The notes beneath the pieces are model-generated. The model was not told the DNA's origin, did no database searches, and saw nothing but the letters and a program-made list of their open reading frames with translations. This document shows, piece by piece, positions 1 to 64,000 of a stretch of 64,000 nucleotides of DNA. The stretch comes from Oncomelania hupensis. Its lineage: Eukaryota > Mollusca > Gastropoda > Littorinimorpha > Pomatiopsidae. The stretch's first letter is position 1. Each line of letters opens with the position of its first letter. The stretch is from the NCBI GenBank assembly GCA_036898135.1, contig CM072517.1, forward strand, positions 62,318,269 through 62,382,268, written 5' to 3'. Position numbers and translations under genes: made by a program.

Positions 1-1331
1 CAAAGTATGTGTGGTTATATAATTATGTGAATGCTAGCAGTCCCCTGTTTTATTCCAAATTTTGTGTAGGCCCAGCCGTCACTCGCTCACCGGAAACGTT
101 GTGTTTGGTTTCTGACTAGGTCATCTCATCCGGTTTACTTGTTCAAAGCGGCGCAGAATGCTATTGTAACTTCCCCAAAATGAACGATGTTAGTTTCTTC
201 AAAGGAATTTTTTTTTTAATAGAGAGAAAGTGTATAACTAGAGGATGTGTTCAATAATCATTAGCAGTATACTAAGAAACAGAAGCGAAAGACGAAACCT
301 CAATGAATAAATCGATGCAGGCTCGAGTTGGTAGCAGACGACGTATGATAGCGGAATAGACGTTTGCGCTCTACTGCGCATGTGCTACGGCGGCGTTCAG
401 TACGCGCTTACTTGAATTGGGCAGCGATCTCACAAAATGTTCGTGTGATGATGATGATGCAGATGATGATAATAATGATGTCCATTTATAACGCGCGTGT
501 CTCCTTCCATTGTCTAATGCTCAGTGCGCGATGAGGAGAAATATTTAATTTAAAAAAAAAGGCAGGAAAGATAAAGTCCGGTGTGAGGGAGAAGGGGGGG
601 GGGGATGGAAGTGGACAGCAGTAATGAGAGATGCTTGGTTTACTAAGTTACTATAATGTAAACAAGTGAGTCTTCAGACTTCACCTGAACCACTCGATAC
701 AATCTGTCCTTTTGAGTCTTAGGTGTGACTATGAAGTCAGTAAATAATACTTATTCGAATTACACGCAATTATACCCACCGTATTCAGGAACATGTTTGC
801 CTAGCATTGTTATAAATAATAATAATCATAATCATAATACAACAAAACGAAATAATGTTGTAACTGCAAACGTAGTTTTTGAATATTTCCAGATGATACG
901 TGGCAGTACTTTTATCACAACAATATGATAAGCTTCATATTTCTTTGTTAAAATCTTGAGGCGGTAAAAAGGTCAAATGGAGTTTAAAAGAAAAAAAAAA
1001 GCAAGCTGCAGAAGTCCAACTGATAGATTCCGAAGAAGTGTGTGGACTATGTAGATGTTAAAACGTTTAACAGTGTTCAATGTATTGCAGAGATTGTGAC
1101 TATAGTCATGAGAATGTTCACCAAGTAAATAAGATTTGTAAATTTTGATAACAGTAAATGGATGGATGTAGGTTAGGGTGATGATGGTGGATGCTGAAGC
1201 TGAAGGGTGGAGAAGGAGAGTGTCCAAAAAGGGGGTAAAATAGAAAGGATTGGGGAGTGGGGAAAGAGTAAGATGACCAACAAGGAGGCTGATTGGTCGA
1301 TGATGGGCCGGTTGGGGAGGTGACTACCTTT
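1..1331. other. 5' flank with no recognisable gene
   Basis: I see no credible coding region here. The stretch holds a short GATGAT run near 445-475, a G run near 594-603 and AT-rich filler. The short open frames at 725-928 and 973-1227 have low-complexity or unremarkable translations without domain character. It may contain the distal promoter of the gene starting at 2302, but no core promoter can be singled out. Confidence 0.5.
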
Positions 1332-1513
1332 TGATATTAATTCCCCTGTGATAAAGACATCCCAGGCGACTACTGGTCACATTATTCAGGCACCAGCGAA
1401 CCAGTTGATAATAAGGGGAAAATAATATGGCCACACGTTGGCCAATCCGGGATTCGAACTAGGTACCTTTTGGTTACTAGTAAGACACTCTACCAACTGC
1501 GCTACCCGGCCCC
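1332..1513 (-). mobile_element. tRNA-derived SINE, copy 1
   Basis: Read on the minus strand, the element begins GGGGCCGGGTAGC, a tRNA-like 5' head. It contains a box-B-like GGTTCGAATCCCGG segment, degraded here to AGTTCGAATCCCGG. It continues into a shared body with GGCCAACGTGTGGCCATATTATTTTCCCC. The same head, body and tail order occurs at 28873-29066 and 47987-48163, so this is an interspersed family rather than a working tRNA gene. The anticodon region is not intact. The left limit is approximate. Confidence 0.8.
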
Positions 1514-1527
1514 ACTAAATTGCCATT

Positions 1528-1573
1528 GCCTATAGTATACGCTTCGGTGTCGTGTGACTATAATCTACAGTTA
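1528..1573 (+). mobile_element. 3' tail fragment of the same SINE family
   Basis: The segment with ATACGCTTCGGTGTCGTGTG and ending TATAATCTACAG matches the tail of the SINE copy at 47987-48163 and, inverted, the tail of the copy at 28873-29066. It lies in the opposite orientation to the neighbouring copy at 1332-1513, so two SINE insertions or an inverted partial copy abut here. Confidence 0.6.
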
Positions 1574-2301
1574 CGTTTGCATTTTACATCCCAGACGGAC
1601 TACTTCTTGATAATAATTCCCCTCAGACGAAGAAATCTCAGGTGGGTGATGATTTGAGACTCCATTGTACCTTGTGCAGTCATATTTCTAATTTGGCCAG
1701 AATTGTTACAGACAGCTTGCTCCACACTATCCAAGACAAATCTCGTTTAAAATTGGAGTTGTTCCGAAATTACTGTATATATTTAACCCCCCCCCCCCCC
1801 CCCCACCTTCCCTACGTGCTAATCGTTTTACTTCATTCCGCAGCAGACTCTGTTGTGGTTGATAACCTCCTGTACAAACTGTGGTACGTCAATCCGTGTG
1901 AATTTGTGCAGTGGTGTGGAATGGCACAATGGATAGTTATGTCGTCGTGACAGTGTTTATCTTGAATGAACGTTGAAGTTTGACGCACGCATACACCCAC
2001 CAAAAGGTTTAACATTTACCCTGACCTAATCGGAACGCTGAAACCAGATGTTATGATTTTGTGTATGCCTGGACAATAACTGAGACCAGTAACTCAGTCT
2101 AAGGTGTACGCAACTCTTTCAGAAAATCTTTTGAGTGTTATGAAAACGCTTTGCACCCTTTGTAACAATGGGGAGATGACATTTATACTGAGTCATTCCA
2201 CTTCAGGACACTCTGTTCGCTTCGTCTATCACGATTAAACACAAAAAAAGGATAAAGAACAAGAAAAACAGCCTTAATTAATTTGACCAGTGACAAATTC
2301 C
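1574..2301 (+). other. upstream region and probable 5' UTR splice acceptor
   Basis: This stretch precedes the SANT-domain gene. It contains a C16 run near 1789-1804. It ends in a pyrimidine-poor but plausible acceptor, TTTGACCAG, at 2282-2290, just 11 bp before the first in-frame ATG at 2302. A non-coding first exon further upstream is therefore likely, but I cannot locate it. Confidence 0.4.
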
Positions 2302-5300
2302 ATGGCTTCCCCAACGAACCAGAGTGATCCGAACGCCGCACCGCCTTCAACGAATGTTAACAGTAATGCAAAGACCACGATTTGGACTGGGGCACAGCGA
2401 TGGACCAAGCGGGAGACGGAGGCGTTGGTCAAAGTGTGGGCCACTTCCCAACTGGACGGAGCAGCGTCATCCTCTAAAGTCCGCAGTTACAGCCAGATGG
2501 TGGCAGAGGTGAGGAAACAGTGGCCATCGTTCTCCCGCACGGACAAACAATGCCGTGACCGGATCAGACGACTGAAACAAAAGTACTTGAAGCACCTCGG
2601 ACAGGCCACAACCTCACTCCCAGCAACCTGGCCTTACTATCCACTGATGCAAGCAACCTTGGGTGAAGGCCATTTGGTCCGTCCTAGGGGACACGAAGGG
2701 GAGAAGAGGGTTGGAGAATTGGACAGCGAAGAAGGCTCGTCGTCCACCGTTTTTCCTTCCTTCGGCGGGTCTCTCCAAAATATCAAAATAGAAATTGACA
2801 ACCCTGAAGAATATGGCGAGACCAGCTTATATGCCAACATCCCACTGGTTTCCTCACAACCCACGGCCAATATCAGTGCCGCTTCTGACGACGATATTGA
2901 CAATGAATCTTCGTCTGAGGGAAGAGGAAGGAACGTTTCAGGTCAGGGCGTACCACATGTTAGTGAAAGTGACAGTGACGACACCATACCTTTAGAGTCA
3001 GACAATATATCCTTGAGAGAATTGGGACAGGCTGAGCAGTCATCAGTGAACGAGTCTTTATTCACTGCCGCCGGAGACGATCACGGTGATCATCCAGCCA
3101 GTCCATCTCCACCATTATGCAGAATCGAATCCGTCTACCAGATGACGTGCTCTGGCGATGGAAAGGAGGAATGTGTAAATAAAGACACTACTGCCGGACA
3201 TCAAGAATTGACCGGTGCAGGGGTGGGAGAGTCCGAATCACACAGAAGGCTTTGTGGTCAAGATTCAGTTCAAAATAAAGAAGATGGTTACCGTGTAGAC
3301 CGTGTTCAGTCCGACACAAGTTCAACTTCTGCGACAGAGGGGCTGGACACACTGGAGGGATCCAGAGATGACAACTGTAACCCCAGTCAGCCAGCGGGCT
3401 ACTTTGATGTGGTTAGGAGCTCAGTGCCCCACGATAATGACACGTTGGTGGGTCCAGGGCTGCAGATTATCGCTGAGTGGAAAGTAGACTCCACAACCTC
3501 GGCCTGCCACTCTGATTCGGATTCAGAACCAGAGGGAGCGAAAAACAGTGTAGGCCTACAACTAGATAGTGACAGTGTGTTAAGAAGCGAGGAAATTGAA
3601 CCCACCTCGCACACAGTTCAGTCTACGACCTCGGTGACTAGTACGGTTATTTCCACTTTCGCATCTTCTACCTTAGCGCCTATCACGTGCCCGTCTCCGT
3701 CCGCCTACAATGTGACCAACGGCCTGAAGCGGAAGCACGAGGCCGAGCGGTCTGTGACAGACCAGCGTGCAGAAGGAATGGGAAAACCTGTCCCAAAGGT
3801 CCTCCCCATGAGTGTAACCACAGTGTGCAATGAAGCCACAGCAGCAGTGTCCTTGCTCCAAAAGCCCGCTGTGTCCCTCCTCACGAACAGGCCAGTGATC
3901 ATCACACGAGAACCAAGGGCTGGAGTGTGGGTGAATTCTACAGTCAATACCGATGCCAGGTCGTTGCTGCCTCCAAAGCCTACCACCTCAAGAGAGATAA
4001 AAATAATAAAGTTGAGTGACGTGACAAGGTCGTCTCCTTCTACGTTGTCCTCAGTTTCTGTGGGTATTGGAGGCCCCGTCATTCAGGTCAAGCAGCCTGT
4101 GTCCAGCACAAAAATCCATTCCACCACGCCCCCTGACACGAAACGAACCGTCACCTCACCTCCCACCGCAAATTGCAAGTGGAAACCTGCGACTGTAACC
4201 TTCACCACCTTGTCTTCATTGAACCCTGTTCCCAAAAAGATTATCCTCCCTGTTGACTCCCTGCGTGATAAGTCTTCCCCTTCCTTAACCACACCAGCGT
4301 CTTCTTTGTCTGCTATCAAAGCCATCACATTATCACCTGTCGCAACCTCGTCTCAGCCAGGTGTGGAGGAAGATGCTCAAAACGTTGCAATGCAGAAAAA
4401 ATACAAGGCTCCAAGAATCTTGGGTAAACGGAAGCAGTCATCAGAGCCGATAAAAATGCAAGAACTGGTACCCTTGCCAGGTACTCCTCAAGACAGTGGA
4501 GGTGAGCGTTCGACAGAAAGCAGACAAGACTATCTTCTCGTCAGAAACCGCCCTCGGTCAATAAAGTCCCAAGCAGAGCGTATTCCAACCAATGTTATCT
4601 TGGACGTCAAAGAAAAAGGGAAGTCTGGATCGGGGAAATTTCCCCTTCCCAGTGTCAGTGGCGGCAAAGGTCAGAACACAGTGATTTTAGTGAAACCAGG
4701 TCTTAACAATGACAAAAAGGAGCGAGATGCGCCTGGTGCTCACAGTGTCCCGCGAATAATCAAGCTGCCGTCCTCGTCAGTTGTTCAACAGCCGCATAGC
4801 CTGCCAAGTCTTGCCTCTAGCCAGCCATCAGCTGCCAAAAAGGCCAAGTGGGTCAGTGGTCCTGGAGGATCATTAGCAACAACCGTGACCACTGCTGGCA
4901 GCCTTAAACCAGGCAGCGTTCAAATGCCGCACCAACCTGCAGGGCCAGCACGCAACAAAACGATTATCATCCCACAGGTTCGAATGCCGACTCCATTGCC
5001 TCGTGTTATCATTAGGACCCGACAAGAGCCATCACCATCTATCAGCATTCTGTCTCCGTCGTCATCATCCTTGCTTGGGACTTCAGCATCGACATCCTCC
5101 TCCTCAACATTGCTGTCTTCATTGCCAACATCATTATCATCATCATCATCACCTACAAAGTCAGCATTTACTGAGAGAACGTTACCATTGTTAACTTATT
5201 CAACGCAAAGAGATCAAGATTCACTACGACAACTGTCGACAGTTTCTGATGTTGCTGTCACCCACAAATTGGCCCCGAAGACGCAGGACAGTATAGACCT

Positions 5301-5756
5301 TCATGATGGCGACAACACCGGGACTCGGAACCATTCGGACCTGTCTCAAAACCCAACAACAGCGACGTCATCACCTGTGTCTCTGTCGTCAGCCAGACAG
5401 GAGAGAGTTTCCTTTAGCTGGGATGACGTTGATCGAGTTCGTTTGTCTTTATCATCGCCGTCATCATCCACTGCTGTGAGTGAAGGGAGACCCTCGCCGT
5501 CTGCCACAGAAAGTTTTGTGAAAGAGGAAGGGAATAGCGGTGTGGTAGAGGTGAGGTTTACGGACCTCAGTCCTACAGTTCGAACTTTGATGATCCAGAC
5601 ATTAAAGAATCTGGTAAGCGAAGACAAAGCTGTGGAACATTCCGTGAGGTCGCATCATGCTAAGGTGGACAGCTGTGGCGCTCTTGCTGCAGGTGAGAGT
5701 TACCAATGTAATGGATACTTAGAATTAGTGCGTGTGTGTGTGTGTGGGTGTGTGGA

Positions 5757-5790
<34 letters not shown>

Positions 5791-5868
5791 CGTGTGTCTT
5801 TTATTGAAAACTTTTTACATCGCAGTGATTTTAGCGGGTGTGGATATGGGGTTGGAGGTGGGGGGTAG
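2302..5868 (+). CDS. Myb/SANT-like (trihelix-type) DNA-binding protein with long disordered tail
   Basis: One open frame of 1,188 codons from ATG 2302 to the stop ending at 5868. The open frame extends slightly upstream, but the first in-frame ATG is at 2302 and it lies just after a possible acceptor. Residues about 28-108 look like a Myb/SANT-like DNA-binding domain: spaced tryptophans at W28, W34 and W46, then QWPSFSRTDKQCRDRIRRLK, a basic third-helix pattern. The family binds DNA as a transcriptional regulator in the nucleus. Residues about 110-1090 are Ser/Thr/Pro-rich with acidic patches and poly-Ser runs and look disordered. A short ordered segment, VEVRFTDLSPTVRTLMIQTL, lies near the end. 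The last 58 residues translate a GT microsatellite and look unnatural. A strong donor CAG|GTGAGA at 5693 suggests that some or all transcripts splice out before this tail. An AATAAA lies near 6029. The specific target is unknown. Confidence 0.75.
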
Positions 5869-6000
5869 GGGAACGTCAGTTATGCAAGACTTGAGCATTT
5901 GACTGTTACGCTAAGGCATAGCACTAATAATTGCTAAGAAAAGATATTTCTCATATACGTTTATATTAAATAATTATTATATCACGCGAATAACTGGAGC

Positions 6001-6267
6001 ATGGTTGACATTGGTGAGTCAGTCTTTGAATAAATGCATGAAAACGGATTTTCCTTATTAAAAGTGAAGGTTAATTAAATATTGGTCTGAAAATATGTCT
6101 AAGGGACGTTATTCAGCACCCTCTCTTGCACTCCTTGTATTATGCCCTACTCATCAGCATTGTCATCATCATCGTCATCATCATCATCATTGTCATCATC
6201 TTCATCGTAATCACGATTGTCATCCTCATCATCATCATAGTCATTATCATCGTCGTCGTCATCGTCG

Positions 6268-6330
<63 letters not shown>

Positions 6331-9300
6331 ATGTCGTCATCACCATCATCTAAAGTGTTATTATCCTCAGGACTGTTCATTTTCTCCATGTTTTCATTAT
6401 ACTATTACTAGTGATTATCATACTCGCTGATGTCATTATCACAGTATCACTGTCGATTATTAGTATTACTATTTTATGATTATTTTTAGTAGTTTACCAT
6501 TGGCTCTTTACAGTTCATATCATATTTTTAAGGTCTCTTTGTGTGTGTGCGTTGACAAAATTGTGTGTGTGTTTGTGTGTGTGTGTGCGTGCGTGTGTGT
6601 GTGTCTGTCTGTCTGAATATGAGCAGGCTATAAGAAAGCGGCTCATGAAAATGTGACTGAAGTATCTTTTACCCATTTTTAATCTCCTTTTTCTTACAAA
6701 GTTACGTTATAAACTATGACAACTGTTCCCAATGTGTTGCAGGCTCAGCAGTGGAAGTGACCAACTTGGTAGTCAGTGATGGAACGAACAGAACAGACAA
6801 GCAGACAGGTGAGTTAGCACGCATGAATACACACCTGTAATTATGAAAGGCGTTGTGAAAGTCAAACCTCAAAAGATTGCTGCCACATCTTTGGCAAGAA
6901 TGTTTCCCCTTCTTAGATTTGTTTCAAATATTCCCAGTCTGAATTTTTTTTTTTTAATTTTAAAAAGTTGTATGATTATATTATTTTTCACTGTCTGTGT
7001 CAGTGCATGTGCATATGTCCCTATTACCGTTATAATAATTTGCAGGTACATTCAAGGTGAAGGCTGGATTGGCGCAAATGGCTAAAGGAGGCATCATCAT
7101 GGACGTCACTACAGCTGAGGAGGCCAGAGTAGCTGAGGAAGCTGGGGTGAGTTTTTACTGTGTCACCCAGAGGTGTGTTTCTGTTTTGCTGTAGTATATT
7201 TTGCAATGAATGGGGTCAGTTTTAATTAGTCATAGCATGCTCTACACGTACACTTCAGTGGAACTTTTTTTTTAGATTATGGTTGGCACTGCCGCGTGTG
7301 TGTGTGTGTGTGTGTGTTTGTGTGTGCGTATGTTTAGGGTGAAATGCACTATCTGTTCATTTCATTTTTTCCAATGTCGGTGCAAGGTTTTGACTTTGAT
7401 ACAGTTTGTTCTGCTCCTTGCGGTTGCTTTTGTTTTTTGCTATACTGTATTTTGCGTGTTCTTTGGTGAAGGTTTACATAATGGGCTCTGTGCACAAGTC
7501 GGCGCGCGAAAGCGGCATGGTCACGTGGCGCGGGAATAACAAAGCGGTCATGGCTTCTTTTAGCTCGCTCGCGTGTACTCCAATGCTGCTGAAAAATTTT
7601 AACTTTACCGACATTTTGGGATATTGTGATGTTTTGAACATAGCACATTCGTGCAATAATGATTCAGACAAATTATTATCAGGGGACAGGCTTTTTTTAA
7701 AGAGCGATTTGTCACTGACATTCAGTTTAGAGTTGACGACATGCAGTGCTTCATCATTTGCGCTCGAAGTGGAAGTCGATGAAAGGAAATGTTCTTTTCT
7801 TTGCATAAAGGTTTCACGTCGGAGTTAGAGCATCCAAACGCAGCACAGAGGCCTACTTCACCATTTTCAAACTTGAGCACGCTGTGTTATTCCCGGAGCA
7901 AGTGACCGCCACGCCTTTGTGCATAGAGCCCATTGTCGCAGCGTACACTCAGATCAGACGGTTATACTTTTTCGGAGATTTCATAATTATATTTAACCTC
8001 GGCTAGGTGAGATTTCACGTTATAATAGTGCCTGTACCCTTTTTGATTATTCATTAGCAGCAGGTGATACTGATAGCATTTCAGGATTGTACTAAAAAGA
8101 TTGCTATTTAAAAAGATTTATCAGTACAACTTATGTTAATCTGATGAATAAATTTGATACAACAACTTTAGTAGTAGTAGTAGTTGTAGTAGTAGTAGTA
8201 AAACTGAACGAAGTAGTAGTAGTAGCAGTAGCAGTAGTAGCAGCAGCAGCAGCAGTAGCAGTAGCAGTAGCAGTAGCAGTAGTAGTAGTGTGAGGATAAA
8301 ATAGACCGCGCAGCCTTTGCAAATGTCCTTTTTTGACCTGTTTACTGACTTAATGGGTCTGTTAAGCATGTAAATGTTCCTACAAATCATTAATCATAGC
8401 AATAGAAAAATCCCTTTAAATATTGGTAATGCAATCAACTTCGTTTTTCTTATTTTTGTAAACGTTCATTTAACGTCTATTTACCCAAAAGTGATTTTAG
8501 ACTAGAGAATAAAAGGGAAGAAAGTTAAACGTTAAATTAAATAAAAAGAAAAAAAAGAGGGGAGGAATGGAGAAAGAAAAAAGATGGATTAGACTTAATA
8601 CATTGCTAGTGGGAGAGGATAAAACAAATTAACATATTAACAAAATTTGGTTTGGGTTAAGAAAAGTAATTTGTAAATTAAATAAATAAATAAATAAATT
8701 AATTAATTAATTATTCATTAATTACGTAATTAATTAATTCATTAATTAAGAATCAAAATAATAATTACTACTAATAATAAACAAATTAAGTAATTAATTG
8801 AAAAATAATAATAAAAGAAAATAAATAACAGAATAATAATTATTTTAAAAAAAGAATAACAGAGAATTCAAGTTTTCTGTTACTGTCCACCATCGGGTTT
8901 GTGATTTTTTTCCCTCAATTTTTCAAATGTATGTATCACTTTTTAATCTTACTTCATACAGGAAACAAAACAAAATTAACCAAAAGGGGTCATTTGAAAC
9001 AGTCATTACGCAGAGCTTGTTACCACAGGCACACAATACTCCCACTTGGTTTAATTCGCCACAATACCTTGGACCGACGAGTTAGTCTGCTTAGCGCCTT
9101 TGTCTTCTATTCTAAGGGAGATAAACCATTTACTGCTATAGCAGACGACCTTTGGAACGGACACGAAGTTTGGGTTAAATGTTCGAAAATATTTGACACA
9201 TACACACACAAATTTACAAATAGATATATATAAGCCAGTAATAATCTACCCCTTGGGGTCATGAGCAATCTTGCCACTGTAGATTGTTCTAACCTATAAA

Positions 9301-10826
9301 GGGAAAAGTGAAAGCCCCAGTTGAAAACCTGTCTTTCCTTTATAGGCATGACAGATTCACTGCGGCAACAGTACCCCCGTTGGAGTGCCGGGGGTTTCAG
9401 TATAAAGAGTATCCCCACTTTCTGGAAATTTAGTGCTTTAAATTCCCACTGTCGCTGTCTTCCTCATTTGCTCTTTCCCATTCCTGCACTGTCCTATCAC
9501 TCTGCTATACTATCTTCTTCTTCGCTAGATCAATGACCTACCTTTTTTCTTGAAAACTCTTCCTGGACAAGACTCCTTGTTTGTGTATGAGGTCTGTTGG
9601 ATCAGCTTGGGAGTGTTGGACGCTTTCTGCCGGTTGGTCACTAGGGCTTCCTATGATGTATTATTTAGCACTATAGGCATTTTATATGTATGTGTTTTGT
9701 TGATAATTTATAATGTTTGTATTCTATTTTGTTTTTGTAACCGGGGGTTTGAATAGTTGGGGTAAAGCCTCAGCCGTCCCCTGCGTGGGATGTCTTTATT
9801 GTATAGTGACTGGCCGGTGGAGGGCATTCAATTTTCCCACTAGGGTTGTTTCAGCAGATCTTTTATGCGGATCGGGGGTTGTCCGGTCCTGATTTGGCTC
9901 GGAAGAGTCCGCTGGACCTAAAGCAACAATCAATCAATCAATCAATAAACAATAATCTCTTCGCGTTAATTAGACATGTAATACGATTTTGATTTTGACT
10001 TTAGGCGCACTTTAAGTTGTCATTTGATGCAACTGTAGTCCAGGTACACAGAAGCACACAAGCCGGGCGGGATTTTTTAAATATAAATTATTACCCCACT
10101 TTCTTTCCGGAAATTTCCTCTTTTCTATTATTTTTTTATTTTTGCCTTAGCTTTTCTTTTCTGTTGTCTACAGTATGCACTCTTTCAATATGTCAGTCAC
10201 CTACATTTTTTATTGAAAAGTCTTGAAAAATTTCCCCGCTTATGTAGCTATGGGGTCTGTTGGGTCAGCTTGGGGATATTGTGCGCTTTCTGCCAAATGG
10301 TCAGTAGGGCTTTCTATGGTATTATTATTTAGCAGTGTAGGCATTTTACTTGTATGTGTTTTGTTAATATTTTATACTTATGTTTATATTCTGTTTTGTT
10401 TTTAAAAACGGGGGTTCGAAAAATTTGAGTAAAGCCTCAGCGTGTCCCCTGCATGGGAAGCCTTTATTGTAAAGTGACTGGCTGGTGAAGTGCCTTTAAG
10501 GTTACCAATAGGGTTGTTTCAGCAGATCCTTTATACGAATCAAGGGTGAGTCCTCTTTGAACCAAGTTGTGGTCCTGATTCGGCACTTTGCAGTCCGCTG
10601 GGCCCTTTAAACAATGACTAACTAACTAACTAATAAACGTCAGTACTGTTTGGTCCACCGACAGAATTGTACACCTGAAAAAAAAGAAAAAAAAAGGTAG
10701 CTTATATTATACTTACAGTATTAACTTTGCTTGCTTGAGGCAAAAGAACAGATTCGGTCTTGGAAACGATAAAACTCCCCACGTTTGGTCGTGAAGAAAG
10801 ACCGATATTTACATTTTAAAAAACAA

Positions 10827-10879
<53 letters not shown>

Positions 10880-11872
10880 ACAACAACGACGATAATTGTA
10901 TTGTTTTAAAAATTGCGGCTTTAATTTTTTTTTTTTTTAAAAATTAAAATAGATGTCAAGCTCCCAGTGATGATCGAAGTCACGACACCTAGGTTACAAG
11001 ACTTAGTGCTCGAACACACTGATCGCTCGAACACACTGATCTATGGAGGAATTTGGACATCGAAGTGTACACTCGCAATAATGTTAAAACAATAAGTTAT
11101 TGTTAAAGTTGTGTTCTTAACAACTTTTTTTGGTGAAAATGTTTTTATTTAAAAAAATTTATTTAGCCCCCAGTGAGGATCGAACTCACGACCCCTAGTT
11201 TACAAGACTAGTGCTCTAACCACTGAGCTATGGAGGCTTCTACTATGATCCGTCCAATCTTAAACTTTAAAGTTTGGGATCGACCGACGGCTTTAATACA
11301 AGTTGTAAGCGTGGGGTACTGCTGACGTCTTATCTGATAGGACTGTCGCCAACCCACGCGTCGCTTAACCGTTAACTGTTGTATGCACAGGCGCTTGTAT
11401 CAGGACACGCGATAGATAACCAAAGGGAGACGCGTCACAGGCATAGGCGCTCGCGTGTCCTGATACAAGCGCCTGTGGTTGTATGCTAATAAGAAAGCTA
11501 CCTACCTCGTAGGCCTACAGACTGACAGCGTGTCTGAGCCTGCTAAGACATGCACACTACTCAATGTGTCGTGTTAACCATCTGCAGGCACATATATCCT
11601 GTATGAATGAGTGAACGGTGCAAGCAGCTTGTAGTGGCCAACTTTCAAAAAACGTTGATTGCGTTGTATGGACAGACTTTGTTTTTATATGGAGAAAGTA
11701 ATCTAAACGCCAAATACTCTAACAAGAGTTAAGTTCGTCCGACTGCTATGAATAATGCATTATTATTATTACTTTTAGATGTGTAGATTTTGACTGGTTG
11801 GTTTGATCTATCGACTCATTCATTGATTGAAATGATTTATGCATACCTGTGAGTAGGCCAATTGTGAATTGT

Positions 11873-11941
<69 letters not shown>

Positions 11942-14252
11942 TTAAAATAATAATGGATGCTGTACGCGCCTTACTTCTAAATCAGAGTGAAAACGCGGCG
12001 ATCTGTAACCAACAATCAAGCTCACATGTTACAGTTGGGGCCTCGGGCGGCTTGAGTTAGATCCTGTTTCGGCCAGCGCCTTGAGTCGCCAAGAACGGCG
12101 AAATATGTGCGCTATACAAATACCCAATAATAAAAAATAACATTCAAACCTACATACGTAACGAACACACATTCAGCAATCAAACTTGTGGTGTATAGCA
12201 TGTCGCAATTGAGAGACGGAAAGGAAATGGAATTTTTATAGGCCTATTGGATTAAAAAAAATATATATATATATATATATATTTTTAAGATTGATTGCAT
12301 GCATCCGATACCATTAATGAAGGGAGGGAGAAAACCAAAGTATCAGGAGAAAACCCTCTGAAAACTGAAACGTTTCGTACTTAAGTCACATAAAGTTCGT
12401 CTCCTGTGGGGTTCGAACCTTCGGCAACAAAATTAAACTGCGGCCTAATCGTTCTCCCCCCCCCCCCCCCCTTTAATTGGTAGGTCTGTGGTGACTGATT
12501 AATACATTTCTGGCATGGATTGTTTGACTGATTGATTTGTTCTATATGCAGGCGTGTGCGGTTATGGCGCTGGAGCGAGTTCCCGCTGACATCCGCCGTG
12601 AGGGTGGTGTGGCCAGAATGACTGACCCTAAGGTGAGCGACCATCTTAACACTATCTTAAGGCCGGCCAACAAGCCTCGCTCCCAAACCTCCCTGGAATG
12701 ACCTTCAACCCATACTCTTCCACACCCCTATTCGTCCGACCATTACATGATTAATCCCCAATAATAAAGATGTGAAAGTAATTTCAATCAATGATGACGA
12801 AGTAAATATGTCAAACACCCTCATCCAATGTCAATTGCTACCTCCTTTCTCCACCAGCCCTTCCCCCTCCCTCCCTTCCTCTCCCCCTTCCCCTCTCCCC
12901 CTCCCCCCTCTGCCTCTTTCTTAATTCCCACCCCCACGCCCTCATAGTGTACTTGCTTTGCATGATAATAAGAAAAGAGTTTATTGCGAATGTTCGAATG
13001 CTAGAGTGAAATGATTAACTTTTCTTTTTTGTACTACAACTAGTTACATGTAGATGGTTGTTTGGTGTTGAATTTCGTGTGTTCCATTGTTTTGGTATGT
13101 CCCACTGTTATTCTTTTTCTTCTTGTCTTTTAAATTGTGCCCACGTGACCAAATGAGTTTATGGAATGAAGAGTTTTGACTTTGACTTGACCCAACTTCC
13201 TCTCTCTTCCCCCCCCCCCCTCTCTCCCCCTCACATTCCTCCTCCGCCCTTTCCATTCCATCACACTCTCCACTCGGTTACTTACACGTTTTGAGCGGCT
13301 GGGCTCCAGGATTGCATCAGAAGAATTAAGAAGATCAACTTAAGATGTTTCATATATAAACAAAAATATATTGGCCACCCATGCTAGGCTGCGATCTCAG
13401 CGAAAAGCGCGGCAGTCGCGAAGCAGTGACGCCCACTCATCTAGGACTTGAGCGTCAGTGCAATGGCCGGTATTCGGATTCTGACTAAACCTCGGTTTAT
13501 ACTCTCACCTGAAGGAGTTAAGGAGTGTTTTTTGTTTGTTTTGGGTTGTGTTTACTGTCCTTTATTAATAAAGGTTAATGATGGGTTTCGTTTTGCCCAT
13601 CTTGGATGGTGTGTTTTCGTCTGCGTGCAGAAAATCAAAGACATCATCGCTGCGGTTACCATCCCAGTCATGGCCAAGTGCAGGATCGGCCATTTTGCTG
13701 AGGCTCAGATCCTGCAGGAACTTGGCGTGGACATGGTGGATGAATCGGAAGGTACGGATAACCTTTCTTCTTTGAACGGTATGCTTGGGGATCGCGTTGG
13801 CCCTCCTCCAAGGATGTCTTCTAAGCTGCTGCTGCTGCGGAATCTTTCTTTCAGATGGGACACTGGCCAAACGGAATGCCCTTTTAAGCTGCTTATGTGA
13901 GAACTTGCATATTAGTAATGTGGTTTCGTGAGCTCTTCTACCATCATGCTGTCTGTATAGTGCACAAGCTTGAACAAAGAAAGTGACCTCCGTCTCACTT
14001 TTAAGTATAGCTTGTGTCGTGGCTGTGTTCCAGTGTTGACGCCAGCAGACGAGGAGCATCACGTGGACAAGCACGCCTTCAAGGTGCCCTTCGTGTGTGG
14101 GGCACGTGACCTTGGTGAAGCGCTGCGCAGAATCAGCGAGGGCGCCGCCATGATCCGAACCAAGGGAGAAGCTGGCACAGGTCAGTATAATGATTAGGAT
14201 TGACGACGACGATGACGACGACGACGATGACGACGACGACGACGACGACGAC

Positions 14253-14301
<49 letters not shown>

Positions 14302-15124
14302 TTGATTTTTTTAAATAGCACTAACATAGGCTAGTTAAATTTACGCTCTTGATGCGTTTCCAGAAAAGCAACAGAACCGATATACAATACATGTACCTAA
14401 CATAGCCGGGAAGATGAATTTTTCGGTCTACTCGTAACATTTCTTATCTTCGACGTCAATTTAAAACCTACTTGCGAAGTAGTTTTACAACTTTCTGATG
14501 TCATTTCCGGGTTATTTTGCTACCTTATTGGGTTTGTCCCAGTGTCTGATGGATTATAAAATAAACGAAACTTCCGTCAGAGATTTTCAATCATTCGTAT
14601 TTGTATTGTTAACCGTGGCAGCTGCGGTGTGGTTGAGGGTGCGCAGGCGTGGTAGCTGCTGATTGCCTGGAAGATTTGTTACCAATAATGTAGTGGGATG
14701 TGTCTGTGGAAGTAAAAACGTGCGTGATTTTACTGCTCATTAAAAAGGTTATTTTATTGCTCAGTGATAATGTGATATGTGCAGAATTTTATGACAGAGT
14801 TTTGTCTGTATTATTTTTGTCCTTGTGTGTGTGGTGTCATCGCACTACACTCTAAAATTTCCTTGTAATTTATGGGGGACAATAAAGATGTCTTGAATCT
14901 TGCTGTCCTACAGGTGACGTAGTGGAGGCCGTGCGTCACGCTCGCACTATCAACCGTCAGATCCGCACGGCACAGGCGCTAGACCCGACAGAGCTCTACA
15001 ACTACGCCAAGGAACTGGCCGTGCCCTACGACCTGCTGAAGCTGACGGCAGAGAAAGGCAGACTGCCTGTCGTCAACTTTGCCGCTGGTGGCTTAGGCAA
15101 GATGATTATGATGACGATGATGAC

Positions 15125-15179
<55 letters not shown>

Positions 15180-15921
15180 GTAATACACATTGCTGCGATC
15201 GGTAGACAGTATCGCCAAAACTCCCGCTAGCAGCAGGTGAAAGTATTCCCTCCGTCCCTTCAAAGTATACTCTGGGCTCGCTGCTAGCCGCGGATGCGAA
15301 CCGCAGTACTGTTTAAAGGTGATGGAAAGAGCGGAATATTGCTACAAGGGTTCGGGTCAGGGTTAGTTGTAGATCTAGCCCTAGCCCTTTTCTCTACAGA
15401 AATGCTCTTTTTCCATCCCAAAAAACCATTTGCCTTCTTGGATTCTTAAATTGTATAAAACCAAGTGAGGACACTGTCCGGCGTCAATAAACGGTTCGAA
15501 AAGATTCTCAAACGGTTCGTAATAAGACAGTTGACCTAGAAACAAATACAGCGTGGCCTAATTCGTCGCCTAGAGGAGACGAAACTTACTTTTCCGTTTC
15601 TAGTCTTTCACCGACAGTGTAACTGAGCAGGCTGCTAACGTACCTCGCCAAAGTATCCCTTTAACGGACAAGGGACATACTTTGGCCTGCTGCGCAGCGT
15701 GTGCCTGGAGTATACTTTCTTTCGATCGTAACTATGTGCAATGGGTGGATGATGATGATGACGATGATGATGATGATGACGATGACGATGATTGTGATGG
15801 TCGTGTGATGATGATGACGGTGATGGTCGTAATTATGATGATGACGACGACGACAACAAAGACAGCTCTATCGACATAAGGTCACGACTTTCAAAGCGAT
15901 GACGACAACGACGACGACCAC

Positions 15922-15989
<68 letters not shown>

Positions 15990-16578
15990 CGACGTAGAGG
16001 AAAATTGTGGTGATGGTGGTGGAAGTGATAGTAATGGTGGCTTCGATGAAGGTTTCTAGCATCCCGGTTCTTAATGGTGTCAACTTGGAAATGCCATATC
16101 GTTTGGAAATAATCCATTATAATGAAAGTGGAAATGTTGTGGGATATATGCAAATAGCTTAAAACTTCTCCTGAGAGCAGACCGTGACGATGGTTAAGCC
16201 AGTGAAATGATTATCCGCATTGTGTACGTACAACCAACGCGCGACTATCTGCCTCTTGTTCAAACAGCCACGCCAGCGGACGTCTCTTTGTTGATGCAGC
16301 TGGGTGTGGACGGAGTCTTTGTGGGGTCAGGCATCTTCAAATCGTCGGACCCACCAGCACGCGCGCGCGCCATGGCCCAAGCGGTGACCCACTACAAGGA
16401 CCCCAAGATCCTGGCGAGCCTTAGCGAGGGCCTGGGCGAAGCGATGTTCGGGAATCCCGTCACCAAGCAGATGCGCGACGCTTCGTCAGCTTCCGGGAAC
16501 CAGAAGCAAGAGAAGCTGTGGAACGCTACCCTCGCCATGGAGAAGTTTAAAATCAGCGAGCAAGCGGCCAAAGTCTAA
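6001..16578 (+). CDS. PDX1: pyridoxal 5'-phosphate synthase, PDX1/SNZ subunit (8 exons)
   Basis: PDX1 condenses ribose 5-phosphate, glyceraldehyde 3-phosphate and ammonia into pyridoxal phosphate in the cytosol; ammonia normally comes from PDX2, not seen here. My exon model is 6001-6013, 6743-6808, 7046-7146, 12552-12632, 13631-13751, 14034-14180, 14914-15096 and 16268-16578, totalling 1,023 nt or 340 residues (family usually about 290-330). All junction phases agree. The start ATG at 6001 has A at -3 and G at +4, and is followed by donor TTG|GTGAGT. The TIM-barrel signatures are visible: [13 protein letters not shown] with D46, [11 protein letters not shown] with K103, [11 protein letters not shown] with K171, and [11 protein letters not shown]. 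The spacings D46-K103-K171 equal those of bacterial PdxS D24-K81-K149, so the enzyme should be active. Intron 7 is GC-AG. The first mini-exon is the least certain part. Confidence 0.93.
6160..6350. repeat. PDX1: (ATC)n microsatellite in PDX1 intron 1
   Basis: An imperfect then perfect trinucleotide run of CAT/ATC with CGT interruptions. Open frames over it give poly-His, poly-Ile, poly-Met or poly-Asp and are artefacts. A GT/TG tract follows at about 6538-6610. Confidence 0.9.
8165..8290. repeat. (GTA/GCA)n microsatellite in PDX1 intron 3
   Basis: A run of AGT and AGC triplets. The flanking part of the 5.4-kb intron (7147-12551) also has an AT-rich stretch of TAAT/AATAAT repeats at about 8670-8860. 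A GT run lies at 7293-7325. Confidence 0.85.
9370..9950 (+). mobile_element. interspersed element with (CAAT)n tail, copy A
   Basis: About 580 bp, starting near the GTACCCCCG/CGGGGGTTT hairpin and continuing through AAGAGTATCCCCACTTTCTGG. It ends with CCTGATTTGGCTCGG, GAGTCCGCTGGACC and AAAGCAACAATCAATCAATC. Longer copies lie at 10078-10640 (+), 17669-17897 (+, 5' part) and 48989-49577 (-). Isolated 3' ends lie at 19589-19658 and 37468-37528. A constant 3' end with variable 5' loss and a simple-repeat tail indicates a LINE-mobilised retroelement. No protein is encoded. Confidence 0.75.
10078..10640 (+). mobile_element. interspersed element with short-repeat tail, copy B
   Basis: This diverged second copy of the element at 9370-9950 has the same order of landmarks: the CCACTTTCTTTCCGG region, the GGTCTGTTGGGTCAGCTTGG region, the TAAAGCCTCAG region, the GTTGTTTCAGCAGATC region and the GTCCGCTGGGCC end. 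Its tail is (AACT)n, not (CAAT)n. Confidence 0.7.
10959..11049 (-). pseudogene. degenerate tRNA-Thr-like sequence
   Basis: This segment resembles the intact tRNA-Thr at 11165-11237, including CCTCCATAG at its 5' end on the minus strand and TTGTAA in the anticodon region. It has lost pairing and carries an exact 17-bp tandem duplication (11008-11024 and 11025-11041) within the D-arm region. It is therefore a dead duplicate. Confidence 0.75.
11165..11237 (-). tRNA. tRNA-Thr (anticodon TGT)
   Basis: The 73-nt minus-strand sequence folds into a full cloverleaf. The acceptor stem GCCTCCA pairs with TGGGGGC (one G-T pair), and the discriminator base is T. The D-arm is GCTCAGTGGTTAGAGC. The anticodon stem CTAGT/ACTAG encloses loop CTTGTAA, giving anticodon TGT. 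The T-arm is GTGAG-TTCGATC-CTCAC, a perfect box B. On the minus strand a T run lies just after the 3' end (plus-strand A run about 11150-11156), fitting RNA polymerase III termination. It lies inside intron 3 of PDX1 on the opposite strand. Confidence 0.93.
11386..11477. mobile_element. 92-bp mini-MITE with 27-bp perfect inverted repeats
   Basis: Arms at 11386-11412 and 11451-11477 are exact reverse complements, beginning CACAGGCGCTTG and ending CAAGCGCCTGTG. They are flanked by an 8-bp direct duplication GTTGTATG at 11378-11385 and 11478-11485. An 8-bp target duplication fits hAT-type transposition. The 38-bp centre encodes nothing. Confidence 0.8.
11870..11955. repeat. (AAT)n microsatellite
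   Basis: A nearly perfect AAT/ATA run in PDX1 intron 3. The poly-Asn open frame over it is an artefact. An (AT)n run follows at about 12259-12282. Confidence 0.9.
14198..14300. repeat. (GAC)n-(GAT)n microsatellite in PDX1 intron 6
   Basis: GAC triplets followed by GAT triplets begin 18 bp after the donor at 14181. The rest of the intron to 14913 has no recognisable coding sequence. Confidence 0.9.
15176..15748 (+). mobile_element. microsatellite-flanked interspersed element, copy 1
   Basis: About 570 bp, nearly identical to 21612-22160 and bounded on both sides by GAT repeats in both places. It begins GGAGGTAATACACATTGCTG and ends near GTGCAATGGGTGG. No open frame or terminal inverted repeat is evident. 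An inverted, more diverged piece occurs at about 20190-20300. Confidence 0.8.
15749..15990. repeat. (GAT/GAC)n array in PDX1 intron 7
   Basis: Long trinucleotide arrays with a short unique island at about 15860-15900. The poly-Asp, poly-His and poly-Ile frames are spurious. Confidence 0.9.
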
Positions 16579-17270
16579 TTCCTTCTGATGAGACTAGTCT
16601 CTTTGTGCGTTAGTTTCATTTGAGTTCTTTCCCTTGTATATTTTTGATGTGACTTAGTCTGCCCCCACCCCCTTTCCCCTCCCTTCACCCCCTCAACAGC
16701 CTCCCTCCTCTACCTCCTTTCGCCGTTATTTTAATGTAATCTTTGTTCTGGATACATAATTTTAATGCCTTTTGTTTTCCCTGCAAATTTATTGTTCTTT
16801 CTTCGTTTTATTGTTATGACTTGCCTTAAGCAGCCTTATAGAATATGTCGCCAGTTCTGATGTCGTTTCGTTAGTATTTGAAAGTTCACAACATTACAAC
16901 TATTATCCGCAAAATCTCGGACAAGAGAGATAATGTTTGATAAGCGTTGTACTTGTGTAATTTTATGGTTTTTTTTTTTTCAAATTTTGTTTGCGTGTAT
17001 TTAACGGCATGTTTCTCCACCACCCTCCCTCCCCCTCTCTTCTACCTTCTCCCCTTTCGCACCCCGCCTCCTCACCCGTTTTCAGTTAAACGTGACAATG
17101 AGTAAAAAGATATTCTATTTTTATTTCGTTAATTTTTGTTTAGAGTTTAGTGACGGTAGCAATCTCTTTTACAACCACTTGTATTCCTGTGTGGAGTCTA
17201 TACCGTATTCATCAGCAATGCATGTATGTTTGCAGATTTCAAAATAAACCTGTAATGCCTTTAAACATAA
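16579..17270 (+). other. PDX1: PDX1 3' UTR with poly(A) signal
   Basis: After the stop at 16578 the sequence is pyrimidine-rich and non-coding. A canonical AATAAA occurs at 17243-17248, a reasonable cleavage signal about 665 bp after the stop. No other gene feature is visible in this stretch. Confidence 0.6.
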
Positions 17271-17499
17271 GCCATATGCTTTTATCTCATCTGATTGCCT
17301 ATGGTCGTGTGTGTGTTGTGTGATTTCACCTTGTCATACAGCAATTGAAACGCAGCAGCCAAACATTACTGTTGTGAAAATCATGTATTCCTTAGCATTG
17401 GATTTGGATCCTTACTTTACAACGAAGACCCTTCGTTGCCTCGTGTTATTTTTTAAAAAACAAACAAACAAACAAGAAAACCAGGAGCTGGACACTATC

Positions 17500-17600
17500 A
17501 TCATTTTTTTTATTATTATTATTATTATCTTCTTCTTCTTCTTCTTCTTCTTCTTCTTCTTCTTCTTCTTCTTCTTCTTCTTCTTCTTCTTCCTCTTCAT
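17500..17600. repeat. (ATT)n-(CTT)n microsatellite
   Basis: An ATT run followed by about 23 CTT triplets. It gives artefactual poly-Phe, poly-Lys and poly-Glu frames. Confidence 0.9.
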
Positions 17601-17668
17601 GTGTCTTTAATCTCACAAGTGTGCCTATGTATTGCCGCAATAGAAAGACATTATTAAAATTATCCCCC

Positions 17669-17897
17669 ATGAGGGTGCCTTTGGGTTTCTGTATTAAAGA
17701 GTATCTCCACTTTCTGGAAATTTAGTTCTTTAAACTCCCACTGTGTCGCTTTCTTTTTCTTTTGTTCTTTCTCATTCCTACTCTGTTCTATTAATCTAAT
17801 ATACTATCTTCTTCTTTGCTAGACCAGTCACCTACCTTTTTTCTTGAAAACTCTCCCACAACTCCTTATTTGTGTTTGGGATCTGTTGGGTTAGCTT
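17669..17897 (+). mobile_element. 5' part of the (CAAT)n-tailed element, copy C
   Basis: It matches 9380-9610, including AAAGAGTATCTCCACTTTCTGG and CACCTACCTTTTTTCTTGAAA. It stops abruptly at an A-rich sequence near 17898, so it lacks the 3' half. Confidence 0.7.
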
Positions 17898-17899
17898 AA

Positions 17900-20668
17900 T
17901 TAAAAAACAAAACAAAGCATTACATAATTATGATACAAAATGGCACACAAAACCAAAGTTCACGTGTTAGCGACACTTTACAATTATTACAACAATTTGA
18001 ACATCACAAGCCAGGGTCGGATCAAGGGGAGGGGAGGGGGCGGAATAAGGGGGTGGTTCGCAATTGTGGCCAGGGTCAAGACTCCGGTGGTGTCCAGTGA
18101 CAAATACCTTATCGGGATGGAGTGGGGAGGGAGATGGAGGGGTCCCCCTCACCTCTCCAAGACGCTGAAGATCTTCAGCATGTATATTTATGAGGTGCGT
18201 TGTAGGCCTCTCCTGGAAGATAATATGGTTAACCACTAGTGTGAACCTATTTCTATTTCGTGTATATACTCTCGTATCTTTGAAACGGCAATGTGCGGCT
18301 CAATATGAGTACGGTACTTTCATTATTTCAAAGAGTACACGCATAATCATAATGCAGCTTTGCTGAAGAACAAACCAAAAATACACACCATAGAAAATAC
18401 TTCAGATATTACTATTGCTTTTGAAAAATCGTCATCTTTATCATCGTCATCATCATCATCATCGTCGTCGTTGTCGTCGTCATCATGATAATCATCATCA
18501 TAATCATCATAATCACCGTCATCCTCATAATAAACATCATCTACTTCATCTTTTTCTTCGTCTTCTTCTTTTCCTTGAGTGCATATATGCTTGTGTAAAT
18601 AAATAATCTGCAAATTTTACCAATGTGCTGCCGCAATAAAAAGACAGATAATAAACAACGCCAAAATAATAGTTACCCGGCTGCGCTCGGAAACTAATAA
18701 ATAATAAATAAGAGAACGGATCAATTTACCACCCGGGAGCGGCGCATCTAAAAGGCTGCTTTACATCGGCGAGCTTCAAAACATCAAAGGTTGTTTTTGA
18801 CAACCGCTGTTATTCTAACCAAACAACTTGTCAATTTTGAATGCTAACTCAATCGACGGGTCTTTTTAACATTGACAGTTAGCGTTGCTCAACTAAACCA
18901 ATAAGCTTACAACATGCAACAACTCTTTTCAAAGTATAGTCCTTGTTTGTTTGTTTTTTCATCAATGAAGTCCGTAGTTTTCCGGCTATTAATAGCAACC
19001 GCAAGACACACCACTCTTACGCTAAAAACTGCATCTATAGCTTACCAAAGCCGGTAAGACGCAGAACTCGTAAAAACGGTTTTTCGTTTTTAGGTTAAAA
19101 CAGTAGACCCAATCCTACCCTAGACATCAAAAACGTACTTTTGAAGCCTGTTGGTTCATTCAGAAATGGGGTCAAAGGTCACACAGCTATGGTATTGGTG
19201 TACCGTGAAGCAGGGGGAAATCACTCACTTTCAGAACGAAAATGAAAAAAAAATTAAACTTTAGAGGCTGGTAAGAGTAAAAGAAACCCCAAGTTGTTAT
19301 AGGTTAATGCAATAACAATACGAATTTCGGGGGAAATGGGTTTTCACCCAAAGTAAACAAAGCCTTCGAAATAACTACCACGTCTCTCTTTCTCACATTG
19401 GATCTCTGTCTCTATCTAAAAACCAGCATGCACTAGGTCCTTTCTCCCCTGTACCCGGTCTCCCAGGATTGTGCTCAGTGGTCTGTGCGTCAGACGATGA
19501 GCCCAAAGCTACAAAGCGGACGCCTCGAGCGAGGTCCTGAATCGGCCAAGTGGGCACTGCACCTATTTCTTCTTATCTCTGAAGGGGGCGGTCCTGATTT
19601 GGCTCGGAGGAGTCCGCTGGACTTAAAGCAACAATCATGTAATGTAATGTAATGTAATCTCTGAAGGCCTACATGTATGTAATCACCATCTCCAAAAATA
19701 AAGGGACGCAATCTTATTGATTACAGTTTTATTTGTACCGCTTGGATTATTTCCCTTTGTTATTGATTTTATGTCTTGATCGTCCTTCGTTCTAATGCAT
19801 TGGTTTAGATTTAATTATTTCATGATAATTTTAAGAGCACTAACTTTACTATTTATGAATTTCTTATTTTTTTAAAATCATCATAAATATGTAGGTCCAA
19901 AATTTTGTGGAATGACTGTTCAAGTATCTGTTGAAGGCCATAGTAGACCTCAAATGTTTACATTTATTTATTTGTGGAAATACATTTACTTATTTATTGG
20001 TGGGTCTTATCCATCAAAATGATATGACAACAAAACCATACACACAAACACATTCACACACACACCCACACACACACACACAATACACACACACACAATA
20101 CACCCCCCCCCCCACACACACACACACACATATTTGCAATACGTCACAACTGGATTTATTTAAGAATGTAGGAATCGGAAAGTGATTTTTGTAGAGAAAA
20201 GGGTAAGGGGCAAGGGCTAGGGATAGATCTACAACTAACCCTTACCCGAACCCATGTCTAAAAAGTTGACCTAGTTCGTCTACTATAGGCGACGAAATAG
20301 GTCGAAATCCGAAAATTGACTGTATTTTTTCCGTCCCGAATAGAGCACTCCTGTGTACCTAAAACACTCTCATGCACTACAACTGCACACCCATGCACTA
20401 AAAGAGCACTCCCGCGCACTTAGAAAAAAGTGGGGTCCTGGAAAAAAGTGGTTTCCAAGCAAACAAACCCATTTGTTACTAAGAAAGACAAGGTCTGCTA
20501 CCCATTTGTGCGTTTATTCACGTGCACACCCACCCACACAAACACACACACACACACACACGAACTTACTAAAGCTACATACTGTGGACTGTTACAGCCC
20601 GGTGCGTGTAACGTGCTGTCCTTACTATTTAGCGGTAGTAAACAATCACACACGCACACACACACCCA

Positions 20669-20709
<41 letters not shown>

Positions 20710-21560
20710 TTTCAAAGTAAACTGTTGTTCAGCCGGAGAAATAATTAATGCACGTAACTCAAAGTTAATATTGTCAGTAGGAGTTAGAGACTGACAGTTG
20801 ACAGATAAATAATGACGTGTATCGTGTATTGTTGCAATTAAATAATACACGACTCAGACAAAGAGTGTGGTTTCATAAGCCGTTCATTTTGCTGCAAGCT
20901 AGTTCTAATAGAATTCAAAAATATTGTGCAAGATAATGTCACAACCTGGAACTTGCTGTGATCTGTGGTAAATCTAATATAGCCTTTTAAGATTAGATCT
21001 AACTCTTTATTTCATTCCAAAATTGTAACGGAAAGTTTAGTTTATATATCTATTATAATATAGCCGATTGTAAAATTTTACATTCAGAATGATTAATTGT
21101 ATCAAAATTGTAAGACAGATGTGCAGGGAAGGACTTCTTCTTTTTTTTTTTTTTTTTTTTGGCAAGGTCACTAAACTGGAAATTAATATTTTGATCTAGA
21201 TCTAATTTTGATTTGGCCCTAAAATGTTTTAAAATTCTTGTTAAATTTGTTTCATAATTGGGCACACTAAAAAGAAAGAAAATGGTATAAAATACTGATA
21301 GCGATTGAACTATACAAAATAGTTTTTGATAGCGCGTTCATATGACCTTCAGAAATTATTTTGACAGTTGAACCAACTAAATGAAGAAAAATACATCTGG
21401 AACTTCAATTCACAGTAGTTATTTGCAATAAACAAACAAACAAACAAACAACTACAAATATTCAGAAGTGAATTTATGTCTTCTCTTTGAGAATCTTTGA
21501 AGTTAGATTAAAATAGTGTGCTATATATTTCTTGTTGATGTTATGACAATGTTGGCTTTG
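17900..21560. other. gene-free stretch with scattered repeats
   Basis: No convincing gene. Contents that I can see are a CAT/CGT microsatellite at 18430-18560 and a repeat at about 19085-19205 that is related in inverted form to 61130-61200. There is also an isolated 3' end of the (CAAT)n-tailed element at 19589-19658. CA runs lie at 20040-20130, 20538-20562 and 20645-20707, and a diverged inverted piece of the 15176/21612 element lies at about 20190-20300. Confidence 0.6.
19589..19658 (+). mobile_element. isolated 3' end of the (CAAT)n-tailed element
   Basis: It contains CCTGATTTGGCTCGGAGGAG and GTCCGCTGGACTTAAAGC and ends in (ATGTA)n instead of (CAATC)n. It represents an extremely 5'-truncated copy. 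Confidence 0.7.
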
Positions 21561-21563
21561 GGC

Positions 21564-21600
<37 letters not shown>

Positions 21601-21611
21601 GTGATGGTGAT

Positions 21612-22160
21612 GGAGGTAATACACATTGCTGCGATCGGTAGAAAGTATCGCCAAAACTCCCGCTAGCAGCAGGGATTCCCTCCATCCCTTCAAAGTATAC
21701 TTTGGGCTCGCTGCTAGCCGCGGATGCGAACCGCAGTACTGTTTAAAGTGATGGAAAGAGCGGAATATTGCTACAAGGGTTCGGGTAAGGGTTAGTTGTA
21801 GATCTATCCCTAGCCCTTTTCTCTACAGAAATGCTCTTTTTCCATCCCAAAAACCCATTTGCCTTCTTGGATTCTTAAATTGTATGAAACCAAGTGAGGA
21901 CACTGTCCAGCGTCAATAAACGGTTCGAAAAGATTCTCAAACGGTTCGTAAAAGACAGTTGACCTAGAAACAAATACAGCGTGACCTAATTCGTCGCCTA
22001 GAGGAGACGAAACTTACTTTTCCGTTTCTAGTCTGTACCTGAGCAGGCTGCTAACCTCGCCAAAGTATCCCTTCAAGGGACAAGGGACATACTTTGGCCT
22101 GCTGCGCAGCGTGTGCCTGGAGTATACTTTCTTTCGATCGTAGCTAAGTGCAATGGGTGG
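21612..22160 (+). mobile_element. microsatellite-flanked interspersed element, copy 2
   Basis: Nearly identical to 15176-15748 apart from small indels. It is preceded by GAT repeats at 21564-21611 and followed by a GAT array at 22161-22228. Confidence 0.8.
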
Positions 22161-22161
22161 G

Positions 22162-22229
<68 letters not shown>

Positions 22230-23790
22230 GTATTATATATACCCGCTCGTCTGCACGCCTGACGTGTTCCTTTGTGCCTTAACGACTTCAAGCATTATAG
22301 AACCTCTTTGTTGAACGTGTGCCAAACATGGACGTTTGTTAAAGAATCAACACGCTCCTGCAACTGCATTAGTGCATGCATATCAAGCAGAAACCGCTCC
22401 GATCCAGACCTCTGGCTTGACGGTATTCATTATCAATCAGTCTGGAGTTAGCAATAGGGGATGTCAAGTGTTGTACCACTTTCGCACTTAATTTTTCTGT
22501 TACCTGTCATTGTGTCTGTAGTGACTCAGCAGGTAGGCATCTATGGTCAAGACATTAATCATAATGACGAAATGTCCCTGTGTTTTTGTTTCTTTACATT
22601 ATTGACTATTAAGAGGCAATTCGTTAGCGCAGATGTAAAGGTACAGCTCGTCATTTATTTACATTATGGACTATTAAGAGGCAATTGGTTAGCACATATA
22701 TAAGTACCGCTTGTCATTTTGGTCATGAGGGATATCTTGTGACGTTTTGGTTGAATTTGTGCTTCAATGCTCAGCTCTCTGCTCGTAACCTTTCCCTGCA
22801 AGTATAGAGAAGTCTTTGTAGATCTGTGGTAAGTCATTTTCACCTGCTGTTATATGTAATCTTCGCTTTCGCTAATATTTTCAGAATTGTACCGCTTGGA
22901 TTATTTCCCTCGGTTATTGATTTTATGTCTTGACCGTCCTTCGTAAAACGTATCTTTTCTCAAAAGTCTTTCAGCAGTATCTGTAGTTGTAAAAGGGGTT
23001 TGGAGGAGTGGGGGGTTAAGTAGTAATTTAGTATGTTTTTGTCATATTGATTTACACAGCAGTAGTATGTACGCGTGAAAGAGTAACTTGTCTTATAATT
23101 ATAGTATATGTATAGTGTGTATATGTGTTTGCGTAAGAAAGTGTGCGTGTATAGCGCTTAGATCCTTAGGGTAGGCGCTTTATAAATGCTAGTTATTATT
23201 ATTATTATAATTGTAATCAGGTTCATCAGATCACTCATTACTTCACCAAAAACAATAACGCCAGTAACTTATGTTGGTCACAACGCTGTCTCCTCTCCTT
23301 TGTGCAAATACGTTGAGCAGAGCAGTCTAGCGGTGTTTATAACAGACGATTACACGGTGGAACGCTATCCGCTAAAATTAATGCACCCAGGGGGAAAAAA
23401 ATCATCATCAGATTTAGATAAGCAGTTATATACTGCAAAAGTGGTTAGTTGAATATAAAATTGTAAGGCGCGGACTGTAAATTAAATCTCCGAAGGTCGT
23501 ATTATGAAACATCAACCATTTGCTTAGCATTCTACAGAACTGCATTGTAGTGGAAATAAAATAAATTCTATAGATGAAAATGCTTGTTGCTATACTAATT
23601 AATTCTAAACTTATAAAATGAAATGTAGACGTAAAATAAAATGTGTAGACACAAAATAGTTTTTTTCAATAAATTTATAAAATTAAATGTATTGACATAA
23701 AATGAATTTTAAACTTTTAAAATCAAGTGTGTAGACATTATATAATATGAATACACAGCATAGTGATTGCGCACTATTGCTCTTGTACAA
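22230..23790. other. gene-free stretch
   Basis: I see no gene or strong repeat. A roughly 40-bp near-duplicate containing TTACATTATTGACTATTAAG (about 22596-22640) recurs as TTACATTATGGACTATTAAG near 22659-22690. A segment around 22892-22945 (TACCGCTTGGATTATTTCCC, then TGATTTTATGTCTTGA) matches 19735-19785. Confidence 0.5.
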
Positions 23791-23794
23791 GGTT

Positions 23795-24180
23795 GTGAGC
23801 GAGCGTAGTGGCCGAGTGGCCCAAGGTGAGACTAACTTACCTTGTACACAGGCTAGAGACCAATGGCGCCTGACAGGTGTGGGATCGATTCGGCCTCTGG
23901 GCGTTACGTTTCTCTGAATATTATTTACTTTCGACTCGGGCAGAGTCTCGGGGGATTTTGGCCGGGTTCTCCGGTTTGCTCCCCAAGAAAAATGTCAAAA
24001 ATACAACTTTGGGTTTGGGCGCGACACAGTCTGCGACTACGTCTATCCCAGGGGAGGCGGCTAAGAATTTCCCGATAAAAATGGATAATAAAGTATTTTT
24101 TAAAAATTCAATAAAATCCAATGGTGCCTGTTGTTATAACAATATGTATTGCTATTAAAAAGTTGTTGTTGTTGTATCAA
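23795..24180 (+). mobile_element. candidate second tRNA-derived SINE family
   Basis: The 5' end contains GTAGTGGCCGAGTGGCCCAA, resembling box A of a Ser/Leu-type tRNA. About 55 bp later comes GGGATCGATTCGGCC, resembling box B. A 230-bp non-tRNA body follows and ends in an A-rich region and GTT repeats. The structure fits a SINE, but only this copy is present and the tRNA part is degenerate. Confidence 0.5.
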
Positions 24181-24559
24181 ATTTTATTCATCAGATTAAC
24201 ATAAGTTGAACAAGTTATTAAAAAGTATGGTACAGCTGTATTACGATGTATGAAAACTAAATATATCATTAATTGTACAGTTGTAGAATATATTTCATAA
24301 AGGTGGCATTATTATAAAATGTATGATCTACAAATATAAGAAAAATAATCATTTCATGTACAAATGTTGTCCCATAGTTAACCTTGTGGATTAGTGCCTT
24401 GAGAAGCTCTCTGAGCTTGTAAGTGCGCTGTATAGGAACAATCTCGTTCTTTCGTTCGTTTTGCAAAGATAATGATTTTGTACTCTCCCTTTCACCGATG
24501 ACATGCTCAAGTGCTTTAAATTATTGTAATCTTAAGATGTAAAGAAGAAAGCGCTGCGA

Positions 24560-24605
24560 TATTGTTGTTGTTGTTGTAGTTGTTGTCGTCATCGTCGTCG
24601 TCGTC

Positions 24606-24681
<76 letters not shown>
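24560..24681. repeat. (TTG)n-(GTC)n-(TTA)n microsatellite
   Basis: Three adjoining trinucleotide arrays. The surrounding sequence from 24180 to 25828 is AT-rich and has no recognisable gene; it includes a CT-rich tract at about 25299-25370. Confidence 0.85.
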
Positions 24682-24682
<1 letters not shown>

Positions 24683-25321
24683 CTTGTGAATTGCATCATT
24701 TATTTCGTTTTCTGGTGTATAAAACTTATATTTACCACACACAAAAATTGTGACATATCTGTTAGACTATAGTTCCCATTACGGCTCCCCAAATCGATTT
24801 TTGTTGGTGTTAGCAAACTGCAGCTCTCATGTGATCAGTGTTCTTTTTTTCCCCATGTTCCCGTAAATCTAGCTCTGTGTTCACAAAACTCTGTTTCTCT
24901 GACTCTATGATCCGCTGCTTCTATTTTCAACACAGCTCGTTGTCGCAGTTCTATCACCGTTAGAATATTTATTAAGGTCGAACATTTGACATTAGGGTGC
25001 TTAAGAATGGATCGGATGCATGCAGTGTCTGCACGAAATGCTGCAAAGAAATGAATATGAATCTAAACATTATGACCTCAAACATTAAACAAATAATATT
25101 ATCGCTAATAATCTTAATCTTAATGAATAATATTGGAGCCACTTCCAAACCTGTGTGTCACTCATTCATTGTCTATTATTCACCTAAGTGATTTAGACAT
25201 TGAAAATTATAAAATAAACATATTAATAAACAAATTGAAATAACTAACTTTAAAAAATACATCTAGAATAACTGTGGAAAAATTAAAATTAAAATATCTC
25301 TCTCTTTCTCTCTCCCCCCCC

Positions 25322-25352
<31 letters not shown>

Positions 25353-25828
25353 TCCCTCTCTCTCTCATACACCTATGATTTTACACACAGGTTCTTCATA
25401 CAGGAGTCATTTACCACAAACCAAAAAGTGCATAAATCTTCCAACAAAGGAATAAATAACAAATGTTGCAAGTTGTAAGCAAACTGAAAACGTTATTTCA
25501 CTTAGTATCTTAATGTTTTTAATTTCCACCGGTAGTAAAAAGTCAAAATCGTTGCATTTAAACAGAATATGAACCAGTGAATATGCACAAGTACAGGGAG
25601 AAAAAAACTTTTTTTAAAACAAAAAATGAGTTTGTACTGAATTTAAGAAAATTATATATGGTAATGTTACTTTCTCACCTCGCAACTATAATACACCCTA
25701 TCATATACTTAACCAACATTTGCAAAAGTCACAGTGTGAAAGTATTGCATCAATGTTAAGTGTGTGGTCTGCCTCCTAGAATGTGTTGAGCGATAGTAAA
25801 GAAGTACAAGTGTTAATGTAAGTTCTAG

Positions 25829-26109
25829 CAGTGGCGTAGCTAGGGGAGGGGGGGGTGGGTCCAAATTCGAAAGTCCCCCCGGGCTCCCACTTGTTAAGGG
25901 CCCCCAAAGGAGTGTCCGAAAATTTGTTTTACATTAAATATAAAATATTACGCCACCGCCATGTAATCTTGCTATTCACGTTGTTATATAAGTTTAGACT
26001 TATATATTTATTAAGTACATCATCTCATGTCCTGATGTCGAATGTCAAAATGCAGGGGTCCCCAAAGAAGCCAAGCCCCCGGGCCCCCAAATCCCTAGCT
26101 AAGCCACAG
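25829..26109. mobile_element. hAT-type MITE, copy 1
   Basis: 281 bp bounded by imperfect inverted ends CAGTGGCGTAGCTAGGG and CCCTAGCTAAGCCACAG. It is flanked by a perfect 8-bp target duplication AGTTCTAG at 25821-25828 and 26110-26117. It has no transposase. A related, LINE-interrupted copy lies at 61329-62934. Confidence 0.9.
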
Positions 26110-26952
26110 AGTTCTAGTGTGTAATTATGCAAAATTTGCTCGACCGGTTCGTGTCGTATTTTCTGTCTGGGAGTAAGGTCCCTTGACATCATTTTTCGCC
26201 AAACGCATCAAGCTGTTGTTTTAGTTATATGCAATCCAATGTACCCATTAAACCCATCTCTTTGTATGCGTTGAACTAATTTTTAATCGTTTGTACTCAT
26301 TTCGGCTACTTTTCGCTATTTTGTTTTTCTCTTGCGACTCCTAGCGAAAATTCCTGTATCGGACTAAGCTGATGTTTCAGTGATTAAGTAATTAAATTTA
26401 CGTATTGACCCCCTATTTTGATATGCTTTGGGCTTCTTTTAACTCCTTCATGCATATTTTATTTCATTTTAGCCTATATTTGATGTTTTCATTCCGCTTT
26501 TTGCTCTTTTTTGCTGCTATTTAAATGCATCATTTTTCACTCTTTTCGTATTTTCTGGACACTGGCGCAGGGTCCTTGCGCAAAAATGCAAATATCACGA
26601 GTAACTTTTTTAAAAGGAATAAAATGGGTTGAAAATAAAGTAAAAGCACAACAAAGGAAGGATATGAGCTAAAATAAGTTAATAAAACAAACTAATAAAC
26701 GGGGCTCAAAGTTGACGAACAGACTGCTACTGATAGTTGACATTCGTCAACTATCAATTAACAGCTGGAGACTATTTGCATCAAGTAATTTATGGTGTAT
26801 CTTCTAGAATATATAGAGAAGAAGAAAACAGTGTTTTATTAGCTAGCCATCATTAGTTTTCTTTTCCGATCTGTGAAAGTAAACTTTCTTTGATCAAAGA
26901 AAAAAAATCTATCAGTGAAGATTCATCTATGATCTATGTAGGCCCCAGTGTC

Positions 26953-27889
26953 AGCCTGGTTTCGGGGCTATAAATAGCAGCCAATCACAGCCGGTATGGT
27001 TCCTTCGGAGAGTCGCAAGTGTTAGCACTACGATCATGTTCGTCGACGTGGAGATATTTACGCGCTATTCTTTCCTTCATTCATTCATCTTCTTTCTTCT
27101 TCAGCTGCTAATGTTGCCGGATAATATGGGCCACTTTGACTAAGATCTTTTGGAACCAAGTTCCGCGGGTCCGCCTTATATATAATTATTGTCCGCGATT
27201 GGTTAAACTATTCGCCATTTTGACTTACTTACCGACTGACCCTTTGATGCACTGACTGATTGACCGATATTTTGATTGATTCTGAAAAAAAAAAGTTGTA
27301 CATTGTCGTTTGTGCAGGTAACTTTGATTGTCGTTTGTGCAGGTAACTTTGATTAGCTGAAAGTGTGGACATATCGACAGCACTAAAACCCGTAGCACCG
27401 AAATACAACAGCTTTTCCAAAGCCTGGTTTCGGGGCTATAAATAGCAGCCAATCACAGCCGGTATGGTTCCTTCGGAGAGTCGCAAGTGTTAGCACTACG
27501 ATCATGTTCGTCGACGTGGAGATATTTACGCGCTATTCTTTCCTTCATTCATTCATCTTCTTTCTTCTTCAGCTGCTAATGTTGCCGGATAATATGGGCC
27601 ACTTTGACTAAGATCTTTTGGAACCAAGTTCCGCGGGTCCGCCTTATATATAATTATTGTCCGCGATTGGTTAAACTATTCGCCATTTTGACTTACTTAC
27701 CGACTGACCCTTTGATGCACTGACTGATTGACCGATATTTTGATTGATTCTGAAAAAAAAAAAGTTGTACATTGTCGTTTGTGCAGGTAACTTTGATTGT
27801 CGTTTGTGCAGGTAACTTTGATTAGCTGAAAGTGTGGACATATCGACAGCACTAAAACCCGTAGCACCGAAATACAACAGCTTTTCCAA
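26953..27889. repeat. 468-bp tandem duplication
   Basis: Segment 26953-27420 is repeated at 27421-27889. The only difference I see is one extra A in an A run. Each unit carries CTATAAATAGCAGCCAATCA and two tandem copies of TCGTTTGTGCAGGTAACTTTGAT. The second unit leads toward the start codon at 28018, so the duplicated DNA may include promoter sequence. The units could be a very recent duplication or an assembly duplication. Confidence 0.9.
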
Positions 27890-28017
27890 AGCTTCAACAA
27901 CACAGCTGTGAATAAGTCTACTACCTGTTTCTTCTTCAAAAGCCACATCAGTAACAACCTTCAGAGATAATCTTTGTGACGTAAGCCAACGCATTAGTCA
28001 TACCGGAAAAGGAAAAA

Positions 28018-30126
28018 ATGGGAGCGGAAGCGATTGTCTCCCTTCACTTCACTCTCTTCTTCTTTCTCTCTGTCTCCTGCCTCAGTTTTGCGCAAGATTG
28101 GTTGTACACCCGGCAGCCATCTTACGACAACCGAATTTCCAACCAAACCTACCAGTGGACGCACGACCTCGTGTCCAAAATACAATGCGCGATGACTTGC
28201 ACTTCCAACGAAGACTGCTTGAGTTTCACCAGCACGGAGCTGACGTCAGGCAAGGTGCAATGTCGTGGGCATTTGGGCGTCCCAGGTGATTCTGGGTCTT
28301 ACGCTGCCAAAACCACGCTCTACGTCGTTGAGAAGGGTGGGTGAGGGCACAGGCGTTCGTACCTGCATACAATAGCATGCCTCTCTTTAGAAAGCGTTGA
28401 TCCCTTTCAGTACTTTAATATCAAAATCTCAAACTCATCTCAGCGAAAATCGCGGGTCATCGCATTTTTTAAATCTACATGAACGAACTAGAAGATTTAT
28501 CCCGAACCGAGGAAACTCAATCGATCCAACAGTGATTCATGCAAACATCCAAGGTAATAAATATGCACAGTCTATGTTCAAAGCAGTTCAATTTCTGTAA
28601 AATTGTTTTTACAAAAACCACGTTTATAATGATTATGTTACACTGTGGTTGTTTTTTTTAATCAGTAGTTGATTCAGCCCCGACGCTTGAATCCTAATAA
28701 GTGTAAAAAGATTCGTTTATCCACGCAACCCGTTCACTCAGCAACAAGGCAGGAGTCGTTGCATGAAGTTTTCCAACTTTATTCAGCGTACATCAACAAC
28801 TGCCTACAATTGCTCAATCGCTTTTTCCGCTTTCACAACTCTCAACAATCACCTTTCAACTTCCCAACTCTGTTGTTTGTAGATTATAGTCACACGACAC
28901 TTTCGCATATAGGTGACTACTGGACCGATTTATACTGACACCAGCGGGCCAGTTGTTGGTAAAGGGGAAAATAATATGATCACACGTTGACCAATCCGGG
29001 ATTCGAACCAGCGACCTTTCGGTTACTAGCAAGACGCTCTTACCAACTGAGCTACCCGGCCCCTCGCCCAACTCTGAAATAGTGCGGCACTTAAATAGTC
29101 TCTCTATACTCTAGAGAACGTTCGAACATTCCAGCGTGACTCAATTACAGCCAATCAGAATAAAATTTATCTTCAAAACTATGCACTGTCCTACGTCATA
29201 TAACTTAGAATCATCTCGTAGCCATCACTAGATTTATCCATACGCTTCGATCGATAATAAACAAGCAACCCTAGAAAATTCTCCAATAATATCGACCAGC
29301 GAAAATTAACAACATTTTACCAAGCTTCTTCCAACTACAAAGCAAAATCAAAGCAAAGGTAAATACACTCTACTATTGCATGCTTTGCAAAACAAAACGA
29401 TCGGATCTATCGTGCGCGTCTCAAACGTAACAGAGTACTTGACGGAAGTTGGCTCTGTGACTCGTGGGCTTATCACAACTAAAACTTCGTCAGTAGTTAC
29501 TGGTTTCAGTGTAACTGCCAAGATGCGTTTCGCGATTGAAACGAAACAAGAGTAAGTTCCCTTGAATACTCCTACAATCTACATCCGTCCAGTGATCATT
29601 ATAAATGTGAAGTTTAAAAAAATATATTTTTCAGAAATTAGACGGGTTTAAAAATAAAATTCTCCTATTTTTTACTTTGGATGTTTACAAAAATCACTGT
29701 TGAATCGATTGAGCCGCCTTCTTTCTGGAGAAATCTTTTAGTTAGTTCATATAGATTTGAAAAATGTGGTGACCTGTGGTTTTCACTGAGAAGAGTTTGA
29801 GATCTTGATAGTAAAGTATTGAGAGAGACGCGTTCTACAGGGAAGGCGCCATCGTATCCAATTACGAGCGCCTGTGGGTGAGTGGTAGTGATCATAACAA
29901 TATCGACTACGATAATGTTGATGATGACGACGATGATGATGACGGGGACGACGACGACCATGATGATGATGATGATTATGACGACGACGGCGACGATGAT
30001 AACGATGATGATGATGATAATGATGATGACGACGACGACGTCGACGATGATGATGAGGACGGGGACGACGATGACCATGGTGATGATGATGATGATGACA
30101 ATGATGATGACGACGAAGACGACTAC

Positions 30127-30205
<79 letters not shown>

Positions 30206-30446
30206 TTTTTGTTTTTCTTTGTGTGGTTGGGGTGGGGTGGTTGACAGTGTCAGCACCTCTGAGCTCGACTTGGCTGGGGAAGGCGTGTGTGACCAACAGC
30301 ACGTGCAGCCAGCCAAACTCTCAGTGCTACTTCGGAAAGTGCCTGTGTACGCTCGGCTACTACTTTTCCAACAGCGGCGACAACTGCCGTCCCAGTATGT
30401 TCTCTTAAATTGGGGTTGGCGGCGGGTAGAAGGGTGTGTGTGTGTT

Positions 30447-30482
<36 letters not shown>

Positions 30483-33400
30483 TGTGTGTGGGCACACTTA
30501 CACAGTGTTATCTGGACAAATCAGTGAACATCTACATAATTTGTATTCACATGCCTACTTGTTTTGACGTCAGAACAATGATCTGTTAGGGTTAGGGCTG
30601 GGTTAGGGTTTGGGTTAGGGTTAGGGTTCGAACACTGCAAAGTACTTAAAAATGGGGACAAAATATGACCCATTGTCAGTACAACGTATGTGGCGTTTCG
30701 GGACAGTCATGATAATACTGTGTAACTTCGGCTGGGTGCGTGTGTCCTTGTTTACACAATGTTATCTTGACAAATCAGTGAACATCTACATAACTTGTAT
30801 TGACATGCCTACTTGTTTTGACGTCAGAACAATGATCCGTTAGCGTTAGGACTGGGTTAGGGTTATGGTTAAGGTCTATGACGGGGGTTTTATTGTTGCT
30901 GGGCTCTGCACAATGGACTGCTATTACCTCCTCGTCTTAGTCGGTGGGGATCGCTAGTAATCTCCCTTTTACTTCACTTAATACATTTTTTGTTTAGCTC
31001 GGTCTGTGTTAAGGCTGGGGTACAGAGATAGATAGAAAAATGGTAAAAGATCACTGTCACACTTGCTTTCATACGGCTATGAATCATATGTAGTCCAGCC
31101 ACTTGATAACAGTAAAAATCACACATTTATTTCCACTACTCTATACACGATATTCGAAGTACGAATCTAACTTAAAAGTTCAAAAGTCAATGCGAATGAT
31201 TCGCTCGCTGATAATCTAGGCAGCTACTTTCTCTTCATCGGGCACTGGCTACTTTCTGCCTTAAGGGTCAGAAGTCTTGAAGAGTGGACTACTGTGGTCC
31301 TGTTTATACAGAGTGTTAGTGCACTGTTTCTAGAGCACTTAACTGCGTGGTTGAAGCGCTGCGTTGAGGTAGCTTCTGGTACACGCTGTGTCGTTGTGTA
31401 GTCTTTGACTTTTGGGTACGACGTTTGGGCTATCTGCGCTCAATGCTGTAGATGCCTCGGCAGCCAACTGTACGCGTTGACATGGTTGTTGTCGTTTGCT
31501 GAATTGGGCTCACGATATAGCGCCTGCTCGTCTGTAACATATGAGACGAAATTCTGCACAACCCTGAAAAATAGGTCTGTTCAGAGCGTCTCACTGAAAG
31601 CCAAATTAGCCCTCAGTGATAGCTCCACATCTTTATACATAAGCGACGAACATTCTGCTAAGTCCGTGGTCCACTGGAATCTCCACTCTAATTTCCTATA
31701 CATTAGCCTATACAAATATAAATCGTGGCTTACTATACACATAGAGAAATAATAATATTATAAACATTCTCTGGTACAGCCACTGGTCTGCAAGCATACA
31801 TATAGGTTAAACAACAGTGGTTCCGTCAGGTAAACAACATGGCGTCAAACCCGGTCGTGCTTGACTCGTGGTCGGATTCTTCCACGTGGTCATGCAAAGT
31901 CAGACTAACAATTCATTCTATGCATAGCAAATTTAACAAACATAATTCAACAATAATATAAATACATCACGATGAAACAGAAGTATGTTCATTTACCTGT
32001 TCGACAATGCCGTGGCTACTTGATTGAATTCGAATATTCAACAAGCACTACTGTCTAATCCTCTCAGGAGAGATTCTGTCAGAGAGTTCTGTGTACTTCT
32101 TAGCGTCTCAAACTCGACTGACCTCCCACCTGGCTTTGACTGAATCGGCCAGAACTGGTTCTATCCACTATACCAGTGTCCTGATTGGCTGAACCATCTA
32201 AGTGGATGTAAAATTCGAAACACCATCGTATGCGGCGATGATGTCACTACACGGCTCGCGTCAGCTCGCAGTGTGTTTACACATCAGTTATACCTTAATC
32301 GTCTGCTATAGACAACAGTAACCTTCTAAGTTTTACTACTGACTAAACAAGCAAAAGCTCAAATAGTGCGGGGTAAACTGGTCTGCTTGTTACAGGGTTA
32401 GTGTTAGGGTTAGGGTTTTAACACTGCAAAGTACTTTAAAATGGGGACAAAATATGACCCATTGTCAGTAGGCCTACAACGTATGTGGCGTTTCGGGACA
32501 GTCATGATAATACTGTGTAACTTCGGCTGGGTGCGTGTGTGTGTGTGTCCTTGTTTACACAGTGTTACCTGGACAAATCAGTGAACATCTACATAATTTG
32601 TATTGGCATGCCTACTTGTTTTGACGTCAGAACAATGATCCGTTAGGGTTAGGACTGGGTTAGGGTTATGGTTAGTGTTAGGGTTAGGGTTCGAACACTG
32701 CAAAGTACTTAAAAATGGGGACGAAATATGACCCATTGTCAGCACAACGTAGGTGGCGTTTCGGGAAAGTCATGATAATACTATGTAACTTCGGCTGTGT
32801 GTGTGTGTGCGTGTGTGCGCACGCGCGCGCTTTTGACTGAGTGATGTAAGCGACAGCAGCGAGACAGTTCAAGTATGCAATGTTGAGGAGATAACCGTCC
32901 AGGCAGTGGTCTGAACCTGGTTGACGGCTTGGAATGGCGAACCACAATAACAAGTCCCTGATTTACAGGCAAGCGCCTCCTACTCTTGAGGATGAGAGCC
33001 TAAACCGAGGTCAAGCATACGCACGCACGCATTTCATCGCTTGGACTTTAAATCGCTCCTGACGCTCGTGTGCCGGGCGCGTGAGTTATGGGGCGCCATG
33101 TGTCCATTAATTCTATGTGACTATTCTATACATAGAATAAATTCTATGCACATAGAAAGCATTCTATGCACACAAAAAGCATTCATTAGTTGAAATTCCA
33201 TTTATAAAAAAAGAAACCAATATTGTAAGTCATAGAATAAAATTCTTTGTATAGAATAACATTCTATAGTATAGTGTAAAATTCTATATCCATAATAAAA
33301 TTCTATGTATAGAATAACATTTTATAATAGAGAATAAGATTCTATGTATGTAATACAATTATATATTATAGAATGCACTTGTATGCATAGAACTATCTTC

Positions 33401-36400
33401 TATAGCATAGACAGAATTCTATTACAAAGAATGAATTCTATAACATAGAATGAATTCTTTAACATAAAATAAATTGCTTGACATAGAATTAATTCTATGT
33501 GCATAGAATAAATTGTATGACATAGAATGAATTCTATAATAAATAATGAATTCTATATGCATAGAATGAATTTTATAGCATAGAATGAATTCTATGACAT
33601 AGAATTCATTCTATGACATAGAATGAATTCTATAGGCAAAGAATGAATAGTATAAAATAGAATGAATAAGCTTACATAGAATAAATTCTATGACATAGAA
33701 TGAATTCTATGACATAGAATGAATTCTATAACATAGAATGAATTCTATAGCATAGAATGAATTCTATGACATAGAATGAATTCTATGTTACAGAATGAAT
33801 TCTATGTCATAGAATTCATTCTATGCTATAGAATTTATTCTATGTTATAGAATAAATTCTATGTAATAGAATTCATTCTATGTCATAGAATTCATTTTTT
33901 TTAATAATGAGATTTTTATAATGAGATTTTATAGCTATATTGGTATTTAACCTGTTTAAAAAATTTATATGTTTGATATGTATGTTAATCTATTATTTGC
34001 TAACAATTTGTAATTTGTGAAGTTGTCAACCACAGCGAGTGCGTGTTTTATTATATGTAATATTGTGGTATATAAATAAACAATTATTATTATTATTATT
34101 ATAGAATTCATTCTATGTCATAGAATTCATTCTATGTCATCTTATTCATTCTATGTTATACTATTCATTCTATGCTATAGAAATCATTCTATGTCATAGA
34201 ATTCATTCTATGTCATAGAATTCATTCTATGTTATAGAATGAAATCAATATAAAAACCTTTTTTTACATAGTAAAAACTGGGGCACTGTCAAGGTATAGA
34301 GAACATTTTGTATGGCATTGGACTGTATTGCAGAGAGATACACATTGCCACATCCCATCACCACACCACATCACTCTACATCAATGGCTGACGTACGTTC
34401 CTAATGCTATTATGCTATCCATTTTATTAACGGAAGGAACTATACATAAATGTGGGTGTTCTTACAAAGGGAGGCCAAATTCTTAACAGAGCTATTTAGC
34501 TGAAAATAGGTTATGGGGGGACGCCTGGGGTGAAATAGGTTTTTTTGCAATAATTATTATGTCTCAGAGTTGTGTCGCAATATTCGACCTTTAATTATAT
34601 TAATTATTGCTTTTTATGAGTGCACAGTACGGTTATTTCTTCGGTATTGAGCAAAAAGAACTGATTATTTAATTAGATTTTGTCACTATAAACCCTTACA
34701 GAACCTCAGCACAATGTAATGAAAAAGTTAGCACGCAGAGGCGGAGGAGGGGGGAAGTGGAGGGTGTGACGTCAATTATTTTTATTGCTATGCGATCTAC
34801 TCACTACTTCAAAGTCATCTACATCAAGAAACATAAAGGCCCCGCCACACATGCCGATTGTGCAAGGATTTTGTTTGCGATCCGATCCGAATGCTACGTG
34901 ATGACGTCAGAACTACTGCTTGCCTGGGGTCTGATTTGCAATCGACTCGGTATCGTGCGATTTGAGCCTGTTCTAATGTCTGATAAAGCCCGCAGAACGC
35001 TTGGCACGTCAGCCATTTCTTCGGTTTTCGCGCGCCTGCACATGTCCCTTTATTCCTCAAAGCCTCGTTTCACAAAGAATGACCTAGTTGCGCATAGAAT
35101 GAACATTCTATATTATAGAATGCATTCTATGTTAAAGAATGCACATTCTATGTTATAGAATGGATTCTATGTTATAGAATGGATTCTATGTTATAGAATG
35201 AACATTCTATATTATAGAATGCATTCTATGTTAAAGAATGCACATTCTATGTTATAGAATGGATTCTATGTTATAGAATGAACATTCTAAGTTATAGAAT
35301 GGATTCTATGTTATAGAATGAACATTCTATGTTATAGAATGAATTCTATGTTATAGAATGAACATTCTATGTTATAGAATGGATCCTATGTTATAGAATG
35401 AACATTCTATGTTATAGAATGAACATTCTATGTTATAGAATGAACATTCTATAACATAGAATGCATTCTATGTGCACTAAATGTTAAAAAATAATTCTAT
35501 GAAAATAGAATGTATTCAGTGTTGCGAATTAAATCCATTTTATGTTAAAAAAAGGTATTTTATGTCATACAATTCTTGCTGTGTTATACAATTAATTCTA
35601 TATACATATAATTCATTTCACTCACATAAAATTAAAAAACACAACTAATAAATTGTAACGAAATTTAGAATTTAAAAAAAGATATTGTATGACACATCAC
35701 CACATCGCATCATCACCACATCGATCACATCATCACATCACATCACTGCATCACATTGCTTCATCACCATCATCGTGAAAACGCACCACCATATAAAATC
35801 ACATCACATCAACAAATCATCACATCACATCAGCCGACATCACAGCAGCAGCACATCTTCACATTGCAGCAGACAGCACATATCAAGGCATCAGTGAATC
35901 ACATCACATAATCTAATCACCCCACCCCTCCCACCCATCACATTTGTGGTGCAGTGTGGTGTGATTTAGAGTGATGTAGTGTGGTGATGTGATGTGGTAA
36001 TGTGTATGTATGTATCTGCAATACAGTTCTATTATGCCTTAAAAGCGAGTGAATCAGACCACATCATCACATAACCTAATCACTCCACCACGCCTACCCA
36101 TCACATTTGTGGTGCAGTGTGATGTAGAGTGATGCAGAGTGATGTGGTGTGGTGTAGTGATGGGATGTGGCAATGTGTATATCTCTCTGCAATACAGTCC
36201 CATGCCATAAAAAAATGTTCTCTATACCTCGACAGTGCCCCAGTTTTTACTATTTTTTAAAAAAGTGTATGCATTGATTTCATTCTATAACATAGAATGA
36301 AGTCTATGACATAGAATGAATTCTATGACATAGAATGAATTCTATAGCATAGAATAAATAGTATAACATAGAATGAATAAGATGACATAGAATGAATTCT

Positions 36401-38376
36401 ATGACATAGAATGAATTCTATAACATAGAATGAATTCTATAGCAAAGAATGAATTCTATGACATAGCATTTATTCTATAGCATATAATGAATTCTATAAC
36501 ATAGAATGAATTCTACGACATAGAATTCATTCTGTAACATAGAATATATTCTATGCTATAGAATTCATTCTATGTTATAGAATTCATTCTATGTCATAGA
36601 ATTCATTCTATGTCATCTTATTCATTCTATGTTATACTATTCATTCTATGACTATATAATTCATTCTATGTCATAGAATGAATTCTATGTCATAGAATTC
36701 ATTCTATGCTATAAAATTCATTCTATGCATATAGAATTCATTCTTTATTATAGAATTCATTCTATGTTATACAATTTATTCTATGCACATAGAATTCATT
36801 TTATGTCATATAATTTATTTTATGTTAAAGAATTCATTCTATGTTATAGAATGAATTGTATGCACATAGAATAAATTCTATGTTATAGAATTCATTCTTT
36901 GTAATAGAATTCATTCTTTGTAATAGAATTCATTCTATGTTATAGAATATAATTCTATGCATACAAGTGCATTCTATAATATAGAATTGTATTACATACA
37001 TAGAATTTTATTCTCTATTATAAAATGTTATTCTATACATAGAAATTTATTATGGACATAGAATTTTACACTATATTATAGAATGTTATTCTATACAAAG
37101 AATTTTATTCTATGACTTACAATATTGGTTTCTTTTTTATAAATGGAATTTCAACTAATGAATGCTTTTTGTGTGCATAGAATGCTTTCTATGTGCATAG
37201 AATTTATTCTATGTATAGAATAGTCACATAGAATAAATGGACACATGGCGCCCCATATGAGTGGCAGTTACGCAAATGCCCATACCCATCCTCGGTCTGT
37301 CTCTGTCGCCATCGTTTCTGTCGGTATTGTCTCTGTCGGCATAGTCCCTGTCTCTGTCGGCTTAGTCTCTGTCTCTGTCGGTATAGTATCTGTCTCTGTC
37401 GGCATCGTCTCTGTCGGTACAGTCTCTGTCGGCGTAGTCCATGTCGAAATAGTCTCTTTCTCTTCCGGTCCTGATTTGGCTCGGAAGAGTCCGCTGGACC
37501 TAAAGCAACAATCAATCAATCAATCAATCTTTCTCTTCGGTACAGTCTCTGCCTCTGTCTGTATAGTGTGTCTCTGTTGGTCTAGTGTCTGTCGGCATAG
37601 GTTCTGTCGTTATACCTCTCTGTCGGTATAGTCTCTATTTCTGTCGGTATAGTCTCTGTCTCTGTCGGTATAGTCACTGTTTCTGTCAGTATAGTATCTG
37701 TCAATATAGTCTTAGTCTCTGTCGGTATAGTCTCTGTCGGTATAGTCTCTGTCTCTGTCGGTATAGTCTCTGTCTCTGTCGGTATAGTCTCTATTTCTGT
37801 CGGTATAGTCTCTGTCGGTATAGTCTCTGTCTCTGTCGGTATATTCTGTCTCTGTCGGTATAGTCACTGTTTCTGTCAGTATAGTCTCTGTCAATATAGT
37901 CTCTGTCTCTGTCGGTATAATCTCTGTCGGTATAGTCTCTGTCGGTATAGTCTCTGTCTCTGTCGGTATAGTCTTGTTTCTGTCAGTATAGTCTCTGTCA
38001 ATATAGTCTTGTCTCTGTCGGTATAATCTCTGTCGGTATAGTCTCTGTCGGTATAGTCTCTGTCTCTGTCGGTTTAGTCTCTGTCGATGACGGTATAATT
38101 TCTGTCGGCATAGTCTCTGTCTCTGTCGGTATAGTCTCTGTCGGTATAATCTCTGTCGGTGACGGTATAAATTCTGTCGGCACAGTTTCTGTCGTTATAG
38201 TTTCTGTCGGCATAGTCTCTATCTCTGTCGGTACTGTCTCTGTCGGCAAAGTCTTTATCTCTGTTGGTATAGTCTCTGTCTCTGTCGGTATTGTCTCTGG
38301 CGGCAAAGTCTTTATCTCTGTCGGTATAGTCTCTGTCGGTATAGTCTCTGTCTCTGTCGGCATAGTCTGTCGGCAT

Positions 38377-38449
<73 letters not shown>

Positions 38450-38746
38450 ATTTATTTATTTATTTATTTAGTATTGGCTTGTTGTTTTGTTCTGTCGCCA
38501 GCATGTCAGAGGCTCCTGTCGCAATTCGTGACGTACGCAAATCACTCCTCGTACTTGACCCCAGGTAACTACACAAAAGCCGTTCTACCCTTCGCCGAAT
38601 GCAGCCCTTGGTGCTTGAAAAAAACTGGCTGCCTGTCGTACGTGTACCAACCCCCCAACAGTCTTTGCGCCGTCCCAAACAGCCTGCCCGATCGCTGGTT
38701 CCAAACCACAGATGACCGGAGCTACTCGCAACGAGCCTGCTTTTAA
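28018..38746 (+). CDS. secreted cysteine-rich protein, PAN-like / EB-like / PAN-like (3 exons)
   Basis: Exons 28018-28336, 30248-30394 and 38502-38746 splice in phase 1 at both junctions and give 711 nt, 236 residues. The start ATG follows AAAA and is followed by G. Residues 1-25 form a signal peptide with a FTLFFFLSVSCLSF core. The rest of exon 1 has a C-x3-C-x5-C pattern followed by a fourth Cys (QCAMTCTSNEDCLSF), like PAN/apple modules. Exon 2 has six cysteines in EB/EGF-like spacing (ACVTNSTCSQPNSQC, then CLC). Exon 3 repeats the PAN-like spacing (ECSPWCLKKTGCLSY). Such modules bind proteins or carbohydrates outside the cell, so a lectin-like or recognition role is an inference. Intron 2 is 8.1 kb of repeats. 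The donor at 28337 is G|GTGGGT and that at 30395 is A|GTATGT. No clear poly(A) signal follows. The domain names are tentative. Confidence 0.72.
28664..29185 (-). mobile_element. solo LTR-like fragment split by a SINE
   Basis: The minus strand matches the LTR-like sequence at 52647-52915. Shared landmarks include ATTCTGATTGGCTGTAATT, GATGTACGCTGAATAAAG, TTGGAAAACTTCAT and GACTCCTGCCTTGTTGCTGA. No internal retroelement domain is next to it. The SINE at 28873-29066 interrupts it. The outer limits are approximate. Confidence 0.75.
28873..29066 (-). mobile_element. tRNA-derived SINE, copy 2, with target duplication
   Basis: 194 bp flanked by a perfect 10-bp duplication CCCAACTCTG at 28863-28872 and 29067-29076, which fixes both ends. 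On the minus strand it starts AGGGGCCGGGTAGCTCAG, includes box B GGTTCGAATCCCGG, and ends GACTATAATCTACAAACAA. It is the best-defined copy of the family and inserted into an LTR fragment. Confidence 0.92.
29920..30205. repeat. (GAT/GAC)n microsatellite just before exon 2 of the secreted gene
   Basis: About 280 bp of GAT and GAC triplets ending 40 bp upstream of the acceptor at 30247. The Asp-rich open frame running into the exon is an artefact of this array. Confidence 0.9.
30490..30885. repeat. ~250-bp minisatellite with TTAGGG-like blocks, part 1
   Basis: The unit has TACACAGTGTTATCTGGACA, CCTACTTGTTTTGACGTCAG, then short TTAGGG-type repeats, then AACACTGCAAAGTACTT. A second unit starts about 250 bp later. 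The array resumes at 32390-32800. A GT run precedes it at 30433-30490. Confidence 0.8.
30886..32389. mobile_element. unassigned ~1.5-kb insertion within the minisatellite
   Basis: Unique sequence splits the minisatellite array, suggesting insertion. I find no inverted ends, tRNA-like head or recognisable protein. The open frame at 31405-31752 has no domain character. The class is undetermined and it may simply be an unrelated rearranged segment. Confidence 0.4.
32390..32800. repeat. ~250-bp minisatellite with TTAGGG-like blocks, part 2
   Basis: Further units of the array seen at 30490-30885, in the same orientation, followed by a GT/CG dinucleotide run at about 32797-32830. The TTAGGG-like blocks are short and embedded in the unit. 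Confidence 0.8.
33087..37257. mobile_element. 4.17-kb foldback-type element with >1-kb inverted arms
   Basis: The ends TATGGGGCGCCATGTGTCC and GGACACATGGCGCCCCATA are perfect inverted repeats. A direct TGAGT lies immediately outside each end, at 33082-33086 and 37258-37262, a probable 5-bp target duplication. The inverted match continues inward through single-copy landmarks (for example TTACAATATTGG/CCAATATTGTAA and the AAAACTGGGGCACTGTC block) to about 34385 on the left and 36130 on the right. Much of each arm is made of short palindromes such as ATTCTATGACATAGAAT. A direct array of GAACATTCTATGTTATAGAAT units lies at about 35090-35470. No transposase is visible. The whole element sits in intron 2 of the secreted gene. 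Confidence 0.88.
33895..34103. mobile_element. ~200-bp insertion in the left arm
   Basis: This AT-rich segment interrupts the palindromic array of the left arm only and ends with ATAAATAAACAATT followed by (ATT)n. The right arm lacks it. The simple-repeat tail suggests a small retroposed sequence. Confidence 0.5.
37290..38375. repeat. CTGTCGGTATAGTCT-type minisatellite
   Basis: About 1.1 kb of degenerate 12- to 18-bp units made of GTCTCTGTC and GGTATA blocks. It is followed by a (TC)n tract at 38379-38447 and a TTTA run up to 38470. Open frames on both strands (for example poly-TETIP) are artefacts. A retroelement tail interrupts it at 37468-37528. Confidence 0.9.
37468..37528 (+). mobile_element. 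isolated 3' end of the (CAAT)n-tailed element inside a minisatellite
   Basis: It contains GGTCCTGATTTGGCTCGGAA, GAGTCCGCTGGACC and (CAAT)n, and both sides resume the minisatellite (CTTTCTCTTCGG duplicates the flank CTTTCTCTTCCGG). This is a clear de novo insertion of about 60 bp. Confidence 0.85.
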
Positions 38747-38984
38747 AACCAGTGCTCTCGGGATCAGGAGGATCTCTGCGCGGAGGCATTCATTAGCCGA
38801 GCATAGCGGATCCTCCATGGCACAGCGGACTCAACCTTACATTGATACATAATGTTGTTACAGCTGTCTCCTATACGTGATTATCGATTATTCATTCTAC
38901 TTAGTTAACGCTCATTGTGATCTATGATAGCGTGAACATCGTTAGCGATTGGTAAACGTGAACTTTGATCATACATAAAAGGGG

Positions 38985-39085
38985 ACCCACTCTGACCACG
39001 CCCACTGCTGTCTTATATACGCATTGGTGTTCGGGGACGATAATTTAATAACTAAACTAAACACGCCCATTCGACAGACCCTTTT
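38985..39085 (-). repeat. interspersed repeat (GGGTCTGTCGA family)
   Basis: Inverted relative to 42790-42880 and 63365-63440. It contains GGGGACCCACTCTGACCACG and TCGACAGACCCTTTTAA-like motifs, and then CACAATGAGT. A weaker relative lies at 50480-50560. The nature of the element is unknown. Confidence 0.6.
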
Positions 39086-39156
39086 AAAATTCACAATGAG
39101 TATTGCCTCACTGAAAAAAGAAGCTTACTAAAAAAAAATAATTAAGAAATACGCTC

Positions 39157-39159
<3 letters not shown>

Positions 39160-39221
<62 letters not shown>
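39160..39221. repeat. (GAT)n microsatellite
   Basis: About 20 GAT triplets, followed by a segment ending in A/T-rich and TAAAA repeats up to the LINE tail at 39397. Confidence 0.9.
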
Positions 39222-39224
<3 letters not shown>

Positions 39225-39396
39225 CTTGTATAGCGCGATTCCATCCAAGCCAAATGAGCATGTTCGGTGCGCTTTAAAAATAATAATTAAATTTTTTTTT
39301 TAAAGAAATTAATTTTAAAAATACCAATATTAAGATAATAAAATAAAATAAAATAAAATAACTAAATAAATAAATAAACTATTTTTTTTGGTCCTA

Positions 39397-42300
39397 TCCT
39401 ATCCTATCCTATCCTATCCTCCTATCCTGTCCCGTAACCCGGAGGTCGTCGGGGCACCACAGATGATCGTTTAACCAGCGTACTCCATCTTTCTCTGTCC
39501 TCAGCAGCCCTGATGCCTTCGCTCAGTGTCAAACCAGTCCATTTTCGAATGTTGTCCTCCCACCTCTTTTTCGGTCTCCCTCTTCTTCTACCTCCTTGCA
39601 CTGTGCCCTGCAGAATAGTCTTTGCAAATCCTGATGATCTGGTGACGTGGCCATACCATCGGAATTTCCGTTTCTTCACCACTGTGAGCAGGTCATCGTG
39701 TTGTCCAATGGCTTGTGTGATGGTCTGTCGGACTTCGTCGTTGGTGATGTGTTGGGTATAGGAAATGCCCAGAAGTCTTCTGTAGCACCTCATCTCCATG
39801 CTTTGTATTCTTCGTTGGAGATCTGCCGTGAGGGTCCATGCTTCGCAAGCATATAGGAAGATGGAGATGACAAGGGAGCGCAGCAGTCTTTTACTTTGGA
39901 ATGTAGACTGATGGTCCTGTCTTTCCAAATGGGCTTCAACCTTGTCAGGCCAGCAGTTGTTTGTGCGATCCTGGAGAGGACTTCCTGTCGGGACCCATTG
40001 TCTGATACAATGGCTCCTAAATATTTGAAGCTATGCACTGTGTTGAGGGATTCGCCTTGGACTTTGATGTCCGTGTTGATGCCATTGGTGTTGTTGGTCA
40101 TCATTTTGGTCTTCTCTGCACTTTTTTCCATTCCATAGGCTCTGGAGGTGGTGTCAAGCCTCTGTACCAGCTGTTCAAGTTCTTGTTCTTCTCCAGCCAA
40201 TCCATCAATGTCATCCGCAAAACGAAGATTGGAGATTGCTCTACCCCCTATGCTGACTGGGCCTTCTGACATGATGCGCTCTAGGCAGATGTTGAAGAGT
40301 GTTGGAGAGAGTAGGCATCCTTGACGCACACCGATTGTTGTTCTGAACCATTTCCCGATGGCGCTGTTGTGGAGGACTGCACTGGTAGCCTTGTCATACA
40401 GGCTTTTGATGACTTCAATAATTTTAAGCCTGATGTTGTACACTTTCATTGTTGCCCATAGAGCTGCATGCCAGACTCGGTCAAACGCCTTCTTGAAGTC
40501 TATGAACACATGATATAGATGTTGTTGGTGCTGTAGGTATTTCTCGCAGATTATTCTGAGGTTGAAAATCTGTTCAGTGGTACTTCGTTCTGCCCTGAAT
40601 CCTGCTTGTTCTTCAGCTATGATTTGTTCAGCTTGGGGTTTCAACCTGTTGAGTATTATTTTGAGGAGGACCTTGCTGGGATGGCTGATGAGGTTGATGG
40701 TGCGGTAATTTTTACACTCCTGAAGGTTACCTTTTTTGGGAAGAGTGATGACAAGCGACTGGGTCCATGGTATAGGCCAGTGTTCCCTCCACACACACAA
40801 AATGAGAGTCCTTGGGACTCCCAGGTATAAAATTTTAAGAGTCCTTGTGCAAATTTTGAGAGTCCCCAAATCGGAAAAAGAAATGTAAAAACAAGTCCAA
40901 GCCTAACTTTTTTTTTTAAACTCTGTTAAAGCGTCACATTAGTTATCATAATCATATAAAACCAAAAAATTAAAACATGTATTAAATGACAACTCCCGAC
41001 ACAATCTTCAATCGTCTGCAATGGCAGTCTCAGTTGGGTTCTGATTCTGATTATGCCGTGAATTAGTTCGCCACTAGTTGGTCGTATTTTTGACTTCAGC
41101 GATTTGAAAAAAATTTGTGCGTCAGGACGCACACATGCAAATTTTTCTGCGTCCTTTTTCATATTTTGTGCGTAATTGACGCACTACTGTGCGTAATCGG
41201 GAACACTGGTATAGGCCACTGCCCACTCTGCCAGATCTTGTTACAAATAATGGTGAGGGCATCAATCATCGCTTCTCCTCCTGCTTGTAGCAGTTCCGTG
41301 GGTATGTTGTCCACTCCCGCTGACTTCCCTTTCTTTAGCGATTGCACTGCTGCCTCAACTTCTTCCCGGAGAATTGGGAGGATTTCTTCTTCTTCTCTAT
41401 TCTTGGGACATGTTAGAACTGATGGGTCTCCATTTGGTGAAGGGTTGTAAAGGTCAGAGCAGTACTCTGTCCATCTGTCCAAGACTTCTTGTTCTTCTGT
41501 TGCTTTGGATCGTGGAGACTTTGGGCTGTTTGATACTTGTCAGCTGCTTCACAGTCTGGTAGGCCTTCTTGCTGTTGTTCTTGTTCAGACTGTTCTCTAT
41601 TTCCTGGCATTGATCTTCTATCCAGTTCTCCTTTGCTGTGCGCATGCCTTTTTGGATGTCATTGTTGATTTTTCGGTAGACATCAGCTCCGTGTGAGGTG
41701 TTCTTTTTCTTTTTCATCTCTCTTCGTTTATCACACAGATCCAAAAGTTCAGGTGTGATCCACGGCTTCTTCTTTGGTCGGTGCTTGCCAAGGATCTCAG
41801 TGGCGGCATCTGTCACAGCTGAGTTGAAGGTGGTGGTCATGGTATTGACATCTACATCACCAGCCCCAAAAATGAGCAGTGGTGCAAATGTCCCTCCAAT
41901 TGTGGCCTGAAATAGTTCTGCCACCTCTGGGTCTTGCAGTTTGTCCAGGTCGAACTTCAGTCTAGTGCACTTTGCTGTATTTACTCTCTTTAAGTGGTGC
42001 CGGAAAGACATCATCACGAGATCGTGGTCACTTCCGATGTCTGCTCCTGGAAAAGTGCGTGTCCTGCCAATGTTGATGCTTGATCTGAAGCGTTTCTTGA
42101 CCATGATGTAGTCTGGTTGTGATGCTCCCCGCCGGGACTGTGCCATGTCCATCGTCTGGAGTTTTTGTGGAAACCAAGCGTGTTTGCCAGTACCAGATTG
42201 TTGTATCTGGCAAACTCTAAGAGTCTCAGACCCCTGTCATTTGTCTCGTTGTTGCAGTGGGGTCCACATGTGTCTCCCCAGTTGTGGTGCGCATCTTGGC

Positions 42301-42597
42301 CAACCTTGGCATTCCAGTCGCCTTGCACTATGACTATGTCCTTCTTCGGCACTTGGTCAAGGACCGCCTGTAGATTTTCATAAAAACCCTCCACTTCGCT
42401 GTCGTCATAATCTGATGTTGGGGCATAGGCCTGGATGATGGTGATGTTGAAAGGGGCTGCTCTCAGGCGGATGGTAATGAGTCTACTGGAGACTGGGCGG
42501 CAACCCATGACAGTGGCTAGAATGTTCTTGTGGACCAAGAATCCAAGGCCGTGTTCGTGCCTGTCATCTCTACCGCTGAAATAGAGCTTGTGGCCTT
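39397..42597 (-). mobile_element. RTE-like LINE, copy 1 (endonuclease + reverse transcriptase)
   Basis: Read on the minus strand, the partial element starts inside an apurinic-type endonuclease domain (GRDDRHEHGLGFLVHKN at about 42590; GDWNAKVG). It continues through a linker and the reverse transcriptase. Visible RT motifs are GFRAERSTTEQIFNLR, DFKKAFDRVWH, GVRQGCLLSPTLFN and FADDIDG, followed by the C-terminal RRYRRLL-type and GHVTR regions. It ends in a (GGATA)n tail. The 5' end is missing and the frame is broken by at least one frameshift near 39900 and by a hAT insertion at 40778-41208. Endonuclease type and tail fit the RTE/BovB group. It is a dead copy. Confidence 0.88.
40778..41208. 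mobile_element. 431-bp hAT-type MITE inserted in the LINE
   Basis: Terminal inverted repeats CAGTGTTCCC and GGGAACACTG are flanked by a perfect 8-bp target duplication GTATAGGC (40770-40777 and 41209-41216). Both the ends and the duplication length are typical of hAT. Removing it restores continuity of the reverse transcriptase reading. No transposase is encoded. Confidence 0.95.
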
Positions 42598-45500
42598 TTT
42601 TTGGTCACTGGGTAAAAAGATGGGTCTTCAGCTGACTCTTGAAGGCTGCTTTGGAGCTACACTGACGTAGCTTTCAAACGTATATTCATTTTGTAATGGC
42701 TAAATTCAGTAGTTTTTGTGACAATGAATAGCAACAGCCGTTGGCCGGTCAGCCAGGCCACATTATGGAGCTAAAACATTTAGGTTATTGAAAGTTTTTC
42801 TTTCAGTGGAACAACACTCATTGTGAATGTTAAAAGGGTCTGTCGAGAGAGCGTGGTCAGATTGGGTCCCTTTAAGAAGTTTGGAGTTATAGTGACGAGT
42901 TTTTTTTATGTTATTATGAGTTAATAAGAACTGAAAGCGCCTTTGGATGTCATACAGCTGCTTAATGCCCTGACGAAGGTACTTAAAACCATTGTAACAG
43001 AAAAATTGGCAGTTGTAATTAAGAATTGAATGGATGACATATTCGTCTGAAGTGTTTTATTTTATGTTTGTTCATTTAAACAAAATTATATGAATAGCGG
43101 CTTAAGGTAAGACAATACAAGATGATATTTATGATAAGGGCAACATGACCTCTCCACATCCTACTATCACTATAGTGTGCCCTTTCTTCAAACCTAATAT
43201 TATAATATTATGTAGTTCTATAACACTTGCGATCTTAAATTAATTTACTATTTGTAATAAGAGTGACTGTTTGATGCATTTCGTGATCAAGTCATGTTCA
43301 AATACTTCAATGTTCATGTATACGCTTACTTTTTATGACATGTCTCTATCTTTGTTTTATCAAATATGTTAACATGTTTTCTGTTTAATTATATTGCTGG
43401 TGAGTTTTCACAATCGAATACGAAAATACGTGATAATTTCTTATTTAAAATATCATTGTTATATTCCAATTGTCCGAATTCGATACTTTACGGAAAATTC
43501 CACTGACTGACGTGATTTATAATAATTAATACTCTTTTTGGTACTAGTTAATACGTTTTTTGTATTTTTGATAATTGCGCAGCAAATATATTATTTGTAT
43601 GAACTGAATTCTGATTCTGAAATATTCGTATAAAGGAAATGGCCATTCTCTCTCGAGCCGTTATAGATGCAACATCTTAGTTGATGTAGGTGTTGCATAT
43701 TTAGAAGTTTGTCAGTCAGCCAGTCAGTCAGTGTTCGTTTGAAAAGGAATAGACTGTATTGCAATACTGGCAATCAACTTTTCAAGTTGAGGTTTGTGGT
43801 TGTGTATTTTCTTGGACTTCAGTTCAAACCGAATTGCTGTGTTTGATAGTTTCTCTTTTTTTGAAATACTTTGAAATAGTCAGAGGGAATCAGAACGATC
43901 CAAATTTCGTCTGTCTGCATGTCCGTCCGCGGTTAGGTACGTAGGTCGGTCCGTTTTACGCCATTTCTCAAAAACGTCTGGTGAGGGTGAGGGGGAGAAG
44001 AGGGGAGGCAGGGGCGAGCGGATTTTGACCAAACTTCAAGGAACATTACCTTAATATAGTGGAATGCCATTGTAAAGATGCAAAGAAGTACAGAAAGAGA
44101 CAAACAAACAATAGACAAACAAGACAATACATTATAAAGTTACAGAAAGAGACAAACAAACAATAGACAAACAAGACAATACATTATAAAGTTGACAGAC
44201 AAGACAAAGAACCTCCTTCAGACTCACGCAACGTTCAATTTACATACACTGAGTCTAGTCCAGTTAACATTTATGCACCTTTACTCAGGAAATATAGTCC
44301 GTAAATCCGGGCATTTTCTGTGTTCCTCAAGAATAAACGTATCGCCCAAACACAAACTATCCAACCACACCAATAAACATACAACAAACAGGACAGTGGG
44401 TCACGTGACACAGTGCTTAGCTCTCTTTGTCGTAGCTCTCATCTCTTATGCTTTCTCGAGGGCCAGGGTGAGATTGCCGAAAATCTGCTGGTGAAAAATT
44501 GGTATAGTCTAGGCCTAGAGTTACAGTTAACCCTAACACTAACCACAATCCAAAGTCTAACTATCTCTAACTCTAAAGCTAAATATCGGAATTTGCCGTA
44601 AAAAGTTTATTTCTTATATTCGGGTTCATGCTCTTAATATCACCGCCAGATTTTGGGCTTTTCCCTGATGCTCAACTCACCTCAATAATCCTCTCCTTCC
44701 GGTTCCTTCTTCCTCACGATTACCATCGCCGTCTTCTACCCAGCTGTCTTCTCTCGTCTTCTTCTTCATCTACTTGTTTTTTTCTCAACTGTCGTCTTCT
44801 TTGTCTGCTTTTCCTATTCTTTAATCTTCTCCTGTTCGTCTCACAACCTCATAGGTCCTTCTCTTCTTCTCACGACCTCGCAGCTCCTTTTGTTCGCAAT
44901 ACCTTTCAGCTCCTACTTATATTCATTATAATTATTTCTTTCAAGAACTTGTTTATAAGTAAAATGTCAAGGTCATTTTAGTCCTTGAAAAAACATACCA
45001 AAAAAAATAGAATGGCTATTTATTTAACCCATAGTATGCAACAACATTGGGTTATTTGATCAGACATGCATGAGAGATTTATATGATTACATGAGGGTCA
45101 AGATCATCCCAAGATCAATGTCACTAAAGATCAAGGTCATGCCAAGGGCACCGATGCTTTTTTTTTTTTTTGCATAATACAACGTTTGCTATTTTTTATT
45201 TGATACTACCTGAGTGTATTTGGAGCCGGAGGTCAATGTTATCTCAAGTTCAAAAGAATAGAAAGATGTAAGTCGGTATTACTTTGCATTTTAATTTCAA
45301 CATTTCATTTTGTTTCTTATGGGCACTCATTTTTGAGTTCCATAAGGAGCATGTCAGTCATAGGAGTTTCACCCTTCTAGTTTGCAAATGTATTGTCTTA
45401 TATGCATAACTCGACGTGTTTCGAAATTTCTCATCGGGAATTATCTGAAACTATTTTTGAATATATTTTCATCAGTCATCATTAATTTCTAAAACCAATA

Positions 45501-46260
45501 TAATGTTGATATTTAATCCATTTTGTATTAGAAGGTTTTCTGATGTTTAAAGTTTCGTAAACTTTGCTTCTTTTTTTTTCTTTTTTTTTCTTTTTTTTTA
45601 AATCGTTTTGATAATTTTTGGCGACAATTGATTTTGACGTCGTCGACGATGATGATGATTGATTGCTGATGATAATATCGTCATCTAATCGAGATCGTTT
45701 TTTTCATTCTTTATTATTATCGTCAACACGGTTATTCATTTAATATTGTCGTTTTGTAAAATTGATTATTTAATTTTGAATTTGTGAACTGTAATTTGAG
45801 TAACCGGAAGTTACCTTGGAGTAGCTTGCCGGATATTTTGATTATAACACCACATTGTTTATTTTGATGTATTCTTTTATAAACATTTCAAGGTAAGAGA
45901 CATATAACACCCTTTATTTCCTGGGTCTGTTTTTTTCTCTGCTTGCTGCCGGCAAAATAAATTCAGCTTGCATCACAACGCATTTCTGGTCTCCCTGGAC
46001 AAATTAAGCCGAGCGCGCGCGATGTGTATGTGTGTGTTTGTGCGTGCGTGCGTGCATGTGTGTGTGAAGGGCTCTTTCTCTCCTCTCAACCACACATCAT
46101 CTTTACATATTTATGATATCGCCAATCAAATCACTTAACCGATTTTCCGATTTATCATTCAGTAATTGAAGGTGATGAATAGTTTGACCGGGGTATGCTC
46201 TCACGAAGCACATCAGCTGGAGGGCAAAAGGTTGAGAGTCTCCTCATGCCATCTGTGCTA
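42598..46260. other. gene-free stretch
   Basis: No supported gene. It contains a copy of the GGGTCTGTCGA repeat at about 42790-42900. A 54-bp direct duplication (unit beginning ACAGAAAGAGACAAACAAAC) lies at about 44090-44195, and T-rich runs lie at about 45568-45600. The rest is AT-rich. Confidence 0.55.
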
Positions 46261-46269
46261 GACTAGGCC

Positions 46270-46540
46270 TATAAGCCCACTATACTATACAATACCATAG
46301 TATATAAATACTATACTATATAATATTATATTGTACTATATATCTATAATATACATCACTGTAGTGTGCTGTACTATACTATACTATATAATACTATACT
46401 GTACAATATTATACTATACTATACATTACTGTAGTGTGCTATACTATACTATACAATACTATACTATATAATACTATACTATATAATACTATACTATACA
46501 AGACTGTAGTGTGCTATACTATAAGATAAGCTTCCTATTC
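46270..46540. repeat. (ACTAT)n-rich array
   Basis: Degenerate ACTATACTAT and AATACTATACT units on a near-palindromic theme. No coding content. Confidence 0.85.
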
Positions 46541-46689
46541 CATACTATACTGCACTAATAATGTCATTAATTTCAAGTTTATGTCGTCTTCTATTTAATA
46601 TGCCAAGCCTGTGTGTTATGTGCCACTGTGCTATCGAGAATACGCTATATAGGCTCCCCACATGTATAATGCCCTTGTGTTGCGCCTGT

Positions 46690-47160
46690 GCAAGTCCGTG
46701 AAAGCCTTTCTGTGCAGATCCGGCTGTGCAAGGCTGTTTGTGCAAGTCCGTCTGTGCAAGTCTGTCTGCGCAAGTCTGTTTGTGCAAGTCCGTCTGTGCA
46801 AGTCTGTCTGCGCAAGTCTGTTTGTGCAAGTCCGTCTGTGCAAGTCTGTCTGCGCAAGTCTGTTTGTGCAAGTCCGTCTGTGCAAGTCTGTCTGCGCAAG
46901 TCTGTTTGTGCAAGTCCGTCTGTGCAAGTCTGTCTGTGCAAGTCTGTTTGTGCAAGTCCGTCTGTGCAAGTCTGTCTGCGCAAGTCTGTTTGTGCAAGTC
47001 CGTCTGTGCAAGTCGTATGTGCAAGACCGTCTGTGCAAGTCTCTCTGTACAAGGCCGTCTGTGTAAGTCCGTCTGTATAAGTTTGTCTGTGCAAGTTTGT
47101 ACAAGTTTGTCTGTATAAGTTTGTACAAGTTTGTCTTTACAAGTTTGTCTGTACACGGTT
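46690..47160. repeat. 14-bp minisatellite with a 42-bp higher-order unit
   Basis: The core 14-mers CAAGTCCGTCTGTG, CAAGTCTGTCTGCG and CAAGTCTGTTTGTG alternate in a strict 42-bp period from about 46743 to 47007, with degenerate units on both sides. Because 42 is divisible by 3 and no stop occurs in the unit, all six frames are open for 130 to 217 codons. There is no sign that any is translated. Confidence 0.93.
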
Positions 47161-47986
47161 TCACAGGAGGACAAACTTGGCTCCAAAATATACAACACGC
47201 AGATTTTTTATTCTTTCCGATTTTTATTAAATATATATTTTAATCTCCAGTATTCAGCCTCAAATAAATGAGAAACGCGAACACAAAAATCTAAATATAC
47301 CTGGTTCTCCGATACAAAAGTATTACGAAAACAGCAGGGTAGATAATAATCAAGATACTACTACCTACGCAATGTCAATAAAACCGTAACTACATAATAA
47401 AAGTTATAAAATTAAAATTGCGGTAAAAATGTTAAAATTGCGGTAAAAATGTATCTTATTACAATACACAGCTCAGCCAATGTGCATGTTTTGTAAATAT
47501 TTTAATGTAAAATATGTATAAAAGTAAATATTTATATAACTTTATAAAAAATATTCAGTTTCAGATAATATACATTTAAAGTAAATATTTTAATTGAAAA
47601 TATATATTAAAGGAAATATTTAAATAGTTTATTGTATTGTATGGTATTGTATTACAAACTGTAATGACACTGGCAGGAAAATGCGATTATCCCTATGTGA
47701 AGATTCAAAGTGAATAAATGTTTTTGTTGTTGTTGTCTTTTTAAAATAAATATATACAGCTTGCCTCCTCTCTTGATCACAGTGTAAGAAAATTGGTGTG
47801 TCCGCAGAGTGGAACCACTACCTGCCTGTTCAAATGGGTTGTAAGGGAAATTATTTACCTAAGTATACCCCTGGCATAGTGTAAAAACATATCAAGCAAC
47901 CCGATTGGCGTTTCAGTCACACCCAGCCAATCAATTAATTCCAAACATCTGCTTGTAAAGGAAATGTTCATTCATACCCGACGTTG
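47161..47986. other. AT-rich stretch with no feature
   Basis: No gene is visible. It holds short near-repeats of TAAAATTGCGGTAAAAATGT at about 47410-47455 and of AAATATTT units. Confidence 0.5.
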
Positions 47987-48163
47987 TGGGGCTGGGTAGC
48001 TCAGTTGGTAGAGCGGCTTTCTAGGAACCGAAAGTTCCCTGGTTCGAATCCCGGATTGCCAACCTGTGACCATATTATTTTCCCCTTACCTTCAACTTGT
48101 TCGCTGTTGTCAGAATACTGTGACCAGTAGTCGTCTATACGCTACGGTGTCTTTAATCTACAA
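47987..48163 (+). mobile_element. tRNA-derived SINE, copy 3
   Basis: It begins GGGGCTGGGTAGCTCAGTTG (box A like), contains GGTTCGAATCCCGG (box B) and has the shared body ACCATATTATTTTCCCCTTA. It ends TTTAATCTACAA. The anticodon arm does not fold as a functional tRNA. It is the same family as 1332-1513 and 28873-29066. Confidence 0.9.
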
Positions 48164-48266
48164 GTACTGGCCGACGAACTTCAAAGTAACCGCGTCCACT
48201 GAAGTATATTGTTTTGCTAACCTTGACGTTGAACAAGCCGTACTGCAAGGAGAATTTTTGGGTGAT

Positions 48267-48630
<364 letters not shown>

Positions 48631-48988
48631 CGCGGTAGAGTCGTTGTAAGACTTTCTCCTGTATTTTGAGGGGCAATGTACCCAGACTGCTGTTTTGTAC
48701 TATGGTTGGCAGCATAGACTTTCTCTTCTTGTTGTTGAGCTCTTTATTGTAGATCGGAGGCAACACTGGAACTTGGCTGGCAGCATTCTGCAAAGAAAGA
48801 GTTAGGTAAAGTGGATTTAAATGGCTTGTTTAGCAACATTCTGACGCCGCACTTTTAAAATGAACTGTGGATGGTTTCTTCAGGTGTCTTGCGTGTGATG
48901 CTGATGTCGACGACGACGTCGACGATGATGATGATGATGACGCTGTCGCCGACGGCGATGATAACGTCATGATGATAGTTAGTTATTC

Positions 48989-49577
48989 ATTGCTTACAAG
49001 GTCTAGCGGACTGCAAAGAGCCGAATCAGGACTACAACATCAGGACCAGAACTTGGCTGAAAGAGGACTCACCCCTGATCCGTATAAAAGATCTGTCGAA
49101 ACAACCCCAGTGGTAATACTGAAGGCACTCCACCAGCCGGTTACTTTACAATAAAGACATCCCACGCAGAGAACGTTGACGCTATACTCTAATTTATCGA
49201 ACTCCCGTTTACAAAAAAACAAAATAAAATATAAACATCATTATAAAATATCAACAAAATACATACATCTAAAATGCCTTCATTGCTAAATAATAATATC
49301 ATAGGAAGCCCTAGTGACCATTTGGCCGAAAGCGTCCAATATTCCCAGGGTGACCCAACAGACCTCGTACACAAATGAGGAGTTTTAGAAGAGTTTTCAA
49401 GAAAAAAGATTGATGACTAGTCTAGCGAAGAAGATAGCATAGATAGAAGATTGATAAAACAGAGTAGGAATGAGAAAGAACAAGGAAAAAGACAGCGACA
49501 GTGGGAATTGAAAGCACACAATTTTCAGAAAGTGGGGACACTATTTATACAGAAACCCCCGGCACCACTACGGGGGA
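48989..49577 (-). mobile_element. (CAAT)n-tailed interspersed element, copy D
   Basis: The reverse complement of 9370-9950 with the same landmark order: TCTAGCGGACTGCAAAGAG at the 3' end, through ACTTTACAATAAAGACATCC, to AGTGGGGACACTATTTATAC and CCCCCGGCACCACTACGGGG at the 5' end. A GAC/GAT run adjoins it at about 49601-49660. Confidence 0.75.
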
Positions 49578-49660
49578 TAGGGGAGAGGGAGAGAAGGAAG
49601 GATGATGATGACGACGACGATGAGGATGATGATGATGATGACGACGACAACGAGGATGAT

Positions 49661-50835
49661 TTACCAATACAATAGTGTCAGCCCGACGTTTGCGCGATGT
49701 ATGAGCGTGCGCCAAGTCCTCATCGTCAGTTGTGCATTGTAGCGTCTGCCCAGCTGAGGTCTCATGTCTTGTTGGTGAAGCGCTTGTCCAATGCATCTTC
49801 AGCATTCCGTACTGACAATCGCCCTCGATTCTGCGAAAGGGCCAAGCACCATATTTATTGTGTGCACATCAAAAGCTACCGGCCTACTAAGCCTATTATT
49901 AGCGGAATGTACGAATTGTCAACCTAAATATCTGCACACCGAAGAGCATGACCGCAGCTTGGAGGAATTACTGCTGAGTGCGGTTGAAACAGTGTTGAAA
50001 ATGAATACATCAAAGATGAACGTTTCTTAGGGAAACATATTGCTTTCTGCCTGTGGTAAGCTTCCTCAAGGGCCAGGTGTATCCAACCCAATCCAATCTA
50101 ATGTTGACTTGTATGACGCACACTATCTTGCAGACAATCCTGCGCCCCGCAGGGGATAATGTGTCAACTGCTGTCGTAAAAAATTATGTCTTGAGCTTCC
50201 GGCGAAAAGAGTGCACGTATGTCGCAGATTTAGTACGATTCCATATGGTAGGTGCAGCACGTACGAAAGACCTAGATTTAATACGATTCCAGAGGATAGG
50301 TGCAGCATTTTCGAATGACCTAGCCCCGGAGATCGCTTCTTTTCAATGGCCTCTCTTTTACCAGGCACTACAAACCGTGGGTATTGACTATGAGTGGAGT
50401 GTGAAAAGGAGCATACAGGTTAATCCATTTTTTAATCGAGCATGTTCGTCAAAGAGTTCGCGTAAGAAATTGCAGTATTGTCACATTAAAGGACCCCAAA
50501 GATCACACATTTCAGCATCTCAAACCCTTTTCAAATTCACCGTGAGTGCTGCCCCACCGGATATAAAATAATAATAAAAAAAAGCACCAAAATAACCTCT
50601 TTAAAAAAAATGGACGGGTGTTACGAGTGAGACGCTTACTTTGATTTCAACTGGCTGTTGTATTCAGGCACGAGGCGTTCGATTTTAGTGTTTACTTTTC
50701 TTTTATCTATGCCATTGCTGGAGGGGCCTTATGTAACATTTATTTGTTTCCGGTCGGTCAAAATGTTGTGATTATTTGGTTCGAATCTTCGAGATGAATA
50801 AAGAAAGAACTATGACGCAAGAGTAACTTCGGTGA
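49661..50835. other. stretch without a supported gene
   Basis: Several medium open frames occur (for example 50053-50571), but none shows domain character. A short tandem similarity, TTAGTACGATTCCATATGGT at about 50230 and TTAATACGATTCCAGAGGAT at about 50278, is present. A weak relative of the GGGTCTGTCGA repeat lies at about 50480-50560. Confidence 0.5.
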
Positions 50836-52915
50836 CGAGTTTTATTTTGATTGGATGATTATGTCATTCTGGAGCGTTCCACGTTTTTCCAGTTTGTTGA
50901 TAGACTCTATATAAGTAGAATGCTGTCTGCTTAGTAGTGTGCTTTGGAAAGACCTTGTATGCCCGTACGAAGTGGAGACCGTGGTGGGGATCAACGACTA
51001 CAAGGTGAAGGTTGGCCAGCATTCCAAGATATACCACGCCAACCTCCTTAAGCTGTACGTGGAAAGGTCGCCAGAGACTGTACACGCAGCAACAGCAGCT
51101 GAGATCGACGACAGCTTTGACAGCGAAGAACTATTGGAACTTGGAGACTTCCACAGCAAAGAAGGCATCGATGATGTTAAGCTAGGACCAAGCTTAACGG
51201 AGGATCAAAAGTTGGAGCTCAATGACCTTATTGGCGAGTTTCCACATAACTTCAGTGATGTCCCAGGCTCTACGACTTTAGTCGAACATGAAATCCACCT
51301 TACTTCAAATACTCCCGTTCGATCCAAACCCTTCCAGATCCCTTTCAAGGCCCGCGAATCCTTGAAGAAAGACATCGATGCGATGCTGAAGATGGGCATC
51401 ATCAGGGAGTCCAGATCCCCCTACGCTTCCCCTGTCGTGGTCGTGAAGAAGAAGGACGGGAGCAACAGAGTATGCATCAAATACAGGAAGGTTAACAAGA
51501 TCACCGTCTTCGACCCTGAGCCGATGCCTACTGCAGCAGACCTCTTCCGCCAATTATCGGGGAGTATCTTCTCAAAGATTGACCTCAGCAAGGGTAATTG
51601 GCAAGTCCCCGTGTCAACAAGACATACCAAAGACTGCTTTTATAACTTCTGATGGGACGTACGAGTGCCTAAGGATGCCCTTTGGCATGGTCAACAGCGG
51701 AGCTACCCTGAAGAGAGGGATGAAGAAGATGCTCAAAGGGATGGACAACGTCGTGTGTTACTGGGACGACCTGCTAGTCCACACCCACACCTGGGAAGAG
51801 CATCTGCAGACCTTGAGGGAGCTGTTTCACCATCTGACAGAAGCTAACCTGACCGTGAGACTCAGTAAGTGCATTCTGGGAACTGATAACGTCGACTTTA
51901 TCGGCTATTTGCTGAAAGAAGGACAAAAGGGGCTTCTGCTAAAAAATGTCACCAAGATTCTGAGCTCTCCACGTCCCCAAACAAAGAAGCAAGTGCGGTC
52001 TTTCCTGGGATTGGCTGGGTATTATAGGGAGTTCGTACCGAACTACTCAGCCATCACAGCACCTTTGTCGGACCTGGTGCGGAAAGGCTGTCCTAACCAA
52101 GTGCAGTGGGGACCGTCTCAGGAGAAGGCATACCAGACTGTGCGCGACCTCCTTTCGAAGGATCCGGTGCTACGACTGCCCGATACTTCCAAGGAATTCG
52201 TCTTAAGAACAGACGCAGCGGACGAAGGCATCGGCGCCATACTGATGCAAGAACACACGAAGGGAAACTATTTCCGGCCAGTTACGCCAGCAAGAAACTG
52301 TTGAGGGCTGAGAAAAATTATTCGACCATGGAGACTCCGGAAGTTCGAACTGTACCTTCAAGGAGTGAAGTTCGTGCTACAGACTGATCACAAGCCGCTA
52401 ATCTTCTTGAACTCTGCCAAGTTTGTGAACAGTCGAATCAGTACTTGCAGAACTTTAACATGCGAGTACAATCTATGAAAGGATCAGACAATGTTGGTGT
52501 GGACTTTCTCAGCAGAGTGTGTGAGTAAAGAATACTGACAGTATCCAGACAGACTGAAATAAGTTTTAATTCTGGACTTTGTTTGCTCATTGCGTCTCAA
52601 CGTTGTTGAAAGAAATTAAGTAAATTTCTTCATGCGTAGGGGGTAATGTTCTGATGATGAAGTTTATTCTGATTGGTTATAATTGCGGCACACTGGAACA
52701 TTCTAACTTATCTGGAGTATAGAAAAAACTATATAATTGATGCACTGTCTTGTGAAGAGAGGGAAAGTGGTAAAAGCGATTGCATGCAGTTGTTGATGTA
52801 CGCTGAATAAAGTTGGAAAACTTCATACGACGACTCCTGCCTTGTTGCTGAGTGAACAGGTGCGTGGATAAACGAATCCGAGTTACACTTATCAGGATTC
52901 AAGCATTGGGGCTTA
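50836..52915 (+). mobile_element. decayed Ty3/Gypsy-like LTR retrotransposon, Gmr1-like domain order
   Basis: A diverged LTR-like start (50836-50935, with CTATATAAG) is joined directly to pol. Frame 50939-51652 opens with an integrase C-terminal GPY/F-like module (CPYEVETVVGINDYKVKVG). A linker follows, and then the N-terminal half of the reverse transcriptase (SPYASPVVVVKKKDG, KIDLSKGNWQVPV). A frameshift near 51620 moves the reading to 51579-52304. That frame has MPFGMVNSGATL, the YWDDLLVH active-site box (usually Y-x-DD), LGLAGYYREFVPNYS and an RNase H start (LRTDAADEGIGAILMQE). RNase H then decays. An LTR-like 3' end follows at about 52647-52915. Gag, protease and most of the integrase are absent. 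Integrase before RT is the Gmr1 arrangement. Confidence 0.85.
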
Positions 52916-52950
52916 ATCAACTACTGATAAAAACCAACGAGTGTAACACA

Positions 52951-53590
52951 GTCCCTCAACACAGTGCATAGCTTCAAATATTTAGGAGCCATTGTATCAG
53001 ACAATGGGTCCCGACAGGAAGCCTTCTCCAGGATAGCACAAACAACTGCTGCCCTGACAAGGTTGAAGTCCACTTGGAAAGACAGGACTATCAGTCTAAG
53101 TTCAAAGTTAAGGCTGCTGCGCTCCCTTGCAATCTCCATCTTCCTATACGCTTGCGAAACATGGACTCCTTCGGCCGACCTACAACGAAGAATACAAAGC
53201 ATGCAGATGAGGTGCTACAGAAGACTTCTGGGCATTTCCTATACCCAGCACATCACCAACAACTAAGTCCGACAGACCACACAAACCATTGGACAACACG
53301 ATGACATGCTCACAGTGGTGAAGAAACGGAAACTCCGATGGTATGGCCACGTCATGAGAGCAACAGGCCTTGCAAAGACCATCCTGCTAGGCACGGGGTA
53401 ACGAGGCAGAAGAAGAGGGAGGCAGAAAAAGAGGTGGGAGGACAACATTCGAGAATGGACTGGCTTGACACTGAGCGAAGCCATGAGGGTTGCTGAGGAC
53501 GGAGAAAGATGGAGTACGCTGGTTAAACGATCATCTGTGGTGCCCCAATGACTTTCGAGTTACGGGATAGGATAGGATAGGATAGGATAA
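52951..53590 (+). mobile_element. RTE-like LINE, copy 2 (5'-truncated)
   Basis: It matches the 3' end of the LINE at 39397-42597, beginning at the HSFKYLGAIVSDNGSR region. It continues through the SIFLYACETWT and HVTNN/YGHV regions to a (GGATA)n tail at about 53566-53590. Frameshifts split it into short frames. It starts about 35 bp after the Gypsy LTR. Confidence 0.88.
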
Positions 53591-53781
53591 GAATAATAGC
53601 ATCAAGGTTGATTCTAAACATAGCACTGCTGTCAAAGTGTGTATGGTAGACACAGTTGTTTGCTACCACAACAAGGAAGAGATACCTGAAATTCAAAGGA
53701 CAGCGGTCAGTTTGAGCAACGATTACCCACTATATCATCTTTTACCGTGACAACAATGCAATTTCCCAAGTAAACTCATAA

Positions 53782-53853
<72 letters not shown>
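53782..53853. repeat. (ATC)n microsatellite
   Basis: About 24 perfect ATC triplets, 70 bp beyond the stop codon of the minus-strand repeat-protein gene. Confidence 0.92.
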
Positions 53854-53855
<2 letters not shown>

Positions 53856-53922
53856 AACGAAGACCCTTGATACTCTAGTCCATACAAATGATTATATAAT
53901 AGACTTGAAAACTTGGTTACGC

Positions 53923-56900
53923 TCACTTCAAGTCCGTCCTAATGCCGGTACGGTAGTCCAAGGGTTTGATGGCAGTGAACGTGGCGGGTGGTCTTAGTAC
54001 AGAGGCTTGCACTGTTGTGCCTCTGGCCACGCGTAGCCCGTCTTCCTCACTGCTCCAGTGCTGGGACGACCACATCGTCTGCAGCACTGCCTGGGCTTGC
54101 GGATCTGAAAGCTGAAGCGGAGAGCGCGTCGCCCTTTTGGCCAATGTTAGCCCCTGTTCCCTTCCTCTTGTTGCCATTGACTGGACCACAGCGCCTTCGT
54201 CTGTTGAACGTCCGTGGTTGTAATGTAACAGCAGTTATTTCAGACGACGTCTAGCAGACGACCAGATACAGTATTGTAATATGCTATCGCCTTGATTTGT
54301 TTAGGGTAATGGATGTAAAGATAGATTACATTAACTTAAAAATAACTTAAAAACTGACGCACAGTCACACTGCACAATAGCTTGAGATAGAAAGGAAAAG
54401 TAATGTCAATATTATCGCGTTATTTTCCAAAAGTTCAACAAACTGTTCGCAATGATTCAAATGAAAATATTGATTCTGTTATGAGAACCGGGAATAATCG
54501 TAATATCGCATGAAATAATCCGTGACACAAACAAAAATCCAACAATATCAATGACTGACTGCAAGTGTAAGAAAAGAAAGACAGAGTGACTGACCGGCAA
54601 GGCTTGGATAAGGGTAGACCTGCATGATCCTCCGTGCGTCTTGCTCAGTCAGCGTGTCCGTTTTGCCGCGAATGAAGCTTTCGATGCAGCAGCAAGCCGC
54701 CAGGCGACTTTCAACGCCTTTGGACACTTTCCACAGCTGGACAGGGGGCGGCCGAAACTTCAATCCATGACACATCATTCGCGGTCGATTTATCGCTCTC
54801 CGTGGCATGAGAAGTCTGAATGATGAACGTGCTTTTACCGTCTGCACAGTTTCGTCAACACTTTCCTTCGGTTTGAGATAACGAGAGAGCCTAGCCGCAG
54901 CATCAACTTTCAAAGTAAGCACTCTGCCAGGAAGTGTAGCTGAAGATCCGCCTCCATATTTTTCACTCAGGTATCTCAGACGCAGGTATTTGCCCAGCTC
55001 GGGATTCAGAACACTCAACAACTGCAGACTCTCCTTAATCTCCATCCTGTCGACCTCTTCAAACCACTCCTCCTCCTCCAACATTTTGTGCTGCTGGGCT
55101 GCGATGTCTTCACTATAAACTCCCCGAATTTGTGTTCTACTTTCGCCCACAAATAATTTGGAAAAGATTATCGGTTTGACACCCTCGATGCCTCTCTCTG
55201 CGAAGATGGATGAGCGAAGAGATATGGTGGGTGTTGTTCTCATCCCTTTGGGCTTTGTTACCTCCGATTTACGGAGTCTCACTATCAATGCCTCGCTCGT
55301 GCGGGCTGTTCTACCAGCACTTACATCGTCTTCTTCTTTTTGAACGCCGTCAGACCGCTCCCTGACAAGAACCTTCAATCCTGAACCCCTTCTTACCCTA
55401 GCCACTGACGGCTCTCCAGAGAAATCGGGATGTGATGCCTTGCTCACTGGAGCTGATGTGGGAAAAGAGGGAGTCTTTAACCAATGTGGTTGAATGGACC
55501 GAAGTTGGTCCTGTGGATAGCTGCATGTAGTGGAAACGTGGGGTAGTGTGGCTGGCTCGATTAATATAGTCGATGACCGTGTAATCTCGGGCAGGGGCTT
55601 ACTAATTTTCGACACTTTTAGCTGAAGCTCTGCAGAGAGAGCTCCACACATTTGTGCAGCAATAGTTGGCACACTTGAGAACGACGAGGTTTTCGACTGC
55701 ATGGACGGCAGTGCAACAAGCGACGTTCTGCGCTGCTGCTGAATGGCCGATAATTTTCGGTCGTTTTGCTGCCTTAAGCCGTCTGAACGTTGAGCAGTGA
55801 CGTGGTCCAGCAAACGCTGAGACATTATAGCGTCAGCTGCGGCTTTTAGTTCTATAGCGGTGGGCGGGAAAATAGGTAAGTCCTCGTTATCAGGGAACGA
55901 AGACATCGCATCATACTTTGTCTTAGTCTCTGGGATGGACTTGAAGATGTCTGGGTCAGAGAACCTGGGCATGTCGCTAAACGTTACTGACAGGTCTCCG
56001 AAGAATTCTGTGACCCCTGCCTCTTTATCACCATCTTCGGCCAGCGCATCCGTCGACGGAAAGTGCCTGCTGGCTGGCCTTCTCAGACCCCACATCTCTT
56101 GGATGGATTCTATTTCAGTCAGACTCGTCTTGGACAGCGGCTCCTGGGTAGCGGTAGTGGTGGTGGCTGGGACCGTTGAGGAGGAAGGGAAGTCCTCCAG
56201 AAGAGATCGACCTCCGATGAAGTCAAACTGTGATGTCAAACGGCGTGTCGCTCCTGGCTTGGACGTAAGGCAAATGGATGGCTTCTTTGGCTGTTGTTCA
56301 TCTGCATCTACGTCATCTTTGCAAGTTTCCTCAGATTTCACTAGGGACGGCTTCCCAAGCTGTTGTCCGCTATCCTCTACCTCCCCATCTGTGTGTTTTT
56401 CTCCGTCGTCGGGCTCTGTTGGGCTGGAGTCTTTTTCCTTTTCTGGCAGGTTTCCTAAGCGCTGAGGTTCTTTGGTCTCGGCAGGTGACAATGTAGATTT
56501 TCTAGGCGTATATCCGGCAATCTTCCACTCCTTTGATGGCTTTCTGGAAAAGACAGCCCCCAGATATTTTGTAATCGTCGAAATACGTTGCCCGTGTTTT
56601 GCGAACATCTTCTTGCCGCCATATGTTGCTTTTCTCTCAACCCTCGGCTTTGGTGTCGTAATGCTTGGAATGTTTGGAGATGTCACGTCATGCTGTCTTG
56701 ACGGTCTTTTGGAGTCTTTTGACTCGACAGAGAGCTTCGGCTCATTTTCGGTTGAGGTCATGGCCCAGCCCATTCGTTCAGTAGCTATTGTGGGAAGGAA
56801 AGCCGTTTTGGAATCCCCTTTGGCAATAGTGACAACGGCTTTGGCCTTGACAGCTGTTGTACACATTTTGTCAAAAGTAGTCACGTTTCCAGGAGACGAA

Positions 56901-59900
56901 ACAACAAATTTTCTCCCAGCCTGGTAAACAGACAATTTGCGAGCGCCTTCCATCGCCGTAGAGGTCTTTGGTTTAACAATAGAGGTCCTTTGTTGTCTTC
57001 GCTCAACAGACATTTTATGAGCATGACCTTTCCCGGTTGTAGAGTCGGCAGTTTGTAGATCAGTTAACGATACTTTCATTCTACTTGTGGCTCTCAAAGA
57101 CTGCATTACTTTTCTGACAGCCTCATAGAAGCGTACTTTCCCTGTTGATTTAATAGCGACAGACAACCCCTTGAGGACACCAAAGGGAGGGGCTTTTTTT
57201 GTTGGATGAGATTCCCGCTGTAAAGAAGCAGACAATGGTAGCCTATGGGCAACAAGTTCAGGACAGTGGAATGCGGTACTGGGTGGTAGCTGACTGACCT
57301 TTGTCTTACTTCTAACCAGCGCCTGCTGTTTGGACTCATCCAAAATGGTCAGTAACTTCTTGGACTCCGGTGGTTTTGTGCTTTGGCTAAACATTTGTTT
57401 GACATTCAGGCACTGTTGCAATAAACTCTTTAAGTCCCGCTGCCCTTTCTCCGCCAGGGGCTTCACTTCCTTCACAGTCAAGGCTGCCAGGTCTGGAAAA
57501 GTGGCCTTCTGTAAAGAGCTTTGGAGCAAATCCTCTTCCAGTGCTTCCAAGTTCAGTGATTCTGGGGCAATGCCAGCTTCAATCAACAAACTGCGCATTC
57601 GGTCGGTAAGAGTCCCTCCCGCTATTTCTAACAGGTCGTCCGACTCTATTTGGAGGTTTCTGATGAGGTGTAGGATTTTTTCTGCCTTCAGACCTCGTGC
57701 TACCAGCTGTTTGACATTGTCAGCAGTAAGGCCTGAGGCCAGCAAATCTCGTATATCGTCTACTAGCAAGCCGGCGTCAATCAAAGCTTTGGCATCTTCA
57801 TACCGGAACCCTGCAGCACAAAGCTGCACCACGCCTGCCATGTTGAACCCCATCTTCATCAACTTATTAAAGTCACGGTGTCGCATGCCAACGCTCGCCG
57901 CGATCACGATGTCATTAAGGCACAAGCCCAGCTCTGACAACTCGTGAATATCTTTTACTGTCATACCACCCGTGTATAAAGTCACGATCTCGTCTACACT
58001 AAACTTCATAGCCTGTACCTGCAGGAAGTACTGCACAGATATATCTGCTTTCAGCAATGTCAGGATGTCGTGCACGGGAAGCCCCAGCCCCAATTCACTG
58101 AACACAAGCACGTCGTCCAATTCAAATGCACTCCTTGCCACTGCTATCATGTCATCATAAGCAAAGCCATGTTCTCTGAACCGTTCAACACTGTCAGCCG
58201 TCAAAGCAATCAAAGCCTGTTCTACGATTTGATCCACGGTGAAACCCATGCGCTGGAGTGGCTCGATGTGCTCCATGTGGAAGTGGGCGGAACGGCCACC
58301 AAATACTACCATGTGGTGTATAGAAAAATCCCGTTCCAGCAGATATTTGGCGTCGGACGCCTTCAGGCCGACGTTGGCTAGCTGCAGCATGTCGTCCACA
58401 GAGAAGACCATCTCCATCATCTGCATGACTTCTTCAGCGGGTAGAGCAGCCAGCGCCAGTTTGACCACGTCAGCGGGCGACAGCCCTAGCAGCGAGAGTT
58501 GCTCCACGTGCTCCAAATCAACGATCCCTGATCCCAGCAGCAGCATGTCTGCCAGGGAGAAGTCCAACGCCCGTAGTCTCTGTACGTTATCAGCGTTCCA
58601 CCCTGCCGTGGCCAGGTCCAGCATTTGATCAAAACTGTAATCCATGGCCTGCAGCCTGAGCATGTCGTCTACAGTCAGGCCCAAGGACGCCAGGTGGCTG
58701 ATATCTTCCACGGCGAAGCCTATCCCCGTGAGTTCTTTTACCTGGTCGGTCCTGATTCCCATAAGTCCCAGTATGCTCACGTCTTCCACCCTCACGCCCA
58801 GCTTCAGCAGGTTGTCCACATCCTGTGCCGTCATCCCCACTGCCGCCAAAAGCGTGATGCTGTCCAAAGAAACGCCCATGTCTAACAGCCTTCTCTTCTC
58901 CTGGTCGTCCATGGCCTCCGCACGCAGCATGTGCTCCACAGGGATGTTTCTGCTCAGCATGGCCAAGACGTCGGTGATTGACACTTCGGCTTTGGCCAAC
59001 GATACAATACTTGAAGGACTCACTCCCGACACCAACATTCGCATGACGTCCTCCGCCTTGTACAGTTTGAACTTGGGTCGAAGGCTGGCCTCGTCTTGTT
59101 CGTCTTCCTTTCCCTGTGATCCCGCCAGCAAGTCCAACTCAGTGTGTAGCAAACCCAACACCATTTGTACCAGATCATCCAGGGAGCCCTCGGGGACCAG
59201 CGACACGCCGCTGTCCATCTTGTTTTGCAATCTTCTAATGAATGCGGAGGCGGCGAATCTCACGCGGTAACTAAGGGCAGCTGGTTTCTTCGCCTCGGGC
59301 GCCTTTTCTGTAACCGCCACTACTTCTTCATCCAACGACAAGGTTTTCTTCTTTCCTTCTGTCATTGTCCTCTTTACTTCTGTCGGCTCAGGATGGGACG
59401 ACAGGGCTGCCATAGGCTGTCAATGAAAAGAAACACAAACAAACACACGCAGACACACACACACACACACACATACACACACACGCACACAACCCACCGC
59501 ACAATACAACACATACGCACGCACACACACACAAACACACCCACCCACACACACACGCAAACACACACTTACGATTACTGTGTTTAGGTACTACTACTCT
59601 TCCCGGCTGTGAGATTTTTACACGGTATACGCAACCATGCCCTCTAATTAATTAAGAAACGAAGGCACGAAACAAATCTGCAGTACGTGCGCTTGCGCGT
59701 CGCATCTCGGAGCAATTAAGCCACACAGATTTGAACACACAATACTTGAACTTTTTGTTGTTTTTCTGTACCACACTACATTCAGAATTTCCTAAATAAG
59801 AGAAAACCACTGTAGGTTATATACAAAGCAACTCAGAAAATAAACTGTCGCATAATAGAAACGCTTCCAAGTAAATTGCAAGAAACGTGTTATTAATCGT

Positions 59901-60021
59901 AGTATTATATATAGGTATACGTTGTTTTTTTTAAAAACACTCTGCATTCCTTGTGTTTTTTCAGAAATGAAAAGACTTACCTGATCTGCTTTTACATCCT
60001 TGGGGGGTTTGATTTCTGACG
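53923..60021 (-). CDS. large protein with >30 tandem 13-residue helical repeats (3 exons seen, 5' end beyond)
   Basis: I do not recognise the family. Exons on the minus strand are 60021-59981 (encoding SEIKPPKDVKADQ), 59416-54595 (1,607 codons) and 54200-53923. The phases match: 0 at the first junction, 1 at the second (GCCG|GTCAGT to CAACAG|AC). Numbering from the internal Met at 59413, residues 118-613 are a tandem array of 13-residue units, pattern G-h-[ST]-h-x-D-h-x-x-L-x-x-h. Units include GFAVEDISHLASL, GLTVDDMLRLQAM and GLTADNVKQLVAR. Residues 193-586 hold 30 contiguous units, 28 of exactly 13 and two of 15. Each unit looks like a short helix with an S/T-x-x-D/E cap, so an alpha-solenoid scaffold is inferred. 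Residues 614-1430 are basic, Ser/Thr-rich and probably disordered; the C-terminal 190 residues look folded. There is no signal peptide or membrane segment. The initiating exon is not found. Confidence 0.85.
59440..59570. repeat. (CA)n-rich microsatellite in the intron of the repeat-protein gene
   Basis: An imperfect CA run with CACG interruptions, lying between the exons at 54595-59416 and 59981-60021. Overlapping frames are artefacts. Confidence 0.9.
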
Positions 60022-60732
60022 CTAAAATAAAGAATGTAAAATGAACATAAATTAATACTCTTTGGAGCGAACCAAGGTCTAATCAATGTACGCAACCATT
60101 CAATCACGCGGGCTTGTAAGACCCTGACGCTCATGTCCTGAGACGGGTGAGTGTCAGGTACAAGAACACACCCTGCAAGCACTAGGTCCTATCTCCGCTT
60201 TTCTACCCGGGGTAGCGCTCCGCTCTGTTTGGCGGGCGTGTAATTTCACCGAAAAGGTCATCCGAGTTTTTTATTTTTTTTATTTTTTTTCCCGTCCTTT
60301 TGGTCACAGTAAGGATAGATCTACGCGCGCGCGCACACACACACACACATACCCATGCATTTACACGGACACGCACGCACATACATACACACACATTTCT
60401 AATAAATATATTATATAATAAAATATTCTAGTAAATATTTATACTGTTTTTCTTCCTGGGCCTAACCTGGCATATAAATAGCTGTGAATAGGTTTTTGCT
60501 ATTCTATTTCTGTCTTTTTTGTCAATTGTGTACATAGTTGTAAATAGTCTATTTTTGTCTTTTTTCTTGTAATTTATGTACATAGGTGTAAATAGTCTGT
60601 ACCTTTACTGTTCCGTCTTTTGGTGTATTGTAGCAAAAGTGATGTTTTATCGAGTGCATGTATGTATTGTAATGACTATGTAAAGCGTGGTGAGTCTGGT
60701 CATAGGCTGGAGTACCCGCTATATAAAAATCC

Positions 60733-60806
<74 letters not shown>

Positions 60807-61328
60807 TTTACTGCAAATACCGCATAGGTTACAAAAAGGCAGTACAAGGTGCACACAATGCCACACAGCAAATGGATGACATCCAACAACTCCCAGCACT
60901 ATAGGCCTAACAGCCAACAAGGCAACGGACGCAAACTACCTACGTACACCTCCTTTTGTCAGTTTTAAAAGAACCCAACTCGAAGGCCTTGTATACTTTG
61001 GGAGGAACAGCATATTTATTACATTTTAAACAATGATCAAGTGGGCTTAAGTAAGTGCTCGATCCAACCGTCAAGGTTTGGTGGATCCTGATACCCACAA
61101 CCGCCAAACGAAATTTGAATTTTCCATTTCTGTTCTGACAGGGAGCGACGTAACGGTACACCAACGCTGTGACCTTTGACCCCATTTCTTAAAGGCAACC
61201 ACGCGGCTTCAAAAGTGGGTTTTTGGGTGTCAGGGTTAGGTTAGGGTAGGGTAGGGTAGGATAGGGTAGGGTAGGATCTGTTGCATCAACCTGAAACGAA
61301 ACACCTTATCCAGAAACGTTGTTATGAG
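60022..61328. other. upstream part of the repeat-protein gene locus; no exon identified
   Basis: The first exon(s) of the minus-strand gene should lie here or beyond, but I cannot pick one. It holds a CA/CG run at 60325-60390, a (TTA)n array at 60732-60805 and a repeat at about 61130-61280 related to 19085-19205. That repeat includes a (TAGGG)n-like block at 61230-61275. Confidence 0.5.
60732..60805. repeat. (TTA)n microsatellite
   Basis: About 24 perfect TTA triplets. Confidence 0.92.
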
Positions 61329-62934
61329 CAATGGCGTAGCTAGGGATTTTAGGGGTACGGTACGGGGGGGCTTGGCCTCTTTGGGGGCCGCTGCATTTTG
61401 ACATTGGCCATCATGACATGAGATAATGTACTTAATAAATATATCAGTCTAAATTTACTAACTTATATAACAACGTGAATACCAAGATTACATGGCGGTG
61501 GCGTAATATTTAATATTTATTCCTATCCTATCCTATCCTGTCCCATAACCCGAAGGTCGTAGGGGCGCCACAGATGATCGCTTAACCAGCATACTCCATC
61601 TTTCTCTGTCCTCAGCAGCCCTCATGGCTTCGCTCAGTGTCAAACCAGTCCATTCTCGAATGTTGTCCTCCCACCTCTTTTTCGGTCCCCCCCTTCTTCT
61701 ACCTCCTTGCACTGTGCCTTGCAGAATGGTCTTTGCAAGGCCTGATGATCTGGTGACGTGGCCATACCATCGGAGTTTCCGTTTCTTCACCACTGTGAGC
61801 AGGTCATCGTGTTGTCCAATGGCTTGTGTGATGGTCTGTCGGACTTCAATGTTGGTGATGTGTTGGGTATAGGAAATGCACAGAAGTCTTCTGTAGCACC
61901 TCATCTCCATGCTTTGTATTCTTCGTTGGAGATCTGCTGTGAGGGTCCATGCTTCGCAAGCATATAGGAAGATGGAGATGACCAGAGAGCGCAGCAGTCT
62001 TACTTTGGAATGTAGACTGATGGTTCTGTCTTTCCAAATGGGCTTCAACCTTGTCAGGGCAGCAGTTGTTTGTGCGATCCTGGAGAGGACTTCCTGTCGA
62101 GACCCATTGTCTGACACAATGGCTCCTAAATATTTGAAGCTGTGCACTGTGTTGAGGGATTGGCCTTGTACTTTGATGTCCGTGTTGATGCCATTGGTGT
62201 TGTTGGTCATCATTTTGGTCTTCTCTGCACTTATTTCCATTCCATAAGCTCTGGAGGTGGTGTCAAGCCTCTGTACAAGCTGTTCAAGTTCTTGTTCCTC
62301 TCCAACCAATCCATCAATATCATCCGCAAAACGAAGATTGGAGATTGCTCTGCCCCCTATGCTGACTGTGCCTTCGTGATCTGCAAGAGCATCTGACATG
62401 ATGCGCTCTAGGAAGATGTTGAAGAGTGTTGGAGAGAGTAGGCATCCTTGACGCACACCGATTGTTGTTCTGAACCAGTTCCCGATGACGCTGTTATGGA
62501 GGACTGCACTGGTAGCCTTGTCAAACAGGCTTTTGATGACTTCTATAATTTTAGGGCTGATGTTGTAAACTTTCATGGTTGCCCATAGAGCTGCATGCCA
62601 GACTCGGTCAAATGCCTTCTTGAAGTCTATGAACACATGATATAGATGTTGTTGGTGCTGTAGGTATTTCTCACATATTATTCTGAGGTTGAAAATCTGT
62701 TCAGTGGTACTTCGCCCTGCCATGAATCCTGCTTGTTCTTCAGCTATGATTTGTTCAGCTTGTGGTTTCAACCTGTTGAGTATTATTTTCAGGAGGACCT
62801 TGCTGGGATGGCTAATATTTATTGTTAAAAAAAAATTTTCGCTCACTCCTTTGGGGGCCCCCCTCAAGTGGGGACCCGGGGGGGACTTTCGAATTTGGAC
62901 CCAACCTCCTCCCCTTCCCATAGCTACGCCACTG
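61329..62934. mobile_element. hAT-type MITE copy 2, split by a LINE
   Basis: The two outer pieces (61329-61520 and 62814-62934) together match the MITE at 25829-26109. The ends are CAATGGCGTAGCTAGGG and CCCATAGCTACGCCACTG. The 8-bp flanks GTTATGAG and GTAACGGG are only partly alike, so the target duplication has decayed. A LINE lies between the pieces. Confidence 0.88.
61521..62813 (-). mobile_element. RTE-like LINE, copy 3 (5'-truncated, long intact frame)
   Basis: On the minus strand the LINE part enters at AISHPSKVLLKIILNRLKP and runs through GFMAGRSTTEQIFNLR, DFKKAFDRVWH, GVRQGCLLSPTLFN and FADDIDG to the C-terminal GHVTR region. It ends in (GGATA)n at 61521. A 10-bp flank AATATTTATT is present on the right (62814-62823) and at the left junction (61512-61521), a target duplication. 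One frame stays open from 61533 to 62921 (462 codons), reading into the MITE, so this insertion is young. The endonuclease is lost. Confidence 0.93.
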
Positions 62935-62958
62935 GTAACGGGTTTCTTCCTGCGTTGG

Positions 62959-63188
62959 TAGATGCTACTTTTAGCTCGGTGTAGATGCTATTTTTAGCTC
63001 GGTGTAGATGCTATTTTTAGCTAGGTGTAGATGCTATTTTTAGCTCGGTGTAGATGCTATTTTTAGCTCGGTGTAGATGCTACTTTTAGCTCGGTGTAGA
63101 TGCTATTTTTAGCTCGGTATAGATGCTATTTTTAGCTCGGTGTAGATGCTATTTTTAGCTCGGTGTAGATGCTATTTTTAGCTCGGTG
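62959..63188. repeat. 23-bp tandem repeat, 10 copies
   Basis: The unit TAGATGCTATTTTTAGCTCGGTG repeats ten times without spacers, with a few single-base changes. It lies just outside the hAT MITE. A G-rich run follows at 63211-63230. Confidence 0.93.
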
Positions 63189-63364
63189 AGAAGAGAGTGC
63201 TGGGGGAGTGGAGGGAGGGGGGGGGGGGAGGAAGAGGGATGGTGGTGGCCAGAGGTTGCTATTAATAAGCACATACTCTACGGAATTTATTCATTAAAAA
63301 AAAAAATATTATAAAAAAGAGTTATTTTTTTGTGGTAAACTTATTTTTTTTTAAATTGCGGCGA

Positions 63365-63445
63365 CACTCACTGTGAGTGTTAAAGGGATCTGTCGAGGAG
63401 TGTGGGTGGAGATGAGGGGAGGGGGAATCAAAGTGGGTCCTTTGT
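63365..63445 (+). repeat. interspersed repeat (GGGTCTGTCGA family)
   Basis: It shares CACTCACTGTGAGTGTTAAA, then GGATCTGTCGAGGAGTGTGG, with 42790-42860, and is inverted relative to 38985-39085. The function and element class are unknown. Confidence 0.6.
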
Positions 63446-63524
63446 AACAGACAATACAGTGCGATTCCAACGTCGTCAATGGCGCAGAGCTTGCAGAAGG
63501 CAGATCATGCCTATTCTATGTTTG

Positions 63525-63960
63525 ACGTCATGTGTATGACAGCCTACTAGCGCCAAAACCTGATAATTACAAATATCATGAGATAATTACAAATATCATG
63601 GGACAATTACGATTATCAAGGGATAACTACAGCTATTTATATCTTCGCGTGCTCCTGTTTAATTTTCAGTTTTGGCTCTTGCAACCCGCGTGGAAATGCG
63701 ACAAAACCGAAAATTGTAATTCTCACATAATAATAACATCTTTTACTTAATAATTTTTACCTGATTATGCTTAATTCTGGCTAAAGCAGCTTACTAGCGC
63801 CAAAACGTGCAGTTACATGAAACAGTGATACTAGTAATTAACACGTGTTCTGTGTACTTCACATTATGACGGCCTAGTAGCGCCAAAACCTGATAATCAC
63901 AAATATCATGTGATAATTATAAAAATCAACGATACAATTTTTTTTCTTATCAAGTGAAAA
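63525..63960. repeat. AGCGCCAAAAC-containing repeats near the window end
   Basis: The motif TAGCGCCAAAACCTGATAAT followed by CACAAATATCATG/TACAAATATCATG occurs at about 63547 and 63885, with a third partial copy at about 63794. GTTTTGGC-type inverted matches lie near 63670 and 63972. It may be a decayed MITE or a small array; the right side is cut by the window edge. Confidence 0.5.
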
Positions 63961-64000
63961 TTACAATTTTTGGTTTTGGCCTTAAACATGTTCACGCGAG

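Follow-up and report, generated by a model that had tools for sequence, protein, structure and literature searches.

The window, a stretch of 64,000 nucleotides of the Oncomelania hupensis genome, carries on its minus strand a gene for a protein of about 1700 residues (P0001), whose main feature is a long array of 13-residue units lying in the front third. The minus-strand frame 54548-59419 is open for 1623 codons from stop to stop, and the exon that an earlier note on this DNA had placed inside it, 59416-54595, turned out to be exact, with an acceptor AG at 59418-59417 and a donor GT at 54594-54593. The protein was numbered from Met 59413, and the main exon comprises 1606 codons plus one base. 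The locus is composed as follows:

59981..60021, minus strand: putative upstream coding exon, possible on its sequence signals (it is preceded by AG and followed by GTAAGT, and its phase fits the main exon)
54595..59416, minus strand: main exon; the frame is open between its AG and GT borders, and the sister loci L019 and L026 have intact frames too
58838..59065, minus strand: residues 117-192, the less regular N-terminal stretch of the array, given by segmentation; helices in the prediction, pLDDT mostly lower
57656..58837, minus strand: strict repeat array, residues 193-586; 30 predicted one-helix units (28 of 13 and 2 of 15 residues), paired as 26-residue A/B hairpins
55214..57436, minus strand: tail, residues 660-1400; a basic stretch (pI 9.7) with much Ser, Thr, Lys and Pro and no repeat signal
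54608..55213, minus strand: C-terminal module, residues 1401-1602; common to both sister genes, with the motifs RLRYLSxKY and PVxLW ... VExF.R ... IM
53923..54200, minus strand: last exon, separated from the main exon by a GT-AG intron of 394 bases (54594-54201); it ends in ...IKPLDYRTGIRTDLK and the stop, and phases 1 and 2 fit

The repeat-protein locus is a real gene, since intact related frames, of 1802 and 1142 codons with 28 and six units, respectively, occur at two loci (L019 and L026) of a different contig of this genome. As one sister makes do with six units, the family as a whole does not depend on a long array. The borders and phase of the last exon were assigned by hand; in a search among six loci, this exon matched L030:1487-1636 with 46% identity over 52 amino acids (E 5e-8), and it is conserved in one of the two sister loci, while none was found for the sister protein P0003 in the 4.3 kb downstream. 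A further locus of the same genome, L025, holds a receptor frame with LDL-receptor, leucine-rich and 7tm_1 domains.

Units, period and charge of the protein

The division of residues 193-586 into 30 gapless units, proposed in the earlier note, was reproduced by a separate dynamic-programming segmentation, in which the unit starts were at 193, 206 ... 574, spanning 394 residues, and the 15-residue units at 362 and 429. The same holds for the claim of at least four units ahead of residue 193, good ones being found at 117, 130, 143 and 180, together with a poor unit at 162; the linkers within 156-179 are irregular. The positions described as hydrophobic (2, 4, 7 and 13), and position 10 with them, were hydrophobic in 70-100% of the 30 units: 100% at positions 2 and 7, 97% at 10, 90% at 4 and 70% at 13. 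Gly occupied position 1 in 19/30, and Pro was among the eight commonest residues only at positions 3 and 4 (2/35 each). The average identity between units was 1.9-3.1 of 13 residues (lags 1-15), with many positions variable.

The autocorrelation was calculated on residues 110-620, 621-1130 and 1131-1621, each compared to composition shuffles. In the first segment, 101 identities were counted at lag 26, 83 at lag 13, 77 at lag 39 and 75 at lag 52, and the array was beyond all of 1000 shuffles, in which the best lag averaged 50 with a maximum of 64. The other two segments remained within their shuffles, with no repeat signal. The 13-residue units are, hence, real, but the strict 13-residue period originally described is not the strongest one, which is 26 because alternate units differ, being of two helix types: B, like GFSVDDIVxLA, which is hydrophobic on two sides, and A, like GLTADDVKQLQEL, which is amphipathic. 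In a sliding comparison of the units of P0003 with those of P0001, the six best-scoring offsets were all even, and therefore the A/B pairing is a family trait; a conserved unit order between the two proteins was not supported (114 of 300 order shuffles scored as well).

The array is acidic, with a pI of 4.65 in P0001 and 4.45 in P0003, and is followed by basic tails (pI 9.7 and 9.3); in P0001, residues 660-1400 are taken as disordered from their composition. In the tails, basophilic [RK][RK]x[ST] sites numbered 10 in P0001 (4.5 expected; count reached in 13 of 1000 shuffles), 9 in P0003 (5.0 expected; 54 of 1000) and 12 in P0004 (4.3 expected; 0 of 1000, but this tail is duplicated), an excess which is suggestive only. 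No IQ-like pattern was found in P0001, P0003 or P0004. A match of P0004 to DUF5645 (27.3 bits, cut-off 26.8) is located in the tandem-duplicated tail. The C-terminal module was recognised in the sister genes by phmmer with 31.2 and 24.1 bits, compared to 8.9 and 10.6 for the best of 500 shuffles, and gave no match among PDB sequences at E<=10.

Relatives and possible origin of the array

As the earlier note had maintained, the array could not be placed in a known repeat family: none in Pfam, NCBIfam, PHROGs or the PDB sequences fits it. P0001 obtained three Pfam families at E<=10, and neither TPR, PPR, HEAT, ARM, ANK, PUF and Sel1 nor the mTERF profile is among them; P0003 searched against PDB sequences gave a best E of 0.42. 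Among the titles and abstract openings listed from the openly licensed literature, we found no description of a 13-residue helical repeat; 13-residue repeats in expansin-like nematode proteins are the subject of PMC3377709. A TALE-inspired repeat screen, as outlined in PMC5472282, considered lengths of 30-43 and pairs with up to 5 mismatches and removed composite repeats, settings by which our array would escape it. Orthologues in other species were sought in capped candidate lists with the full-length protein (0/7988 scored candidates at E<=1) and with the array only (1/7995, E 0.19), results that do not show orthologues to be lacking. A profile of the three paralogues matched 2/7995 scored candidates, both of them M56 proteins.

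The best sequence match found for the array is, in fact, to repeats that bacterial M56 metallopeptidases of the BlaR1 type, which are membrane proteases, carry in their C-terminal tails; by sequence, the nearest relatives found are these tails and the two sister genes. The bacterial comparison set consisted of 12 sequences (P0002, P0005 and L001-L010), ten of which were found via the P0002 tail and are, for this reason, not independent. The tails of P0002 and P0005 had no Pfam match above cut-off. In both array and tails, 13-residue A helices that are capped alike alternate with another short helix; by contrast, the period of the tails is 28 or 29 (13+15 or 16) in 12/12 sequences and never the 26 of the array, and the bacterial repeats are attached to a protease domain, whereas no M56 match was obtained in P0001, P0003 and P0004.

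Two explanations of this likeness were considered. It is conceivable, although somewhat doubtful, that the array was born inside animals from a 39-base minisatellite encoding a capped helix and that the bacterial likeness is convergence. The same genome contains several 39-base minisatellites translating to 13-residue units of similar look; however, more than one of their frames is open, they were picked by a search for likeness and show no sign of being genes. Of the other genome matches, C4, C6, C7 at 74 Mb, C10 and C14 resemble minisatellites. The other explanation, descent of array and M56-tail repeats from a common source, by transfer or very old ancestry, with a shortening from 28 to 26, appears unlikely to us, even if the three-paralogue profile reached E 6.1e-12 and 2.7e-8 with the two M56 proteins, their 67.9 and 55.2 bits exceed anything obtained in 300 period-preserving permutations each (at most 24.2 and 13.6), and in P0002 the 13-residue halves score as A type in 7/7 and the 15-residue halves as B type in 5/7. 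Besides the invariably longer bacterial period, it is opposed by the P0002 15-residue halves, which score below zero in the 13-residue register in 7/7, and by the M56 domain, which is not listed for any of the three animal proteins. Moreover, capped-helix repeats can converge.

Predicted fold and proposed role

Structures were predicted by single-sequence AlphaFold2 in two runs, the second being shorter. In the best model of the first run, 30 helices were found for the 30 units, 24 of them of nine residues, and 29/34 ten-residue blocks of residues 170-509 had a pLDDT of 80-91, while the array end (residues 510-586) was at 61-73; the remaining four models had a mean pLDDT of 42-60, so that only the best of five was fairly confident. 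The second run gave a pLDDT of 77-94 over the first 120 residues and a poor second half, and residues 372-469, good in the first run, fell below 60. Of the arrangement foreseen in the earlier note, one capped helix per unit or 26-residue hairpins, single helices of about nine residues, one to each unit and in A/B pairs, were indeed predicted, though in single-sequence models of uneven quality. About 35 short helices are predicted to stack into a continuous rod of hairpins. The proposal of a new solenoid fold is partly supported, the stack itself being a prediction of the best models that is uneven between the two runs. The nearest PDB folds in both runs were TALE, designed helical repeats and mTERF, with Z at background level, and 0/253 listed matches in a viral fold library had E<=0.001.

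TPR, PPR, HEAT, ANK and PUF are described as alpha solenoids with repeats of 30-42 residues (PMC11514114), longer than those of the array, and P0001 had no Pfam match to them. TAL effectors and BurrH, among the top PDB chains by fold, have two short helices per repeat, as is predicted for the array. According to the same source, TAL effectors have near-identical repeats of 34 residues, which are left-handed two-helix bundles with a DNA-reading variable pair at 12-13 (PMC11514114); the array has, instead, a period of 26 (13+13), units that differ at many positions and agree in 2-3 of 13 residues, and an acidic character, which speaks against sequence-specific DNA binding. The mTERF repeat, of about 30 residues (PMC4005652), is made of three helices with a conserved Pro (PMC11417379), whereas the array consists of 26-residue two-helix pairs in which Pro is rare. 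A nucleic-acid-binding superhelix like TALE or mTERF is improbable. The designed left-handed toroids (dTor, 4yxy, 5byo) and the nanocage chain 8v2d_J, also among the nearest folds, are man-made; dTor_9x31L is a toroid with, by its name, a 31-residue repeat.

That the array is a ubiquitin-binding row of UBA-like domains is very hard to believe, since the UBA_3 match at residues 560-591 (E 9.2e-6; 25.8 bits, with a cut-off of 20.4) covers 32/55 profile positions, short of a complete domain, in one place only, P0003 and P0004 have no UBA match at E<=1, and the bacterial P0005 tail matches UBA_3 too (E 0.06), so that the likeness is generic. We put the matches to DUF433, MLLE_2, MerR and UBA_3 down to a chance resemblance among short capped helices.

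On balance, we lean towards a scaffold protein in which an acidic alpha solenoid, built of 26-residue hairpins, is joined to a basic tail; it would probably be intracellular. Each 13-residue unit would be one short helix, in which Gly1 may terminate the preceding helix, the hydrophobic position 2 may cover the joint, Ser/Thr3 and the acidic positions 5-6 may cap the following helix at its start, and positions 4, 7, 10 and 13 would face the core. With the B-type helices presumably inside and the A-type outside, successive A/B hairpins would form a continuous solenoid of about 35 helices, probably left-handed and with an acidic surface. Such an array would most likely hold a protein partner along its length, and the scaffold could be anchored to another component by its long basic tail together with the C-terminal module, which is conserved.

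More tentatively, the array may represent an undescribed class of natural alpha solenoid with the shortest unit (a 13-residue helix in a 26-residue hairpin), winding about 35 helices into a superhelix in an animal gene family, obeying the same capped-helix rule as the unnamed 28-residue repeats of bacterial M56 proteins, and being a natural counterpart of the designed left-handed toroids. We know of no natural alpha-solenoid repeat unit shorter than this. If this is true, the minimum size of a natural helical-hairpin repeat, as far as known to us, would be lowered, and one capping rule every 13 residues would suffice to build a long solenoid. The analysis also brings to view an unnamed repeat on bacterial proteases, and defines an animal gene family for which no annotation was found here.

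Exon, period and unit pattern of P0001

The earlier note had placed most of a giant protein with a 13-residue helical repeat, here P0001, in one exon at 54595..59416, and these coordinates coincide exactly with the borders given by the AG and GT dinucleotides, in a frame (54548-59419, minus strand) of 1623 open codons:

59416-54595, minus strand: main exon of P0001, AG at 59418-59417 and GT at 54594-54593

A further exon upstream is possible, and no signal peptide was seen by eye at the N-terminus counted from Met 59413. In the autocorrelation of residues 110-620, identities numbered 101 for lag 26, 83 for lag 13, 77 for lag 39 and 75 for lag 52; when the same residues were shuffled 1000 times, the highest-scoring lag had a mean of 50 and a maximum of 64. 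Residues 621-1130 and 1131-1621 did not go beyond their own shuffles. A position-specific model of the 13-residue unit, which left the joints between units free, returned thirty units starting at 193, 206 and so on to 574; the units at 362 and 429 are the only ones followed by an insert, of two residues each. The whole-protein chain score was 553.6 (maximum 19.5 in 200 shuffles); autocorrelation is the fairer test, because the training data of this model were the real sequence itself. The count of 30 units claimed for residues 193-586 was thus reproduced independently, and at least four more, claimed to lie before 193, were found as good units at 117, 130, 143 and 180, with a poor one at 162. 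The 13-residue periodicity was confirmed by autocorrelation, but alternate units differ; therefore period 26 is the stronger and the array was read as a hairpin of two alternating helices, A and B. One kind of unit carries Lys/Glu at position 8 (7/15) and Leu/Met at position 13 (10/15), the other Val/Leu at position 8 (11/15) and Ala at position 11 (7/15).

Hydrophobic residues, proposed for positions 2, 4, 7 and 13, occupy them in 100%, 90%, 100% and 70% of the 30 units, and position 10 in 97%; the most negative net charge falls at positions 5 and 6. The Gly proposed for position 1 is present in 19 of the 30 units but not in the remaining ones. In helix capping, Gly terminates the helix and is accompanied by a hydrophobic bridge, a Ser/Thr N-cap and an acidic capping box, and the P0001 unit matches a helix ended in this way.

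Sister genes on another contig

In the 1.45 Gb genome containing the window, two loci of another contig hold intact frames of 1802 (P0003) and 1142 codons (P0004), and P0001 is a gene with sister genes. P0003 has a 28-unit chain with two two-residue inserts (score 193.3, maximum 18.4 over 300 shuffles), while P0004 has six in-register units at residues 112-189 when laid out by hand, three of which were found by the automatic chain (18.7, shuffle maximum 11.0). A profile of both scored 117.4 bits on the P0001 array, against at most 5.0 bits in 200 period-preserving permutations. Moreover, all three share a C-terminal module, with 31.2 bits for P0001-P0003, 24.1 for P0001-P0004 and 22.4 for P0003-P0004 (maxima in 500 shuffles per pair, 8.9, 10.6 and 8.9, respectively). 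By itself, the C-terminal link P0001-P0004 is weak in whole-genome searches (E 0.25 and 0.32), and therefore this link rests on the shuffle-controlled comparison and on the last exon, where a stretch of 52 residues shows 46% identity (E 5e-8 among six loci); the last exon of P0003 was not found within 4.3 kb downstream. P0004 (717-4145 of its locus, L026) has, by eye, a near-identical tandem duplication in its tail, beginning LISSKEQVHPSAQKAKSYDKK.

When the P0003 units were moved stepwise past the P0001 units, the six top-scoring offsets were all even, the best being zero, so the A/B pairing is conserved between the two; with unit order shuffled within each type, the score was equalled in 114 of 300 cases, which gives no support to a conserved order of units.

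Other features of the window and genome

The other features observed were the following (the first seven entries lie in the window, the last four elsewhere in the genome):

61533-62987 and 39790-40902, minus strand: reverse transcriptase frames (RVT_1), at a guess of non-LTR type
39422-40030: 3' end resembling that of the RVT_1 frames, as also in L020 and L021 (by eye)
50915-52304, plus strand: reverse transcriptase and RNase H pieces across two overlapping frames
2287-5868, plus strand: frame of 1193 codons, matching Myb_DNA-bind_4 (E 4.1e-12), a Myb/SANT-like DNA-binding domain, the long remainder Ser/Thr/Pro-rich
13445-13900, plus strand: short 42-residue match to the vitamin B6 synthase family SOR/SNZ (E 3.1e-18), in a genome regarded as animal
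37601-38568: long minisatellite, several frames open
46545-47239: long minisatellite, several frames open
L020, 2660-3814: 39-base minisatellite
L021, 2768-3532: 39-base minisatellite
L022, 3836-5707: 39-base minisatellite
L024, 2649-3710: 39-base minisatellite

Translated, the four 39-base minisatellites have a period of 13 residues and look like the array units; they were chosen for this likeness, have more than one frame open and are probably not genes. They could possibly be raw material for 13-residue arrays. A receptor frame elsewhere in the genome carries LDL-receptor, leucine-rich and 7tm_1 domains, in keeping with the genome being regarded as animal.

Known families, bacterial tails and a working model

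P0001, which the earlier note could not place in a known family, was not placed in one by the collections searched either: NCBIfam gave no match, and the best E values were 0.12 in PHROGs and 0.15 in a PDB sequence search. The sole Pfam match above cut-off was UBA_3 (residues 560-591, E 9.2e-6), with DUF433 and MLLE_2 under it. UBA_3 was taken as a chance likeness of short capped helices: it covers 32 of 55 positions in one place, P0003 and P0004 have no UBA_3 row at E<=1, and the tail of P0005, a bacterial protein described below, also gets a weak one (E 0.06).

With the array alone as query, one protein among 7995 scored candidates was retrieved (E 0.19). It is an M56 peptidase whose tail is repetitive, and its E improved to 6.1e-12 with the three-paralogue profile, a second M56 protein reaching 2.7e-8. 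Positions were permuted identically in every period, because repeats inflate such scores, and for neither protein did any of 300 permutations score as high as observed. The likeness is real as a pattern, which common descent may or may not explain. A genome scan with the tail of one such peptidase, P0002, gave ten loci (three acidobacterial records and seven Sphingopyxis), which were found using that tail and are hence no independent sample of the period. P0002 and all ten loci peak at lag 28, whereas P0001 peaks at 26; in P0005, the other peptidase, the peak is at 58, with 29 behind by one identity. The bacterial periods thus correspond to 13 plus 15 or 16 residues. The 13-residue halves of the P0002 tail are of A type in 7/7 and the 15-residue halves of B type in 5/7, although in the 13-residue register the total score of these 15-residue halves is negative. 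These 28/29-residue helical repeats were seen in P0002, P0005 and L001-L010, and no Pfam model above cut-off names them in the P0002 and P0005 tails.

The P0001 array is read as a predicted alpha solenoid, a known structural kind; to our knowledge, its hairpin would be the smallest for that kind. A literature search gave no description of a 13-residue helical repeat among the matches listed. A review names eight alpha solenoid subfolds and gives repeat lengths of 30-42 residues for ANK, HEAT, PPR, PUF, TPR and TAL (PMC11514114), in contrast to the 26-residue hairpin of P0001.

The arrays are acidic (pI 4.65 in P0001, 4.45 in P0003) and the tails basic (9.7 and 9.3), a composition that would speak for protein binding by the array and against nucleic-acid binding. 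The best-supported reading, towards which we lean slightly, is that P0001 is a scaffold, whose acidic solenoid would hold a partner along its length, and whose basic tail and C-terminal module may serve as the anchor.
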